Below are positions 1 to 64,000 of a DNA stretch of 64,000 nt, piece by piece (position 1 is the first letter of the stretch; every line of letters starts with the position of its first letter). The stretch covers positions 620,001-684,000 of the forward strand of contig NZ_JALGBH010000002.1 in the NCBI RefSeq assembly GCF_022809115.1. Direction: 5' to 3'. The notes under the pieces are model-generated. The model did no database searches and was not told the DNA's origin. It worked only from the letters and a program-made list of their open reading frames with translations. Source of the stretch: Pedobacter montanisoli. Its GTDB lineage: Bacteria; Bacteroidota; Bacteroidia; Sphingobacteriales; Sphingobacteriaceae. The position numbers and the translations under genes are program-made.

Positions 1-377
1 TTAACGCCTTTTACATACCTTGAACCTATAGCTACATCTGCACCGTTTATACAGGCTTCTCTCAATCTCACCAGATCATCAGGATTGTGAGAAAAATCGG
101 CATCCATTTCAAAAATATATTCATAATTGTGACTGAGTGCCCATTTAAAGCCATGAATGTAAGCAGTACCTAAACCCAATTTTCCGCTGCGCTGTTCTAA
201 TTGTAAACCTGTAAATTCTTTTTGCAAGTCTTGTACAATGGTAGCTGTACCATCCGGAGAACCATCATCAATGATCAGCACATCTATATCGGCATTTAAG
301 GAAAAAACTTTCCTGATGATGCGTTCAATGTTTTCTTTCTCGTTATAAGTAGGGATGATTACAAGGCTGTTTGACAC
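1..377 (-). CDS. Family 2 glycosyltransferase, polyprenol-phosphate mannosyltransferase type (partial, N-terminal part)
   Basis: The minus strand is open from position 377 to the window edge and encodes the first 125 residues of a GT-A fold glycosyltransferase. It starts VSNSLVIIPTYNEKENI, the usual opening of dolichyl/polyprenol monophosphomannose synthases. The nucleotide-binding Asp-Asp-Gly (LIIDDGSPDGT) and the metal-binding DADFSHNP segment (residues about 95-102) are present, as is the GSRYV segment at the end. The family transfers a sugar from a nucleotide sugar to a polyprenyl phosphate on the cytoplasmic membrane face. The start is read as GTG: an in-frame TAA lies four codons upstream with no ATG between. 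The C-terminal half is outside the window, so membrane segments cannot be judged. A different family 2 acceptor is possible. Confidence 0.85.
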   Translation of the reverse strand, partial: MSNSLVIIPTYNEKENIERIIRKVFSLNADIDVLIIDDGSPDGTATIVQDLQKEFTGLQLEQRSGKLGLGTAYIHGFKWALSHNYEYIFEMDADFSHNPDDLVRLREACINGADVAIGSRYVKGV

Positions 378-419
378 GGGATGTATTTATATTTCTAACC
401 GACGAAATTAGCTATTAAA

Positions 420-456
420 AACTAAAAGCCCCAAACAAATATTCGAGGCTTTAGTT
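420..456 (-). terminator. Hairpin after the first POT transporter gene
   Basis: The arms AACTAAAAGCC and GGCTTTAGTT pair with one bulged base across a 16-base loop. On the minus strand a T-rich stretch follows. It lies just past the stop of the transporter gene at 475-2055 and before the glycosyltransferase start. Confidence 0.55.
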
Positions 457-474
457 AAATGATGTTAAAATCTA

Positions 475-2055
475 TTAATGTATGCCATGCATCCATTTAC
501 GCAATAACGGGTTAAGCAAGAAAAGTATCAATCCGGCTACCACAGGAATAAACGTAAAGATCAGGAAGAAAATCGAAATAGAATAAGTAGAACTAATGTA
601 ATCGATTAAACCACCTGTTTTGCCAGCCAGCCAGTTACCTATAGCTGTACAGGTAAACCAGAAGCCAAACATTAAGCCTACAAATTTGGCAGGAGCCAGT
701 TTACTTACATAAGATAAACCTACAGGAGAAACACAAAGCTCTCCAATGGTGTGGAACAAATAAGCAAATATTAACCAGAACATGCTTACTTCGGCAGTGG
801 TTGCACCTTTAGGAATGTTCATGCCGCCATAAGCCAGTCCGGCAAAGCCTAAACCAACAAAGATTAAACCGAAGGCAAACTTAACCGGTCCGCTTGGATT
901 GATCTTGGTTTCCCATAATTTAGAGAAAACGGGAGCAAGGGCAACAATAAAGAACGAGTTCAAAATACCAAACCACGAGGCAGGAACTTCTGTATTTACG
1001 GCATTAAATTCTTTTTGGATCTTCCAGATGGCTAAAATCCATATAATGAAAAAACTCAGTCCTGTGAAAATAATGGTTGCAGGGTATTTGCTAAATATTT
1101 TCTTGCCTAAGCCCAGTAAAACCACTGTAACAGCTATAAGTGGAAATATGGTTAACAATGCATCAGACCATTTAAATAAAGTAGCTGTAGAACCTGTAAG
1201 GTTACGTAAGGTGTAATCTTTGGCAAAGATGGTCATAGAACCTCCGGCCTGCTCAAATACCATCCAAAAGAAAATGGTAAAAATAGACAGTACCCCAATA
1301 ACCCACATACGTTGGTTAACTACTTTGCTTGGCAATTCACCATCGCTGGCCGCTTCTTTGTTGTTATTCTTGATTACATTGATACCTATTTTACCAAAGA
1401 TTTTTTGGCCAAAATAGAATTGCAACATACCAAAGAACATAAAAATACCTGCTAAACCAAAGCCCCAGTGCCATCCTATTTTCTCACCTACATATCCACA
1501 CATTAAAATGCCTAAAAAGGCACCTGAGTTAATACCCATATAAAAAATGGTGTATGCAGCATCTTTCTTTTTTTCGCCAGAAGCAGGATATAACTGACCC
1601 ACCATTGATGAAATATTCGGTTTGAATAAACCATTACCTGTGATCATTAAAAATAGACCTAGATAGAAAAAGTTAGAATTAACACCTTCTAAAGCCATAG
1701 ATGCATGACCCAAAGTCATGATCAATGCCCCTAAAATAATGGCTTTACGATAACCAGTAAGCCTATCAGCAATATAACCACCTAAAATAGGGGTAAGGTA
1801 AACAAGACCAGTGTACCAAGAATACAGGTTAAGCGCCTCAGGACGTGTCCAGCCCCAACCACCTTTACTGATTTCACTTACCAAAAACAGCGTAAGTAAA
1901 GCACGCATGCCGTAGTAACTAAAGCGTTCCCACATTTCGGTGAAAAACAATACAAAAAGGCCCACTGGATGCTGAATAAGCTTAGCTTGTTCAATACCCG
2001 ACCGCTCTAAATAAAGATCCAATTCCTGATCTTGCTGATTTAAATTATCTGACAC
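475..2055 (-). CDS. POT (PTR2) family proton-coupled oligopeptide transporter, copy 1
   Basis: A 526-residue polytopic membrane protein of the POT/PTR2 branch of the major facilitator superfamily, which imports di- and tripeptides with protons. The hallmark ExxERFxYY motif (EMWERFSYY) is at residues 40-48 and couples proton and substrate movement. The PTR2 signature FYMGINSGAFLG lies near residue 170 and is followed by CGYVGEKIGWHWGFGLAG. Length and the repeated hydrophobic segments fit a 12-14 helix transporter. A paralog lies immediately upstream at 2144-3916 with the same orientation; the 88-base gap holds a strong hairpin, so the two are probably separate transcripts. The exact peptide range cannot be read from sequence. 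Confidence 0.93.
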   Translation of the reverse strand: MSDNLNQQDQELDLYLERSGIEQAKLIQHPVGLFVLFFTEMWERFSYYGMRALLTLFLVSEISKGGWGWTRPEALNLYSWYTGLVYLTPILGGYIADRLTGYRKAIILGALIMTLGHASMALEGVNSNFFYLGLFLMITGNGLFKPNISSMVGQLYPASGEKKKDAAYTIFYMGINSGAFLGILMCGYVGEKIGWHWGFGLAGIFMFFGMLQFYFGQKIFGKIGINVIKNNNKEAASDGELPSKVVNQRMWVIGVLSIFTIFFWMVFEQAGGSMTIFAKDYTLRNLTGSTATLFKWSDALLTIFPLIAVTVVLLGLGKKIFSKYPATIIFTGLSFFIIWILAIWKIQKEFNAVNTEVPASWFGILNSFFIVALAPVFSKLWETKINPSGPVKFAFGLIFVGLGFAGLAYGGMNIPKGATTAEVSMFWLIFAYLFHTIGELCVSPVGLSYVSKLAPAKFVGLMFGFWFTCTAIGNWLAGKTGGLIDYISSTYSISIFFLIFTFIPVVAGLILFLLNPLLRKWMHGIH

Positions 2056-2106
2056 GTTTATTTTTAGTTTAGTTGAATATTATTAGTTGACGTTTTGAAA
2101 ATAAAA

Positions 2107-2132
2107 AAAGCCTTTGATAATTCAAAGGCTTT
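2107..2132 (-). terminator. Rho-independent terminator after the second POT gene
   Basis: A perfect 11-base stem (AAAGCCTTTGA / TCAAAGGCTTT) with a 4-base loop. Read on the minus strand it is followed by a run of T (the A-rich stretch at 2101-2109). It sits 12 bases past the stop of the gene at 2144-3916 and separates the two paralogs. Confidence 0.8.
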
Positions 2133-2143
2133 ATAAGTTGGTG

Positions 2144-3916
2144 TTACCTTACACCGTGCATTAATTTTTTTAGCACAGGTGTTAGTAACATAATAAATAC
2201 ACCTAATGCAAACGGTACCAGTGTAAAAATCAGGAAGAAGGTTTTCATAGAATATTGTGCTGTGATCTCATCGATCATTCCGCCCATTTTTCCTGCAATT
2301 TTATTTCCGATGGCAATAGCCAGGTACCAAATACCAAACATGATGGCAATCATACGTCCCGGTACGAGTTTACTTACATAAGATAGACCTACAGGAGAAA
2401 TGAACAATTCTCCCAAAGTATGAAAAAGATAAGCTAGAATCAGCCATATCATACTTACAGAAGCAGTTTTTGCACCCGAAGGGATAGAAAGTGAACCATA
2501 AGCTAAAGCGGCAAAACCTATACCCAATAAGATCATTCCAATACCGTTCTTTATAGTAGCAAAAGGAGAATATTTGCTTTCCCATAATTTAGATACAAGC
2601 GGAGCCAATGATATAATAAACAAAGAGTTCATTATACCGAACCAAGTAGCTGGAACCTCTGCTTTAACATCTTTATATTGAGCGCTCAACATATAAATTA
2701 CAAGGCCCCATATAATTAAAAATCCTGTAGCTAAAATCACGTTACCTAAAGCAAAACGCTTAAATGTTTTAGAGAATAATTTGATCAGTACAAATGAAAT
2801 AATTAAGAGCGGAGTTACTGTAATTAAAGTATTGGCAATGTTGAACAATAGTTTCTGGTTTCCTTCTAAAACCCTAGCCGTATAATCTTTGGCAAAGATG
2901 GTCATAGATCCACCTGCTTGCTCAAAAGATGCCCAGAAGAAGATGGTAATGAAAGCCAATATAATTACCGCAATCATTTTATCGCGTAAAACAGGTGTGT
3001 ATTGGCTAATTCTTTTAATCAGAATAAACACAAAAAGTACCAGTGCTGCTAAAATGGCAAAGTTACTGCCCGTTAATCCTGCAACTTCAAAATTGAAAAA
3101 GTTAACTGAGGTGATCTTAGAAAGTGGATCGTTGATGGTCCATAAAAGCCCTACAACAGAAATGATCGCAATAATAGAAATATCAAATTTTGAGAATGGA
3201 TTTCTTTTAGCTTCTTCAGGTGATTCGTTTTCTTCAACTACTACCTCATTTTTCTCAGGCTTAACCCCTATATTGCCAAAAATATTTCTGGTAAAATAGA
3301 ACTGAAGCATACCTATAAACATAAATATACCTGCTAAACCAAAACCGTAACTCCAACCCCAATCAGGACTTTCGCCTATATAACCACATAAAAGCATACC
3401 TAAGAAAGCGCCTGAATTTACACCCATATAGAAAATGGTATAAGCGCCATCTTTTTTCTCAGGATGTTTTTTATACATATGCGAAAGGATGGAAGTCATG
3501 TTAGGTTTAAAGAAACCATTACCCAAAACCAAAAGGCCTAATCCCAGATACATAAAAATAGGATCAAATTCCATAGCCATAGAAAGGTGGCCTAAGGTCA
3601 TTAATGAGGCACCTACAATAACGGCAGCTCTGTAACCGATGATTTTATCGGCAATGTAACCACCCAGAATAGGTGTAAGGTAAGCTAATGAGGTATATGA
3701 ACCATAAATAGCCAAAGCGGTTTCTCTTGGCCAGCCCCAACCCGGATTCATACCCGTTATAGAAGATGTTAAGAAAAGAACCAATAGTGCCCGCATTCCA
3801 TAATACGAGAAACGTTCCCACATTTCGGTAAAGAACAGCACAAAAAGCCCCGCAGGGTGGCCTATAACTTTGTCTTTAAAAAGATCATTGTTGCTTTCTG
3901 CAGTAGTAACTTGCAT
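2144..3916 (-). CDS. POT (PTR2) family proton-coupled oligopeptide transporter, copy 2
   Basis: A 590-residue paralog of the 475-2055 product. The ExxERFxYY motif (EMWERFSYY) is at residues 31-39 and the signature FYMGVNSGAFLG near residue 163. Compared with copy 1 it carries an extra segment after residue about 225: a charged loop rich in Glu and Lys followed by additional hydrophobic stretches, which accounts for the 64 extra residues. Such inserted helices between the two six-helix bundles are common in bacterial POT proteins. Both copies end in similar short tails (KWMHGIH and KLMHGVR), which supports a tandem duplication. It is expected in the cytoplasmic membrane, importing short peptides. 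Confidence 0.93.
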   Translation of the reverse strand: MQVTTAESNNDLFKDKVIGHPAGLFVLFFTEMWERFSYYGMRALLVLFLTSSITGMNPGWGWPRETALAIYGSYTSLAYLTPILGGYIADKIIGYRAAVIVGASLMTLGHLSMAMEFDPIFMYLGLGLLVLGNGFFKPNMTSILSHMYKKHPEKKDGAYTIFYMGVNSGAFLGMLLCGYIGESPDWGWSYGFGLAGIFMFIGMLQFYFTRNIFGNIGVKPEKNEVVVEENESPEEAKRNPFSKFDISIIAIISVVGLLWTINDPLSKITSVNFFNFEVAGLTGSNFAILAALVLFVFILIKRISQYTPVLRDKMIAVIILAFITIFFWASFEQAGGSMTIFAKDYTARVLEGNQKLLFNIANTLITVTPLLIISFVLIKLFSKTFKRFALGNVILATGFLIIWGLVIYMLSAQYKDVKAEVPATWFGIMNSLFIISLAPLVSKLWESKYSPFATIKNGIGMILLGIGFAALAYGSLSIPSGAKTASVSMIWLILAYLFHTLGELFISPVGLSYVSKLVPGRMIAIMFGIWYLAIAIGNKIAGKMGGMIDEITAQYSMKTFFLIFTLVPFALGVFIMLLTPVLKKLMHGVR

Positions 3917-4013
3917 AATTTTAATCAGATATAAATTTAGTTTTAGTGTGTGTTAAAAAAGTAAAGCTCGCAATATAGTTGAATGTAAGGAGAGTTTTGT
4001 TATTTATAGCTAT

Positions 4014-4946
4014 TTAATTAGCTTTTTTTAAGAGGGTAGTGGCTTTAACAGGTGGTTTATAATGCTCATCCTGTACAGATGGGTCGTTTTTTAATGTAAT
4101 GTTTTCTTTGAGTTTGAAACGGTTATAATTGATTATATAACCATCAAAACTTGAATCAGATACATAGTATTCAAACTGATCTTTCATAGAAGGCTCATAA
4201 GGAGCCAAATGGTCAAAAACAATCATGCTTACAGACCGGTTATAGGTAAGTGTCATACTGTTTTTGCTGCTGTATTCAAAAATAACCCGGTTCTTGAGTG
4301 TGTTGCTGTTAACGGCAGTTTCAAATATTTTTTTGCCAAAAATGGCTTCGTCTTTGTCTAAGGTCAACACTTCAATTACTTTCTGAGTTGTCTTATTTGT
4401 ATAGCCTTTCCATCCTAATAAAATAAAATAAGAAGGCTGATTATTATAACTGCTTACAGGCATGATTTCATAGTAACGTGCGCCGTACCAGTTTTTGGCG
4501 TTTGTAATTGCATCCGGATCAGAAATCTGTGATGTGGCATCGTTTAGTGGAACAAGTTTCAATTGCCCATCTTTTGTGGGCAATTGAATAGTTCCGTAAA
4601 ATTTATAAGTTCCGTTGCTGAGTGCTAAAGACCAGGTAAAAATCTTGAAAGAATTATTGGGTGCTTTTAAGATGCTGATGTTTTTTAATGAATCGAAATT
4701 AAAAGCATAAGAATGAGGCGTTTTTAAGGCCTTTACCAATTCTTTCACAAAATGTGTATTCTGAGCGATTTTTCCTTCATCATTTTCAATGTTAAAGGTA
4801 GAATCGCTGATATCTGCCAGACTAATCTGTAATTTATTTAGCAAGGCTAAATTGCCGGGTGTAAGCTGGCTCTGGGCCTTTGCAAAAGATCCCCAAACCA
4901 AAATCAATCCGGTTAAACATAAAAGCCTTACAAAATTCTTAAGCAT
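4014..4946 (-). CDS. Secreted protein of unknown function
   Basis: A 310-residue protein I do not recognise. The N-terminus (LKNFVRLLCLTGLILVWGSFAKAQ) is a signal peptide with a likely cleavage after AKA, so the product should be periplasmic or outer-membrane associated. The rest is soluble and beta-rich in appearance, with aromatic-rich strands such as FILLGWKGYTNKTT and a C-terminal DEHYKPP segment; no catalytic motif is evident. The gene starts 20 bases after the thiolase stop in the same direction, so the two are probably co-transcribed. Nothing in the sequence ties it to thiolase chemistry. Confidence 0.75.
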   Translation of the reverse strand: MLKNFVRLLCLTGLILVWGSFAKAQSQLTPGNLALLNKLQISLADISDSTFNIENDEGKIAQNTHFVKELVKALKTPHSYAFNFDSLKNISILKAPNNSFKIFTWSLALSNGTYKFYGTIQLPTKDGQLKLVPLNDATSQISDPDAITNAKNWYGARYYEIMPVSSYNNQPSYFILLGWKGYTNKTTQKVIEVLTLDKDEAIFGKKIFETAVNSNTLKNRVIFEYSSKNSMTLTYNRSVSMIVFDHLAPYEPSMKDQFEYYVSDSSFDGYIINYNRFKLKENITLKNDPSVQDEHYKPPVKATTLLKKAN

Positions 4947-4966
4947 AGTTTAGCTTGTAAAACTCC

Positions 4967-6145
4967 TTAATGCAGATTTTCTACAACTATTGCACTTGCG
5001 CCACCACCACCGTTACAGATACCGGCAACACCAATCTTTCCATTGTTTTGTTGTAAAACAGCTAAAAGAGTAACCACAATACGGGCACCTGATGCACCAA
5101 GCGGATGACCAATTGCTACTGCACCGCCGTTGATGTTTACGTTATCGCTGCTTAAGTTTAATTCTTTATTGTTGGCTAAAGATACCACAGAGAAAGCCTC
5201 ATTGATCTCGAAATAATCTACATCTTTAATGTCAACATTTGCTTTATGTAAAGCTAAGGGAATGGCTTTAGCAGGAGCAGTAGTGAACCATTCTGGTGCT
5301 TGTTGTGCATCTGCATACGATAAGATTTTAGCCAATGGCTTTAAGCCCAATTCTTTTGCTTTATCTGCACTCATCAATACCAAAGCTGCAGCTCCGTCAT
5401 TTAAAGACGATGCATTTGCGGCAGTAACCGTACCATCTTTTTTAAATACCGGTTTTAAACCAAGGATCTTGTCAAATTTAACTGCTGCAGGTTCCTCATC
5501 ATTTTCAAATAAGGTTATTTCTCCTTTTTTATTTTTAAGCTCAACTGGTGTAATTTCGCTCGTAAACTTGCCTTCCTGTTGTGCTTTCTGCGCTCTTTGG
5601 TAAGATTGTATTGCATAATTATCTTGCTCTTCACGGCTAAAGTGACAGGTTTCTGCACAAAGTTCAGCAGCAGAACCCATATGGTAATCATTATAAACAT
5701 CCCACAAACCATCTTTTACCAAACCGTCTGTAATTTGTCCATGGCCTAAACGGTAACCATTACGGGCTTTATCTAAATAATAAGGAACATTGCTCATGCT
5801 TTCCATACCACCTGCAACAATAATATCTTTATCGCCAAGGGCAATAGCTTGTGCAGCTAACATAATAGCTTTAGTGCCCGATGCACAAACTTTGTTAATG
5901 GTTGTAGCAGGAATATCAGGAAGACCAGCAAATTTAACGGCTTGCGTAGCAGGAGCCTGACCAAGATTTGCCGACAATACGTTTCCCATATAAACTTCCT
6001 GTACATCAGCAGGTTTGATACCGGCTTTTTCTATAGCTGATTTTATGACAATGGCACCTAACTGGGTAGCCGAGAATGCGGAAAGAGAACCACCAAAGCT
6101 ACCAATAGGTGTGCGGGTAGCCGAAACAATTACTACATCTTTCAT
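4967..6145 (-). CDS. Acetyl-CoA C-acyltransferase (thiolase)
   Basis: A 392-residue type II thiolase of normal family length. It condenses two acetyl-CoA molecules or cleaves 3-ketoacyl-CoA. The nucleophilic Cys lies in KVCASGTKA (about residue 88), the NEAF motif is near residue 315, the His motif [10 protein letters not shown] near 347 and the second catalytic Cys in CNGGGGASA near 378. All key residues are present, so it should be active. Length and sequence are closest to biosynthetic acetyl-CoA acetyltransferases (ThlA/AtoB type), but a fatty-acid degradation role cannot be excluded because no other beta-oxidation gene is nearby. A TATCTTTG promoter-like element precedes it on the minus strand at 6183-6190. 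Confidence 0.93.
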
Positions 6146-6182
6146 AGTTTTAAATTACTTTAAATAAAATTGGTTAGTACGG

Positions 6183-6190
6183 CAAAGATA
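6183..6190 (-). promoter_or_regulatory. Bacteroidetes-type -7 element upstream of the thiolase gene
   Basis: Read on the minus strand the sequence is TATCTTTG, a full match to the Bacteroidetes -7 consensus TAnnTTTG. It lies about 38 bases upstream of the thiolase ATG. No clear TTG -33 element is seen at the expected spacing. Confidence 0.4.
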
Positions 6191-6271
6191 GTCGATTTTA
6201 TGAATTAGCTTTACTATTTCTGTTTTGCTGTACATAAAACGGGATTTATTCAAAAATTATTCTGAACACAC

Positions 6272-6302
6272 TTGTTTCTAAAAAAAATAATTAGGATATT
6301 TG
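6272..6302 (+). promoter_or_regulatory. Candidate Bacteroidetes promoter of the L31 gene
   Basis: A TTG at 6272-6274 is followed after 20 bases by GATATTTG (6295-6302), one mismatch from the TAnnTTTG -7 consensus. This would give an untranslated leader of roughly 120 bases before the L31 start, long enough for a regulatory structure. In that leader the string CAAATTGC occurs twice. Confidence 0.45.
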
Positions 6303-6431
6303 CAACCTCTAAAAAGGAAGATAGAGAAAAACAAATTGCTAATTAGAAACTGATCATCAATATTATTGCCAGCAAATTGCAATTAAATGTTTTTGGGGTT
6401 TCAATAAATAAATATTAAACACAGAATTAAA

Positions 6432-6680
6432 ATGAAAAAAGATTTGCATCCATCAAGCTACAGATTTGTTGTTTTTAAAGATATGTCTAATGACTACGCT
6501 TTTTTAACTAAATCTTGTGTAGAAACTAAAGAAACAATTAAATGGGAAGATGGAAATGAATATCCATTATACAAATTAGAGATTTCTCATACTTCTCACC
6601 CTTTTTACACTGGTAAAATGAAATTGGTTGACACTGCCGGACGTATTGATAAATTCAAAAATCGTTACGCAAAAAAATAG
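6432..6680 (+). CDS. rpmE2: 50S ribosomal protein L31, type B
   Basis: An 82-residue protein that opens [17 protein letters not shown] and contains the L31 core HPFYTG and the C-terminal FKNRYAKK. It lacks the four zinc-binding cysteines of type A L31 and has the usual length of the type B form, which keeps L31 on the large subunit without zinc. It stands alone, with its own promoter-like element and a strong terminator 25 bases after the stop. The 5' region of about 280 bases back to the thiolase gene holds only the promoters and a long leader. Confidence 0.95.
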
Positions 6681-6704
6681 TCAGCTATTAATTGATAGAT
6701 ATTT

Positions 6705-6746
6705 AAAGTCTCGGGTGTATATACTCTCGAGACTTTTTTTATTTTT
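6705..6746 (+). terminator. Rho-independent terminator of the L31 gene
   Basis: A perfect 9-base stem AAAGTCTCG / CGAGACTTT (6705-6713 with 6728-6736) with a 14-base loop, followed by TTTTATTTTT. It lies between the L31 stop and the next gene start. Confidence 0.85.
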
Positions 6747-6753
6747 GTAACCT

Positions 6754-7926
6754 ATGAAAATCAATTTTTTTGATGATCAATCTTGGGAACGGTTAAGGCC
6801 TCTTACTTTTACGCGGCCGGTTGCCGACCTGAGGATAGGTATTTTGACCATTGCCGAAAAGTGGTCTAAACATCTTAATGCCAGCTCTTATGGCTATTGT
6901 ACACAGCCTTATCTAAGTGTCAAATACGCATCAATAGAGGCTGAGCTTTTTATCAATGGTTCGGTTTGCCCAAATAGTTATCTCGTAGATAAAATTACCA
7001 ATCTTAAAGAAAGCGAATATCTTTTGCATAAGCAATGTGTTATTGCGTATAGATGCAAAGAAAATGTTGCTTATCAATTGGTTGCAGAAAAGCTAACTCC
7101 TGTAACTGTAGAAAATAACTTCCTAAAAATAGAATACCCAGAGCATATATTTGGCTTTAACGATAAAGAACTGACAAATGATTTTAACTTGCTTACTAGT
7201 GGTAGAACTTCTGCTGCTATAAGTAGTACAAATACAATTTTAGGCGATCAGTTTTTTGCAGAAGAGGGAGCCATTGCCGAGTGTTCTACTTTTAACACTT
7301 TACAAGGACCTATTTATTTAGGTAAAAAGAGTGAAGTGTGGGAAGGGTGCCATATCCGAGGGTCATTTGCTTTATGCCATGATTCGCAGGTGAAAATGGG
7401 AGCCAAGATTTATGGAAAAACAACTATAGGGCCTTTTAGCCGTGTGGGAGGTGAGATTAACAATGCCGTAATCTGGGGCTACTCTTCTAAAGGGCATGAT
7501 GGTTATCTGGGTAATGCGGTTTTGGGGCAGTGGTGCAACATTGGTGCAGACAGCAATAACTCTAACCTGAAAAATAATTACGCTGAAGTTCGTTTATGGG
7601 ATTATACGGTAGAAAGCTTCAGAAAAACAGGCTTGCAGTTTTGCGGATTGATTATGGCCGATCATGCCAAATGTGCCATCAATACCATGTTTAATACAGG
7701 TACTGTAGTGGGCGTGAGCGCTAATGTTTTCGGGCCGGGTTTTCCACGTAATTTTATCCCTGATTTTGCATGGGGGGGAGCGCATGGTTTTGACATCTAT
7801 ACCATTCATAAAATGCTCGAAACAGCCAAATTGGTATTTGAAAGAAGAAATATCGTTTTAGACGAAACAGAGATAAATATATTAACACACATTTTTGATA
7901 TTACACAACCGTACAGACGTTTTTAG
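6754..7926 (+). CDS. GlmU-like putative sugar nucleotidyltransferase
   Basis: A 390-residue protein of the Bacteroidetes GlmU-like family: an N-terminal nucleotidyltransferase-like domain (opening MKINFFDDQSWERLRPLTFTRP) joined to a C-terminal left-handed beta-helix with hexapeptide-like repeats from about residue 185 (LGKKSEVWEGCHIRGSFAL and following). The architecture resembles enzymes that activate a sugar-1-phosphate and acetylate it. The classical N-terminal GxGxRM loop of GlmU is not visible, so the nucleotidyl transfer reaction is uncertain. It ends 3 bases before tpiA and opens the run GlmU-like, tpiA, prmA. Confidence 0.8.
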   Translation: MKINFFDDQSWERLRPLTFTRPVADLRIGILTIAEKWSKHLNASSYGYCTQPYLSVKYASIEAELFINGSVCPNSYLVDKITNLKESEYLLHKQCVIAYRCKENVAYQLVAEKLTPVTVENNFLKIEYPEHIFGFNDKELTNDFNLLTSGRTSAAISSTNTILGDQFFAEEGAIAECSTFNTLQGPIYLGKKSEVWEGCHIRGSFALCHDSQVKMGAKIYGKTTIGPFSRVGGEINNAVIWGYSSKGHDGYLGNAVLGQWCNIGADSNNSNLKNNYAEVRLWDYTVESFRKTGLQFCGLIMADHAKCAINTMFNTGTVVGVSANVFGPGFPRNFIPDFAWGGAHGFDIYTIHKMLETAKLVFERRNIVLDETEINILTHIFDITQPYRRF

Positions 7927-7929
7927 ATT

Positions 7930-8691
7930 ATGAGAAAGAATATTGTTGCAGGTAACTGGAAAATGAATTTAGACTATCAAGAGGGGATATCGCTATTTTC
8001 AGAAATTATAAATATGGTAAGAGATGAGCGAAAAGGCGATCAGATTGCCGTAATATGCTCACCGTTTATACATATAAACAGCTTAGTGCAACTTTCATCA
8101 GGTGTGGTAAAAATAGGTGCACAAAACTGTCATCAGAACGAGAGCGGAGCCTATACCGGCGAAATCTCTGCAAAAATGATCAGTTCAACCGGAGCTGAGT
8201 ATGTCATTATCGGACATTCAGAGCGTCGTCAGTATTTTGCAGAAAGCAATGCAGTTTTGGCAGAAAAAACCAATATAGCGCTTAAACATAACCTTAAACC
8301 TATATTTTGTATAGGAGAAACTTTGGATGAGCGTGAAAATGGCAGTTATTTCCATGTGATAGAAAAACAACTCGAAGAAGGTTTGTTCCATCTTTCGCCA
8401 GAGCAATTTGCTCATGTTATTTTAGCTTATGAACCTGTTTGGGCAATTGGAACGGGCTTAACAGCAACGCCAGAGCAAGCGCAAGATATCCATGCTTTTA
8501 TCAGAAATAAAGTAGATGTGAAATATGGTTTTAATATTGCAGATGATACCTCTATTTTATATGGAGGAAGCTGTAATCCTAAAAATGCAGAAGAACTATT
8601 TGCGCAGAAAGATATAGATGGAGGCCTGATTGGTGGAGCATCGTTAAAATCACGCGATTTTGTAGATATTGTTAAAACATTTAATGCCTAA
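7930..8691 (+). CDS. tpiA: Triose-phosphate isomerase
   Basis: A 253-residue TIM-barrel enzyme that interconverts dihydroxyacetone phosphate and glyceraldehyde-3-phosphate in glycolysis and gluconeogenesis. The substrate Lys is in AGNWKMN (residues 7-13), the electrophilic His in GHSERR (about residue 97), the catalytic Glu in AYEPVWAIGTG (about residue 170) and the phosphate loop in YGGS near residue 217. Length is normal. The stop overlaps the prmA start by one base, so translation is probably coupled. It also links glycerol catabolism to glycolysis, though the glp genes lie 35 kb away. Confidence 0.98.
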   Translation: MRKNIVAGNWKMNLDYQEGISLFSEIINMVRDERKGDQIAVICSPFIHINSLVQLSSGVVKIGAQNCHQNESGAYTGEISAKMISSTGAEYVIIGHSERRQYFAESNAVLAEKTNIALKHNLKPIFCIGETLDERENGSYFHVIEKQLEEGLFHLSPEQFAHVILAYEPVWAIGTGLTATPEQAQDIHAFIRNKVDVKYGFNIADDTSILYGGSCNPKNAEELFAQKDIDGGLIGGASLKSRDFVDIVKTFNA

Positions 8692-9527
8692 TGAATTATA
8701 CCAAAGTTAGTTTTACATTTAAGGATATAGAGGAATATCAGAAAGATTTGCTAATGGCCGATTTAGCTGATATAGGATTTGATAGCTTTGAAGATACTTC
8801 AGCAGGTTTCGATGCTTTTATTGCAGATGACCTCTTTAAAGAAGAGCAATTAGTTGAAGTAATTAGCGAGAATGAGGTTAGGGCTACTTATCAAGTTGAA
8901 CAGGTAGTTTCGCAGAACTGGAATGAAGAATGGGAAAAAAACTTTAGCCCCTTAATCATAACAGATGAATGCTATGTACGTGCAACCTTTCATGAGGCGC
9001 AAGCCCAGTACAAATATGAAATTGTAGTAGATCCTAAAATGGCTTTTGGTACAGGTCATCACCAAACTACAACCATGATGATGCAATACATATTGGAAAC
9101 CGACTTTACAGGTAAGGATGTTCTAGATATGGGAGCGGGAACAGGTATTTTGGGAATTTTAGCTGCAAAAAGAGGGGCTAAACATATCACTGCCATAGAT
9201 TATGATGATGTTTGTTATCAAAGTGCTATCGAAAATGCAGCATTAAATGAGGTAGCTAATTTAACTTCGCTTTGCGGAAGTAAAGAAGCTATTCCTCAAC
9301 ATACATATGATATTATTTTAGCCAATATCAACAGAAATATTTTATTAGATCAAATGGATGCCTATGTAAATGTATTGGCAAAAAATGGTTTAATATTCTT
9401 TAGTGGTTTTTACGAAGAAACAGACCTGGATATGATCAGACAAGCAGCCGAAAAGTTAGGACTTGCTTATGTTGATCATAAGAACTTAAACAATTGGGTG
9501 GCAGCCCAATTTGTTAAAGCTAATTAA
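8691..9527 (+). CDS. prmA: Ribosomal protein L11 methyltransferase
   Basis: A 278-residue SAM-dependent methyltransferase that trimethylates L11. The SAM-binding motif VLDMGAGTGILGILAAKRGA is near residues 144-163, preceded by the family-specific FGTGHHQTTTMM (about 122-133), and the active-site motif LANINRNIL near residue 208 is the NxN-type motif of the family. The N-terminal 90 residues form the L11-recognition region. It follows tpiA with a TAATG overlap. Confidence 0.93.
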   Translation: MNYTKVSFTFKDIEEYQKDLLMADLADIGFDSFEDTSAGFDAFIADDLFKEEQLVEVISENEVRATYQVEQVVSQNWNEEWEKNFSPLIITDECYVRATFHEAQAQYKYEIVVDPKMAFGTGHHQTTTMMMQYILETDFTGKDVLDMGAGTGILGILAAKRGAKHITAIDYDDVCYQSAIENAALNEVANLTSLCGSKEAIPQHTYDIILANINRNILLDQMDAYVNVLAKNGLIFFSGFYEETDLDMIRQAAEKLGLAYVDHKNLNNWVAAQFVKAN

Positions 9528-9557
9528 GGTTTAATTTTCTGTTTAAAAAGAATAACA

Positions 9558-10910
9558 ATGAGAGTTCATTTTATAGCCATAGGTGGAGCAGCTATGCACA
9601 ATTTAGCTATTGCTCTGCATAAAAAAGGTTTTTTGGTTACAGGTTCAGATGATGTGATTTTTGAACCTTCAAACAGCAGACTGGCTAAATATGGCCTGCT
9701 GCCCACAGAAATAGGTTGGCATGAAGAAAATATCACTACTGATATCGATGCCGTAATTTTAGGTATGCATGCCCGTGTTGATAATCCTGAGCTACTTAAA
9801 GCGCAAGCATTGGGATTAAAGATTTACTCTTATCCCGAATATATATACGAGCAGTCGAAAAATAAGACCCGTGTGGTAATAGGAGGTAGCCATGGTAAAA
9901 CTACCATTACTTCAATGATCTTGCACGTGCTCAATTATTACCAGAAAGATTTTGATTATTTGGTAGGTGCACAGCTTGCTGGCTTCGATACCATGGTAAA
10001 GATTACCGATAGCGCTCCGGTTATTATTATAGAAGGAGATGAATATTTGGCTTCTCCTATAGACAGGCGACCTAAATTCCATCTATATAAAGCTAATATT
10101 GCCATTTTAAGTGGTATAGCTTGGGATCACATCAATGTTTTTCCAACTTTTGAGAATTATGTTGAGCAGTTTGCCAATTTTTTAACAACCATTGAGCCTA
10201 AAGGAAAAGTAATCTATTGCGAAACGGATGAAGTGCTGAAACAAACCGTTGAGACTTCTGCTGCAAATATTGTTAAAATACCTTACCAAATTCCTTTACA
10301 TGAAGTAAAAAATGGAATTACTTATCTTTTACCTGAACATACACCTTTAAAAGTATTTGGAGATCATAACCTGATGAACCTCAATGCCGCACGTATGGTT
10401 TGCAGGGAGTTAGGGATTAGTGAAACTGAATTTGATAAGGCAATCTCAACTTTTACGGGTGCTGCTAAACGCCTCGAGCTATTAAATGCTGTAAACCAGA
10501 CCAATGTCTATAAAGACTTTGCGCATTCGCCCTCAAAACTGAAAGCGACTATACAAGCGGTTAAAGCTCAGTTTCCAGACAGAGAACTTGTGGCCATGAT
10601 AGAGTTACATACCTTTAGCAGTTTGAATAAAGATTTTCTAAAAGAATATAAAGATGCCATGAAAGATGCAGATGTAGCCATGGTGTACATAGATGACAAG
10701 ACGTTTTTGATCAAAAGGATGGAGCCTTTAACAGAAGATGATATTCAAACGGCATTTAATGACAAAGCTATTATGTTCTTTAATAATCCAGTCAAACTGG
10801 AAGCTTATTTAAGAAGCTTTGATTTTCGTAACAAGAATCTGTTGCTGATGAGCTCTGGTAATTATGCGGGTATGGACTTGCCAAAACTCGCTGCCGAAAT
10901 TAAATCGTAG
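9558..10910 (+). CDS. mpl: Mur ligase family protein, Mpl-like (murein tripeptide recycling ligase)
   Basis: A 450-residue three-domain Mur ligase. The N-terminal Rossmann-like part opens MRVHFIAIGGAAMHNLA; the ATP-binding P-loop GGSHGKTT is near residues 109-116; EGDEY near residue 157 and the DHN(V/I)-type segment WDHINVFPTFE follow; the C-terminal ligase domain holds DFAHSPSKL, corresponding to the DDFAHHP segment of Mpl. Mpl joins recycled L-Ala-gamma-D-Glu-meso-Dap to UDP-MurNAc, whereas MurC adds L-Ala; the length and sequence of this protein fit the Mpl branch. A downstream XRE gene starts 5 bases after the stop. Confidence 0.8.
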   Translation: MRVHFIAIGGAAMHNLAIALHKKGFLVTGSDDVIFEPSNSRLAKYGLLPTEIGWHEENITTDIDAVILGMHARVDNPELLKAQALGLKIYSYPEYIYEQSKNKTRVVIGGSHGKTTITSMILHVLNYYQKDFDYLVGAQLAGFDTMVKITDSAPVIIIEGDEYLASPIDRRPKFHLYKANIAILSGIAWDHINVFPTFENYVEQFANFLTTIEPKGKVIYCETDEVLKQTVETSAANIVKIPYQIPLHEVKNGITYLLPEHTPLKVFGDHNLMNLNAARMVCRELGISETEFDKAISTFTGAAKRLELLNAVNQTNVYKDFAHSPSKLKATIQAVKAQFPDRELVAMIELHTFSSLNKDFLKEYKDAMKDADVAMVYIDDKTFLIKRMEPLTEDDIQTAFNDKAIMFFNNPVKLEAYLRSFDFRNKNLLLMSSGNYAGMDLPKLAAEIKS

Positions 10911-10915
10911 TTAAA

Positions 10916-11263
10916 ATGCCGCAAACCCCCTTAGTTAAAGAGATAGGCAAAAACATTAGGCAACTGCGTTTAGATGCAGATAAAGGCCAGACAGAGGTTG
11001 CCAAAGCTTTGGATATTTCGGTTGCGGCACTTTCAAAAATAGAATCTGGATTAACGGACCTTAATATTTCACGCTTAGCACAGATTGCTAAATATTTTAA
11101 GGTGTCTGTTATTTCTATCATATCTAAAGATATTGTAAGTGGGGCTTCACAAGACTTGGTAGAAAAATTATCACAGTTAAAAAATAAACTGGCCGACAAG
11201 GACAGAGAAGTGATGAAACTACAGCAAAAAGTAATTTCTTTATACGAAAAACTCGGTATTTAA
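10916..11263 (+). CDS. Small XRE-family helix-turn-helix regulator
   Basis: A 115-residue DNA-binding protein. Residues about 8-65 form an HTH_3 (Cro/C1) domain: IGKNIRQLRL, the turn-helix TEVAKALDISVAALSKIESG, and LTDLNISRLAQIAKYFKVS. The tail (residues about 78-113) is heptad-like and rich in Leu, Lys and Glu (LSQLKNKLADKDREVMKLQQ), consistent with a short coiled coil for dimerisation. It starts 5 bases after the Mpl-like gene, so it is most likely in the same operon. Its target is unknown. Confidence 0.88.
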   Translation: MPQTPLVKEIGKNIRQLRLDADKGQTEVAKALDISVAALSKIESGLTDLNISRLAQIAKYFKVSVISIISKDIVSGASQDLVEKLSQLKNKLADKDREVMKLQQKVISLYEKLGI

Positions 11264-11323
11264 TTAACATTGATTTAACAATTCTCACTCATTAAAGCTT
11301 TAAATTTACTTAGCTAAAAATTA

Positions 11324-11908
11324 ATGATTATGAGTAAGAAAATTTTAATGTTAGCCGGCGACTTTGTAGAAGACTATGAAGTGATGGTTCCTTTTCAGGC
11401 TTTACTATCTGTAGGTTTGAGTGTTGATGTGGTTTGTCCGGATAAAAAAGCAGGAGAAACAGTACCAACTGCCGTTCACGATTTTGTAGGCGATCAGACT
11501 TATTGTGAGCTTCGTGGTCATAATTTTATGTTGAACAAGAGCTTTGATGAAGTAAACCTTGCAGATTATGATGGTTTGTATGTTTGTGGAGGCAGAGCCC
11601 CTGAATACATCCGCTTAAATGAAAAAGTACTGGAATATACTCGCCATTTCTTCAATGAAAATAAGCCAGTTGCAGCAATTTGTCATGGCATACAAGTTTT
11701 AACCGCAGCAGAGGTTTTAAAAGGAAGAACATTAACTGCTTATGTTGCAGTAGGCCCTGATATTAAACTGGCAGGAGGTACATGGAAAAATATTCCTGCA
11801 GACCAGGCTGTAGTTGATGGTAATTTAGTAACCTCACCTGCATGGCCAGGACATCCTGCTATCTTAAAAGAATTTTACAAGCTTTTAGGAATAACCATAA
11901 ATATGTAA
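11324..11908 (+). CDS. DJ-1/PfpI family protein
   Basis: A 194-residue class I glutamine amidotransferase-like protein of the DJ-1/PfpI superfamily. The nucleophile-elbow Cys lies in [10 protein letters not shown] (about residue 121) and the conserved upstream Glu in [11 protein letters not shown] (about residue 17). Members include deglycase/glyoxalase-like and stress proteins; the substrate here is unknown. The start could be the first ATG or the ATG two codons later ([11 protein letters not shown]), which better matches relatives. A convergent pair of genes meets downstream at a long palindromic hairpin. Confidence 0.88.
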
Positions 11909-11914
11909 GTAGAA

Positions 11915-12025
11915 AGGCTGTTCAATTTACCCTGCGTCATTCTGTACTTGATATGGAATCTATTTATTTAAGTTCCTGAAACGAGTTCAGAATGATAGAT
12001 AAAAATATATTGAACAGCCTCTTTT
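11915..12025. terminator. Long palindromic bidirectional terminator with an internal REP-like hairpin
   Basis: The outer arms AGGCTGTTCAAT (11915-11926) and ATTGAACAGCCT (12009-12020) pair perfectly over 12 bases and are followed by CTTTTT on the plus strand. Inside lies a second imperfect palindrome beginning GTCATTCTG and ending CAGAATGA (to 11995). It separates convergent genes at 11908 and 12025. Confidence 0.7.
11974..11995 (+). repeat. REP-like intergenic repeat, copy A
   Basis: TCCTGAAACGAGTTCAGAATGA, built on the small palindrome CTGAA-ACGAG-TTCAG. Copy B at 44234-44255 matches 20 of 22 positions and a weaker copy C lies at 37969-37988. All three are intergenic. Confidence 0.6.
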
Positions 12026-13143
12026 TAAATATCTACCCTTAAGGTCAAATGCTTTTTGCCAAATCGGGCGCCGGTTGCTTCATGTATGGCCAGCATTTTT
12101 TCGTTAAAATCGCCTACCCATGAAAGCTCCAGCTCATCGTACTGATTTTTGGGTATCACGTATTCTTTAAGCTTAATGAATAATGCCGATTCCAGGCCAT
12201 GTTTCTGATAAGCCTGTTTGGTTCCCATTACAATGGCACGCATACGGTTAATGCCTTTCCAGCGTCTATACGCAAATTTTAACTTCTGTAACAGCCCTAA
12301 TTTGCCGTTAAAACCTTTGATCATTTGGTTGGCATCCGGAATAATTACAACAAAAGAAGCAGGTTCGCCATTAGAATAAGCAAACCAGATCAGCTTTTCA
12401 TCCATGATTACTTCCATCTGTTTAAAACTCTCTTCCAAAGTTTCTCTTTTTATAGGAACGAAGTTTTCAAAATCTTTCCAGCCATCATTATAAATCTCCA
12501 TTAAATCAGAAATGTATTTACTGGCATTCGATTTTTGAAAATGTTCGAAGCTGTAAGCTGGTTTAGATGCAACCCAATTGGCAATTTTAGTAAAGCGCTC
12601 AGGAAAAGGTATCCTAATATCAATGATATTGGTTAATTGCTCATAAGCCGTTTTAAAGCCATAATTAGTAAACAGGTTATGGTAATAAGGTAAATGATAA
12701 TTCATGCCGTACGAAGCAGGGGTAAACCCCTCTACCAACAAACCCCAGAAAGAATCATTCTCGCCAAAATTTATAGGTCCTTCCATTACCTCAATGTTTC
12801 GTTCTTTTAACCAGGCTTTTGCCGTATCAAAGAGCACATTAGCGGTATCTTGTTGATTTATGCTTTCAAAAAAGCCTATGCCACCCGTAGGTTTTTCATA
12901 AAGATGCGCTTTCTTCTGGTTTATAAATGCAGCTATGCGGCCAACGGTATTCCCTTGTTTGTCTTCCAGTATCCATCTGGTGCACTCGCCATGTTTAAAA
13001 AAAGGATTGGCATGTTGATCAAAAACCTTTTCTATATCCTGATCTAAAGGTCTTATATAGTTTGGGTCGTTTTTGTACAACTCTTCAACTATATTTAAGA
13101 AACGTTGCTGTGTTGATCTGTCTTTTACTTCGGTAACTTTCAT
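12025..13143 (-). CDS. GNAT-like acyltransferase family protein of unknown substrate
   Basis: A 372-residue soluble protein resembling the YghO-like family, usually annotated as N-acetyltransferase-like in Bacteroidetes. The N-terminus has a conserved opening (VEELYKNDPNYIRPLDQD) and a glycine-containing GGIGFFES strand; the C-terminal part (from about residue 230) looks like a GNAT fold, with WFAYSNGEPASFVVIIPD, the helix KHGLESALFIKLKEY and LELSWVGDFNEKMLAIHEATGA. No substrate can be assigned. It begins 38 bases before a strong hairpin and stands alone between terminators. Confidence 0.65.
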   Translation of the reverse strand: MKVTEVKDRSTQQRFLNIVEELYKNDPNYIRPLDQDIEKVFDQHANPFFKHGECTRWILEDKQGNTVGRIAAFINQKKAHLYEKPTGGIGFFESINQQDTANVLFDTAKAWLKERNIEVMEGPINFGENDSFWGLLVEGFTPASYGMNYHLPYYHNLFTNYGFKTAYEQLTNIIDIRIPFPERFTKIANWVASKPAYSFEHFQKSNASKYISDLMEIYNDGWKDFENFVPIKRETLEESFKQMEVIMDEKLIWFAYSNGEPASFVVIIPDANQMIKGFNGKLGLLQKLKFAYRRWKGINRMRAIVMGTKQAYQKHGLESALFIKLKEYVIPKNQYDELELSWVGDFNEKMLAIHEATGARFGKKHLTLRVDI

Positions 13144-13180
13144 TTACTCCGGTTTAAACTTTAGAATGGCAAAAGTTAAT

Positions 13181-13218
13181 AAAATAAAAAGCATCCTGAA
13201 AGGGATGCTTTTTATTTT
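13181..13218 (-). terminator. Rho-independent terminator of the acidic small protein gene
   Basis: A perfect 16-base inverted repeat (arms 13181-13196 and 13203-13218; core AAAAAGCATCC / GGATGCTTTTT) with a 6-base loop. It lies just past the stop of the minus-strand gene at 13233-13430. Its symmetric A/T flanks would also stop plus-strand transcripts. Confidence 0.85.
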
Positions 13219-13232
13219 ATGCTGATTTTAGA

Positions 13233-13430
13233 TTAATAATCGTCATCGTCGTCATCAAAACTTTCGAAGGTATCTAAATCATCAAGCGGCATGTCAAAGT
13301 CATCTTCGTCTTCATCTTCGTAACTTTTGTCCGCGGTTACATCATCATCATCAAAATCGTCGTCTAAGTCTTCTTTTGATTTAGGCTTACTTGTTGGTTT
13401 GTTCGGAATAGATTTTTTAGGCGTTTTCAT
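13233..13430 (-). CDS. Small highly acidic protein
   Basis: A 65-residue protein with a basic N-terminal third (MKTPKKSIPNKPTSKPKSK) and a C-terminal two thirds made almost wholly of Asp and Glu with interspersed Phe, Tyr and Leu (DDDFDDDDVTADKSYEDEDE and on to the end). No fold or family is recognisable and it is probably disordered. Such small acidic proteins are common in Bacteroidetes, but their role is not known to me. It has its own terminator at 13181-13218 and a possible TAnnTTTG element on the minus strand at 13535-13542, about 100 bases upstream. The remaining upstream gap is AT-rich with no other feature. Confidence 0.7.
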   Translation of the reverse strand: MKTPKKSIPNKPTSKPKSKEDLDDDFDDDDVTADKSYEDEDEDDFDMPLDDLDTFESFDDDDDDY

Positions 13431-13693
13431 AACACAAAAAAATAGTTAAAATATTCGAAAGTTGTATGCTTAGTTAAAATTAAGAAAATCTTTTCTAAAG
13501 TAGAAAGTTCTTTTCCTGTTTCGTTTACGGGTGCCAAAATTATAATAAAAACCGCTTCTGTGAAATTTTTTTTAAAATTTTTAAAACGATATTTAATGTC
13601 ATTAAAAACGGGTTTTTATAGGGAATATTTTTAAGGTGTAAATAAAAAAAGAAGATTTTAAAATAAGAAAGAAGCGTATTGTTCTATATATGC

Positions 13694-14350
13694 TTAATGA
13701 TAAGGTATATAGTTATGCAGACTTAAATCTTCCATACTGTTGATGGCATAATTAGACCCGTTTTTAAGTAGCATGATCTCGGTAGAAATATCGATAATAT
13801 CACGGTAATAATGATCAGTGATCACAAATGCTTTGTGCTGTTTTAGCAATAAGATATGTTTTTTGATTTCCTGGATCATAACTGGCGACAATTGAGAGAA
13901 GGGTTCATCTAAAAGAACAAAATCTGCATCGCTGTATATTGTCAGAATTGCTTCAACTAAGCGAACTGTACCGCCTGATAAAGTGGCTATCTTACTTTTG
14001 AGATGCTGTTGTATGAGCTTGATATCGAGTAGCTCTTTTTTATACCTGTTGCAAAGTAAATTGATGATAGTTTCTAATTTTAATTGTTGTGGCAAGAAAG
14101 GATGTTGTGGCAGATAAGCTATCTGTTGTGTAAGGTATGCGGGTTTTTTAATCATCTTACCGTTTAATTTAAGGTAAATATGATCTGCTTTGATACTCCC
14201 AAATATACATTTTAGCAAGGTTGATTTTCCGCAACCATTTCTGCCTAATATTCCTTTTATGTCGCCTGTGTTGCATTGCAGATGCACACCATTAAGCACA
14301 TTCTGGTTTTTAAAATGATGAGAAACACTATCTACATATAGTTCTGGCAT
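13694..14350 (-). CDS. Orphan ABC transporter ATP-binding protein
   Basis: A 218-residue ABC ATPase. Walker A is GRNGCGKS (about residues 37-44), the Q-loop AYLPQHPFLP near 74-83, the signature LSGGT near 120, Walker B VLLDEP near 143 and the switch His in VITDHYYRD near 176. All catalytic motifs are present, although the signature is LSGGT rather than LSGGQ. No permease gene adjoins it: the upstream neighbour is the end of a histidine kinase gene and the downstream one the acidic small protein. The transporter partner or a non-transport role is therefore unknown. Confidence 0.9.
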   Translation of the reverse strand: MPELYVDSVSHHFKNQNVLNGVHLQCNTGDIKGILGRNGCGKSTLLKCIFGSIKADHIYLKLNGKMIKKPAYLTQQIAYLPQHPFLPQQLKLETIINLLCNRYKKELLDIKLIQQHLKSKIATLSGGTVRLVEAILTIYSDADFVLLDEPFSQLSPVMIQEIKKHILLLKQHKAFVITDHYYRDIIDISTEIMLLKNGSNYAINSMEDLSLHNYIPYH

Positions 14351-14426
14351 ATCATTAGAGGAATAAAGTTAGAACTGAAAAAAGAAATCAACTAGCATGA
14401 TACCGCCAAAAATATAACTAAAATAA

Positions 14427-14460
14427 AAAAGCGTCCTGATTGTTTAATCGGGACGCTTTT
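14427..14460 (-). terminator. Terminator of the histidine kinase/response regulator operon
   Basis: A 15-base stem with one G-T pair (AAAAGCGTCCTGATT / AATCGGGACGCTTTT) and a 4-base loop, followed on the minus strand by TTTTTATTTT. It is about 200 bases past the kinase stop, giving an unusually long 3' tail. The 308-base gap 14351-14657 otherwise holds only a TAnnTTTG-like element for the ABC gene (minus strand, 14407-14414). Confidence 0.7.
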
Positions 14461-14657
14461 AACACACAAATGAAACCTGAATTGAGATATAATTTTAGGT
14501 TAGGTTAAAAAATATCTTACCAATCCTTTAAGAACGTATATTCAACAATATCACTAATGGATTTGTTTAATTTTCTAAAACAAGTTTAATACAAAACTTA
14601 GGGCTTCGGGTTTCTTATTTAGTGAATGGTAGGTTTTTTTGAGTAAACGGTAAAGTC

Positions 14658-17591
14658 TTAGTTCATCGGTATATTAATTGTAACCGTAGTGCCCCAATTT
14701 CCATTCTGTTGTACCTTAAAGCGTATAGATTTTGCTTCAATCTTGTTGAGTAAGTTAATCCGTTCAAGGGTAAGACTCATACCTTTACTCTGATGACTTT
14801 TTTGTTTATTCTTGAGTGAATTTTCAATACCAATGCCATCATCTATAATTTTGATCAGTAAACAATCACTTTCTTTTTCAAGTACACCGATGTCTATGGT
14901 AACTGTACCACCTTCTTCTTTCGGCATAATGCCATGCCATATTGCATTTTCAATAAAAGGCTGTAACAGCATTGAAGGAATATAGGTTTCATCTTTATCA
15001 ATTTCATCGTTAATGATGATGTGGTAATTAAATTTATCGCCGAAACGGTATTTTTCTAAACTTAGATAGAGGTTAAGATATTCGATTTCTTCTTCCAAAT
15101 TGATATAGCTTTTGGTACAGACTTCAAGATTTTTACGGATAAGTTTAGCAAAACCGGTTAACACCTTATTGGCTGAAGAAGTATTTTTTGTATTGATATA
15201 ATGCTGTATGGAGTTCATTACATTAAATACAAAATGCGGATTCATCATAGCTTGTAAAGCCTTTTGCTCAAGCATTAATACTTTATTCCTTAACAGGAGC
15301 TGTTCCTGTTCTTTATTTTTCTTGCGTTTGGTAATATCTGAAGCGATGAGATAAAGTAAACACGCTGCCAAAACAATAATAATACAGATGAACCACCAGG
15401 TTTGGTAAAAGTATTTTTTTAAGGTAAAGCTAAAAGTAGAGGCTTTGCTCCATTTGCTATCCTGACTTTTGGCACAAACTTCAAAAACATAAGAGCCCGG
15501 TTCTAAAGAGGTAAGGTCTAATCTTCTGCTTTTGGTTTCTATCCATGTGGCATCGGCTTTTAAGCGATATCTGTAGATAATATTGCGGTTTTTGAAATCT
15601 ATGGCGCTGTAATTAATGGTTATATTCTGTTCATCGGGTTGCAAAATAGAGTTAGGTACACCTAAGTCTAAATCCTGATGATTTTTGCTTACAGAAGAGA
15701 TATATACCTGTGGAGCAGGATTATTTTGGATACTCTGTTTATGCGCAAAATATAGCAGGCCATTCTTTGTGGCAAAATAGGCGGTATCAGAATCGATATA
15801 CAGATCATTCAGGTCATCAGAAAGAACTTCATTTAAATAGTCAAAAGAAGTAATACTGGGTATATTCTTGTGTAAGGTAATACGGTTAATTCCCGTGTTA
15901 CTGATGGCCCATACTGCATTGTTTTTTACAAACAGTCGGTTTACAATATTGTTACTTAAACCATTAACCGTAGTAATCTGATTAAGAATTTTATTGTTTT
16001 TATAATACAGAATACCATAGCCATCAGTAGCGAGAACCAGTGTCTGATCTGGTAATTGCTGTATGTCGTTAATGCGCTTTTTTAAGAGCGGATGATTTTG
16101 GTAATGGGGGTAAACAGATTTATTTCTGATCTCGTTTAAGCCATTGATATTAGAGAACCAGAGGTTGTTGTTGTGATCGTAAAAAACCCGGTAAGCTCTG
16201 CCTTTAAGGCTTTTCTGGAAATCAGATTTTTGGGTCGAGAAACTAAGGTTATTGTCGTTTAAAGTAAATACACCTGATGAAAGTGCAATGCTTAAATTAT
16301 TAAATTTGTTAAATGTGAAATTCTTAACGACAAAAAACAGATTCTCTTTTTCTTTTAAATAACTGATGTTTTTTGAAGCAGGATAATTTGCATCTATACT
16401 ACCTAAGCCATAATCGGAAACAAAATACATTTTGTTATCCTGTATGTTAAAACCCAGTTGTTTTATAGCATTGAATTTATCCTTGTCGGGTAAACTAAAA
16501 TTCTCAACTTTCTTATTATGAAGGTTTAAAATGTTGATTTGTGCATTTCCGGTACCAAGCCATAACCTGTTACGATTGTCTTTATAAATACTTTTTAAGT
16601 TGTTTTCCGTTAAACCATACTCTTTATCCAGTATAAACAATTGCTCATTGTTGTTGGGCATTTTATAGATGCCATTCTTGGTAATGAACCATACGTTTCC
16701 TGTTCTGTCTTTAAGAATTTGGTTAACATCTTCATTGCCTAAAAAATGTTCTGTATTACCTTGTTGATCTACTTTATAGGCTCCATGATTATTGCTTAAC
16801 CAAAGTTCATTTCCATCATAAAAGATATAACCCAATTTGCTTGCGGCGAGTTCTTTAGGTATGGTAAAAAGAAGTGTGTTATTAGGTCCTTCTTTAAGAT
16901 TGAGCCCTGTGTTATCTACCAAAAAAGTATGGTGATTATGATATTGTACTGTTTTGTAAGATTGAGGAAAGATATGATCACCCACCAGCAGAAAATTTCC
17001 TCTGGTATATAAAAATGTTGAATTTTCATTGTAAGCCCAGATATTTCCGTTCTTATCTTCGTATATAAAAGCGTTTTGAAATTTATTGTACTGAGATAAG
17101 GCGCTTAGCCTGGATAAAGATTTGCCATCCCATAAGCCAATTAAATTGGTATTTGTACCAAACCAGATACGTCCCTTGCTGTCTTCAAAAAATGAAACTA
17201 TAACGGTATTGAAATTTAGTTCTTTAAGCTGAGGATTGTTATCCTGATTATAAATTTTACCGTTATAAAAATAACTAAGCTGTCCGTTTAACGACAAGAA
17301 CCAGATACGCCCTTTGCTATCTTCTCTCAATTGTAAGATCTGGTTATCTGGAAGACCGTTATTAACCGTGAAGTTTTCAAAAACCGTACCGTCAAAGCGG
17401 CTTACACCCGCATCGGTGGCTATCCATAAATAACCTTTTTTATCCTGAATGGAAAAAAAGCAGTTGTTGCTGGGTAAACCCTGTTTGGTAGTATAGTGGG
17501 GCAAATAAATTTTCTGTGCTTTTAGCGTACTTAAAGGCAATACTACTAAAAGCAACCATACGAAGTAATATGTAAGCTTTTTATTTGTCAC
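14658..17591 (-). CDS. Beta-propeller sensor histidine kinase (LytS-type)
   Basis: A 977-residue two-component sensor. After a signal peptide (residues 1-25) come two-component regulator propeller repeats with the typical IxxxDxxGxIWFGT pattern (for example DSKGRIWFGTNTNLIGLWDG), a Y_Y_Y Ig-like domain around residues 640-725 (FKNRNIIYRYRLKADATWIE), one membrane helix near 735 and a LytS-type kinase domain. The phospho-acceptor His is in MNPHFVFNVMNS (about residue 785) and the ATP-binding N-box in QPFIENAIWHG (about 880). There is no response regulator domain, unlike the hybrid systems of polysaccharide loci. Its start overlaps the regulator stop by 11 bases. The ligand is unknown. Confidence 0.93.
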   Translation of the reverse strand: MTNKKLTYYFVWLLLVVLPLSTLKAQKIYLPHYTTKQGLPSNNCFFSIQDKKGYLWIATDAGVSRFDGTVFENFTVNNGLPDNQILQLREDSKGRIWFLSLNGQLSYFYNGKIYNQDNNPQLKELNFNTVIVSFFEDSKGRIWFGTNTNLIGLWDGKSLSRLSALSQYNKFQNAFIYEDKNGNIWAYNENSTFLYTRGNFLLVGDHIFPQSYKTVQYHNHHTFLVDNTGLNLKEGPNNTLLFTIPKELAASKLGYIFYDGNELWLSNNHGAYKVDQQGNTEHFLGNEDVNQILKDRTGNVWFITKNGIYKMPNNNEQLFILDKEYGLTENNLKSIYKDNRNRLWLGTGNAQINILNLHNKKVENFSLPDKDKFNAIKQLGFNIQDNKMYFVSDYGLGSIDANYPASKNISYLKEKENLFFVVKNFTFNKFNNLSIALSSGVFTLNDNNLSFSTQKSDFQKSLKGRAYRVFYDHNNNLWFSNINGLNEIRNKSVYPHYQNHPLLKKRINDIQQLPDQTLVLATDGYGILYYKNNKILNQITTVNGLSNNIVNRLFVKNNAVWAISNTGINRITLHKNIPSITSFDYLNEVLSDDLNDLYIDSDTAYFATKNGLLYFAHKQSIQNNPAPQVYISSVSKNHQDLDLGVPNSILQPDEQNITINYSAIDFKNRNIIYRYRLKADATWIETKSRRLDLTSLEPGSYVFEVCAKSQDSKWSKASTFSFTLKKYFYQTWWFICIIIVLAACLLYLIASDITKRKKNKEQEQLLLRNKVLMLEQKALQAMMNPHFVFNVMNSIQHYINTKNTSSANKVLTGFAKLIRKNLEVCTKSYINLEEEIEYLNLYLSLEKYRFGDKFNYHIIINDEIDKDETYIPSMLLQPFIENAIWHGIMPKEEGGTVTIDIGVLEKESDCLLIKIIDDGIGIENSLKNKQKSHQSKGMSLTLERINLLNKIEAKSIRFKVQQNGNWGTTVTINIPMN

Positions 17592-18363
17592 TATTCTTAA
17601 TGGTGTATGATTTTATTTTTTCATAGAAATCGCTTGCCCTTCGTCTGGAAACAGCTATGGTTTCCCCATTTTGCAAAGCTACAGTTAGTCCATTTTTATT
17701 GTAATACTCCTTAACATGAGCAAGGTTGACAATACTTGACTTATGGATGCGTAAAAACCTATTTTCAGGTAAGATTTCTTCAAAGTCTTTTAAAACCTTT
17801 GAAACGGTTATTTTTTCTTTATTTACAAGATTAAAAACAGAATAATTACTGTCGGCTTCTATATGTAAAATATCATCCAGTTCTACAACCCTGTAGCCCT
17901 GACTGGCCGGAAGCGTAATTTTATTGATATTCTGCTGATTATTTAGGTCGTTTTCAAGGTTTTTTAAACTTTCAGTACGGATTTGCTTATCCAGTTGGCT
18001 TAATTTATGGTGTTTAGAGGCTTTGCTAACAGCATCTTTAAGATCATCAATATCTATAGGTTTAAGCAGATAGTCTATGGCATTGGCTTTAATGGCTTTT
18101 AAGGCATACTGGTCATAAGCAGTAGTAAAAATAACCGTAGCATTGCTCTGTTGTACATCTGGAATCAGCTCAAAACCGTTTTCTCCGGGCATGGCTATAT
18201 CCAGAAAGATGAGATCAACAACATGTGTTGCAAGTAAGGTTCGTGCTTCTTTTACAGATTTTGCAATACCCGAAATATGGATATCCGGACAATTCTCCTG
18301 CAATAAAAAATACAGAGAAGAACGGGCAAACTCTTCGTCATCAACAATAATAGCTTTTAACAC
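17581..18363 (-). CDS. LytTR-family response regulator
   Basis: A 260-residue regulator with a receiver domain (residues 1-120) and a LytTR DNA-binding domain (about 150-250). The acidic pocket is DDE at residues 8-10 and the phosphorylated residue is D55 in IFLDIAMPG; the conserved Lys lies in LLKPIDIDDL. The LytTR part shows YRVVELDDILHIEADSNYS and FLRIHKSSIVNLAHV. It is translated just upstream of, and overlapping, the sensor kinase gene, so they form one operon. Targets cannot be read from the window; the nearest unlinked candidate is the secreted protein at 18459-18974. Confidence 0.95.
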   Translation of the reverse strand: MLKAIIVDDEEFARSSLYFLLQENCPDIHISGIAKSVKEARTLLATHVVDLIFLDIAMPGENGFELIPDVQQSNATVIFTTAYDQYALKAIKANAIDYLLKPIDIDDLKDAVSKASKHHKLSQLDKQIRTESLKNLENDLNNQQNINKITLPASQGYRVVELDDILHIEADSNYSVFNLVNKEKITVSKVLKDFEEILPENRFLRIHKSSIVNLAHVKEYYNKNGLTVALQNGETIAVSRRRASDFYEKIKSYTIKNSDK

Positions 18364-18458
18364 AAATGTTTTTTTGGTTAATTTATCAAAAAAATAGTGC
18401 TTAAAGAAAATTATTGATGTTTTTGCCTAAAGAGCTAACAAATTATATTTAAAAATAC

Positions 18459-18974
18459 TTATTTCGATATGTTAATATTGGCCAAAAAAAGATCTTTTAG
18501 CTTAGAGTCTTTATTCTCAGGTAAAATACAACCCACTGTATAAGCTATGCCATCAACAAACACAATGTTTATATGAATTGTTGATCTGTTTACGGAGTCT
18601 TTACCGTAAATTGTATAAGATGTGCAGCTTTGAAAGTTGTAAATTTTTGGTTTTTCGAAAACATATTTTGGAAAAGAAGGGGCTAAACCTTCCAAAAATT
18701 CATCTGCATATTCTTGTGAAATTACGCTTTTGTTAAATGCCTCTAGCGACAAAGAGGTTACTTTTAGTAAATCAACAAAAGAAGTAGCATAAATTATATC
18801 ATCCTGATTTAAGCCAAAGCTAGTTTCATTTATTTTTTTTGGCTCAGTTGGAAAGCTGACAGTAATCCTATTGCTGATTTTTTGTTTAAACCAACCATCT
18901 TGGGCATTCGTAATTGAACTTAAGCATAAAAAAAATAAAATTAAGCTTATATTTCGTGTCGAGAGTTTTTTCAT
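18459..18974 (-). CDS. Secreted protein of unknown function
   Basis: A 171-residue protein beginning MKKLSTRNISLILFFLCLSS with a signal peptide that probably ends at NAQ. The mature part starts DGWFKQKISNRITVSFPTEP, a pattern seen in small secreted Bacteroidetes proteins related to PsbP-like or outer-membrane-protein-associated folds, but I cannot assign a family firmly. Two Cys residues are present in the second half. It starts 12 bases after the mqnC stop and may be read from the same transcript. Confidence 0.7.
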   Translation of the reverse strand: MKKLSTRNISLILFFLCLSSITNAQDGWFKQKISNRITVSFPTEPKKINETSFGLNQDDIIYATSFVDLLKVTSLSLEAFNKSVISQEYADEFLEGLAPSFPKYVFEKPKIYNFQSCTSYTIYGKDSVNRSTIHINIVFVDGIAYTVGCILPENKDSKLKDLFLANINISK

Positions 18975-18986
18975 GATGTACTGTTT

Positions 18987-20111
18987 TTAATAGGTAATAA
19001 CCTGTTCTTCCATATGCTCAGGCAGATCACGGTAGTTGTATTTCTGTCCGCGTAGCTGAGGTTCAAAACCAGCTTCTCTTATCGCAGTCTGGATACCTTT
19101 AGCTGTAAAACGGTGTGGGGCTCCTGCTGCCGATACCACGTTTTCTTCGATCATGATTGAACCAAAATCATTTGCTCCGGCATGCAAGCAAAGTTGGGCA
19201 ACGGTTTTACCCACGGTTAACCAACTGGCCTGTATATTTTTAACATTAGGAAGCATAATTCTACTCAATGCGATCATTCTTACATATTCATCGCCCGTAA
19301 CATTATTGCTGATGCCACGCAAACGTTTAAGTAAAGTGCCATCATCTTGGAAAGGCCATGGAATAAATGCAAGAAAACCATTTGCACTCTCAGGTTTCTC
19401 ACTTTGTACCTCACGTATCCATACCAAATGCTCAAAACGTTCTTCAATGGTTTCTATATGTCCAAACATCATGGTGGCAGAAGTGGTGATATCCAACTGG
19501 TGAGCTGCACGCATTACATCCAGCCATTCCTGTCCGCCGCATTTACCTTTAGAGATTAAACGACGAACACGGTCATTCAGAATTTCTGCACCAGCACCGG
19601 GTAAACTGTCTAAGCCAGCTTCTTTTAATGCTTTAAGTACTTCGGTATGAGAAATACCTTCTAGTTTAGCGATATGTGCAATTTCAGGGGGACCTAAAGC
19701 GTGTAATTTCAGATTAGGATAAAGCTCTTTGAGTTGTTTAAATAAAGTAGCATAAAAATTTAAACCTAAATCAGGGTGGTGACCACCTTGTAGCAATAAC
19801 TGGTCTCCTCCATATTTAAAGGTTTCCTCTATCTTTACTTTATAGGTTTCAATATCAGTAATATAGCTTTCTTCATGACCTGGTCTACGAAAAAAGTTAC
19901 AGAATTTGCAATTTGCAATACAAACGTTGGTGGTATTTACATTTCTGTCGATTTGCCAGGTTACTTTACCACTTGGTACCTGGATTTTTCTAAGTTCATT
20001 AGCCACAAAAGCCAGTTCGGCAGTTGAAGCGTTATGGTATAAGAAAACACCCTCTTCCTGAGTTAAGAAATCGAAATTTAATGCTCTGGTCAGTAAATCG
20101 CTTGTATTCAT
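18987..20111 (-). CDS. mqnC: Cyclic dehypoxanthinyl futalosine synthase (radical SAM)
   Basis: A 374-residue radical SAM enzyme of the futalosine route to menaquinone. The [4Fe-4S]-binding CxxxCxxC motif is CIANCKFC (about residues 68-75). GGDQLLLQGGHHPDLGL (about 102) and IPWPFQDDGT (about 255) are typical of MqnC rather than of the related MqnE. It closes the ring of dehypoxanthine futalosine. Its presence implies that this organism makes menaquinone by the futalosine pathway, though no other mqn gene lies in the window. A TATCTTTG element on the minus strand at 20117-20124 lies only 6 bases before the ATG, suggesting a nearly leaderless transcript. Confidence 0.93.
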   Translation of the reverse strand: MNTSDLLTRALNFDFLTQEEGVFLYHNASTAELAFVANELRKIQVPSGKVTWQIDRNVNTTNVCIANCKFCNFFRRPGHEESYITDIETYKVKIEETFKYGGDQLLLQGGHHPDLGLNFYATLFKQLKELYPNLKLHALGPPEIAHIAKLEGISHTEVLKALKEAGLDSLPGAGAEILNDRVRRLISKGKCGGQEWLDVMRAAHQLDITTSATMMFGHIETIEERFEHLVWIREVQSEKPESANGFLAFIPWPFQDDGTLLKRLRGISNNVTGDEYVRMIALSRIMLPNVKNIQASWLTVGKTVAQLCLHAGANDFGSIMIEENVVSAAGAPHRFTAKGIQTAIREAGFEPQLRGQKYNYRDLPEHMEEQVITY

Positions 20112-20258
20112 AGGAACAAAGATAAAGAAAAAGCACAGAACGTTTAGTGGTATTCGCGTTAGCAGGTTGTAATTTTAACACATGGGGATAAAAACCCGAT
20201 TGCTTGTGTACTCTTATTTTAAAGCTAAACGACTATCTTTACCCGTCTAAAGATTAAT

Positions 20259-21497
20259 ATGATAAATTTCAATCGTTTTACACTGGCCAATGGGCTAAAA
20301 ATATTGGTGCATGAAGATGACACCACACCTATGGCTGTCTTAAATATTTTATATGATGTAGGTGCCAGAGATGAAGAAGAGGGACGGACCGGATTTGCAC
20401 ATCTCTTCGAACATCTGATGTTTGGTGGCTCTGTTAACATACCAAGTTATGATGAGCCTTTGCAAAGGGTAGGCGGAGAGAACAATGCCTTTACCAGCAA
20501 TGATATCACCAATTATTACATTACTTTACCTGCAGTAAATATAGAAACTGCTTTCTGGCTGGAAAGTGATCGTATGTTGAGCCTTGCTTTTTCTGAAAAA
20601 AGCTTGGAAACACAGCGAAATGTGGTTTGTGAAGAATTTAAGCAACGTTACCTGAACCAGCCTTATGGCGATGTATGGTTAAAATTAAGACCTTTGGCTT
20701 ATCAGAAGCATCCGTACAGATGGGCCACCATTGGACAAGATCTTGCACAGATTGAAAATGCGAAAATGGAAGATGTTAAAGCTTTCTTTAAAAAACATTA
20801 CAATCCGCAAAATGCAATTATGGTGGTAGGCGGAAATGTGAAAACAGAAGAGGTTAAACAACTGGCCGAAAAATGGTTTGGTAATATACCTGCTGGAGAA
20901 AAATACCACAGAAATTTACCAAAAGAACCTGTGCAGACTGAAATGAGAAAATTAACGGTTGAGGCAAATGTGCCTTTAAATGCAATCTATATGGCTTTTA
21001 AAATGCCGGAACGTTTAGATAAATCATATCAGATTTATGATCTGATGTCTGATATTTTATCGCAAGGGCAATCATCACGCTTATTTAACAGTTTGCTCAA
21101 AGAACAGAAATTGTTTAGTGATATCAATGCTTATATCACTGCCAGTATAGATCAAGGTTTGTTTATTGTTGAAGGTAAATTAGTTGAAGGGGTTAAAATG
21201 GAAGAAGCTGAAGCAGCCATTTGGAAGGAACTTGAAAAGTTAAGCACTGAGCCGGTAACTGAAAATGAACTGACCAAGGTTAAAAACAAGTCTGAATCAA
21301 TTATGGTGTTCTCTGAAATGAATTTGTTGGATAAAGCGATGAATTTGGCTTACTATGAATTGTTGGGAGATGCGGCAAACTTAAATACAGAAATAGATAA
21401 GTATTTAAAGATTACCGCTGCGCAAATACAGGAAGCTGCTCACAAAACTTTTAGAAAAGAACAATCGTCAACATTATATTACTTGGCAAATGCTTAA
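20259..21497 (+). CDS. M16 family zinc peptidase, catalytic subunit
   Basis: A 412-residue M16 (pitrilysin/processing-peptidase type) metalloprotease. The inverted zinc motif HxxEH is HLFEH (about residues 48-52) and the third ligand Glu is in NVVCEEFKQR (about 128). No signal peptide is visible, so it is probably cytoplasmic. The 424-residue protein that follows overlaps it by 8 bases and lacks the zinc motif, which fits the two-subunit bacterial M16B arrangement in which both halves enclose the chamber. The substrate is unknown; peptide turnover is likely. Confidence 0.93.
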   Translation: MINFNRFTLANGLKILVHEDDTTPMAVLNILYDVGARDEEEGRTGFAHLFEHLMFGGSVNIPSYDEPLQRVGGENNAFTSNDITNYYITLPAVNIETAFWLESDRMLSLAFSEKSLETQRNVVCEEFKQRYLNQPYGDVWLKLRPLAYQKHPYRWATIGQDLAQIENAKMEDVKAFFKKHYNPQNAIMVVGGNVKTEEVKQLAEKWFGNIPAGEKYHRNLPKEPVQTEMRKLTVEANVPLNAIYMAFKMPERLDKSYQIYDLMSDILSQGQSSRLFNSLLKEQKLFSDINAYITASIDQGLFIVEGKLVEGVKMEEAEAAIWKELEKLSTEPVTENELTKVKNKSESIMVFSEMNLLDKAMNLAYYELLGDAANLNTEIDKYLKITAAQIQEAAHKTFRKEQSSTLYYLANA

Positions 21498-22764
21498 CAG
21501 AACACAGGCACCTGCATTTAAGCAGGTTAACGATATTAAATTTATACCTCCGGTAAAACAGCAATTGGCTAATGGTATTGATGTTTTTACCCTAAACATA
21601 GGAGAACAGGATTTAGTACGCATTGAGTTTATATTTGAGAATGTAAACTGGGATGCAAACAAACCATTATTAGCTATGGCCGTAAATGGTTTAATCAATT
21701 CGGGTACAGCTCATTTAAGTGCCAAAGAAATTGCAGATAAAATAGATTATTATGGTGCTTTTCTGCAAACGGATTTCTCGTCAGATTATACCAACGTAAC
21801 CTTATTTACGCTTACTAAACACCTTAGTTCTGTTTTACCTGTTGTTTATGATATTTTGAACAACAGTATTTTTCCGCAGGAAGAACTGGATATTTATAAG
21901 CAGAACCAAAAGCAACGTTTACAGGTTAACCTTCAGAAAAATGATTTTGTAGGTCGTAAAACTTTTGCTCATGCAATTTTTGGTAATACACCTTATGGTA
22001 TAAATGTTACAATGGCTCATTATGATGAACTAAAAAGAGAAGATTTGCTGACTCATTACCAAAGTGCTTACCAACCTAAAAACTGCATAATTATTGTTTC
22101 TGGTAAATTTCTGGATAAAGATTTTGAAGTACTGGATCAGGTGTTTGGGAAATTATGGAAAAACGAACAACCTTTTGAGAAAAATAAGTTGTCGTTTACG
22201 GCACAGGACGGTCAGGATATCTATGTTGAAAAACCAGATGCTTTGCAATCAGCCATTAGAATGGGAAATTTAGCTATAGATAGAAATCACCCTGATTTCC
22301 CGTCGTTACAAGTACTTAATTGTGTATTGGGTGGCTATTTTGGCTCAAGATTAATGGCCAATATAAGAGAAGATAAGGGTTATACTTATGGCATAGGTTC
22401 TGCCGTAGCTTCGTTAAAACAGGCAGGTTATTTCTTTATTGCTACCGAAGTAGGGGCAGACGTATGTGCTGATGCGCTTAAGGAAATTGAAAAAGAGATC
22501 ATGTTATTGAAAACAGAACCAATTAGTAAAGAAGAATTAAATCTGGTTAGAAATTACATGCTGGGTTCAATGTTGGGCAGTCTGGAAAATGCTTTTTCAC
22601 ATGCTGATAAATTTAAGAATATCTATTTTTCAGGTATGGATTATGATTATTATAGCAGATATATCCATACGGTTAAAACCATTACACCAGCTCAATTAAC
22701 TGATATCGCTAATAAATATTTAAATCCTGATCGGATGATCAAAGTGGTAATCGGGAAAAAATAA
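21490..22764 (+). CDS. M16 family peptidase-like protein, non-catalytic partner
   Basis: A 424-residue M16 homolog without HxxEH, so it cannot bind catalytic zinc. It keeps the substrate-binding R/Y-type segment of the partner subunit in NIREDKGYTYGIGSAVAS (about residue 295). Together with the upstream gene, whose stop it overlaps by 8 bases, it should form a heterodimer in which one subunit cuts and this one helps bind and orient the peptide. The mature N-terminus lacks a signal peptide. A strong hairpin follows at 22777-22814. Confidence 0.9.
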   Translation: MLNRTQAPAFKQVNDIKFIPPVKQQLANGIDVFTLNIGEQDLVRIEFIFENVNWDANKPLLAMAVNGLINSGTAHLSAKEIADKIDYYGAFLQTDFSSDYTNVTLFTLTKHLSSVLPVVYDILNNSIFPQEELDIYKQNQKQRLQVNLQKNDFVGRKTFAHAIFGNTPYGINVTMAHYDELKREDLLTHYQSAYQPKNCIIIVSGKFLDKDFEVLDQVFGKLWKNEQPFEKNKLSFTAQDGQDIYVEKPDALQSAIRMGNLAIDRNHPDFPSLQVLNCVLGGYFGSRLMANIREDKGYTYGIGSAVASLKQAGYFFIATEVGADVCADALKEIEKEIMLLKTEPISKEELNLVRNYMLGSMLGSLENAFSHADKFKNIYFSGMDYDYYSRYIHTVKTITPAQLTDIANKYLNPDRMIKVVIGKK

Positions 22765-22776
22765 AATCTTATAATC

Positions 22777-22820
22777 GGCTGTTTCACAAGAGAGATTATC
22801 TTTTTGAAACAGCCTTTATT
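22777..22820. terminator. Bidirectional terminator between convergent genes
   Basis: Arms GGCTGTTTCA (22777-22786) and TGAAACAGCC (22805-22814) pair perfectly over 10 bases with an 18-base loop and are followed by TTTATT on the plus strand. The convergent gene on the minus strand stops at 22822. The arm sequence resembles that of the hairpin at 11915-12020. Confidence 0.75.
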
Positions 22821-22821
22821 C

Positions 22822-24714
22822 TTATTTGCTAAGTACAGCTTTTACCTTATCTGCCTGATAAATCTTTTTATAAAAATCTACATACTCATTATACTTAGAA
22901 GCAGGATAAGTTTTCGAATTCATGGTTTGAGTGCGTTTGTAAGTAATCGTATTTCCATTAGCAACAAACGAAGCAGTATATTCACCAAATTCAGAGGTTA
23001 ACTTAACATCTTTTGGTAAAAAATCAACTTTTAAACCTGCTGGCAGTGTATAGATGATTTCATCTTCGTCATTATAATCAAAAGGAATAGCAAAAGAGGT
23101 TTTTCTATTGGTAACTTTCTCAGGAACACTTTCTTTTCGGTTAATCTGATTGATCACTAAAAACATTTTATCTCCACCCTTGGTTAATAACTGTTTGGTT
23201 ATATATTTGATTTCCCCATTGACTATAGGAAGTTTTTTATCATTTTGTTCGAACTTAACCTGTTGAAGTTCAGCATCAGCAAAATCTAAACTTTGTAAAA
23301 TTCTCTTGCGAACCTCTGTTGGTTCAGATAGGAGATTTGGTAAGTTATCCTCATATTGAGCATTGCCATAGCTTGATTTGGTAGAAATATTGGCAGTACC
23401 ATCTTCAGTAAGTAAAACAGATGTTTTGCTAAGCTGGTAATTGTCTTTACTTTGATATTTTGGAGTTCTGATAAGCTTACCGCCATTTTCTGTAACCATT
23501 AATACATTTCTGTCTGAATTACTATAACCAATGTAACCCATTGGGTAATTTTGACTGGTGCACTCCAGAAACGTAGTGTCTTTAGCTGATGGTACAGCTA
23601 AAATCATATGATTGGCCTGACCAATACTTGAGTACATTTTATTTAGCTCGGGCATGCCATTACCTATCACAATTAAATTAGATTGAATGCCAGCCTCTTT
23701 AAGCAACGCTTTCATATAATTTGATAAGGCTTTGCAATCTCCATAATTTACTTGAGCTACTTTTTCGGCCAAAATAGGTTTGAACCCTCCAATACCTAAT
23801 TGAACACTTACATAACGAGTGTTTTGCTGTAAATGATTATATAGAATTTGTATTTTTTCGCGGTCTGTTTTAGCATCTTTAATGAGGTTTTGCACTATAG
23901 TTTTGGTTGCAGGGGGCAAAACATCTCCATTTTCATTGAGTTTTGATATCCATGCACCTAAATTATTCCAAGTACTTAAATCGCCTTTAGAACTATCAAA
24001 TTCAAATTGATTTGGCGCAATTTTAACCCATGCTGATAATTGGTCTGTACCCACACTTAAAGGCTCGTGAATGGTTGCAGGAATATTATTTGCGACCCAA
24101 GAATAGGTAGTTTTATTGTTTACGGTAGTAGAATCTGTTTTTAAGCCTTCGCTCGTTAAAAAACGAACATTTAAGCCTGCATTTTTTTGAAATACATAGC
24201 TTGATTTTTCTGTTGCAATGTGATAGCCTTTCAAAGATTTCCATGAAGGCAACGTTAAAATCCCATTAAAGTCTTGTGAATAACTGTATTCAACTGTATA
24301 AGGATAAGTGGTATTCGAGATATTTAATAGCTTAACGCGGTCGTCTTGAAAAATAGTGTAGTTAGAAACTAAACTATGGTCAAGAAAATCAGATGATTTA
24401 TAGTCTTTTATTTTTTTTCCTGTAGCATCATAAAGTATCCCTTTTAGATTATATATATTAGAGAAACGATCATAAACTTCGGTAAATTCTGCATAAGCAT
24501 CACCGGCTTTGTTAAGAACAGTGATTACAATCTTATACTTAATTGTTCCTGATCCTATTGTTTTGTACTCATAAATTTGTTCCTCATTTCTAACTACTGC
24601 TACAGCGTCTTGTTTTAAATTGTCTGGAATTTTACTCGCATCATAATTGTTCTGCGATTGTGCAGCTAAGGACATTAATCCTGTAAATAAGGTTAAAAGA
24701 AAATATTTTTGCAT
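22822..24714 (-). CDS. DUF3857 / transglutaminase-like secreted protein with intact Cys
   Basis: A 630-residue protein when started at MQKYFLLTLFTGLMSLAAQSQ, which is a clean signal peptide. The frame is open 25 codons further upstream, but that extension is charged, overlaps the preceding gene and would bury the signal. Domain order is DUF3857 (about residues 45-210), transglutaminase core (about 260-400) with the Cys in NYGDCKALSNYMKALL (about residue 330) and His in GQANHMILAV, and a C-terminal DUF2569/DUF3858-like beta region. The start follows the upstream stop by one base (TAA C ATG on the minus strand), so translation is coupled. The role of this family is not established. Confidence 0.85.
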   Translation of the reverse strand: MQKYFLLTLFTGLMSLAAQSQNNYDASKIPDNLKQDAVAVVRNEEQIYEYKTIGSGTIKYKIVITVLNKAGDAYAEFTEVYDRFSNIYNLKGILYDATGKKIKDYKSSDFLDHSLVSNYTIFQDDRVKLLNISNTTYPYTVEYSYSQDFNGILTLPSWKSLKGYHIATEKSSYVFQKNAGLNVRFLTSEGLKTDSTTVNNKTTYSWVANNIPATIHEPLSVGTDQLSAWVKIAPNQFEFDSSKGDLSTWNNLGAWISKLNENGDVLPPATKTIVQNLIKDAKTDREKIQILYNHLQQNTRYVSVQLGIGGFKPILAEKVAQVNYGDCKALSNYMKALLKEAGIQSNLIVIGNGMPELNKMYSSIGQANHMILAVPSAKDTTFLECTSQNYPMGYIGYSNSDRNVLMVTENGGKLIRTPKYQSKDNYQLSKTSVLLTEDGTANISTKSSYGNAQYEDNLPNLLSEPTEVRKRILQSLDFADAELQQVKFEQNDKKLPIVNGEIKYITKQLLTKGGDKMFLVINQINRKESVPEKVTNRKTSFAIPFDYNDEDEIIYTLPAGLKVDFLPKDVKLTSEFGEYTASFVANGNTITYKRTQTMNSKTYPASKYNEYVDFYKKIYQADKVKAVLSK

Positions 24715-24715
24715 G

Positions 24716-26701
24716 TTAAGATTTCTTTTTAAACACAATTTGTTCTGCTTGTTTTTCAATAATCGTCTTAAATAGCTCTTTGATATCAAAATATTCTTCT
24801 GGTTTGAAAAGTGTTTTATTGATTTCTATTGTACTTCTAACCAATACGGTTTTGTCTTGATTTATAAAGCTTATGCTAAAAGAGCCTTTATTTTCGGGTA
24901 ATTTAAATACACCTCCCTGCGGCAATTTTTCAATATCATAATCTGCTGGAAAGTTAATGATGGCTCTAATACTTTCTTTCATAGGGTAAGCAAAATCTAC
25001 CGGGAAATTTCTGGTTTCGTGCTTAAAGAAGTTTTCCTTAGTTCTTTCGTATAATAAAGGATTTAAGTAAATTAAATTGCCAGCTTCTTCTACATTTTCT
25101 TCAATGGTTACAGCTAATTCTTCACTTAAAATCTCGTCAAAATTATCGAGGTTGTTCAGTTTGTAACTATCTATTTCCAAACCCTGTTTATCTTTTTTGA
25201 TGTTCTTTATAAATTCAGCTTCATTTGCATTTGAACGGTAGCTGTTTCTTCTGGAAAGAGCTCCATAACCTTTATAGTATTGTAAAATGCTTCCTTTTAA
25301 CTTATTTTCTTTATCAAGGGTTAGCATATAACTGTATATTTTTTCATCTCCAAATTCTGGTTCTGTGGTAATCCAAGCTCCGGTTTCTGTTTTGATATCA
25401 ATAGAAAAACCCTGATGATTGAGGTTTTCAAATGAAACCATCCCTAAAAAATGATCTTTGTTGGTAGCATCTAAAATCAAATCTTTGCCTAAGCCCTTAA
25501 CATGTACCAATACACTATTAAATTTCGTTATTAAAGGAAAGCCAGGGTGCATACCATTACTCCTTGTGCTAACTAAAAGAGCATTTGCATCAATTTTAGC
25601 TTCTCTAAGAAAACTTAACAATAGCAAATTGATATCGGCTGAGTTGCCAGTTTTTTTGTCTAATATTGTTTTTGGGTTAAGCTCACTCGTATATAAATTA
25701 TAACTGTCATTCCATTTTACATTACTTTTAATATAATTGTAAATCAAGGTGGTAATTTTCAATGGGTCAGTTTCTGTTTTGATAATGCTAGGAAGAAGGG
25801 ATTTGGCAGCTGCATTTTTTTTGACAAATAAGCCAAAGTTTTCGTCACTAACTAGGCCTTTAATAATTTTAGGCCAATTGCCTGTAAGATCTCTGTAAGT
25901 ATCATTAGGATAACGGGTTCCCATCAGTTCAAAATCAATGGATGTCATATAATCATCTACGGTAGTAATGAAAGGTTCTTTTTTTAAAGAAGGAACATTT
26001 TCCATTACGTATTGCGTATAGGTTGCATTAGAATTAATTCCTATAATATAGTTGGCATTTACCATTTCATTTTTAGTCTGGTTAATTTTGTAATAACCCT
26101 GATAAGATGGTTTGTAAACAAAATATTCAGGAATTCTCACATTGTACTCTGAATAGAGGGTTGGAATATCAGATTGAAAGGTCCATCCTCTTAAATTGAA
26201 GATGAAAGGAGAACTAATGGCATATTTATATTCTATGATTGAACCTTCCTTAACGTTACCTAAAGTGTACTTTTTGATTTGGTAATTTTTGTTGAATTCT
26301 TCAGTAAACTTTGAATCTTTACTAAGTTTAGTTACGGCCATTTTGCCAGCCTCCATATTATAGGTTGCAGCCTCCATTCTTAACAAATCTTCTCTGTTAC
26401 TATTACTGCTTTTGTATAATGGAATTTTGAAATCGGCTAAATCATAAGCGTTTTTATTAATGATTTTATAACGTATATGTCTTTCAAATATAAAACTAAA
26501 ACCAGTCCTTTCATTATATTGGAAATAGCAATCACCTACATCAAAAATTTTCACGGCAGCAGCAGCAGAATCTTGTCCACTGGGTCTGATGTTAAAATCT
26601 TCGGGATTAATTTTGCCAAACTTGAATTCCTTTTTTTGAGCGTAAGTGGTTACAGACAGGCATACAATGCCCAATATGTAGATAAGGCGATTAATTTTCA
26701 T
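24716..26701 (-). CDS. DUF3857 / transglutaminase-like secreted protein lacking the catalytic Cys
   Basis: A 661-residue paralog of the next gene. I choose the second ATG (MKINRLIYILGIVCLSVTTYAQ), which begins a normal signal peptide; an ATG 6 codons upstream is also in frame. It has the DUF3857 region (about residues 50-230) and a transglutaminase-like core, but the position of the nucleophile reads GNSADINLLL instead of G-x-C-x-D, so it is probably not an active transglutaminase. Both genes form one operon on the minus strand. Extracytoplasmic localisation is predicted. Confidence 0.85.
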   Translation of the reverse strand: MKINRLIYILGIVCLSVTTYAQKKEFKFGKINPEDFNIRPSGQDSAAAAVKIFDVGDCYFQYNERTGFSFIFERHIRYKIINKNAYDLADFKIPLYKSSNSNREDLLRMEAATYNMEAGKMAVTKLSKDSKFTEEFNKNYQIKKYTLGNVKEGSIIEYKYAISSPFIFNLRGWTFQSDIPTLYSEYNVRIPEYFVYKPSYQGYYKINQTKNEMVNANYIIGINSNATYTQYVMENVPSLKKEPFITTVDDYMTSIDFELMGTRYPNDTYRDLTGNWPKIIKGLVSDENFGLFVKKNAAAKSLLPSIIKTETDPLKITTLIYNYIKSNVKWNDSYNLYTSELNPKTILDKKTGNSADINLLLLSFLREAKIDANALLVSTRSNGMHPGFPLITKFNSVLVHVKGLGKDLILDATNKDHFLGMVSFENLNHQGFSIDIKTETGAWITTEPEFGDEKIYSYMLTLDKENKLKGSILQYYKGYGALSRRNSYRSNANEAEFIKNIKKDKQGLEIDSYKLNNLDNFDEILSEELAVTIEENVEEAGNLIYLNPLLYERTKENFFKHETRNFPVDFAYPMKESIRAIINFPADYDIEKLPQGGVFKLPENKGSFSISFINQDKTVLVRSTIEINKTLFKPEEYFDIKELFKTIIEKQAEQIVFKKKS

Positions 26702-26738
26702 GATTCTTTTAAAACGCAATGATAATAAAGAAAAAACA

Positions 26739-26775
26739 AAAAACGAGTAAATTAAATTTTAATTTACTCGTTTTT
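26739..26775 (-). terminator. Rho-independent terminator after the phosphoesterase/PQQ gene
   Basis: An 18-base AT-rich stem with core AAACGAGTAAATTAAA / TTTAATTTACTCGTTT and a single-base offset. On the minus strand T-rich sequence follows. It lies about 190 bases beyond the stop of the gene at 26966-28798 and about 40 bases upstream of the next minus-strand gene. The segment 26776-26965 between holds no coding signal that I can see. Confidence 0.7.
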
Positions 26776-26965
26776 AAATAACAGTATCAGCCGTTTATTT
26801 GCTGATATCTTTATCAATCACCTTAATGGTGGTTTTTAGGTATAATCTGTTTCAGATTTATTTATCGTAATCTAATCTCTCATCAGCTATTTAAATACAA
26901 GCATCTGTTTCATCAGCGGTAGGATGTAAAATCATCGCATCAGAGTATTGCTTGAAAAATGGGAG

Positions 26966-28798
26966 TTATTTAACCTTTAATAAGGTTACTATACCATCCA
27001 TTGTACTTGCCAGTACAGTATTTTTATCAATTACTTTAAAACTGTTAACCATGGCATTATCAATTTTATGCGCCCATATGGTTTCTTTGGTTTTAGGATT
27101 GATTGCATAGATAATTCCGTTCTTTGTGCCAAAAAACAAGATACCATCTTTTTCTATCAGATCAGAAGGCGTATGCTCGTAACCATAACCTACATTAATT
27201 TTTTCGGCTATGCCATTATCTGTATCTGATGTTTTGTAGGCAACGATGTAATCATTCATGGTTTTGCCATATACTAATGAGCTATCAGCAGATAAACCGA
27301 TCGACTCACGTACGGTAGCTTCTTTATTACGCCATAAAGTTTCGCCATTATGAGCATTGATAGCAGTTAATACCCGATCTGGAGCTGCAATATATACGAT
27401 ACCATTGGCTGCTACTGGTGTGCACATGGCAGGAGAGAACATGCGGTTGGCGCTGCCATTGGTCCATTTCCACTGTAAACTGCCTGTTTTTAAATCTAAA
27501 GCATATAAATAACGTCCCCATGATCCGAAAATAATTTTGCCTTGGTAAATAAGCGGTTTGCCAACAATGGTTCCTTCTACTTCGCTAAATTTCCAAATGC
27601 TTTTGCCTGTTTTAAGGTCCAGGCATTGAAAAGTATTGTCGCTAGCACCAATGTAAACTTTACCATCATGAATTATCGGGGAACCGAGAATAGATTTTTG
27701 GGCAGCAACTTTCCAAACCTGTTTACCGTTGGTGGTGTTCAGCGCATAAATATTGCCATCGCCAGAGCCTAGTACAACTAGATTTGCGCTAATAGCAGGA
27801 GAGGAGTAAATGGCACCTTTGGTTTTGAAAGTCCATACCAGTTTACCATTATTTCTGTTCAATGCTTCAACATGGCCTAAACTGTTTCCGAAAACAACCA
27901 AGTTGTTTGTATAAGCAGGTGTATTTACTACATTGGCATTGCTATGATAAGTCCATGCAGCTTTTGTATTGGCATAAGTCTGGTTAATGGCATAACTCGG
28001 TCTCTCATAAGATTTACCGTTATCTACAAAAGTTTTTAAAGCAATTTTACGCCATGCAGGTGCTAATTCTCCTGCTGGCTTTTTGGTGGCAAAGAAAACA
28101 GAATCTTTATTCATGGTTACAATATTGTATCCGCCAACTGCATCATTAGCCCTTAAATTGGATCTGCCCATTGTAGCAGGAATACCCTCAAAATCGTGAG
28201 CTTTGTTTTGGTGGCCATGCCCGCAAATCGCGTATTGTATGTTGTATTTTTTTAATCGATCGGTTATTTCATACCAATTATCCAGACTGTTATCAACAGG
28301 GTAGTGGTTTACAAAAATCAAAGGCATGGTTTTAGGGGTCTTTTTCAATAAGCTATCTAACCATACAGTGGCATCACGAGGTATATGCCCATCACTCATT
28401 CTTACATAAGGTCCCGATGCACAAGCTATAAAACGATAACCGTTGTAATCGAAGGTAAATTTATCATATCCAAAATTTTTAATGAAAGAAACACCGCCAG
28501 ATTCAGACCAGCCTGTATCGTGGTTACCAGGAATGATATAATAAGGTTTTTTAAGATCGGCAAGAATGGTTTTAGCTAATTTAAGCTCTTCATCTGTGCC
28601 CATTTCGGTAATATCACCGGTTATGATTATAAAATTGATATCGTCCTGCTGATTAATATCAGCAACTGTTCTGCGCAGATCTTCTTCACCTGTAGCGGTA
28701 CCTACATGGGTATCGGTAACATGTGCATATTTAAAATTCTGTGCAAAAGTTAAGCTGGTAACACTACATAAAATAAGGAATAAAACTAATTTTTTCAC
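26966..28798 (-). CDS. Secreted metallophosphoesterase fused to a PQQ-type beta-propeller
   Basis: A 610-residue two-domain protein with a signal peptide (residues 1-19, cleavage after TFA). The N-terminal calcineurin-like phosphoesterase has all metal motifs: DTHVG (about residue 29), GDITEMG (about 60), GNHD (about 95), NHYP (about 160) and GHGH (about 192). From about residue 290 to the end there are PQQ-like propeller blades of the form VYALNxxxGKxxWxx (NIYALNTTNGKQVWK, LYALDLKTGSLQWKW). The propeller is probably a binding platform rather than a PQQ enzyme. The substrate of the phosphatase is unknown. It is a single-gene unit with a distal terminator. Confidence 0.9.
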   Translation of the reverse strand: MKKLVLFLILCSVTSLTFAQNFKYAHVTDTHVGTATGEEDLRRTVADINQQDDINFIIITGDITEMGTDEELKLAKTILADLKKPYYIIPGNHDTGWSESGGVSFIKNFGYDKFTFDYNGYRFIACASGPYVRMSDGHIPRDATVWLDSLLKKTPKTMPLIFVNHYPVDNSLDNWYEITDRLKKYNIQYAICGHGHQNKAHDFEGIPATMGRSNLRANDAVGGYNIVTMNKDSVFFATKKPAGELAPAWRKIALKTFVDNGKSYERPSYAINQTYANTKAAWTYHSNANVVNTPAYTNNLVVFGNSLGHVEALNRNNGKLVWTFKTKGAIYSSPAISANLVVLGSGDGNIYALNTTNGKQVWKVAAQKSILGSPIIHDGKVYIGASDNTFQCLDLKTGKSIWKFSEVEGTIVGKPLIYQGKIIFGSWGRYLYALDLKTGSLQWKWTNGSANRMFSPAMCTPVAANGIVYIAAPDRVLTAINAHNGETLWRNKEATVRESIGLSADSSLVYGKTMNDYIVAYKTSDTDNGIAEKINVGYGYEHTPSDLIEKDGILFFGTKNGIIYAINPKTKETIWAHKIDNAMVNSFKVIDKNTVLASTMDGIVTLLKVK

Positions 28799-28981
28799 GT
28801 TCTGTTTTGTTTAATGAACAACTAAGTTAGCACTTGAAAATGTTTTTTGTGTTATCATATTGAGAGTTTTACATTCTCTTTCTTTTAAGCTTGGAAATTG
28901 GTTTTACAGCCACTTCCTGAACTGGACAATAGAATTGATTTACAAAAAATCAACAAATTTAATTTTAATTTAAAATGCTAA

Positions 28982-30496
<1,515 letters not shown>

Positions 30497-30529
30497 AACT
30501 TTATCTGAAGAAACAAGGTAGTATTAATT

Positions 30530-31051
30530 ATGTTTAGGATATCTCTAGCACTTTCTTTTATTATTCTGATAACCATAAAACAACAGTGTTTTGCACAGAA
30601 AATTGTTTTTAACTGGGGAACTCAACAAGCTGATTTAAATTACAATGAATGTTATCAATCATTAATAAAACTAAATTTAGGAACAACAAAAACTAAAGAA
30701 TTAGCTGATTGTATATTTGGTAAATTGAAGTCTAAGTTTCCTAAAGGTGTTAACTTGGATACTAATCAATTTATAGAAATCATTAAGCAACTAATGAAAA
30801 GTTGCTTTTATGAACAAAATGTTCAAGACGAATTACCCTTTTTTTGGAATGAGCAATATTTAAAGGGATTTAGGGTAGCAATGTTGAAATCTATGCCTTT
30901 TGAATTTTCTGAAGACCAAAAAAATAAGCTGTTTGATTGTGCTTTAAAAAAATTAAAGGAAAAATATCCCAATGATGGATTTAAAATTGCTGAAATAAGA
31001 AAGGATTTTGAAAAGATAGCTAAAGATTGTGAGTTAGAAATAATTAAATAA
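30530..31051 (+). CDS. Secreted protein with an internal duplication and paired cysteines
   Basis: A 173-residue protein with signal peptide (cleavage probably after CFA). I do not recognise the family. The mature part is two similar helical halves, each with a Cys in a 'DC' context, a Lys-rich helix, then a second Cys about 30 residues later: LADCIFGKLKSKFPKG to MKSC, and LFDCALKKLKEKYPND to AKDC. The spacing suggests one disulfide per half. It lies between guaB and a terminator at 31083-31114. Confidence 0.7.
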   Translation: MFRISLALSFIILITIKQQCFAQKIVFNWGTQQADLNYNECYQSLIKLNLGTTKTKELADCIFGKLKSKFPKGVNLDTNQFIEIIKQLMKSCFYEQNVQDELPFFWNEQYLKGFRVAMLKSMPFEFSEDQKNKLFDCALKKLKEKYPNDGFKIAEIRKDFEKIAKDCELEIIK

Positions 31052-31082
31052 ATACTTTACATAGATATTAACGAATTTGAAT

Positions 31083-31114
31083 AAAAAGGGCATCTTATTG
31101 ATTGCCCTTTTTTT
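31083..31114 (+). terminator. Rho-independent terminator
   Basis: AAAAAGGGCA (31083-31092) pairs with TGCCCTTTTT (31103-31112) over 10 bases with a 10-base loop, followed by further T. It ends the guaB-side unit and isolates the cluster that starts at 31211. Confidence 0.85.
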
Positions 31115-31210
31115 GTTAACTGTAGTTGCTTAAAAAGCCAAAATATTTTTTTTCAGGAGACGTAGGGGTAGGTGTACACTTTGTTGTCTTGTATTTAAAT
31201 AAGATACAAG

Positions 31211-32293
31211 ATGAAGAAATCATACTACACACAAATGTCAAAACAATGCCTTAAAGCAGCGGTATTTATATTATCGTTTGTGGGCATTGTTAAAAATGTA
31301 AGCGCACAGAATACCCAAACATTTAAGGCCAATATTGGGCTGGTATATCCTTTGAGCACAAATGGAACCCATGCTCCTTTAGATACCAACAACCTTTCTC
31401 TTAATTTAATAGCAGGTGTTTCATCGGCAGAAAATGGCAGCTCTTTTGCGGGTTTATCTAATGTAGTCCGTCACTATACCAAAGGTGCACAATTTGCAGG
31501 TTTTTCAAATCATATCGGAACCGAAGCAAACGGTGCTGTATTTGCCGGATTTTTAAATACCTATCGTTCAGCAAAAGGTGTACAGTTTGCTGGTTTTGCC
31601 AATGTAGCCCAAAATAATGTAACCGGAGCACAGTTTGCAAGCTTTATCAATACGGTAAAAGACCTCAAAGGCAGTCAGTTTGCTGGTTTTATTAATGTCT
31701 CCAAAAATGTAGAAGGTAACCAGTTTGCCGGTTTTATCAACGTTGCTAAGAATGTAAAAGGCATACAAGCTGCAGGTTTTATCAATATTGCTGAAAACAG
31801 CGACTTCCCGATAGGTATCATCAATCTGGTTAAAAATGGAGAGAAAAGCATAGCTGCAACCATTGATGATGACCAAACGTCTATGCTAACGTTCAGGTCG
31901 GGCGGAAAATATCTGTATGGTATTATAGGTGTGGGCTATAATTTTAAAAATAAAGAAGAAATCTATGCCTTTGAAGCTGGTTTAGGAGCACACTTCTTCC
32001 AGTCGAGGCATTTCAGGTTAAATACAGAACTGGTACAGGGAATGTTGGAAAGTTTTGAGAGAGGAGAATATATAAAAAGTACGTTAAGGGTATTGCCAGC
32101 ACTTAAAATCACTAAATCGTTCGAGATTTTTGCAGGGCCTTCTTTGAATTTTGTTTCAACGAACAGTCCAGAAGGTTTATTGCTTCATTCCGAAGGCAAT
32201 AGAAATGTTCTCCACACCTGGAACAACCGTTGGTCTGATTACAGACAGACTTTGTACGTAGGGTACCAAGCTGGTTTAAAGGTTATTTTTTAA
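31211..32293 (+). CDS. Secreted 'GxQFAGFxN' repeat protein
   Basis: A 360-residue secreted protein (signal peptide about residues 1-32 ending SAQ). Residues about 76-211 are roughly nine tandem repeats of 16 residues with the pattern K-G-x-Q-F-A-G-F-x-N-x-x-x-x (for example KGVQFAGFANVAQNNV, KGSQFAGFINVSKNV, EGNQFAGFINVAKNV), similar to the LA_2272-type surface repeat, and each could form a beta-hairpin or helix-like coil. The final repeat runs into a C-terminal domain (IGIINLVKNG, RSGGKYLYGIIGVGYNF, FAGPSLNF) that also occurs in the STN-domain protein at 36077-37867. The role is unknown. It opens the gene cluster and lies 28 bases before the next gene. Confidence 0.8.
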   Translation: MKKSYYTQMSKQCLKAAVFILSFVGIVKNVSAQNTQTFKANIGLVYPLSTNGTHAPLDTNNLSLNLIAGVSSAENGSSFAGLSNVVRHYTKGAQFAGFSNHIGTEANGAVFAGFLNTYRSAKGVQFAGFANVAQNNVTGAQFASFINTVKDLKGSQFAGFINVSKNVEGNQFAGFINVAKNVKGIQAAGFINIAENSDFPIGIINLVKNGEKSIAATIDDDQTSMLTFRSGGKYLYGIIGVGYNFKNKEEIYAFEAGLGAHFFQSRHFRLNTELVQGMLESFERGEYIKSTLRVLPALKITKSFEIFAGPSLNFVSTNSPEGLLLHSEGNRNVLHTWNNRWSDYRQTLYVGYQAGLKVIF

Positions 32294-32321
32294 AAGAATT
32301 TAATACATAAAATATAAACAC

Positions 32322-32987
32322 ATGAAAAGAACATTATATCTAAATATGGTACTGGTCTTAAGTTTAATTTTAACCTTTACCGCATGTAAAAAAGAAGTAA
32401 TCACCGCAAATGGCCATGTTGTTTCAGAAGATAGAAATGTAGGTCAGTTTACAGGACTTAACTCGGACGGCAGTACGCCGGTTCGCATCAAATATGGGAT
32501 ATCCTATAATGTAAGAATAAAAGGATCTACAAATATCATCCCTTATTTTACCACCCGTGTAGTAAACAATAAACTCAATATTGGTTTTGACAACGCATAC
32601 ATCAGGCATGATGATATTGAAGTGGAGATTACGATGCCAACTTTTAACAGGATTTTATTGAGCGGAAGCGGAAAAGTTGAAATAGAAGGTGCTTTTGAAA
32701 CGCTGCCTTTTCTAAACATAGGTGTAAGCGGGTCAGGAGATGTGCTATTGAACAATTACCTAGATGCTCATGAGGTTGACATAGAAATCTCGGGATCGGG
32801 TAAGGCCGATTTTAAAAAGCTAAATGCAAAATATGCAGATGTTAGTATATCAGGTAGTGGTCATGCTTTTGTACAGGTAGAAGAGAAATTGAAAGCCCAC
32901 ATCAGCGGTAGCGGGAAAATATATTATGCCGGAAATCCGCTTATAGAGCAATACATCAGTGGTAGCGGAAAAGTAATCAGATTTTAA
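32322..32987 (+). CDS. DUF2807-type (head GIN domain) lipoprotein
   Basis: A 221-residue lipoprotein: the lipobox is LTFTAC with the modified Cys at residue 22 (followed by KKE). The mature part fits the DUF2807 / head GIN domain family, a right-handed beta-solenoid-like fold. Six SGSG turns recur at regular spacing (LLSGSGKVEI, GVSGSGDVLL, EISGSGKADF, SISGSGHAFV, HISGSGKIYY, YISGSGKVIR). It is probably at the outer membrane or cell surface. It lies 28 bases after the repeat protein and 17 bases before the desaturase-like gene, so is in the same operon. Confidence 0.88.
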   Translation: MKRTLYLNMVLVLSLILTFTACKKEVITANGHVVSEDRNVGQFTGLNSDGSTPVRIKYGISYNVRIKGSTNIIPYFTTRVVNNKLNIGFDNAYIRHDDIEVEITMPTFNRILLSGSGKVEIEGAFETLPFLNIGVSGSGDVLLNNYLDAHEVDIEISGSGKADFKKLNAKYADVSISGSGHAFVQVEEKLKAHISGSGKIYYAGNPLIEQYISGSGKVIRF

Positions 32988-33004
32988 GCATTAATAATGG
33001 ATTT

Positions 33005-34492
33005 ATGGTTGCTCAGTTTAATTGGTCGGTTTTAGGTTCTGTTTTTGGAGCCGAAAAGCTTTCGATAGACGAACTCTATCATCTGCAAAATAACGTTCCC
33101 AATCTCATGGTATATGCGCTACCTTTGGTTGTTGTATTTACCGTACTTGAGTTTGTGCTGTCAAAAATCTTTAAGCATGAGGATTTTCAGGCTCAGGAAC
33201 TAAAAGGTTCATTATTTGTTGGTTTAGGAAACTTAATCGTCAATTTACTGCTAAAATCAGCCTTGTTAATGGGGGCGGTATGGCTGTACAATTTATTACC
33301 TTGGCGCATACATTTTAGCTGGTTAAGTCTTATTCCCTGTTTTATCATTTACGATTTTTGTAGTTACTGGTCGCACCGCATCTCGCACTTTAACCGTTTT
33401 TTCTGGGCATCGCATGTGGTACATCATTCTGCCGAACATTATAACCTTACCGTTGCTTTCAGACAAAGCTGGGTACAGCATGTTAAAATTGTTTTCTTTA
33501 TTCCGGTAGCTTTATGTGGTTTTCATCCCATCATATTTTTATTGGCTAGCCAGTTAAGTACATTATACCAGTTTTGGGTACATACAGAAACCATAGGTAA
33601 GCTTCATCCGTTTATTGAAAAGTATTTGGGTACACCGTCTAATCATCGTGTACATCATGGCAGTCAGGAAAAATATATAGATAAGAATTTTGGTGCTACG
33701 TTCATGATGTGGGATCATTGGTTCGGCACATTTCAATACGAAGAAGAAAAACCCAGATATGGACTTACCACACCTCTTGCCGAAAAAGGCAATCCTTTTG
33801 TACTTAATTTTCACGAATATCGAGATATTGTTAAGGATATCAGGCAAAGTAACAGCTTAAGAGAAATATTGTTTTTCCTGTTTGCGAGCCCTGCAAAAAT
33901 ATATCGCTATAAATCCTCTGAAATAAGGAAAGTAAAAACACAAAAACTAAATTACTTGTATGCCACTATAGTAGTGCTTACTCTTTTGATCATAGGACAA
34001 TGTGCTTTTGCACAGGATAGATTGCCCGAGCCTAAATTGAAAAACCTGTTGTTCTTTCTTCAGCGTACGCCCGATGCCAATACGGTGGTTTACCAACTTA
34101 ACTACAATCAATATGGAACCTTAGATACCAAAGTGCCTATAAAAGCTTCGTGGATCAGATACGAAGAGAACGGGATTTACAAGGATCTGACCAATATAGA
34201 AAAGAAACTGGCTTATGGTGTGCAATGCAAATACATAGGAAACGATGCTTATGAGGTACGGTTGGTATCATATAAGAAACTGCCAATGTACCTGCTCAAA
34301 TCTAAAGAAGATCAGCAACATAAACTTTATATTAAAGAAGAAGGGAAAGACTTGTTGCTAAAACGCGTTTTTGTTAAAGTAGAAAAAAATACTTTTATGT
34401 TTCCAAGAGTTCAATATATAGATTTGTTTACGGTTGATAGTGATAACGGACATGAAATACTAAAAAGAATTAACATAGCACAGGCTAACTAA
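33005..34492 (+). CDS. Fatty acid hydroxylase/sterol desaturase fused to a periplasmic DUF4833-like domain
   Basis: A 495-residue fusion. The first 300 residues are a membrane fatty-acid-hydroxylase/sterol desaturase protein with the di-iron His clusters HRISHF, HVVHHSAEHYN, HTE and NHRVHHG. From about residue 313 there is a second hydrophobic segment that looks like a signal peptide (YATIVVLTLLIIGQCAFAQD) followed by about 155 soluble residues (PEPKLKNLLFFLQRTPDANT, YWIRYEENG-type motif as SWIRYEENGIYKDL) that resemble DUF4833. The reading frame is continuous. The enzyme probably modifies a lipid or carotenoid; the soluble part would face the periplasm. It is translated in the same operon as the GIN lipoprotein. 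Confidence 0.8.
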   Translation: MVAQFNWSVLGSVFGAEKLSIDELYHLQNNVPNLMVYALPLVVVFTVLEFVLSKIFKHEDFQAQELKGSLFVGLGNLIVNLLLKSALLMGAVWLYNLLPWRIHFSWLSLIPCFIIYDFCSYWSHRISHFNRFFWASHVVHHSAEHYNLTVAFRQSWVQHVKIVFFIPVALCGFHPIIFLLASQLSTLYQFWVHTETIGKLHPFIEKYLGTPSNHRVHHGSQEKYIDKNFGATFMMWDHWFGTFQYEEEKPRYGLTTPLAEKGNPFVLNFHEYRDIVKDIRQSNSLREILFFLFASPAKIYRYKSSEIRKVKTQKLNYLYATIVVLTLLIIGQCAFAQDRLPEPKLKNLLFFLQRTPDANTVVYQLNYNQYGTLDTKVPIKASWIRYEENGIYKDLTNIEKKLAYGVQCKYIGNDAYEVRLVSYKKLPMYLLKSKEDQQHKLYIKEEGKDLLLKRVFVKVEKNTFMFPRVQYIDLFTVDSDNGHEILKRINIAQAN

Positions 34493-34506
34493 AGTTGCCA
34501 AACTTC

Positions 34507-34514
34507 TATATTTG
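34507..34514 (+). promoter_or_regulatory. -7 element just before the ECF sigma gene
   Basis: TATATTTG matches TAnnTTTG fully and lies 14 bases before the GTG start, in the 36-base gap after the hydroxylase gene. No -33 TTG is at the right distance. It could give the sigma/FecR genes their own transcript. Confidence 0.35.
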
Positions 34515-34528
34515 AACCAGTAATTAAC

Positions 34529-35095
34529 GTGAATACCACTACAGGAACATATAACGATAGCGCATTTGAGCAGTTGTTTAAAGCCAACTATAAGGCCTTG
34601 CATGCCTATGCCCATATGATATTAAAAGATGAAGAAACTGCCGAAGAAATTGTGCAATCCATGTTCTTAAAACTATGGGAAAAACGATATCTTTTGGAAA
34701 CGCAGAATTCTGTGAAAGCATATCTGTATAGATGTATTTATAACGATAGCCTTAACTTTTTGAAACATGAAAAAGTTAAAGTAAAATACCAGGATTTTAC
34801 AGTACATACCATGGATACGCATAGCCTTTCTGCATCACATAAAATAGAGCTTTCAGAATTGCAAAACCAATTGAAAAAAGCATTGAATGAGCTACCTGAA
34901 CAATGTAGAACCATATTTCAGTTAAGCCGTTTTGAAGAATTAAAATATAAAGAAATAGCCGAACAACTAGGCATTTCAATTAAAACGGTAGAAAACCAGA
35001 TGGGTAAAGCACTTAAGATACTACGCTCAAAACTGGTAGATTTTATGGTACTGTTGCTATTGGGATTAGGGAATTATCATGATTATTTAAATTAA
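34529..35095 (+). CDS. ECF-subfamily RNA polymerase sigma-70 factor
   Basis: A 188-residue ECF sigma factor of the FecI-like Bacteroidetes type. Region 2 covers residues about 10-80 (FEQLFKANYKALHAYAHMILKDEETAEEIVQSMFLKLW) and region 4 about 115-175 (LNELPEQCRTIFQLSRFEEL and YKEIAEQLGISIKTVENQMGKAL). The start is GTG at 34529; no upstream ATG is in frame nearby. The FecR anti-sigma gene follows 10 bases later. In such pairs the sigma factor is held by FecR until an outer-membrane partner reports a ligand. Confidence 0.95.
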   Translation: MNTTTGTYNDSAFEQLFKANYKALHAYAHMILKDEETAEEIVQSMFLKLWEKRYLLETQNSVKAYLYRCIYNDSLNFLKHEKVKVKYQDFTVHTMDTHSLSASHKIELSELQNQLKKALNELPEQCRTIFQLSRFEELKYKEIAEQLGISIKTVENQMGKALKILRSKLVDFMVLLLLGLGNYHDYLN

Positions 35096-35105
35096 GCAAA
35101 ACGAT

Positions 35106-36080
35106 ATGGATGATGAATTATTGATAAAGTTTCTGCTTAAAGAAACCTCTGAAAAAGAAAATGCCGAAGTACAGGACTGGATTAGTGCTGATGGGGAAAA
35201 TGAAAAATATTTTAAACAGCTTGAACAGATCTGGAATGAGAGTGCTGGTTTGGCAATTCAGTCTTCGGTAGATGAAGAGCTGGCCTGGCAAAAATTTAAA
35301 ACAAGAGTAGTCCCAAAAGAAGAAAATATACTGCCTGCTCAGTTAAAAGTAAAACGAAATAACAGTAATTTAAAATGGTTAAGCATAGCTGCAACGCTAT
35401 TTATTGTGGCAGGCGCATGGTTAGTTTACAGTTTGATAGGTAGTGGCTACACAGAAGTTTCAAGCGAGGCCTTGGTCGTGAATAAGGCATTGCCAGATGG
35501 GTCTCAACTGGTGCTAAATAAAAATACCACACTTAGTTACGCAGATGATTTTAAGCAAAACCGCAAAGTATTGCTATTAAGAGGAGAGGTGTTTTTTGAT
35601 GTGGCACATGACCGCTCACATCCCTTTACCATTTCAATGGATCAGGTAAATGTACGAGTAGTAGGTACTTCTTTTAACATCAAACGAAATGCAAACAGTA
35701 TAGAGGTAATTGTAGAAAGCGGTGTAGTTAAGGTTAAGAAAAACCAGAGCGAAATAAGCTTGGTAAAAGGTGAAAGAATAACTATAGGTACTGATGCTAA
35801 GGCACAACTTGTAAAACAGGTCAATGAAGACGAATTGTATAATTATTACCGTACGCAGCTTTTTGTAGCCCGTAATACGCCGCTTTACAGATTGGTAAAT
35901 GTACTTAACGAGGCTTATGGCGTACAGATTGTACCTGCTGATGATATTAAAGGGTTAAGGATATATACAACCCTTCCGTTCAATAACCTAGATAAAAACC
36001 TGAATAATATATGTGATGCATTAGATTTGGAAATACAGCGTAACCAAAACCAGATTTTGTTGTCTAAAAAACGTAAATGA
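35106..36080 (+). CDS. FecR-family anti-sigma factor
   Basis: A 324-residue membrane anti-sigma factor. The N-terminal cytoplasmic part (about 1-90) binds sigma; one membrane helix lies near residues 98-116 (SIAATLFIVAGAWLVYSLIG). The FecR periplasmic domain follows with NKALPDGSQLVLNKNTTLSY, RGEVFFDVAHDRSHPFTI and NVRVVGTSFNIKRNANSIEV. The C-terminal DUF4974 region (YNYYRTQLFVARNTPLYRLV) is typical of Bacteroidetes FecR. Its stop overlaps the next gene start by four bases (ATGA), so the STN-domain protein is its likely partner. Confidence 0.95.
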   Translation: MDDELLIKFLLKETSEKENAEVQDWISADGENEKYFKQLEQIWNESAGLAIQSSVDEELAWQKFKTRVVPKEENILPAQLKVKRNNSNLKWLSIAATLFIVAGAWLVYSLIGSGYTEVSSEALVVNKALPDGSQLVLNKNTTLSYADDFKQNRKVLLLRGEVFFDVAHDRSHPFTISMDQVNVRVVGTSFNIKRNANSIEVIVESGVVKVKKNQSEISLVKGERITIGTDAKAQLVKQVNEDELYNYYRTQLFVARNTPLYRLVNVLNEAYGVQIVPADDIKGLRIYTTLPFNNLDKNLNNICDALDLEIQRNQNQILLSKKRK

Positions 36081-37867
36081 GAACCAGACTATTATTCTTT
36101 ATCATCCTATTTTTTAGCTGTTTTTTAGCCCAGGCGCAAACCGCTGTAAATTACAATCAGAGCAATTTAGCCAAAAGAGTAACCTTAGATCTTAAATATA
36201 ATCGTATAAGCGATGTATTACAGAAAATAAGCAATGCAGGAAAATTTTACTTCGCTTATAATGGGGCCTTGTTCAAACAAGACAGCGTAGTTAACCTCAA
36301 TGTAAAAAATATAGCTGTGCGTGATGTATTGGACCAGCTTTTTGAAGGTAAAGTAGCTTATAAAGAAAACGAGGAATATATCATTTTAAGGTATGCTGCA
36401 AATCGGTTTTCTATAGAGGCAGAAAGTATTGTTACAGCAGAAAACCTTTATGCTATTACCGGTTATGTGGTAGATATACAGACAGGTAAAAGAGTAAAAA
36501 ATGCCAGTGTCTATGAAAAACGCTTATTGCAATCGGCGCTTACGGATGAAGAAGGTACTTTTAACCTCAAATTTAAGGGTGAGCATAAATCAATTGTATT
36601 AACGGCAAGTAAAGAGAATTACCGTGATACATCTCTTGTATTTTTATCCAGTATAAATGTAAAACCTCAGGGCTATGATGATCCCGATAAGGAAAAAGGA
36701 ACGCTTTTTTCAGATATGCTGGATAACTTTCGTATAAGCCGTTGGTTTACTTCTTCAAAGCAACGTATTCAAAATATTAACATACCCAATTTTTTAGCCA
36801 ATATGCCTATACAAGCCTCTTTAACACCGGGTTTAAGCTCGCAGGGTAAAATGAGTACAAGTGTAGTCAATAAATTTTCGTTAAATCTTATAGGCGGTTA
36901 TACAGCCGGAGTTGACGGTATGGAGATCGCAGGAGTTTTTAATCTTGACAAAGGAAATGTACAATATGTACAGGTGGCAGGTGCATTTAATGTGGTGGGA
37001 GGATTGACCAAAGGCGTGCAAATAGCAGGAGCATTAAATATAAACGGACAAGATGTTAAAGGTGTTCAGGTATCGGGTGCTTTTAATAATGTGCAGCGAA
37101 ACATGGAGGGTGTACAAGTATCAGGTTTAAATTATGTAAGACGTTCAGCAAAAGCAGTTCAGATATCGGCCGTAGGAAATATTATAACCGATGACCTGCA
37201 AGGTTTACAGATTACCGGAATTGGTAATGTTGTAAGTAAAAACACAAAAGGGGTTCAAATAGCAGCTTTGGGTAATATCACATCAGGATTAATGCGAGGG
37301 ATACAGATATCGGGTATTTTTAACTATGCCAAGTCAAATAAAGGTTTGCAGATCGGGTTGATTAATGCGGCTGATTCTTCATCTGGCGTTAGTTTAGGCT
37401 TGTTTAATTTCGTTAAGAACGGTTATCATAAAATCAGCATTTCTTCAAATGAATTGATTAATGCCAACATAGCTTTTAAAAGTGGCAATGCCAACCTGTA
37501 CACCATATTTATGTTGGGCAAGAACTTTGTTAAAGATGAAAATATAGAAACCTTTGGTTTGGGATTTGGACATGATTTTTTTGCAGGAAAACTGTTTTCT
37601 GTGGCTGCTGAGCTAAGTGCCCAACATCTTTACCTCGGGCAGTGGGACTATGTCAATATTTTAAACAAATTTCAGCTTAACCTACAATTCCGTGTTTTTA
37701 AAGGATTGAGTATATACGGTGGGCCTGTTGCCAATTATTATGTGACCAATGCTCCTGCAGATTATAGGAGTCCTGTAGGCTACAAACAAATAGATCCTGC
37801 TAATAGTAAAATCATCAGAGGTCACAAGGGCTGGTTAGGATGGAATGCAGGAATTACTTTGTTTTAA
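36077..37867 (+). CDS. STN-domain surface protein with a GVQ(V/I)SG repeat array
   Basis: A 596-residue secreted protein (signal peptide residues 1-20). After it comes an STN (secretin/TonB short N-terminal) domain at about 32-110 (RVTLDLKYNRISDVLQKISN), the module by which FecA and SusC receptors contact FecR. A carboxypeptidase-regulatory-like domain follows (ITGYVVDIQTGKRVKNASVY, about 132-190). Then, instead of a TonB plug and 22-strand barrel, there are about eleven 16-residue repeats between residues about 277 and 450 (KGVQVSGAFNNVQRNM, KGVQIAALGNITSGLM) and a C-terminal domain (NFVKNG, KSGNANLYTIFMLGKNF, IYGGPVANYY) also present in the protein at 31211. I infer a non-transporting FecR partner. 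Confidence 0.8.
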   Translation: MRTRLLFFIILFFSCFLAQAQTAVNYNQSNLAKRVTLDLKYNRISDVLQKISNAGKFYFAYNGALFKQDSVVNLNVKNIAVRDVLDQLFEGKVAYKENEEYIILRYAANRFSIEAESIVTAENLYAITGYVVDIQTGKRVKNASVYEKRLLQSALTDEEGTFNLKFKGEHKSIVLTASKENYRDTSLVFLSSINVKPQGYDDPDKEKGTLFSDMLDNFRISRWFTSSKQRIQNINIPNFLANMPIQASLTPGLSSQGKMSTSVVNKFSLNLIGGYTAGVDGMEIAGVFNLDKGNVQYVQVAGAFNVVGGLTKGVQIAGALNINGQDVKGVQVSGAFNNVQRNMEGVQVSGLNYVRRSAKAVQISAVGNIITDDLQGLQITGIGNVVSKNTKGVQIAALGNITSGLMRGIQISGIFNYAKSNKGLQIGLINAADSSSGVSLGLFNFVKNGYHKISISSNELINANIAFKSGNANLYTIFMLGKNFVKDENIETFGLGFGHDFFAGKLFSVAAELSAQHLYLGQWDYVNILNKFQLNLQFRVFKGLSIYGGPVANYYVTNAPADYRSPVGYKQIDPANSKIIRGHKGWLGWNAGITLF

Positions 37868-38026
37868 GATAATAGGGTGCGTCACCTGACTTGGAACGAA
37901 GTGTAAAGCTACGGAGTAAATTCATTTCAGGGTCTATAGACTTTGATTAAAATAACACTTTTCTTGTAGATGCAAGTTCAGCATGACAACTACGAGTTAA
38001 TCAGGGTATTTTGCAATAAACAAAAA
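37868..38026. other. Intergenic region with a REP-like repeat
   Basis: The stretch between convergent genes shows no coding signal. It contains the weak repeat copy at 37969-37988 and ends at the terminator of the OPT gene at 38027-38050. Confidence 0.5.
37969..37988 (+). repeat. REP-like intergenic repeat, copy C (diverged)
   Basis: GATGCAAGTTCAGCATGACA, matching copies A (11974) and B (44234) in the AGTTCAG-n-ATGA core but diverged before it. It is intergenic like the others. Confidence 0.4.
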
Positions 38027-38050
38027 AGGTGCAGCAATCATGCTACACCT
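38027..38050 (-). terminator. Terminator of the OPT transporter gene
   Basis: AGGTGCAGCA pairs with TGCTACACCT with one mismatch and a 4-base loop. On the minus strand it is followed by TTTTTTG. It lies 22 bases past the stop of the 38072-40126 gene. Confidence 0.75.
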
Positions 38051-38071
38051 GTAATCTTAGTGTATAATAAC

Positions 38072-40126
38072 CTATAATTCTTCCTGCTTTTTCATACTAA
38101 TTCTATACAATACAAAAGCCATGATTAAAAAGAAGATAACGCCCAATAACTGGTAACCGCCATCTCCTAAAATCTGAGTAAGGAAAGTTTCTGTATTTAC
38201 CTTTCCTAAATTGTCATTTACCGAAGGAATAACCGTTAAAATAGCCACTATAACTCCTGCAATGGCACCTCCGGCCACTAAGCCTGTGGCAAATAAATTA
38301 CCCGGTGCAATTTCTTCTTCTTCGGCAGATTTGGTTTTTTTCTTTTCTCTCCAGTTTACAATACCTTTAACCGCACCACCAGCAAAAATGGGAAGGGTAG
38401 TAGATAAAGGCAGATAAGCACCAACAGCAAAAGACAAAGCATTTATGCCGCAAAGTTCTATGGTAATCGCTATAAAAACACCAACCAATACATATTGCCA
38501 GTCTAAGTTAAAAGAAAGCATACCTTTAATTAAAGTAGCCATTAATGTAGCTTGTGGAGCAGCATATTTTTCTGTACCTATAGCATGGGTAATGCCCTGA
38601 TTAAGCATTTCAGTAGTAGGGGTATCTAAGATCCTTACAGTTACGCCAATTACGATCGAAGAAACAATAGCCCCTATAAATAAGGCTAATTGCTGGTATT
38701 TAGGCGTTGCACCCACAATATACCCAGTTTTCAAATCTTGAGATGTAGCTCCAGCATTAGCTGCGGCAATACAGATCATGCCACCTACAACCAAAGCCAT
38801 AGGTTCATATATTTTTCCTGTCCACCCAACAGCAATAAACACCAGACAGGTTCCCATAATAGTAGCTATAGTCATACCCGAAATTGGGTTGTTGCTTGAA
38901 CCGATTAAACCTACAATACGACTTGAAACCGTAACGAAGAATGCGCCAAAAACAATCACTAAAAGACCAATAATCAGTTTATTTACGATACTGTCGCCCG
39001 GTATTTGTGGTAAAATAGCCATTAAAATAATCAGGGCTAAACTTCCTAAGGCTACCACTTTTAAAGAAAGATCACGCTCAGTACGTTTAACCTCTGCCTT
39101 TTCATCTTTATTTTTAATGGAACCTAAACTATCTTTAAATGAAGAAACAATGGTAGGAATGGTTTTTAATAGGGTAATGAAACCACCTGCAGCAACGGCG
39201 CCTGCACCAATCTGTTTCACAAAAGCTTGATAAATGGCTCTTGGATAATCTGCAAAAGTATGTGTAAGAGGATCCCATCCGCCTACGCCACCCGGTTTAG
39301 TGATATCGGCAAGCATGCCTAATTTAATCAATTGTTTGGCCGCAATAACAGGATCTATCAAAGTAGCTAACAAAGGGATAATGCCCAGCCATGCCAATAC
39401 ACCACCGGCAACCAGTACGCCTGCAATTTTAGGTCCTATGATATAACCCACGCCTAAATATTCAGGTGTAATTTCACCACTTACCTGTGCTGAAGGGAGG
39501 AACTTATTGGCCTGTTTGGTTGCCCATGTTGGGGCTTCTGCTATTAAATGGAAAACTTTTTGCAATAAGGCATAAACCAGTGAAAATCCTAAACCCCAAA
39601 AAGCTGTTTTGGCAAAGTTTCCTCCTTTTTCACCGGCTTCTAATACCGATGCACAAGCTGTACCTTCTGGATATGGCAGGTTTTTGTGTTCTTTTACAAT
39701 GAGCGATTTACGCAAAGGTATCATCATTAAAGTACCCAAAGCGCCCCCTAAAATAGCCAGTATAAGAATGGTCATGTAATTAAAAAAAGCATCACCTGTA
39801 CTTTGCCTACTTTCGCTCACACTTAGAAACAAAAATCCCGGAAGGGTAAAAACTACACCTGCAGCAATGGATTCGCCTGCCGAACCTGTAGTCTGGATAA
39901 TGTTATTTTCTAAGATAGTGGTCTTAAAAAAACGTTTGCCTAAGGTTATGGCTAAAACAGCGATAGGAATAGAAGCAGAAACTGTTAATCCCGCTTTCAA
40001 GGCCAGATAAACGGTTGCAGCACCAAAAATAATGCCTGCAATACAACCTAATAAAATAGATTTTATGGTAAACTCGGCCATTTTTTGTTCGGCCGGAACA
40101 AAGGGTTTAAAATCTTCGGAACTCAT
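38072..40126 (-). CDS. OPT family oligopeptide transporter
   Basis: A 684-residue polytopic transporter of the OPT superfamily, which moves peptides or metal chelates with protons. It has many hydrophobic helices and the conserved features IGPKIAGVLVAGGVLAW (about 230), GGWDPLTHTF and ATTSQDLKTG-type loop, here GATSQDLKTGYIVGATPKYQQ (about 460). Length is in the range of bacterial OPT proteins. It is a single-gene unit with its own terminator. Together with the two POT genes it gives this window three peptide-uptake systems, consistent with protein-rich substrates in the habitat. The substrate is not predictable. Confidence 0.92.
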   Translation of the reverse strand: MSSEDFKPFVPAEQKMAEFTIKSILLGCIAGIIFGAATVYLALKAGLTVSASIPIAVLAITLGKRFFKTTILENNIIQTTGSAGESIAAGVVFTLPGFLFLSVSESRQSTGDAFFNYMTILILAILGGALGTLMMIPLRKSLIVKEHKNLPYPEGTACASVLEAGEKGGNFAKTAFWGLGFSLVYALLQKVFHLIAEAPTWATKQANKFLPSAQVSGEITPEYLGVGYIIGPKIAGVLVAGGVLAWLGIIPLLATLIDPVIAAKQLIKLGMLADITKPGGVGGWDPLTHTFADYPRAIYQAFVKQIGAGAVAAGGFITLLKTIPTIVSSFKDSLGSIKNKDEKAEVKRTERDLSLKVVALGSLALIILMAILPQIPGDSIVNKLIIGLLVIVFGAFFVTVSSRIVGLIGSSNNPISGMTIATIMGTCLVFIAVGWTGKIYEPMALVVGGMICIAAANAGATSQDLKTGYIVGATPKYQQLALFIGAIVSSIVIGVTVRILDTPTTEMLNQGITHAIGTEKYAAPQATLMATLIKGMLSFNLDWQYVLVGVFIAITIELCGINALSFAVGAYLPLSTTLPIFAGGAVKGIVNWREKKKTKSAEEEEIAPGNLFATGLVAGGAIAGVIVAILTVIPSVNDNLGKVNTETFLTQILGDGGYQLLGVIFFLIMAFVLYRISMKKQEEL

Positions 40127-40297
40127 TTAAGAAATTTTTAGGAAAATAAAATTACAAATATTAAGCAATTATGGAATAGCTAAAATGATAACGTTCAGTA
40201 AATCAATAACAAAAGAAACAAGTTAGAAATTAGAACTTAACAATTGGTAAATCTAATTTAAAACTCAAAATAACCGTTTAAATTAAGGTCTAAATAG

Positions 40298-40305
40298 TAC
40301 ATTTG
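40298..40305 (+). promoter_or_regulatory. -7 element of gmhB
   Basis: TACATTTG, a full TAnnTTTG match, 15 bases before the gmhB ATG, implying a leader of only about 8 bases. Confidence 0.45.
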
Positions 40306-40319
40306 TGCTTTAGACGAAA

Positions 40320-40820
40320 ATGACTAACAAAGCTATATTTTTAGATCGCGACGGTGTTTTAAATAAGGAAATCGGCGATTATATCTGTAGGGTTGATGAC
40401 TTTGAAGTGCTTACCTATCAGATACCTGTACTGAAACGTTTTTTTGATGAAGACTACATGCTTATTGTTATCACCAATCAAGGCGGACTGGCGTTAAAAA
40501 GATATACTGAAGAAGAACTAGCCATGATGCACCAAATCTTAAAACAAACTTATGTAAAACAAGGTGCCGATATTACTGCTTTTTATTACTGCAAGCACCA
40601 CCCAACAGTAGATGGAGAATGCAAATGTCGTAAGCCTAAATCGGGAATGGTTTTAGATGCTATTGATATGTTTGATATAGATCCTGAGCAGTCTGTAATG
40701 ATAGGTGATAAACCGCGTGATGTTGAAGCAGCCAATGGCGCAGGTGTAAAAGGCATTTTAATAGAGCCTAATCAGCAATTAGATTATGATGAAATCAAAG
40801 CTGTTCTAAACGGTAAATAA
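40320..40820 (+). CDS. gmhB: D-glycero-beta-D-manno-heptose 1,7-bisphosphate 7-phosphatase family (HAD)
   Basis: A 166-residue HAD-IIIA phosphatase. Motif I is FLDRDGVLN (nucleophile Asp at about residue 9), motif II ITNQGG (about 50), the zinc-binding loop CKHHPTVDGECKCRKP lies at about 93-108 and motif IV is MIGDKPRDVEAANGAG (about 130). The zinc loop with its Cys and His ligands is characteristic of GmhB, which removes the 7-phosphate of heptose-1,7-bisphosphate during LPS core heptose synthesis. No other heptose gene lies alongside, so a broader HAD substrate cannot be excluded. It precedes thrS. Confidence 0.85.
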   Translation: MTNKAIFLDRDGVLNKEIGDYICRVDDFEVLTYQIPVLKRFFDEDYMLIVITNQGGLALKRYTEEELAMMHQILKQTYVKQGADITAFYYCKHHPTVDGECKCRKPKSGMVLDAIDMFDIDPEQSVMIGDKPRDVEAANGAGVKGILIEPNQQLDYDEIKAVLNGK

Positions 40821-40867
40821 ACCCTGTTTATCTGCGAAATTGGTCTTATAATTAAGAATCTAATTAC

Positions 40868-40875
40868 TATCTTTG
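40868..40875 (+). promoter_or_regulatory. -7 element of the thrS-infC-rpmI-rplT operon
   Basis: TATCTTTG matches TAnnTTTG fully and lies 71 bases before the thrS ATG. It is the only clear -7 element in the 125-base gap after gmhB. A TTG at 40840-40842 is 25 bases away, longer than usual. Confidence 0.45.
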
Positions 40876-40945
40876 TGAAAAATAAATCACACACGTAAGT
40901 GATTTTGCAAAACAATTTATTTTAAACTTTAAATCATAGTTGTAG

Positions 40946-42871
40946 ATGATTAACATTACTTTACCTGATGGCTCTGTACGTCAGTATGAAAAGGGCGTAA
41001 ATGCCCATCAGATTGCTCTATCAATCTCAGAAGGCTTAGCAAGAAATGTATTGGCAGCAGAAGTGAACGGAGAAGTTTGGGACAGTTCACGTCCAATTGA
41101 GAACGATTCTACGGTTAAATTATTAACCTGGAATGATCCACAGGGAAAATCTACTTTTTGGCACTCATCAGCTCACTTAATGGCTGAGGCTTTGGAAGCA
41201 CTTTATCCGGGCACTAAATTTGGTATTGGTCCGGCTATTGAGACAGGTTTTTACTACGATGTAGATTTTGGCGATCGCGAGTTCTCATCTGATGATTTCA
41301 AGCAGATTGAAGATAAAATGCTTGAACTGGCTAAACAAAAAGAAGTTTTTGAACGTGAAAACGTAAGTAAAGCCGATGCTATAAAGTATTTTACTGAAAA
41401 AGGCGATGAGTACAAATTAGACCTCATAGATGGTTTACAAGACGGTCAGATTACTTTCTATACACAAGGAAATTTTACTGATTTGTGTCGTGGGCCACAC
41501 ATCCCAAATACAGGTTTTATCAAAGCTATAAAGCTGATGAACGTTGCCGGAGCTTACTGGCGTGGCGATGAAACCAAAAAACAATTGACCCGTATTTATG
41601 GTGTTACTTTCCCTAAAGCGAGTGAGCTTACTGAATATCTTCATATGATTGAAGAGGCTAAGAAGCGTGATCACCGTAAATTAGGTAAAGAATTGGAACT
41701 GTTTACTTTTTCTGAAAAAGTAGGTATGGGTTTACCGATGTGGTTACCTAAAGGAACTGCTTTGCGTGAGCGTTTGGTACAATTCTTAACTAAGGCGCAG
41801 CAAAAAACAGGTTACGAGCAAGTAATTACACCTCATATTGGTCATAAGAATTTATACATTACTTCAGGCCATTATGAAAAATATGGTAAAGACAGCTTTC
41901 AGCCTATAAAAACACCACAAGAAGGTGAGGAGTTCTTATTAAAACCAATGAACTGTCCGCATCACTGCGAATTATATAAATTTAAACCACGTTCATACAA
42001 AGATCTTCCGGTTCGTTTTGCAGAATTTGGTACCGTATATCGTTATGAGCAAAGTGGAGAGCTGCATGGCTTAACCCGTGTACGTGGCTTTACTCAGGAC
42101 GATGCGCATTTGTTCTGCCGCCCTGATCAGGTAAAAGAAGAATTTAAGAAGGTGATAGATTTGGTGTTGCATGTTTTTAGTGCTTTAGGCTTTACAGAAT
42201 ATGTGGCACAGATATCGTTAAGAGATCCTGAAAATAAATCTAAATACATTGGTTCTGATGAAAACTGGAGATTGGCAGAGCAGGCCATTATCGAATCGGC
42301 AGAGGAGAAAGGTTTGCCTACTGTAGTAGAGTATGGCGAAGCAGCGTTTTATGGGCCTAAATTAGATTTTATGGTTCGTGATGCGCTAGGTAGAAAATGG
42401 CAACTAGGGACCATTCAGGTTGACTACAATTTACCTGAGCGTTTTGAACTTGAATATACAGGTAGCGATAATCAAAAACACAGACCGGTAATGATACACA
42501 GGGCACCTTTTGGTTCTATGGAACGCTTTGTTGCTGTACTGATAGAACACTGTGCTGGTAATTTCCCATTATGGTTGTCGCCCGAGCAATATATTATTCT
42601 TCCTATCTCAGAAAAATATGAAGAATATGCAAAAAAAGTTTCAGAAGAGCTAAATAATTCCGATATTCGCGGTCTGATTGACTTCCGTGATGAGAAAATT
42701 GGAAGGAAAATCAGAGATGCTGAGGTTAAAAAACTGCCTTATATGTTAATTATAGGGGAGAAAGAGATGGAAGAAGGCAAAGTTTCAGTTCGTAAACACG
42801 GCGAAGGAGATTTAGGCTCGATGACTTTAGCAGAATTTAGCGCATTAATTAATAAAGAAGTAACAGTTTAA
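40946..42871 (+). CDS. thrS: Threonyl-tRNA synthetase
   Basis: A 641-residue class II aminoacyl-tRNA synthetase of normal length. The N-terminal TGS domain ([20 protein letters not shown]) and a Thr/Ala-tRNA editing (SAD) domain ([20 protein letters not shown]) precede the catalytic core. The zinc Cys/His cluster is [10 protein letters not shown] (about residue 334), motif 2 is in [20 protein letters not shown] (about 365-384) and motif 3 in [11 protein letters not shown] (about 515). The C-terminal anticodon-binding domain is complete. The infC start lies within 12 bases of its stop. Confidence 0.98.
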
Positions 42872-42882
42872 CAATTAAGCAT

Positions 42883-43455
42883 TTGGCATTAGGAAGACCA
42901 GGATTTAATAGGGGGCCGCGAGCACCTTTTAAAAAGAAAGAAGCAGAACACAGAATTAATGAGTTTATAACGGCTCAGGAAGTTAGGCTAGCTGGAGATA
43001 ATGTAGAGCAGGGTATTTATCCTTTGTCAAAAGCATTGGCAATTGCTGATGAGCTTGAATTGGATTTGGTAGAGATTTCTCCAAATGCCAATCCACCGGT
43101 TTGCCGTATCATGGATTATAGTAAATTCCTGTACGAGCAAAAGAAAAAGCAAAAGGAAATTAAAGCCAATGCTAAGCAGACCGTTATCAAGGAAATCCGT
43201 TTCGGACCTAATACGAACGAGCATGATTTCCAGTTTAAGTTAAAACATGCTATCAGCTTTTTAGAGAACGGTGAAAAAGTTAGGGCTTATGTACACTTTA
43301 AAGGTAGAGCCATTGTTTACAAAGAACAAGGTGAAATTTTATTGTTAAAGTTTGCACAGGCTTTAGAAGAAGTAGGCAAGGTAGAATTGCTACCTAAGCT
43401 AGAAGGTAAACGTATGTTCTTAACCGTAGCGCCTAAAGCAACAGTAAAAAAATAG
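42883..43455 (+). CDS. infC: Translation initiation factor IF-3
   Basis: A 190-residue IF-3, with the N-domain ([20 protein letters not shown]) and C-domain ([20 protein letters not shown]) joined by a Lys-rich linker, and the conserved [21 protein letters not shown]. No ATG lies in frame: the start read here is TTG at 42883, with an alternative ATT three codons upstream at 42874 (12 bases from the in-frame stop that bounds it). IF-3 rejects non-AUG starts, so a non-AUG codon is the known basis of infC autoregulation in E. coli, where it is AUU. The initiator here may be either codon. Confidence 0.95.
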
Positions 43456-43480
43456 TAAACTATATAAATTAAAACAGGTT

Positions 43481-43681
43481 ATGCCAAAAATGAAAACCAA
43501 TTCCAGTGCCAAAAAGCGTTTTTCGCTTACTGGAACAGGTAAAATTGCAAGAAAGAACGCCTACAAAAGCCACATCTTAACTAAGAAAAGCACTAAACGT
43601 AAGCGTAACTTAGGCCAGACTAGTCTGGTAAATGATGCAGATATGGGCAACGTTAAACGTATGCTTTGCATCGGTAAGTAA
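43481..43681 (+). CDS. rpmI: 50S ribosomal protein L35
   Basis: A 66-residue basic ribosomal protein with the L35 core [37 protein letters not shown]. It lies 25 bases after infC and 76 bases before rplT in the conserved order thrS-infC-rpmI-rplT, which in most bacteria is one operon controlled by L20 and IF-3. Length is normal. Confidence 0.97.
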
Positions 43682-43757
43682 TCAATTTTTTAACCAGATA
43701 CTCGGTCGATCAAGTTTGCTTTAAAAAGCAACACCGCTTATCAAAAAACAACACATT

Positions 43758-44102
43758 ATGCCTCGTTCGGTAAACGTAGTAGCTGCAAGACGCAGAAGAA
43801 AAAAAGTCCTAAATATGGCCAAAGGCTATTGGGGCTCAAGAAGCAAAGTTTTTACTATTGCTAAAAACACGGTTGAAAAAGGTTTGCAATATGCATACCG
43901 TGACCGTAAAGCTAAAAAAAGAGAGTTTCGTGCATTATGGATCCAGCGTATTAACGCCGGAGCTCGTGAGCATGGCATTTCTTACTCGCAATTAATTGGT
44001 AAGTTAGCTGCTAAAAACATCGGTTTAAACCGTAAAGTATTAGCTGATTTAGCAATGAACAACAAGGAAGCTTTTAAAGCTGTAATTGATGCGGTAAAAT
44101 AA
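43758..44102 (+). CDS. rplT: 50S ribosomal protein L20
   Basis: A 114-residue L20, starting [20 protein letters not shown], with the conserved [20 protein letters not shown] and the globular C-terminal RNA-binding half [20 protein letters not shown]. It closes the translation operon and is followed by a strong hairpin. L20 is an early 23S rRNA assembly protein and, in other bacteria, represses its own operon. The 76-base gap upstream has no clear mRNA structure that I can identify. Confidence 0.97.
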
Positions 44103-44120
44103 GAGAAAGAAATTTCTAAT

Positions 44121-44150
44121 AAAAAAGGGAGCAATTTTGCTTCCTTTTTT
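44121..44150 (+). terminator. Terminator of the thrS-infC-rpmI-rplT operon
   Basis: AAAAAAGGGAGCAA pairs with TTGCTTCCTTTTTT with one mismatch across a tight loop, and the right arm ends in T-rich sequence. It lies 19 bases past the L20 stop. Confidence 0.8.
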
Positions 44151-44233
44151 GTTTTGTAGGTTTTTAATAGTTGATTTAAATTATAATCTTAATGCTATTT
44201 TGTTCCTGCATTAACATTCTTTAAAAAGATAGA

Positions 44234-44255
44234 TCCTAAAACGAGTTCAGGATGA
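44234..44255 (+). repeat. REP-like intergenic repeat, copy B
   Basis: TCCTAAAACGAGTTCAGGATGA, 20 of 22 positions identical to copy A at 11974-11995. It lies between the ribosomal operon terminator and the convergent glpF gene. Confidence 0.6.
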
Positions 44256-44311
44256 CGATGAGGTAGAGTTTGAACCATCTTGAATTTGTAAAACCCTTAA
44301 ATTAACAAGGG

Positions 44312-45040
44312 CTAACTTAATATCAAATATAGCATTGCAGCTAAGCTACCGCCTATAATAGGTCCTAATACTGGAACCCAAGCATAAGCCCAGTCTGTTT
44401 TAGCTTTGTCTTTAATGGGTACAATTGCATGTATAATGCGAGGGCCTAAATCTCTTGCCGGGTTCATGGCATAACCAGTTGTGCCGCCTAATGCCAAACC
44501 TAATACCCAAACTAAAAAAGCTACAGGTATTGCACCTATTGAACCCAAACCGATAGGAGTTTTAGGATCTTCTAACTGTGCATTGGTAAAATAAAATATA
44601 ACGAAAAGCAGTACAAATGTGGCCAAAATCTCAGAAAACAGATTGGATGTCAAGTTTCTTATAGCAGGAGCTGTGGCGAAAGGTGCTGCTTTCAGGTTTT
44701 TATCAGCAGTTGCATCAAAATGATCTTTATAGAATAGCCAAACCAGCAAAGAACCTATCATAGCACCGCCTAACTGGGCAAGTGCATATAAAGGGACCTT
44801 AGCCCAGTCAAATTTATGTGCAATGGCCAGTGCTATACTAACAGCAGGGTTTAGGTGAGCACCGCTATAAGGAGCAGCTACTACCACACCTGTAAATACT
44901 GCTAAAGCCCATGCGGTTGTAATTACAATCCATCCGCTGTTATTACCTTTTGTGCCATTTAAAACAACATTAGCCACAACACCGCCACCTAATAAGATCA
45001 TTAGAGCAGTGCCAATAAATTCGGCAGTAAGTTCGTTCAT
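44312..45040 (-). CDS. glpF: Glycerol uptake facilitator (MIP family aquaglyceroporin)
   Basis: A 242-residue six-helix channel of the MIP family. The two NPA boxes are HLNPAVSIALA (about residue 62) and GYAMNPARDLGPR (about 191). The Asp after the second NPAR is typical of the glycerol-conducting branch. The end of the operon is here: glpK stops 21 bases upstream, and no hairpin is obvious before the stop. It lets glycerol diffuse in, where GlpK traps it as glycerol-3-phosphate. Confidence 0.95.
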   Translation of the reverse strand: MNELTAEFIGTALMILLGGGVVANVVLNGTKGNNSGWIVITTAWALAVFTGVVVAAPYSGAHLNPAVSIALAIAHKFDWAKVPLYALAQLGGAMIGSLLVWLFYKDHFDATADKNLKAAPFATAPAIRNLTSNLFSEILATFVLLFVIFYFTNAQLEDPKTPIGLGSIGAIPVAFLVWVLGLALGGTTGYAMNPARDLGPRIIHAIVPIKDKAKTDWAYAWVPVLGPIIGGSLAAMLYLILS

Positions 45041-45061
45041 AGTTTATTTTTTGGTTAAGTT

Positions 45062-46552
45062 CTAGTCTTCAGTATTGGCTATAGCTGCTTTGACAGCTCT
45101 TTTCCATCCTTTAGTATGCTGGCCGTGATCAATAGTAGTGTCTGCATTAAAAGTTTGATCTACCTGCCATTGTTTTTTAATCTGTTCAATATCTTTCCAG
45201 AATCCGGTTGCCAATCCGGCCAAATATGCTGCTCCAGTAGCAGTTACTTCGGTTACTTTTGGTCTGATTACTTTTTTCTGTAAAAGGTCTGCCTGGAACT
45301 GCATCAATGTATTATTAGCTGTGGCACCACCATCTACACGCAACTCACTAATGGCGATATCTGCATCAGATTGCATGGCATTGATTACATCCATAGTTTG
45401 AAAGGCAATGCTTTCAAGTGCAGCTCTGGCAATATGAGCTTTATTGGCACCACGGGTAAGACCTGTTATTGTACCTCTGGCATATTGGTTCCAATAAGGT
45501 GCTCCTAAACCTGCAAAAGCCGGTACGATATAAACACCCTGCGTATCTTTAACTTTCATTGCCAACTCTTCAACTTCAGATGATTTATGTATGATACCTA
45601 ATTCATCGCGTAGCCATTGTACAATAGCACCACCAATAAATATGCTACCTTCAAGTGCATAAATTACTTCGTTGTTAATTTTCCAGGCAATGGTAGTTAA
45701 AAGGTTATTTTTTGATATTTTAGGTATGGATCCTATGTTCATTAACATAAAGCATCCCGTTCCGTAAGTGTTCTTTACCATTCCTGTGCTGGTACACATT
45801 TGGCCAAAAAGAGCTGCCTGTTGGTCGCCGGCTATACCGGCTATGCAAATTTTAGCTGCTAAGATATTTCCTGCTGTTTCGCCATATATTTCACTTGAAG
45901 ATTTTACTTCAGGTAAAATTGATCTTGGGATATCGAAAATATTGAGTAGCTCATCATCCCATGTTAAGGTATGGATATTATATAGCATGGTTCTCGATGC
46001 ATTGGTAACATCGGTTACATGTTCTTTTCCTCCTGTTAAATTCCATACAAGCCAACTGTCTATAGTGCCAAAAGCCAGCTGATCTTTTTCTGCAAGTTCA
46101 CGTGCTCCGTCAACATGATTTAGAATCCAGTTGATTTTGGTAGCAGAAAAATAAGAGTCAATGATAAGACCAGTCTTTTCCTGTATTTTTTCAGTAAGTC
46201 CCAATGCTTTTTTTTCATCGCAATAAGCTGAAGTACGTCTGTCTTGCCATACTATAGCATTGTATATAGGTCTTCCTGTTTTTTTATTCCATAAAACAGT
46301 AGTCTCGCGCTGGTTGGTTATACCTATTGAGTTGATTTCGACTGCATTTATGCGAGCTTTTGCCAGAGCTTCTGTAGCTACTGCTAGCTGAGTAGACCAT
46401 ATTTCATTGGCATCATGCTCTACCCATCCGGCATGTGGATAGATTTGCTTAAATTCTTTCTGGGCAATGGATATGATATCGCCATTAACATCAAAAATAA
46501 TAGCTCTTGAGCTGGTAGTTCCCTGATCTAACGCTAAAATGTATTTATCCAT
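45062..46552 (-). CDS. glpK: Glycerol kinase
   Basis: A 496-residue FGGY-family kinase that phosphorylates glycerol with ATP. It begins [20 protein letters not shown], with the ATP-phosphate DQGTTSSR at residues 9-16; the substrate region [15 protein letters not shown] (about 99) and the FGGY signatures [12 protein letters not shown] (about 262) and [17 protein letters not shown] (about 406) are intact. Length matches the E. coli enzyme. It lies 19 bases after glpD and 21 before glpF in one operon. Confidence 0.97.
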
Positions 46553-46571
46553 AGTTTGTTAATTTGCGGGT

Positions 46572-48158
46572 TTAGTTGGCAACGGCCAATTGTTCATTTT
46601 TTGAATGATAAATATAACCGTTAGCTAAATTTATAAATAAATTAATCTGGTTTCTTTCCCAATTGGTATCAAAGCCCATTTCTTTTGCCATAAGAACAGC
46701 TACCTGAGGTGCCATTTCCATTGCAGCTCTGGCATCTACAAAAAGTATTCTGAGGCGTCGGCTCAGAATATCTTCTACTGTTTCAGCCATTTCGTTGCGG
46801 GTACACCAGATGATTTCTGCTGCCGTATGTGGGAAATCAGTATGAAGCTTGCTGCCTAACTTAGGATTTTCCTCAATTAAAGCTTCTATATGTTTTCTGT
46901 CACTACCATAGGTGTTAAGATAACTATCGTCAGTTAAATTTATATTGCCATGAATAGTTAAATGATCTGTTTGTGAGTTGATATTACCCAAATCGGCATG
47001 TTTCATAGCTAGGTCAACTGTTTCTTCGGCCATACGTCTGTAAGTGGTCCATTTACCGCCAGTAATGGTAATCAGTCCTTTTGCCGATACCATTAGTTTA
47101 TGATCTCTGCTGATTTCTTTGGTACTGTTGCTGTTAGGATCGGTAGGAGCGGCTAATGGACGTAAACCTGAAAATACACTTAAAATATCTTTTTCTGTAG
47201 GTGCTTTGGTAAAATAAGCCGCAGCAGTATTTAAAATGAAATCAGTTTCTTCTTTTAAGGCTCTTGGTTCAAGGCTATGTTCATTTAAAGGTGTATCTGT
47301 AGTGCCAACCAATAAATGTTCATGCCAAGGAACAGCAAAAAGCACTCTGCCATCTGTAGTTTTTGGAATCATCAATGCCGAATCGCTTTTCAGGAATTCA
47401 TTTTTTAATACAACATGAACACCCTGGCTTGGTCTTACCATAGGTTTGGCCTTTGGATTGTTCATTTGCAAAATATCATCAACAAATACGCCGGTAGCAT
47501 TGATTACCACTTTGGCAGAAAGCTTAAAGGTTTCTCCTGTAATTACATCTTGTACCTCTACGCCTTTAACTTCCTCATTTTGATTAATAAGGTTTACAAC
47601 TTTCATGTAATTAATGAGTGTTGCACCTTTTTCTTTTGCGGTTTGGGCTAAATTTATAGCTAATCTAGAATCATCAAATTTACCATCAAAGTAGCTGATG
47701 CCACCCTTTAAGCCTTGTTGTTTGATGCCGGGCATTCTACTTAAGGTTTCGGTTTTGGATAAATATTTTGATGAACCAAAGCTGTATTTCCCAGCTAACC
47801 AATCGTACATCTTTAATCCCGTAAGATATTTGATTACATCAAACCAATTATAGCAGGGAATGATAAATTCTTCCTTTTTAACTAAATGAGAAGCGTTTTT
47901 TTCTAATAAACCTCTTTCTTTTAATGCATGTTTTACCAGTCCAATATCTCCTTGAGCCAGGTAGCGTACACCTCCATGCACCAATTTAGTGCTTCTACTT
48001 GACGTACCTTTTGCAAAATCGGCTTGTTCCACTAATAAGGTTTTTAAACCCCGGCTGGCTGCATCTACAGCAGTACCCAAACCTGTAGCTCCTCCACCTA
48101 TAATGATAATATCCCAGTTTGATTGATTTGATAATGTATATGCGTGTATTCTTTGCAT
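46572..48158 (-). CDS. glpD: Aerobic glycerol-3-phosphate dehydrogenase
   Basis: A 528-residue flavoprotein when started at MQRIHAYTLSNQSN. The frame is open 13 codons further upstream but that extension lies in the AT-rich regulatory gap and has no counterpart in GlpD proteins. The FAD motif IIIIGGGATGLGTAVDAASR (about residues 18-37) and the GTSSRSTKLVHGGVRYL segment (about 58) are characteristic. The enzyme oxidises glycerol-3-phosphate to dihydroxyacetone phosphate and passes electrons to menaquinone at the membrane. It heads the glpD-glpK-glpF operon, which is divergent from the regulator gene at 48326. Confidence 0.96.
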   Translation of the reverse strand: MQRIHAYTLSNQSNWDIIIIGGGATGLGTAVDAASRGLKTLLVEQADFAKGTSSRSTKLVHGGVRYLAQGDIGLVKHALKERGLLEKNASHLVKKEEFIIPCYNWFDVIKYLTGLKMYDWLAGKYSFGSSKYLSKTETLSRMPGIKQQGLKGGISYFDGKFDDSRLAINLAQTAKEKGATLINYMKVVNLINQNEEVKGVEVQDVITGETFKLSAKVVINATGVFVDDILQMNNPKAKPMVRPSQGVHVVLKNEFLKSDSALMIPKTTDGRVLFAVPWHEHLLVGTTDTPLNEHSLEPRALKEETDFILNTAAAYFTKAPTEKDILSVFSGLRPLAAPTDPNSNSTKEISRDHKLMVSAKGLITITGGKWTTYRRMAEETVDLAMKHADLGNINSQTDHLTIHGNINLTDDSYLNTYGSDRKHIEALIEENPKLGSKLHTDFPHTAAEIIWCTRNEMAETVEDILSRRLRILFVDARAAMEMAPQVAVLMAKEMGFDTNWERNQINLFINLANGYIYHSKNEQLAVAN

Positions 48159-48325
48159 TTCAAAATGTAATATGTAATAAAACGAAACAATAAACAAGTA
48201 TAAGTAATCAAAAACACAAATAATAAAAATAACATGAAAAAAATAAAAAAAATGAAAGACAGATGTTTTTTAGAGGTTATTTTACTAATTTGCATACTGA
48301 CTTTGTCTACTTAAAACCAACAAAC
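48159..48325. promoter_or_regulatory. Divergent glpD/glpR intergenic control region
   Basis: A 167-base AT-rich gap between two divergent starts. No -7 element matches the consensus fully; a TGACTTTG (one mismatch) precedes the regulator. A CGAAAC string occurs at 48183-48188 and is also found, within ATTGCGAAA, in the leader of the susC gene at 49287 and 49327. It may be part of an operator, but one short string is weak evidence. Confidence 0.35.
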
Positions 48326-49087
48326 ATGACTTTAGCTGAACGCCATCAGTTTATTATAAACAAAATACAAAAAGATCAATATATAAATGTAATTGAGCTT
48401 TGTAAAGACCTGAAGGTTTCTTCTGTTACGATAAGAAAAGATCTTAAATTATTGGAAGATAAGAGCTTACTTTTCAGAACGCATGGTGGGGCGACCTTGA
48501 ATAATCCATACGCTGTTGATAGGCCAGTTAATGAAAAGGAAAAGATACAGTCTTCTGAAAAGAATAAAATAGGTATGGCGGCAACGAAACTGATTAAGGC
48601 TAATGATTCTATTGTTATTGCATCAGGAACTACCTTGCTTTATTTTGTTAAGAATATTCCTTCTGGTTTAAATCTTACTGCGGTTTCATCTTCTTTAAAT
48701 ATTTCTTTGGAGCTGATGCGTTATCCGGATGTGGAGGTTATTCAGTTAGGTGGTTTATTGAGAAAAAGTTCATCTTCTGTTTTGGGGGCTTATGCTGAGC
48801 AGGTTTTACAGGATTTCTATTTTAATACTTTGTTTTTAGGTGTTGATGGTATTGATCTGGAGCATGGTTTAACCACTACAAATGCTATGGAAGCACATTT
48901 AAATAGAAAAATGATTGATGTTTCGCAAAAAGTTGTGGTCTTGGCCGATTCTACCAAATTTGGTAAACGTGGCTTTGGTAAAATATGTGGTTTTGAGGAT
49001 GTTGATCATATTATAACTGATAAGGGAGTTTCTGAACAGATTATTAATCACTTAGAAAGTATGGGGGTTACAGTTACCCTGGTATAA
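48326..49087 (+). CDS. DeoR-family transcriptional regulator, probable glycerol-3-phosphate repressor
   Basis: A 253-residue DeoR/GlpR-type regulator when started at MTLAERHQFIINKIQKDQ, the normal opening; a 21-codon upstream extension lies in the regulatory gap and is not family-like. The winged helix is at about residues 5-60 (VIELCKDLKVSSVTIRKDLK, then LLFRTHGGATL). The DeoRC sensor domain follows with IVIASGTTLLYFV (about 93-105) and FLGVDGIDLEHGLTTTNAME (about 173), which in relatives binds a phosphorylated sugar or glycerol-3-phosphate. It lies divergent from glpDKF and upstream of the SusC/D locus, so it could regulate both. GlpR is the likeliest identity; the ligand is inferred. Confidence 0.88.
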   Translation: MTLAERHQFIINKIQKDQYINVIELCKDLKVSSVTIRKDLKLLEDKSLLFRTHGGATLNNPYAVDRPVNEKEKIQSSEKNKIGMAATKLIKANDSIVIASGTTLLYFVKNIPSGLNLTAVSSSLNISLELMRYPDVEVIQLGGLLRKSSSSVLGAYAEQVLQDFYFNTLFLGVDGIDLEHGLTTTNAMEAHLNRKMIDVSQKVVVLADSTKFGKRGFGKICGFEDVDHIITDKGVSEQIINHLESMGVTVTLV

Positions 49088-49448
49088 TCTATTGTTCATC
49101 TTTTTTAGCTAACTCTCTTAATTTCTTCCTTTTTTCTGAATCGAAATATTCTGTTTCGTTTCTGCTTATTTTAACAATTTTATTTCGGTGCTTATTTTCT
49201 TGTCTAAATTTTTTTTTCAAAAAAAAATCATAAAATTTTTGAATAGTTAAAACTAATATTTAGTTTCATATTGTTTTTTTATTGATATTGCGAAACATTT
49301 AGTAATTAAAAACCAAATAAATAGTAATTGCGAAAGGTTTCATATCGTTAATTGTGTGTTAACATGAATTTAACATAAGTGACCTAAATTTGCGTTTCAG
49401 TTAGCTGAAGCGTGTTTTGCTTTAAAAACTAACCGAATAAATTAAATT
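49088..49448 (+). promoter_or_regulatory. Long susC leader with promoter and repeated ATTGCGAAA boxes
   Basis: This 361-base gap holds no gene. It has TAAATTTG at 49385-49392, a full TAnnTTTG match 57 bases before susC. Upstream are two ATTGCGAAA boxes (49287-49295 and 49327-49335, 40 bases apart) and two GTTTCATAT strings (49263-49271 and 49337-49345); the second pair merges into CGAAAGGTTTCATATCG, a near palindrome. These look like binding sites for a regulator, perhaps the adjacent DeoR-type protein. Confidence 0.45.
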
Positions 49449-52400
49449 ATGATCAAAACATTTACAAAGCGAAGATTGATTTCAGAAGTTTTGGAAAATC
49501 AGGATGAGGTAATCAGACCATTGCATCCGGTATTTCGAAACACAAAGAAAGTAATTTCCGGTTTGGCCTTCTGTGGAAAACTGCTGGCTGCCGGAGTATT
49601 GATTGGCCAGTTGGCTAATCCGGTTCAGGTTGTTGCTCAAACTCCGGCTCAAAAAATTGTTGTGAAAGGAACTGTGGTTGATGGAGCTGATAATTTGGGG
49701 ATACCTGGCGTAAGTATAGTTGACCAAAGCAAAAAAGTTTTAGGTATTACAGATGGTAAGGGTGATTTCTCTATCACAATTAATAAAGGAACACCGGTTA
49801 GTTTCTCTATGATAGGATTTGGAACCGTTAACAGAACTTTTAATGCTGACCAAAATGGAGTGGTTATAAAAATGGCTTCATCATCACATGATCTTGATGC
49901 TGTAGTAGTTACCGCATTAGGTATTAAGCGTGAAGAAAAGGCTTTGGGTTATGCCATTACAAAATTAGATAGTAACCAATTTACAGACGCTGTATCCAGT
50001 AACTGGACTGATGCTTTGTCTGGTAAAGTTGCGGGTTTGAACTTGGTTCGTAATGGTGGTCCTGCTGGTTCTAATAAAATTATACTACGTGGTGAAAATA
50101 ACCTTACCGGTGATAATGAAGCTTTAATTGTAATTGATGGTGTGGTTGCTGCCAGTTCGTCTAGAAGAACCGCTGCTACAGGAGGTGGAGTATATGGTAC
50201 TTCAGGAGACATCATGCCGGCAGATTTTGGGAGTGGCTTAAATGATTTAAACCCGGAAGATATAGAGAGTGTTACTACACTTAAAGGACCTGCTGCATCA
50301 GCATTGTATGGACAACGTGGTGCAAATGGAGCTATTATCATCACAACCAAATCGGCAACAAAAAACAGAAAGACCATGGGGATTACTTTTACTTCTAACA
50401 GTACATGGGAGCAGGTAAACCGTTGGCCAGACAGACAAAGTGAATATGGACAGGGGCAGTTCGGGGTTTCATATTTTTCATATGGTGCTACTGAAGATGG
50501 ACCTAGTACAAATGGAACCAGTTCATCATGGGGGGCGCCTTTCTCGTTAGGAGGGATGTTCTATCAGTATGACCCTGCTACGCAAAAGCGTGGTCTAACC
50601 AGAACACCATGGGTAGCTTATGAAGATCCAATCAAATCATTTTTCACCACTGGTTTCGAATCAGCTAACTCCGTGAGTTTAGATGGTACTTATAAAAAAG
50701 TTGGAATGCGTTTTTCTGCGAGTCATGGCAGCAACGACTGGATTGTACCTAATACAGGAATGGAACGTACTTCAGCCTCATTTACTGCTAATACAAACCT
50801 TACTAAAAATTTAAGTATAAGCATTAAGGCGCAATACAATAACAGAAATAGTGATAACTTACCAGCTACAGGATATGGCAACCAGTCATTAATGTATTGG
50901 TTTATGTTTGCACAACCAAACGTAAATACAGATTGGTACAGAGATTATTGGGATCATGATCCAAAATATGCACCTTATACAAAACTTGTAAATATTACTA
51001 CCTCAAACCCTGAAAGTCCTTATGCGATTTCAGAGCAATATACCAATGCGCAACGTCGTAACGGTTGGTTAGGTAATGTACAGGCAACCTATAAATTTAC
51101 TAAAGAATTAAGTTTAATGGTAAGAGCTTCGGGTGATCTAACAAAAGATATCCGTGAAACTAGACGCCCTTATGATGCTTCTGGAGGTAAATTTAATCAA
51201 GGTTCTTTTCGTGTAACCAATATCAGGTCTTATGAGATCAATGCCGATTTCATGCTTAAATACGATAAGAAAATCAATAAAGATTTAAGTCTGACAGCTT
51301 CATTGGGTGGTAGCCAGATGAGAAATGAATATGATAAAAATGAAGTAAGGGCAGATGGCCTTGTAATTCCAAATGAATACAGATTAGATAATAACTTAAA
51401 TCCTTTAATCTACGTGCCTGATACTGCAAGATACAGAATTAATAGTTTCTATGCCGCTGCATCTTTTGCATATAAAAACTATCTGTTTTTAGATTTAACA
51501 GGCCGTCAAGACTGGAACAGTACTTTAGCAACCATTACAAGAACAGATAATGTAGGTTTCTTCTATCCATCTGCAAGTTTATCTTTTATAGCTTCAGACT
51601 TTTGGAGATTACCTAAAGCGATAAGCTTTGCGAAATTGAGAGCATCTTTGGCTCAGGTAGGAAGTGGTAGTACCATACCATATCGTACAGAATACAATTA
51701 CCTTGTTGCAGCAAATGGTATCTACGCAGATAATGCTATGACCAATCCTAGCATATTACCTAATCCTAATTTAAAACCTTTAAAAACCACAACTTTAGAA
51801 TTAGGTTTGGATTTGAAGATGTTTAAAAGTCGTTTAAATTTTGATGTTGCGGTATATGCTGGAAATACAAAAAACCAGATTCTTAGCAGGATTATAGACC
51901 GAGCCACAGGATATAGCGTAGGTATATTTAACGTAGGAAGAGTAGATAATAAAGGTATTGAGCTTACAATGAGTGCAACACCTGTTCAAACAAAAGCCTT
52001 TAAATGGACACTTAACGGAACTTTCTCAGCCAATAGAAATATTATTAAAGAACTGGCAGATACTTCTGTAGTATTACGTACCGGCGCATTAGGTGGCGGA
52101 CAAGTAGTGGCTAATGTTGGAGGTAGTATGGGAGACTTATACGGGCTTGGATTTGTACGTTCACCAGAAGGAAAGATTGTATTTGATGCAAATACTGGTT
52201 ATCCAAAATGGAGTACAGATGTTATCTATTTAGGAAATACGATGCCTAAATATAAATTTAGCTTTGGTACAGGAATTTCTTATAAACAATTTAGTACCAA
52301 CGTATTGTTTGATGCGCAGGTAGGAGCGGTAGCACATTCACTTACACTAGCCAGAATGGCTTCGTTAGGTAAATTGAAAATAACTTTACCAGGCAGATAT

Positions 52401-52778
52401 AACGGGATAATTGGAGATGGCGTTATAGCTAACGGCGATGGAACTTATCGTAAAAATGATGTGATTGCTACTAATCTGGAGCAGTACTATACAGAAATGT
52501 ATAATAATAATGCTGAAGGTAGTGTAATGAGTACCGATTTTTTAAAGTTTAGAGAAGCTAACATCACTTATACTTTTAAAAAGAGCTTTTTACAAAAAGT
52601 AGGCTTCAGCAAAATGACCTTAGGTGTTTATGGCCGTAACTTATTTATATGGTCGCCATGGCCAGTATTTGATCCAGAGTTTGGTACTTTGGCAGGGACT
52701 GATATTGTACAAGGTTTTGAAACCGGACAGTTGCCATCAACAAGAACTTTTGGTGTACGTTTAGTAGTAGGCATTTAA
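49449..52778 (+). CDS. SusC/RagA-family TonB-linked outer membrane receptor
   Basis: A 1109-residue SusC-like receptor. After an unusually long N-terminal region (a charged 35-residue stretch, then the hydrophobic KVISGLAFCGKLLAAGVLIG and a cleavage-like VVAQ near residue 64), comes a carboxypeptidase-regulatory-like domain (VKGTVVDGADNLGIPGVSIV, about 72-150), a TonB plug (VVVTALGIKREEKALGYAIT; PADFGSGLNDLNPEDIESVT; SALYGQRGANGAIIITTKSA) and the outer-membrane barrel to the C-terminus (RTFGVRLVVGI). It works with the SusD lipoprotein 12 bases downstream to import a bound ligand with TonB energy. The ligand class is inferred from the operon. Confidence 0.95.
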   Translation: MIKTFTKRRLISEVLENQDEVIRPLHPVFRNTKKVISGLAFCGKLLAAGVLIGQLANPVQVVAQTPAQKIVVKGTVVDGADNLGIPGVSIVDQSKKVLGITDGKGDFSITINKGTPVSFSMIGFGTVNRTFNADQNGVVIKMASSSHDLDAVVVTALGIKREEKALGYAITKLDSNQFTDAVSSNWTDALSGKVAGLNLVRNGGPAGSNKIILRGENNLTGDNEALIVIDGVVAASSSRRTAATGGGVYGTSGDIMPADFGSGLNDLNPEDIESVTTLKGPAASALYGQRGANGAIIITTKSATKNRKTMGITFTSNSTWEQVNRWPDRQSEYGQGQFGVSYFSYGATEDGPSTNGTSSSWGAPFSLGGMFYQYDPATQKRGLTRTPWVAYEDPIKSFFTTGFESANSVSLDGTYKKVGMRFSASHGSNDWIVPNTGMERTSASFTANTNLTKNLSISIKAQYNNRNSDNLPATGYGNQSLMYWFMFAQPNVNTDWYRDYWDHDPKYAPYTKLVNITTSNPESPYAISEQYTNAQRRNGWLGNVQATYKFTKELSLMVRASGDLTKDIRETRRPYDASGGKFNQGSFRVTNIRSYEINADFMLKYDKKINKDLSLTASLGGSQMRNEYDKNEVRADGLVIPNEYRLDNNLNPLIYVPDTARYRINSFYAAASFAYKNYLFLDLTGRQDWNSTLATITRTDNVGFFYPSASLSFIASDFWRLPKAISFAKLRASLAQVGSGSTIPYRTEYNYLVAANGIYADNAMTNPSILPNPNLKPLKTTTLELGLDLKMFKSRLNFDVAVYAGNTKNQILSRIIDRATGYSVGIFNVGRVDNKGIELTMSATPVQTKAFKWTLNGTFSANRNIIKELADTSVVLRTGALGGGQVVANVGGSMGDLYGLGFVRSPEGKIVFDANTGYPKWSTDVIYLGNTMPKYKFSFGTGISYKQFSTNVLFDAQVGAVAHSLTLARMASLGKLKITLPGRYNGIIGDGVIANGDGTYRKNDVIATNLEQYYTEMYNNNAEGSVMSTDFLKFREANITYTFKKSFLQKVGFSKMTLGVYGRNLFIWSPWPVFDPEFGTLAGTDIVQGFETGQLPSTRTFGVRLVVGI

Positions 52779-52790
52779 TAGCAAATAACC

Positions 52791-54362
52791 ATGAAGATTA
52801 TAAAAAATACAATCGCATATACATTATTAGGAGTTCTGATAACTTCTTCATTTTCATGTACAAAAGATTTTAATAAAGTAAATACAGATCCTGTTGGACA
52901 GCGTAATGTGGCTGCACATCAATTAATGGCTTCTTCGTTAGTTAATGTTGTAAGCACTAATCTGGTGCGTAACAGAAGTTTTAATAACGAATTAATGCAG
53001 GTTACCGTTGATCTTAACGAATCAGACGGAAGGGTATTTAGATATGATGTTAGACGTACATGGGCTGATTATACCTGGAATAACTGGTATTTAAGCCTTA
53101 CCGATTTAAAGGATATTTATACGATTGCCAGTAAACCTGAATCATTGAACAAATCTTATCAGGGTATTTCTCTTATTACCCAGGCATGGGTGTATTCATT
53201 AATTACGGATACTTATGGTGATGTACCATATTCAGAAGCTAATGAAGGAAGAAATGGAAATTATCAACCTGCTTTTGATAAGCAGAAAGATATTTATCTG
53301 GATTTATTTAAAAAGCTGGAAGAAGCCAATAATCTCCTTAAAGAAGGAGCAACTATTGTAGCAACCAGCGATCCGGTTTACAAAGGTGATGTAACTAAAT
53401 GGCGCAGATTAGGTAATTCATTATATTTAAGACTGCTACTTCGTATTGCTAAAAAAGCAGAAGTTTCATCAATGGTATTGGCAAAAATTAAGGAAATAGT
53501 AGATACCAATCCTGCCAATTATCCTATTATGGAAAACAATACCCATACCGCCAAGATCTTATGGAATGGTACTAACAGCACAACTTCCTTATTCTCTTCG
53601 CCTTTGATGATAAATGTGAGAGCAGTTGATTTTAGAGGTCCTGGCATAGCAGAATTTTTTATCAATAACTTGGTCGTATGGGCAGATCCCCGTATCCTTC
53701 CGGCTTATGGTAAAAATAACGTTAACCGTTTTGGTATAAAACCAGGATCGGGAGGTTATGCCGGTGTACCTAGTGGTTATGAAATTGGTAGCAAACCTAA
53801 TCTTGAATCACGTTTTTATGCAGCAGATGAAAATCCAGCTATAACCTTACAAACAGATCCTTATACAGGTATCATTATGAACTGTGCGGAAGTTGATTTT
53901 ATTTTAGCCGAAGCAGCTGTAAAAGGCTGGATAAGTGGTAGTGCTGAAACTTATTATAATAAAGGTATAGCTGATGCTATTAACTATTGGGTGCCAAGCA
54001 TTATGAATGGTGGTGCAACAGATCCTGCGGTAGCAAGTTATGTGACTGCTGCTGATATCAAATGGAACAACGCATTACCTTTAGAAAGTTCAAACCCTAA
54101 CGAGGTAAGTAAAATGCTGTTGATACACCAACAGAAATACTATGCGTTGTTCTTAGTTGATTTCCAGCAATGGTTTGAGTACCGCCGTACTTCTTACCCT
54201 TTCTTACCAAAAGGAGCAGGTTTGGTAAATGGTGGAGTAATGCCTGCAAGACTAAATTACCCAATTGTTACCCAGTCAACTAATCCTACCAATTATAAGA
54301 ATGCTTTGGTAGCTCAAGGTCCTGATGAAATCAGTACTAAAGTTTGGTGGCAGAAACCTTAA
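52791..54362 (+). CDS. SusD/RagB-family lipoprotein
   Basis: A 523-residue SusD-like lipoprotein with lipid-attached Cys at residue 23 (SSFSC, followed by TKDFNK) and the usual VNTDP segment soon after. It resembles the SusD-like 2 group: an N-terminal tetratricopeptide-like helical part (WADYTWNNWYLSLTDLKDIY) and a WVYSLITDTYGDVPYSEA motif near residue 135, typical of the family. It caps the SusC barrel and captures the ligand. The gene follows susC by 12 bases and ends 11 bases before the next ATG. Confidence 0.94.
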   Translation: MKIIKNTIAYTLLGVLITSSFSCTKDFNKVNTDPVGQRNVAAHQLMASSLVNVVSTNLVRNRSFNNELMQVTVDLNESDGRVFRYDVRRTWADYTWNNWYLSLTDLKDIYTIASKPESLNKSYQGISLITQAWVYSLITDTYGDVPYSEANEGRNGNYQPAFDKQKDIYLDLFKKLEEANNLLKEGATIVATSDPVYKGDVTKWRRLGNSLYLRLLLRIAKKAEVSSMVLAKIKEIVDTNPANYPIMENNTHTAKILWNGTNSTTSLFSSPLMINVRAVDFRGPGIAEFFINNLVVWADPRILPAYGKNNVNRFGIKPGSGGYAGVPSGYEIGSKPNLESRFYAADENPAITLQTDPYTGIIMNCAEVDFILAEAAVKGWISGSAETYYNKGIADAINYWVPSIMNGGATDPAVASYVTAADIKWNNALPLESSNPNEVSKMLLIHQQKYYALFLVDFQQWFEYRRTSYPFLPKGAGLVNGGVMPARLNYPIVTQSTNPTNYKNALVAQGPDEISTKVWWQKP

Positions 54363-54373
54363 TTATTTTGATC

Positions 54374-55936
54374 ATGAAAAAGACGTTAAAATATTTGTGC
54401 CTATTGGCCATTATAACAAGTGTCATGATGAGCGCATGCAAGCGTGATGCTGATTACATAAAAGGAACTCCAAGTCCTTTTATCTCTAATTTTGACTTAA
54501 AGAAACAATATAAAGAAGCAGACTTACTCCTGAATACTGATATAATGCTTGGTGCAAATTCAATAAAAGGAGTAGTTATATCTGATTATTCATCAGGTAA
54601 TGCACCTAATGGTTTATTGGTTATCCAAAATTCCAGAATGGTGGGTAGCGGAATAGATTCAGTAAGAGGTATGGCGGTTAATATAGGGGCCGATGCTGTA
54701 AAATATGCTATTGGTGATTCTGTACATATTAAAGTTGAAGGAGGAACATTAAAAAGAGTGAATGGTATTTTACAGATTACCGGATTATCATCGGCTGCTG
54801 TAAATAAAGTGGCTTCTGGAAAATCTATAAAAGTGCCTATTGTTAGTTCTGCACAACTGTTGGCAGCGCCTGGAACATACGAGAATACCTTGATCACCAT
54901 GAGTAATACGGTATTGGAGCCAGAACCTGCTCAAGGCGAAACTTATGTAGGAGATAAAACCATTAATGATGGTTTTGGAATAGCCACATTACATACAGAA
55001 GCAACAGCTAACTTTGCCAGCCAACAATTACCTCCAAGTGCCAATTTTACCGGGGTTATTTATTACAATAATCAACGTAAACCACAACTTTGGATCAGAA
55101 ATATAGATGATGCCTTCGAATTACCTTTAATTAAACCATCTCCGGTAATTATTACAGGATATCTTCCTGATCCTCAAGGTACAGATGCTTCTACATCAGC
55201 TCAATATGAATATATACAGTTCATGGCTACTAAAGATATCGATTTTGCTGTAACACCATTTTCTGTTGTAACAAACAATAACGCAGGAGCAGCTACATAT
55301 CCTACCTTAGGATGGGCAACAGGAGGTGTAAGAACATACAAAATTAATCTAACTTCAGGAACAGTCCGTAAAGGAGAGTTTTTCTATGTAGGTGGATCAT
55401 CAAAATTGATATGGGGCGCAGGTTCAACTAATGTTTCAAATGCCAAATGGATTGCTGCAGTTAATTATGCTTCAAATAATGGTGCTGATTTTGGAACTGC
55501 AAATACCAATTTATTAGCCAATAGTGGAAATCCTGCAGGTATTGCCGTATTCGAGGGAACTACAGTTACGGCCAGTTCGGTACCTTTAGATGTAATGATG
55601 TATGGAGGTAGCACACCTATTTCAGGTATGGTTTATTCTGCCGGTCCTCCGGAAGTAGGCTATAGAATTACAAATACTGATTTTTATAGTACTATTAATG
55701 CATCAACGAGAAAACCACAGCCAATCTATGGCGGAGGAAGTAATACAACCAGACTGTCGTTTCAAGCTACTCAGTCAAATCCAACCGGAGGTAGTTTTGT
55801 ACGTCTGGGTGGTATTTACAATCCTGCTACTGGCAGATGGAAAACCGGTAGATCATTGAGAAATATAACAATGTCTTTAACTATGCAGCTTTCTGAATTG
55901 GAAACAGGAGTTGGTATTACAACCCTTGAAAATTAA
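54374..55936 (+). CDS. DUF5689-type surface lipoprotein
   Basis: A 520-residue lipoprotein when started at MKKTLKYLCLLAIITSVMMS; Cys at residue 22 is the lipid anchor (SAC, then KRDADY). A longer upstream start overlaps the SusD stop and is unlikely. The N-terminal part (about 30-245) matches DUF5689, an OB-like fold seen in secreted nuclease and phosphatase neighbours of SusCD pairs (ISNFDLKKQYKEADLLLNTD, SIKGVVISDYSSGNAPNGLL). The C-terminal part is Ser/Gly/Asn-rich and of unknown fold. It is in the susC operon. Confidence 0.85.
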   Translation: MKKTLKYLCLLAIITSVMMSACKRDADYIKGTPSPFISNFDLKKQYKEADLLLNTDIMLGANSIKGVVISDYSSGNAPNGLLVIQNSRMVGSGIDSVRGMAVNIGADAVKYAIGDSVHIKVEGGTLKRVNGILQITGLSSAAVNKVASGKSIKVPIVSSAQLLAAPGTYENTLITMSNTVLEPEPAQGETYVGDKTINDGFGIATLHTEATANFASQQLPPSANFTGVIYYNNQRKPQLWIRNIDDAFELPLIKPSPVIITGYLPDPQGTDASTSAQYEYIQFMATKDIDFAVTPFSVVTNNNAGAATYPTLGWATGGVRTYKINLTSGTVRKGEFFYVGGSSKLIWGAGSTNVSNAKWIAAVNYASNNGADFGTANTNLLANSGNPAGIAVFEGTTVTASSVPLDVMMYGGSTPISGMVYSAGPPEVGYRITNTDFYSTINASTRKPQPIYGGGSNTTRLSFQATQSNPTGGSFVRLGGIYNPATGRWKTGRSLRNITMSLTMQLSELETGVGITTLEN

Positions 55937-55940
55937 TTAA

Positions 55941-57137
55941 ATGAATTCATTTAAAATATATTTTCTCGCTTTATTTCTTGCATTTGCAGGTTGTAAAAAA
56001 ACATCAGAAAATAGTAATAACAATAATAACAACGGAGGTACCGATCAAGGTACCTCTGTTAATTTAACCCTGCCATCTTCTGTTTTTACAGAATTAGATA
56101 AGGTTAGTAAAGGGCAATCTTCAACTGCTATAATGGATAAGCTTATTAGTATGATCAATGCTACACCAGCATCGGCGCATATTTACATGTCCATTTATAT
56201 GTTCGATTACCAACCCTTGATCAATGCCTTAAAAGAAGCTTCAAATAGAGGTGTTTACCTGCATATTATGATTGATAGCAGTATTGATGATTCTATCAAG
56301 CAAAACATGTCTACCATTGGAGTTGTACGAGATTTTGTTAAATCAGGTTCTGAATTGGTTATCGTTACCAATGATGTGAATACATCATCTATCAACCACA
56401 ACAAATTTGTACTGTTCTCAGAACTGAAAACCACAAATGGAAACCTTGAAAATGTAGTGTTTCAAACCTCACACAATTTTACCCTAGATGACTCTAAGAA
56501 AATACAGGATGCAATTATTTTAAATGATATCGGTTTGTACAATGCTTATATAGATTTTTGGAAAGACATCAAGGCAAAATCAACATCGGGCATGAAAGAC
56601 TATTACTATAAAGAGTATAGCGCTACAGATGGAAAAATTAATGCCTATTTCTTTCCCAAAAGACGTAATGGAACCTCATATGGAGAAGATAGCATCATTG
56701 AAATTTTGAATAATATAAGTGATTTGCCTAACGCCACTATTAGAGTGGGCATGTCAGACTGGGTAGCATCTAGAATTAATGTTGCCAATAAATTAAGTGA
56801 GCTTTTAGATAAAGGAGCTAAAGTAGAAATCGTGGTTAAAAATAAAATTGACAGCGAAATACAAACAGTATTAAAAAGCATGGAACAGCGTGGAGCAACT
56901 GTTAAGATGTATAATATCTCGCAGACTAACATCCACTCTAAATTTTTAATGATAGATGGCAAGTATAAAGGTGAGCAATGCAAGATTATAGCTACAGGAA
57001 GTCATAATTATACCACAAATGCACTTAGAAATAATAATGAAACTTTAGTTTTACTGAAAAATTATACAGAAATATATAACAACTATTTAAACTATTATAC
57101 CGAAATGAAAAAGCTACCCGGTATAACTATAAATTGA
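55941..57137 (+). CDS. Phospholipase D-like lipoprotein
   Basis: A 398-residue lipoprotein (lipobox FAGC, Cys at residue 18, followed by an Asn-rich linker). Residues about 60-395 form two PLD domains. The second HKD motif is intact: HSKFLMID (about 331-338) with ATGSHNYT after it. The first reads HNKFVLFS (about 153-160), keeping His and Lys but not the Asp, and QTSHNFT follows. PLD proteins cleave phosphodiester bonds in phospholipids or nucleic acids. The gene lies 4 bases after the DUF5689 gene. Confidence 0.9.
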   Translation: MNSFKIYFLALFLAFAGCKKTSENSNNNNNNGGTDQGTSVNLTLPSSVFTELDKVSKGQSSTAIMDKLISMINATPASAHIYMSIYMFDYQPLINALKEASNRGVYLHIMIDSSIDDSIKQNMSTIGVVRDFVKSGSELVIVTNDVNTSSINHNKFVLFSELKTTNGNLENVVFQTSHNFTLDDSKKIQDAIILNDIGLYNAYIDFWKDIKAKSTSGMKDYYYKEYSATDGKINAYFFPKRRNGTSYGEDSIIEILNNISDLPNATIRVGMSDWVASRINVANKLSELLDKGAKVEIVVKNKIDSEIQTVLKSMEQRGATVKMYNISQTNIHSKFLMIDGKYKGEQCKIIATGSHNYTTNALRNNNETLVLLKNYTEIYNNYLNYYTEMKKLPGITIN

Positions 57138-57150
57138 TTTTGAACCACAG

Positions 57151-58569
57151 ATGAAAAGAAGAGAATTTGTAAAAGGCTTTGGTTTACTTGCCGGTGGCAT
57201 GGTAATCAGTCTTAAATTAAACGCTTTCGATAGATTTTTAAATGCAGATACGTTAAAAGGTAGAGTAACAGATGGTAAGAAGGGTATAGCGAATGCTGTT
57301 TTATCAGATGGATTTGAAGTTGTACAAACCAATAAAGATGGTTATTACACCATTAAATTAAGTGAAAAATCAGAATTCTTATTTTTAAGCACACCTTCGG
57401 GATACGAGTTCAAGGTAGATGGAGGCAGTATCAACAGGCAGTACGAAAACATCAGTAGTATAAATGAGTTTGATTTTACCTTAAAAAAACTTAGCAAAGA
57501 CGATAATAAACATCATTTTATTATTTGGGCAGATCCACAGGTAAAGAATAAAAAAGATGTAGAACAGATGATGGCTACTTCTGTTCCTGATACCAGAAAA
57601 GTGGTTGAAAGCTTGGGTAAAGATGCCTTAGTACATGGCATAGGTGTAGGCGATTTGGTATGGGACAACCTGCCTTTATTTGAATCTTATAATAAAGCTG
57701 TTGCCGAAATGGGCATACCTTTCTTTCAATGTTTAGGTAACCATGACATGGATTACCGCCAGGGAGGGGATGAAACTTCTGACCGTACATTTAAAAAATA
57801 TTTCGGGCCAACTTATTATTCATTTAACAGAGGAAAAGCGCACTATATCGTATTAGATGATGTACGCTATTTAGGTACAGAGCGTAATTATGATGGCTAT
57901 ATTACAGAAGAGCAATTGGCTTGGATGGAAAAAGACCTCAAGTTTGTAGATAAGAATGCGTTGGTTATTGTTAATGCGCATATACCTATCCATAACAGCG
58001 TAAAAAACAATAAAGATTTTTATAAATTACTTAAAGCTTATAAAAATGCCCATGTCATGTCTGGACACACCCACTACAATCGAAATGTGATCAAAGAAGG
58101 CGTTTTTGAGCATAACCATGGTGCAGTTTGTGGAGCTTGGTGGACAGGACCAATCTGTGAAGATGGCACACCTCGTGGATATGGTGTTTATGAAGTAAAT
58201 GGAAATGAACTGAAATGGTACTATAAAGGAACCGGACAGGAACGTACTTACCAAATTTCATTAGATGTAGAGAAATTAACCGGAAACAACAGGGTAATAG
58301 CCAATGTTTGGAATTATGACCCTAAGTGGAAGATAGAATATTATTTGGATGGTAAATTGATGGGAGATATGCCGCAACAAAAAGGCTACGATCCAGAAGC
58401 AGTAAGACTCTATAAAGGGCCAGAACTACCTGCATCGAGAGGTTTTGCAGAACCTAAAAGTACTGATCACTTATTTATGGTACATTGCGGCCCCGAAGTA
58501 AAAGAAGTTAAGGTGGTTGCAACAGACCGTTTCGGAGAAAAATTTGTAGCGATTAAAAACATAATTTAA
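57151..58569 (+). CDS. Tat-exported calcineurin-like metallophosphoesterase
   Basis: A 472-residue phosphoesterase. The N-terminus MKRREFVKGFGLLAGGM has a twin-arginine motif (RREFVK). A small Ig-like N-terminal domain (LKGRVTDGKKGIANAVLSDG) precedes the metal-binding core: WADPQV (about residue 125, with Gln where His is usual), GVGDLVWDN (about 164), CLGNHDMDY (about 193), NAHIPIH (about 280) and MSGHTHYNRN (about 302). A C-terminal beta domain completes the usual MetallophosN/C arrangement. The product is probably periplasmic, or membrane-anchored at its N-terminus. It lies 13 bases after the PLD gene. Confidence 0.92.
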   Translation: MKRREFVKGFGLLAGGMVISLKLNAFDRFLNADTLKGRVTDGKKGIANAVLSDGFEVVQTNKDGYYTIKLSEKSEFLFLSTPSGYEFKVDGGSINRQYENISSINEFDFTLKKLSKDDNKHHFIIWADPQVKNKKDVEQMMATSVPDTRKVVESLGKDALVHGIGVGDLVWDNLPLFESYNKAVAEMGIPFFQCLGNHDMDYRQGGDETSDRTFKKYFGPTYYSFNRGKAHYIVLDDVRYLGTERNYDGYITEEQLAWMEKDLKFVDKNALVIVNAHIPIHNSVKNNKDFYKLLKAYKNAHVMSGHTHYNRNVIKEGVFEHNHGAVCGAWWTGPICEDGTPRGYGVYEVNGNELKWYYKGTGQERTYQISLDVEKLTGNNRVIANVWNYDPKWKIEYYLDGKLMGDMPQQKGYDPEAVRLYKGPELPASRGFAEPKSTDHLFMVHCGPEVKEVKVVATDRFGEKFVAIKNII

Positions 58570-58579
58570 AACCAGATCA

Positions 58580-59482
58580 ATGAAAAAGATAATATATCCA
58601 CTTTGTATCGCAGCTTTGGCATTCAATGCTTGTTCTATAAATAAGAACGTAAAAACTGAAAATAGCCAGTTTCCTTCATTTAGCGCCGAAGCCCATAGAG
58701 GGGGTAGAGGTTTGATGCCTGAGAATACGATCATAGCCATGAAAGATGCGCTAACTTATGGCAACATTACCACGCTTGAAATGGATACGCATATTACAAA
58801 AGATGGGAAAGTTGTGGTTTCGCACGATGATTATCTAAGCCCTTCTTTTATGCGCATGCCTGATGGAAAAGACATTCCAGCTAAAGATTCCAAAAAGTAT
58901 GCAATACTGGATATGACCTATGATTATCTGAAAACATTTGATAATGGTTCAAAACCTAACAAAGATTTTCCCCAGCAAAAAAAGATAAAGACTTATATCC
59001 CTTTACTGGCCGATCTAATAGATAGCGTACAGCACGATATAAAAGTTAATAACAGGAAACAATGTTTCTATAACATTGAAACAAAATCTACCGAAAAAGG
59101 AGATGATGTTACCAATCCTAAGCCTGAGATTTTTGTAAAATTGCTAATGGATGTGATCGAGAGCAAAAATATTACTCCTTATGTGGTTATCCAGTCATTT
59201 GATAAAAGAACCATTCAGATTATCCATAAGAAATACCCTAAAGTAAGGACTTCTTATCTGGTAAGTAATAAAAAAACATACGAAGAAAATATGGCCGATC
59301 TAGGTTTTAAACCTTTTATATTAAGCCCTAATTCTAATATGGTTGATGCCGAACTGGTAAAAAAAGCACACGCTGATGGAGTTAAGGTTGTGCCTTGGAC
59401 GGTAAATACCAAAGAGGAAATTGAAAAACTGCGTAATTTAAAAGTGGATGGGATTATATCTGATTATCCAAATCTTTTGTAA
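58580..59482 (+). CDS. Glycerophosphodiester phosphodiesterase lipoprotein
   Basis: A 300-residue GDPD-family enzyme with a lipobox (FNAC, Cys at residue 18). The catalytic motifs are AHRGGRGLMPENT (about 37-49), LEMDTHITKDGKVVVSHDDY (about 63-82; metal Glu/Asp and general acid His) and VVPWTVNTKEEIEKL near 272. It hydrolyses deacylated phospholipids such as glycerophosphocholine to glycerol-3-phosphate and an alcohol, the role of GlpQ outside the cytoplasm. It lies 10 bases after the metallophosphoesterase and is separated from glpT by a hairpin. Confidence 0.94.
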   Translation: MKKIIYPLCIAALAFNACSINKNVKTENSQFPSFSAEAHRGGRGLMPENTIIAMKDALTYGNITTLEMDTHITKDGKVVVSHDDYLSPSFMRMPDGKDIPAKDSKKYAILDMTYDYLKTFDNGSKPNKDFPQQKKIKTYIPLLADLIDSVQHDIKVNNRKQCFYNIETKSTEKGDDVTNPKPEIFVKLLMDVIESKNITPYVVIQSFDKRTIQIIHKKYPKVRTSYLVSNKKTYEENMADLGFKPFILSPNSNMVDAELVKKAHADGVKVVPWTVNTKEEIEKLRNLKVDGIISDYPNLL

Positions 59483-59501
59483 TAACTAAGGCATGTCTTT
59501 C

Positions 59502-59537
59502 AAAAAATCTACTGGTTTTAAAATCAGTAGATTTTTG
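59502..59537 (+). terminator. Hairpin between the GDPD gene and glpT
   Basis: AAAAATCTACTG pairs with CAGTAGATTTTT over 12 bases with a 9-base loop, then GAGTTTAT. It may end the susC operon or act as an attenuating hairpin before glpT, whose ATG is 40 bases further on. Confidence 0.65.
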
Positions 59538-59576
59538 AGTTTATAATAAATAAATCAACTAACTACTACTAAATAT

Positions 59577-60926
59577 ATGATTTTTAATTTTTTAAAACCT
59601 GCGGCACATAAACCAATCAAAGCCAAAGAGGAAGTGAATTCTTCTTATTGGAAATTACGTTTACAGGTTTTTGCTGGTATTTTTATCGGATATACAGCTT
59701 ATTATTTTGTAAGGAAAAACTTCTCATTTGCTATTAAAGACCTACAAGAATTGGGTTATACCAAAGGGCAGTTGGGTTTGGCCATGTCGGCACTTTCTAT
59801 TGCTTATGGTTTTAGCAAATTCTTTATGGGTAACGTTTCAGATAGGAGCAATGCCCGTTACTTTTTAGCAGTAGGTCTCATCTTATCATCATTAACCATG
59901 ATCTGTATGGGCTTTTTCCCTTTTGCTACATCCTCTGTTACGGTCATGTTTGTTCTTTTATTTATAAACGGGTGGTTTCAGGGTATGGGATGGCCAGCCT
60001 GTGGTCGTGTGGTGGTGCACTGGTATTCTGTAAAAGAACGCGGAACTGCAATGTCTATATGGAACCTGGCACATAATATGGGTGGGTTTTTAGTAGGGCC
60101 TTTAACCATTTGGGGTGTAGAGCTGTTTATGGATTGGCATGCCAGACTGTACTTTCCGGGTTTGATCGCTATCGTTTTTTCATTGATCGCTATTTTGTTC
60201 ATTAGGGATACACCTCAATCTTGCGGTTTGCCGCCAATAGAAGAATACAATAATGATTACCCTAAAACATACGACGCTTCGCAAGAAAAGGAGTTTACTG
60301 CAAAAGAGATATTTTTAAAGTATGTGCTGAACAATAAAATGCTTTGGTACATTGCCATAGCTAACGCTTTTGTTTATTTGGTGCGTAATGGTATTGTGAA
60401 TTGGGCACCTACTTTTTTACAAGAAGCCAAACATTACACCCCTGCTCAGGCTGCATGGTCGGCATCATTTTATGAACTGGCAGCTATACCGGGTACCATA
60501 TTATGCGGTTTATTGAGCGATAAGATTTTTAAAGGCAGAAGAGCACCTGCAACTATTATCTATATGGCACTAACATTTGTAGCAGTATTTGTTTACTGGA
60601 AAACTGCTGGTGCAGAAACCTGGCTGGTTAACGTAGCTTTATGGGCAATAGGTTTTTTAATCTATGGTCCGGTTATGCTGATTGGTGTACAGGCTTTAGA
60701 CTTGGTGCCTAAAAAAGCTGCAGGAACAGCAGCAGGTTTAACGGGTCTTTTTGGTTATTTTATTGGAGATTTATTGGCAAATGCTGCATTAGGAAGCTTG
60801 GTAGATAACTCAGGCTGGGATAATTGCTTTATTGCCATTTTGGTTTCTTGTGTATTGGCTATATTGTTTACTGCCTTTACCTGGAACAGAGAAAAAAGAA
60901 ATTTATCAGAAAATATAATTGAATAA
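59577..60926 (+). CDS. glpT: Glycerol-3-phosphate transporter (MFS, OPA family)
   Basis: A 449-residue antiporter close to the length of E. coli GlpT (452). The opening SSYWKLRLQVFAGIFIGYTAYY and YYFVRKNFSFAIKDL are typical; the MFS loop GNVSDRSNARYFL follows near residue 83 and the GWPACGRVVVHWYSVKERGTAM segment near 145. It exchanges glycerol-3-phosphate for inorganic phosphate at the cytoplasmic membrane. It follows the GDPD gene and is followed, 2 bases later, by an SGNH hydrolase gene. Confidence 0.94.
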   Translation: MIFNFLKPAAHKPIKAKEEVNSSYWKLRLQVFAGIFIGYTAYYFVRKNFSFAIKDLQELGYTKGQLGLAMSALSIAYGFSKFFMGNVSDRSNARYFLAVGLILSSLTMICMGFFPFATSSVTVMFVLLFINGWFQGMGWPACGRVVVHWYSVKERGTAMSIWNLAHNMGGFLVGPLTIWGVELFMDWHARLYFPGLIAIVFSLIAILFIRDTPQSCGLPPIEEYNNDYPKTYDASQEKEFTAKEIFLKYVLNNKMLWYIAIANAFVYLVRNGIVNWAPTFLQEAKHYTPAQAAWSASFYELAAIPGTILCGLLSDKIFKGRRAPATIIYMALTFVAVFVYWKTAGAETWLVNVALWAIGFLIYGPVMLIGVQALDLVPKKAAGTAAGLTGLFGYFIGDLLANAALGSLVDNSGWDNCFIAILVSCVLAILFTAFTWNREKRNLSENIIE

Positions 60927-60928
60927 AA

Positions 60929-61612
60929 ATGAGAAGCATAATTTGTAAACTGGTTTTCGCTTTTTTGATTGTTGGCTCTGGTGTTGCCAAGTCTCAGACT
61001 TTACAATGGGACAGCACTTTTAGACCTACAAAATATAAAGAGCAGGTTCTTAAATTTAAAGAAGACACCATACGTAAAAACAACTTCGTCTTTTTGGGCA
61101 ATAGCATTACCGCCGGTACAGATTGGGGTAAATTGTTGAATATAGATAATGCTAAACAACGAGGTATCTCGGGCGATATTACTTTTGGGGTGCTTGAACG
61201 TTTACAGGATATTATAGATTCAAAACCTACTAAAATTTTTATTCTGATTGGTATAAATGATGTTTCCAGAAACATACCTGATAGCATCATATTGGATAAT
61301 TACCATAAAATACTTAAACGTATTGTTAAAGGTTCGCCTAAAACCAAAATTTATTTCAATACTTTGTTGCCTGTAAACGCTGCTTTTGAAAAGTTTAAGA
61401 ACCATTATAACAAAGATCAGCACATCCTCTATTTGAACGAACAGATTAGAAAGTTAAAGTATAAGAACCTAACTATTATAGATTTATATCCGCAATTCTT
61501 GGATGAGAATAACCATTTAAAATCAGCTTATACCAAAGATGGTTTGCATCTCAATAATGAAGGCTATGAAGTATGGAAAAATGTGATTATCAAGGGTAAA
61601 TACCTCAATTAG
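60929..61612 (+). CDS. SGNH/GDSL-family secreted hydrolase
   Basis: A 227-residue protein with signal peptide (residues 1-23 ending KSQ) and the four SGNH blocks: FLGNSITAG (Ser at about 57), GISGDITFG (about 77), LIGINDVSR (about 103) and DGLHLNNEGY (about 207). This is an esterase/lipase or acylhydrolase fold, as in sialate esterases and lysophospholipases. Being cotranscribed with glpT suggests deacylation of a phospholipid-derived substrate, but the reaction is inferred from position. A 110-base convergent gap follows. Confidence 0.9.
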   Translation: MRSIICKLVFAFLIVGSGVAKSQTLQWDSTFRPTKYKEQVLKFKEDTIRKNNFVFLGNSITAGTDWGKLLNIDNAKQRGISGDITFGVLERLQDIIDSKPTKIFILIGINDVSRNIPDSIILDNYHKILKRIVKGSPKTKIYFNTLLPVNAAFEKFKNHYNKDQHILYLNEQIRKLKYKNLTIIDLYPQFLDENNHLKSAYTKDGLHLNNEGYEVWKNVIIKGKYLN

Positions 61613-61622
61613 AAAAATAAAA

Positions 61623-61709
61623 GGGCTTGTATAAAAGCTTTTGAACAATGAAAATATTGCAAAAAGAAACTTGGAAACTTAACTGCAATAGCTTTAATTA
61701 TACAAGCCC
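61623..61709. terminator. Long nested inverted repeat between convergent genes
   Basis: Outer arms GGGCTTGTATAA (61623-61634) and TTATACAAGCCC (61698-61709) pair over 12 bases. Inside, AAAGCT pairs with AGCTTT, and ATTGCA (61656) with TGCAAT (61884 minus 200, i.e. 61684-61689), giving a multi-stem hairpin. It follows the SGNH gene on the plus strand and the 61722 gene on the minus strand and probably terminates both. Confidence 0.6.
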
Positions 61710-61721
61710 AAAATTGTTAAA

Positions 61722-62099
61722 CTACATTTCCTGTTTTAGAGGAGCTTTTTTGTTCCTTTCCTTTTTTTGAGCAGGATGATGCTCTTTTTTTAAAGCCTTA
61801 AAATTTTTAAGCTGCTCAGCAGTTAAAACAGCTTCAATTTTAGCCTGCCTTTCGTTAATATATTTCTTTCTGTTTTCTGTGTCTTGTTTCCGACGTTTTA
61901 CGTTTTCATTCAAGGCCTTTAATTCAATTTGCTTGATTTTGTCTTTCTGCTCATTACTTAAAGACAATTTCTCCTGAAGTCTGGCAGCATATCGATCTGC
62001 TTTTTCTTCTGGTGTAGCCCGATTATATTTTTGTTGCTGGGCATAGCTACTGGTGATGAACAGTATCGTAATAGCGAATAAATAAAATACTTTTTTCAT
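61722..62099 (-). CDS. Small secreted DUF4890-like protein
   Basis: A 125-residue protein with signal peptide (cleavage after SYA) and a basic, charged mature part. The motif ATPEEKADRYAARLQEKLSL followed by SNEQKDKIKQIELKAL resembles DUF4890, small periplasmic helical proteins with Spy-like character. The tail is Lys-rich. It lies divergent from the glycine-rich gene at 62408 and convergent with the SGNH gene. Function is not established. Confidence 0.75.
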   Translation of the reverse strand: MKKVFYLFAITILFITSSYAQQQKYNRATPEEKADRYAARLQEKLSLSNEQKDKIKQIELKALNENVKRRKQDTENRKKYINERQAKIEAVLTAEQLKNFKALKKEHHPAQKKERNKKAPLKQEM

Positions 62100-62407
62100 A
62101 ACTAAAAGGATTCAGGGTTTTTATAGAATAGATAGGTTTAAATGCTAATCGTTTAATATGCAAGGTGTTAAAATCTGTTAAAAATTACAGGGATTTTTAA
62201 AAAGTAGGCTTAGTAATTTTTTGAGTATATTTTTCCCCATAATAATGCTAAGAGTATTAAATTAAGATTAATTTTGTGGAGAAAATTTCTTACTTGTAGA
62301 ATATTTTTTACATTAGTGAACTAAACAACAAACTGTTTATAAATACACAATTTTATTTTCTGGTGCTGTTTTAACAGGTGGTGTTGTGCATTTGATTTTT
62401 TTAGCCT
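62100..62407. promoter_or_regulatory. Divergent AT-rich gap with a promoter-like element
   Basis: The 308 bases hold no gene. TAATTTTG at 62269-62276 matches TAnnTTTG and would give the glycine-rich gene a leader of about 125 bases. A second candidate TGCATTTG (62387-62394, one mismatch) lies just before its ATG. Confidence 0.35.
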
Positions 62408-64000
62408 ATGTCCAACAAATACCTTTGTGGAAATTCTTTAAAAAAAAATGCGACCGAACGTTTGTTTAAAGTTTCGGTAATCATTCTTCTGTATTTATTG
62501 TTTTGTTGTTCAGCTTCAGCTCAGATCTGTGGTACATCAGGTATCGATGGACCTAGTACCAATGCAAATCCGGTTAATACTTATTATCCTATTCCCTTGA
62601 ATAAGGATGTAACTTTGAGCATAGGTTCAACCTTTATCTTTTTGGATCCTGTACCTCTTGATGATCCAAACTATGGAAATAGTTATGGTAAAATAGGCAT
62701 CAGAGCGGGTGATCTGATTTTAATTATCCAAATGCAAGATGCGATTATAAATTTTGAAAATAATAATTTATATGGCGCTAGTAATAATAAATCCGGTCCT
62801 GACAATTTAGGTGGAACTGGTTATACGGGTTTGGGCTTTTCTGGGAAATACGAATATGTGATCGCCACCAATAATCTTCCATTAACCGGGGGAACATTGA
62901 CATTTAAAGGTGCTAATAATGGAGGGACAATAAATGAATATAATAATTCTGCAGCGACAAGTAACAGAGGACAAAGGCGCTTTCAGATTGTAAGAGTTCC
63001 ACAATATTCTAATTTAGTATTAACATCAAATGTTACTACGCCACCTTATAATGGTAGAGCAGGAGGGGTAATTGCTTTTGATGTAGCAGGGACGATGTCA
63101 TTTGGAGGTTATAAAATAGATGCTAGTGAAAGAGGATTTAGAGGAGGCTATGCACCAAAATTAGTTGGCATTGGCGAAAACTTAAGAGATGTTTATGTAG
63201 GGCCATCAAGTATTAATACCTCTGTAGGTAAAGGTGAGGGAATTGCGGGGACCCCACGTTTTATGTACGATGGCTTTAATCAGGTAGATAATGGATCTGA
63301 TGGTTTGCCTGGAGGTTCATCAGGCAAAGGAGCACCAGCAAATGCAGGTGGTGGGGGTAATAACCATAATGCAGGTGGCGGCGGTGGAGCTAATGGTGGA
63401 GATGGCGGAGTAGGTGGAGATGGATGGGCTGGTGCTGGTGGTGCTAACCCAACTCCAAATGGTGGCCGACCAGGAACTAAGGTACCCATAGATATTACAA
63501 GATTAATTATGGGCGGTGGTGGCGGCGGCGGTAATGCCAACGATGCACTAAGTGGGGTCATAGGGGGAGTTGGTGGTGGAATAGTATTGATAAATGTTGA
63601 GCGTATTCTTGGTAATGGTACCATTTTGGCAAACGGAGGAAATGGAAAGAGAGGTGCTCTTGGTAATTCTCCAGATGGTGCCGGAGGGGGAGGTGCCGGA
63701 GGAACTATTTTTGTAAGATCCTTAGCAAATAGTGCTGGTGCAACGTTAACTTTAGAGGCCAACGGAGGCATGGGTGGAAACACAGCCAATGATAAAGGTA
63801 ATGAACATGGGCCGGGTGGTGGTGCTGGTGGGGGGATGATTTACCATAATGTGCCAGGAGCAGTAGTATTTACTAAAGTTGATTTCGGAAAATCCGGTAA
63901 AGCAGACGATGGAAAAGGTATTCCTCATGGAGCAGCCGATGGAAAAGCAGGTTCAGTATATGGTTTTTCAAATGCTGAACTACCTAATCATTTAAAAGGA
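62408..64000 (+). CDS. Large glycine-rich secreted protein (partial, N-terminal 531 codons)
   Basis: A reading frame open from the ATG at 62408 to the window edge, 531 codons, without a stop. The N-terminus has a hydrophobic stretch (KVSVIILLYLLFCC, then SASAQICGTSG), an AQ-type signal cleavage. The first 220 residues are ordinary (DVTLSIGSTFIFLDPVPLDD; GDLILIIQMQDA); from about residue 295 the sequence becomes Gly/Asn/Ala-rich, with runs such as GGGGGAN and MGGGGGGG and repeated G-G-x-G blocks. Such proteins are usually cell-surface adhesins or matrix proteins ending in a type IX sorting or gliding-type domain, which would lie outside the window. No catalytic motif is seen. Confidence 0.8.
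   Translation, partial: MSNKYLCGNSLKKNATERLFKVSVIILLYLLFCCSASAQICGTSGIDGPSTNANPVNTYYPIPLNKDVTLSIGSTFIFLDPVPLDDPNYGNSYGKIGIRAGDLILIIQMQDAIINFENNNLYGASNNKSGPDNLGGTGYTGLGFSGKYEYVIATNNLPLTGGTLTFKGANNGGTINEYNNSAATSNRGQRRFQIVRVPQYSNLVLTSNVTTPPYNGRAGGVIAFDVAGTMSFGGYKIDASERGFRGGYAPKLVGIGENLRDVYVGPSSINTSVGKGEGIAGTPRFMYDGFNQVDNGSDGLPGGSSGKGAPANAGGGGNNHNAGGGGGANGGDGGVGGDGWAGAGGANPTPNGGRPGTKVPIDITRLIMGGGGGGGNANDALSGVIGGVGGGIVLINVERILGNGTILANGGNGKRGALGNSPDGAGGGGAGGTIFVRSLANSAGATLTLEANGGMGGNTANDKGNEHGPGGGAGGGMIYHNVPGAVVFTKVDFGKSGKADDGKGIPHGAADGKAGSVYGFSNAELPNHLKG

Follow-up and report, generated by a model that had tools for sequence, protein, structure and literature searches.

The operon described here, from the soil bacterium Pedobacter montanisoli, probably encodes a self-inducing cell-surface signalling system of the FecI/FecR type with a non-TonB transducer, consisting of a small 8-stranded barrel on a periplasmic beta-solenoid. 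It lies in contig NZ_JALGBH010000002.1, of which positions 620,001 to 684,000 form the 64-kb window analysed. According to the ORF listing, six genes follow each other on the + strand, in the order R, GIN, FA_hydroxylase-DUF4833 (FAH), sigma, FecR and STNR (the STN-repeat protein). As in TonB transducers, STNR has an STN-CarbopepD module at its N-terminus. The features, in window positions, are the following.

31163..31188, + strand: predicted ECF promoter TAGGGGT-N13-GTTGTC (footprint and exact genome match)
31211..32293, + strand: R, 360 aa, STNR paralogue without STN; predicted beta-solenoid (residues ~40-204) and 8-stranded barrel (~208-360)
32322..32987, + strand: GIN-domain (DUF2807) putative lipoprotein (E 8.5e-30), with lipobox and six SGSG seen in the translation
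33005..34492, + strand: FA_hydroxylase-type membrane enzyme fused to DUF4833 (E 6.5e-26 and 2.5e-43, respectively)
34529..35095, + strand: ECF sigma factor of the Bacteroidota FecI-like subfamily (TIGR02985, 183 bits, cut-off 126)
34994-34996, + strand: sigma residue 156, in the recognition helix, covarying with the promoter
35106..36080, + strand: FecR anti-sigma factor (PF04773, E 7.9e-19, 68 bits, cut-off 24)
35862-36059, + strand: FecR_C, the STN-like C-terminal domain of FecR (PF16344, E 9.5e-6, 26 bits, cut-off 24.4)
36077..37867, + strand: STNR, with signal peptide, STN (~25-108), CarbopepD (~109-195), low-confidence linker (192-264 in the model), predicted beta-solenoid (~265-446) and OmpA-like barrel (447-596)

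The sequence-only reading of this DNA had reported that STNR overlaps fecR by ATGA, as the ORF coordinates show, and that a six-SGSG GIN lipoprotein and a lipid-modifying fusion lie between the two repeat genes. Both were recovered, the former as a putative lipoprotein judged by its lipobox, the latter with its two domains in a single ORF. With the OlsE (ornithine lipid hydroxylase) model, the fusion protein reaches 48.7 of 475 bits, far under the cut-off.

Repeats, domains and predicted folds of R and STNR

R and STNR are paralogous (hhalign E 2.3e-53 over 327 columns), in agreement with the common C-terminal region described before. The repeats claimed for both proteins are real, with 5 strict motifs in STNR and 7 in R, whereas shuffling gives means of 0.19 and 0.12, respectively, and at most 3 in 2000 shuffles, one of the seven in R, at residue 322, being outside the repeat region. 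The claimed period of 16 residues holds for STNR, but in R it is mainly 15. The STNR repeat also matches the NCBI surface repeat model of the LA_2272 family (NF047436; 30.6, cut-off 25), although this model spans a 30-residue repeat only, with no signalling module. No significant relative was found by a PDB sequence search with the repeats, and no useful match by a BFVD structure search with R.

In the window STNR, both STN (21.6 bits, cut-off 28.4) and CarbopepD_reg_2 (28.0 bits) stay under the Pfam cut-offs. Among 47 aligned STNR proteins, STN is matched in 37 and CarbopepD_reg_2 in all (E 0.001), and the N-terminal part of the STNR model resembles the secretin periplasmic domain 3gr5 (Z 8.8, 3.3 A, 81 residues) as well as the solved SusC N-terminal extension 9hfj, all of which favours the STN domain assigned earlier.

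No Pfam match to Plug was found in the window STNR, nor among the matches listed for the 47 relatives, and the protein does not present the Plug and large barrel of a TonB-dependent receptor. The statement that it has no TonB plug or barrel is thus correct for the TonB parts, but it overlooks a small barrel of its own, since the AlphaFold models of both repeat proteins show a beta-solenoid followed by an OmpA/OprF-like 8-stranded barrel. Compared with 4rlc, the predicted barrels align over 122 residues each, with Z 13.9 and 2.6 A for STNR and Z 15.8 and 2.5 A for R. This assignment is based on VIA-align geometry and AlphaFold models; Foldseek alone, with STNR against the PDB, returned nothing under E 0.001 and matches at E 0.013 or more. 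For the modelled STNR solenoid, the VIA alignments (GlmU type at ~10 A, Tapirin at 3.0 A over 181 residues and a phage tail fibre at 3.4 A over 197) show a beta-helix arrangement and leave its handedness unfixed. It is improbable that the repeats of STNR and R are on the cell surface, because the downstream barrel would place them on the periplasmic side.

The sigma-FecR-STNR triad in other genomes

The proposal that the STN-repeat protein is the partner of the FecR is supported by genome comparison, which points to STNR as the partner of the adjoining FecR because the triad is conserved, the linked FecRs form one clade and the six other FecRs of this genome are paired with TonB receptors. The order sigma-FecR-STNR was found in 107 of 114 distinct loci (after collapsing 141 loci on the 150 C-terminal residues of STNR) and in 13 of 15 further loci of the phylum. 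It persists across loci that differ in the presence of R, GIN and FAH, R being absent nearby in 42 of the 114. At the STNR loci examined we did not find fecIR beside a normal SusC with the repeat proteins elsewhere. From the 7 FecRs of the own genome, 6 precede STN-CarbopepD-Plug receptors and one precedes STNR. A survey of four genomes covered 37 FecRs (45 found, 8 without a fetched locus left out): 32 are followed by an STN+Plug protein, 4 by STNR (one per genome) and the remaining one by an STN protein whose plug score is weak. In trees built from a hand-picked spread of loci, the 45 chosen STNR-linked FecR rows (44 different) form one clade with support 100/98.

The distances between STN and FecR_C show a small partial correlation (0.16; 0.04-0.27), against -0.12 to 0.03 for FecR_C with the CarbopepD, solenoid and barrel of STNR. 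This signal is weak, considering that the correlation of STN with the middle part of FecR is 0.17, and that of FecR_C with sigma 0.22.

The genes could also be neighbours by chance or by a shared envelope function, STNR not signalling via the adjoining FecR. This would fit the STN score of the window protein, which is under the Pfam cut-off, and four Flavobacterium loci, plus one other genome with similar neighbours, where STNR has no adjoining sigma or FecR. We consider it very improbable, however, given the pair directly upstream of STNR in nearly all loci, the single FecR clade and the persistent order of the triad.

Descriptions of FecR signalling usually link it to TonB-dependent import. 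FecA-FecR-FecI and the FecIR systems of SusC type in Bacteroidota follow the same general scheme as FoxA-FoxR-FoxI. FoxA-FoxR-FoxI-type signalling comprises an ECF sigma, a FecR with an STN-like C-terminus, an STN-bearing outer-membrane partner and autoregulation (PMC11637429). The operon studied here is alike in its ECF sigma, the C-terminus of its FecR, the N-terminal STN of the partner and the autoregulation, here predicted, while STNR differs by having no plug or large TonB barrel and a predicted beta-solenoid with an 8-stranded barrel instead. A partner that is STN-bearing and is not a TonB-dependent receptor is described for the VreA-VreR-VreI (PUMA3) system of Pseudomonas aeruginosa, VreA having a TolA/TonB-like C-terminal domain and being mostly soluble (PMC2729926). 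STNR shares with VreA the STN outside TonB-dependent receptors; unlike VreA, it has a predicted outer-membrane location and occurs in several Bacteroidota families. A TolA/TonB-like C-terminal domain is absent among its Pfam and listed fold matches, the C-terminal half being predicted as solenoid and barrel. Within the literature covered, with subscription papers mostly outside it, we found no description of STN-repeat proteins as FecR partners or of the promoter presented below.

Promoter, covariation and putative regulon

The sequence TAGGGGT-N13-GTTGTC ends 22 nt before R and is recognisable as a footprint in the window DNA and in that of 12 relatives. The pattern TA[AG]GGGT-N13-GTTGT[CA] has exact matches before 51 of the 72 R genes, with spacing 13 only; no exact site occurs in these 72 regions at spacings of 6-12 and 14-23. 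Exact sites are also missing upstream of GIN (0/36), FAH (0/31), FECR (0/113) and STNR (0/114, one being preceded by a site with one mismatch). Exact TAGGGGT-N13-GTTGTC was found in 24 of 55 family genomes with an STNR match (in G024 covering residues 392-559 only) and in 2 of 96 without it (Fisher p 1e-10). A sigma-70 promoter for the operon is unsupported, promoter-like sites being at chance level (28 vs 26.0).

Base 3 of the -35 element covaries with sigma residue 156, the top-scoring column among those filled in 90% of rows: G occurs with Asn in 77/77 loci and A with another residue in 15/15. Of the 114 loci, 22 are outside this set: 21 lack a site and one, at a contig edge, lacks the sigma gene. 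The best tree has 5 changes in the base and 5 in the residue, and each of the 3 independent pairs on supported branches shows a joint change of base and residue (sign test p 0.25). The covariation rests, then, on few independent changes. A covariation of a -10 base with columns of sigma was not retained as evidence, since its A-type looks mostly clade-bound. G057 has an R gene distant from STNR; this gene carries a G-type site, yet the sigma is of the A-type.

In relatives, the genes with this promoter upstream encode R, an STN-less TonB receptor, a GIN protein, a lipid A acyltransferase and small barrels. Among 13 exact sites distant from STNR, 9 are upstream of families recurring at STNR loci, the 13 being no commoner than the reversed pattern used as control, with 18 sites across the same 151 genomes. 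From the promoter, its covariation with sigma and the regulon comparison, it is likely that the sigma factor drives its own operon, as had been suggested for this cluster, and an envelope regulon in relatives. A large regulon in the own genome was rejected, as the exact motif occurs once and four sites have at most one mismatch.

Proposed mechanism and nature of the signal

By analogy with FoxA/FoxR and PupB/PupR, a periplasmic contact would be made between the STN of STNR and the STN-like C-terminal domain of FecR. If R, STNR or a partner changed at the outer membrane, this contact would be altered and FecR cleaved, and the freed sigma would transcribe from TAGGGGT-N13-GTTGTC promoters, a step backed by the footprint and the covariation. 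Here the target would be the own six-gene operon, and in relatives also, judging by motif position, the other genes preceded by the promoter.

The sequence-only reading had proposed that an envelope or surface state is sensed rather than an imported ligand. The signal might be the folding or the lipid surroundings of the small barrel, in a phylum-specific outer-membrane stress response, which we regard as possible but not probable. The transducer has a predicted barrel itself, and the members of the operon and putative regulon are envelope proteins, namely barrels, GIN proteins, fatty-acid hydroxylase/DUF4833 and lipid A acyltransferase. The window R and STNR both end in Phe and all 72 R proteins in Phe or Leu, STNR C-termini being variable (Phe in 68/114). 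However, systems that sense ligands target envelope genes too, and the putative targets include TonB receptors. It is unlikely, and suggested only tentatively, that this is a widespread outer-membrane homeostasis system of Bacteroidota, where a small barrel on a solenoid would sense the membrane state and, via FecR and one ECF sigma reading this promoter, control barrels, GIN lipoproteins, lipid-modifying enzymes and a TonB receptor.

A widespread lineage with a small non-TonB barrel transducer would separate signalling from import. The promoter gives a direct handle on the regulon, R, GIN, DUF6134 and FAH-DUF4833, all poorly understood envelope families, are suggested members of one response, and an outer-membrane stress pathway in Bacteroidota becomes a testable question.

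STNR could instead be the detached signalling half of the STN-less TonB receptor (787 aa, CarbopepD and Plug, no STN), reporting an imported ligand bound there. This family is found up to 6 genes from STNR at 13/114 loci, all forms considered, and up to 3 genes away at 8/15 further phylum loci, and in relatives its genes carry the promoter both near and far from STNR. In G056, two receptors of the family, with STN-like N-termini, come after a FecR that is basal to the STNR clade. Both the proximity or shared promoter in several relatives and this fusion in one of them count against a strictly non-TonB reading. Nevertheless, neither the window operon nor the majority of the 114 loci contains the receptor, the one family member of the own genome is outside the STNR operon and has no exact promoter, co-regulation is no proof of a role in the sensor, and the basal position in G056 is weakly supported (95/75 and 95/42), which leaves a split TonB system as a doubtful explanation. 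At the 13 loci, the receptor has the full STN-less size (776-851 aa) in 10 and is divided into two ORFs in one, and at the other two it is longer (892-895 aa) and preceded by a sigma-FecR pair of its own.

The operon and the predicted structure of its repeat proteins

Six genes occupy 31211-37867 of the window, all on one strand with intergenic gaps of 36 nt or less, in a genome of 3.29 Mb. Pfam and NCBIfam matches identify a GIN/DUF2807 protein, an FA_hydroxylase plus DUF4833 protein (FAH), an ECF sigma factor (TIGR02985), a FecR with its FecR_C domain and, as the last product, a protein with STN and CarbopepD_reg_2 domains (36077-37867, here STNR), whose closest named relatives are from Pedobacter. 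No domain was matched in either database for the first product (31211-32293, here R), which is homologous to the C-terminal 350 residues of STNR (hhalign E 2.3e-53, 327 columns). This confirms the paralogy observed in the sequence-only reading.

AlphaFold models, built from 47 sequences for STNR and 44 for R, have mean pLDDT values of 82 and 88.5. STNR is predicted to begin with a signal peptide, STN and CarbopepD; a low-confidence linker (192-264) then leads into a beta-solenoid, and eight long strands complete the chain. When the predicted models were compared with the OprF N-terminal barrel by VIA-align, residues 448-596 of STNR (Z 13.9, 2.6 A) and 209-360 of R (Z 15.8, 2.5 A) were superposed, with 122 aligned residues each. 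STNR had been described as having no TonB plug or barrel, which holds for the TonB parts, but an eight-stranded barrel of its own is predicted. Outer-membrane barrels usually end in Phe; this is the last residue of 55 of the 72 R proteins from distinct loci, the other 17 ending in Leu, and of 68 of 114 STNR proteins, with a more varied remainder. Since the modelled solenoid is N-terminal to strand 1, it should be periplasmic.

Conservation of the sigma-FecR-STNR triad

STNR was matched at E 1e-20 in 55 of the 151 genomes of the family, the match in G024 being restricted to residues 392-559. From 53 of the other matching genomes, 60 loci were fetched; all have sigma and FecR genes, which lie upstream of STNR in its own orientation at 59 loci and are inverted but close by at the remaining one. 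Adding the window and named genomes gave 141 loci, which collapsed to 114 distinct ones, with sigma-FecR immediately upstream of STNR at 107. The exceptions are an inverted pair (L068), a contig edge (L153), an opposite-strand 83-codon ORF between the pair and STNR (L156), and four Flavobacterium loci with STNR lacking an adjoining sigma or FecR (L169, L170, L172, L173). In a sample of the phylum, 59 of 395 genomes match STNR at E 1e-30, and 13 of 15 fetched loci have the triad; FecR is present at L344 with no sigma detected, and neither gene adjoins STNR at L330 (genome G459). The best sigma matches in G459 and in the genomes of L169 and L172 reach 32-38% identity, against 39-76% among sigmas of the family triads, so the sigma orthologue seems to be missing from these three genomes. 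In genomes of family f24, outside the class of the window, ORFs of approximately 390-530 aa have listed matches spanning only the solenoid-barrel part of STNR.

Seven FecR genes and eight proteins with STN are encoded in the genome of the window. A FecR precedes each of six long STN-CarbopepD-Plug proteins, the seventh FecR is followed by STNR, and the eighth STN protein is a secretin standing apart, making this a clean within-genome control. The same pairing was found in three more genomes (30 of 38 FecRs examined), with one odd case, L210, where FecR precedes an STN protein with a weak plug score. In the FecR tree, STNR-linked rows (45 chosen, 44 different) form one clade (100/98) separate from the TonB-linked FecRs. 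A wider tree groups 37 of 38 such rows, with the FecRs of L344 and G056, a genome with no STNR match, in a weakly supported basal position.

A predicted promoter, its probable sigma factor and a putative regulon

Alignment of the window with 12 close relatives revealed one strongly conserved block just 5' of the R start codon:

31163-31188, predicted promoter TAGGGGT-N13-GTTGTC (basis: upstream alignment of the window and 12 relatives)

It is the sole exact copy in the genome. With two mismatches allowed there are 32 sites, fewer than the 83 found with the reversed pattern, and counts of weaker sites are therefore uninformative. A hairpin with a T run, read from the sequence at about 31083-31114 and not reported by the scan, lies 5' of the promoter. 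Also on this side, 30530-31051 encodes a small protein with a signal-peptide-like start and a sub-threshold p25-alpha match.

Across the 114 loci, the form TA[AG]GGGT-N13-GTTGT[CA] was found exactly (or with one mismatch allowed) upstream of 51 (58) of 72 R genes, 7 (17) of 121 sigma genes and 18 (31) of 1231 other genes. Under both settings it was absent upstream of 36 GIN, 31 FAH and 113 FecR genes, and upstream of 114 STNR genes there were 0 (1) sites. Spacings of 6-23 other than 13 gave zero sites upstream of R. Among the 18 exact sites at other genes, 11 precede a 221-238-aa gene 5' of sigma-FecR-STNR (DUF6134 in the representative L156) and 2 precede TonB receptors of the STN-less 787 family.

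The third -35 base is A instead of G in one clade of nine loci and in five further single or paired lineages. Sigma residue 156, the top scorer against this base among the tested sigma columns, is Asn in 77/77 G-type loci and Ala, Gly, Ser, Val, Tyr or Thr in 15/15 A-type loci. Its sequence context places it in the region-4 recognition helix. When column 156 is left out of the tree, each trait has to change five times. Supported branches yield three independent pairs, and in these the base and the residue switch jointly; so small a number cannot reach 0.05 in the sign test (p 0.25). L086 and L091 have two promoters each, both A-type; as an exception, the STNR locus of G057 is A-type, yet a G-type site precedes its distant R (L289, G057:C21:54977-61002). 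That the operon's sigma reads TAGGGGT-N13-GTTGTC is supported at the sequence level.

Among the 151 family genomes, the exact motif is present in 24 of the 55 that match STNR and in 2 of the 96 that do not; the sites total 37, against 18 for the reversed control. Thirteen sites lie away from STNR, and nine of these precede families recurring beside it: the STN-less receptor at four, a 189-aa OMP_b-brl_2 barrel at two, and R, GIN and a lipid A acyltransferase at one apiece. The other four precede an alpha/beta-hydrolase-like lipoprotein, a 164-aa protein, or nothing near. In G056, one of the two motif-bearing genomes that do not match STNR, the site is 5' of a GIN gene, some 8 kb away from the sigma-FecR pair and two TonB receptors with STN-like N-termini; in the other, G067, no ORF was detected 3' of the site on its strand.

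Signalling and the TonB receptors

The signalling domain of FoxA binds FoxR before the signal and shields it from proteolysis (PMC11637429). By analogy, STNR would take the place of the receptor, with R as its STN-less companion. The partial correlation between STN and FecR_C is small and positive (0.16, 0.04 to 0.27), unlike those of CarbopepD, solenoid and barrel; the same analysis gave 0.17 for the middle part of FecR with STN, 0.22 for FecR_C with sigma, and 0.50 for the positive control sigma-ASD. The system would work like FecR cell-surface signalling but differs from it by the TonB-receptor criterion, so it is no standard member.

STNR may sense an envelope signal, a reading towards which the lipid and barrel genes point. 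The sequence-only reading, in which STNR was the outer partner of FecR, sensing a surface or envelope state rather than an imported ligand, and the sigma controlled the cluster's envelope genes, is supported in part and extended. A serious rival is a split receptor, the signalling of STNR belonging with a TonB receptor, because in relatives an STN-less TonB receptor shares the promoter motif of the system and G056 has STN-bearing ones. In that genome (L329, G056:C35:15000-32000, 6251-14201), sigma-FecR is followed by two 787-family receptors of 881 and 872 aa with STN-like N-termini, with STN and FecR_C matches, possibly an unsplit form of the system.

The genome of the window has one STN-less member of this receptor family (L345, G000:C1:695732-698032; 40% identity), with no recognisable promoter copy in the fetched flanks. 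L084 and L085 each have another sigma-FecR pair, accompanied by a 787-family receptor of 892-895 aa, within a few kilobases of the STNR cluster.
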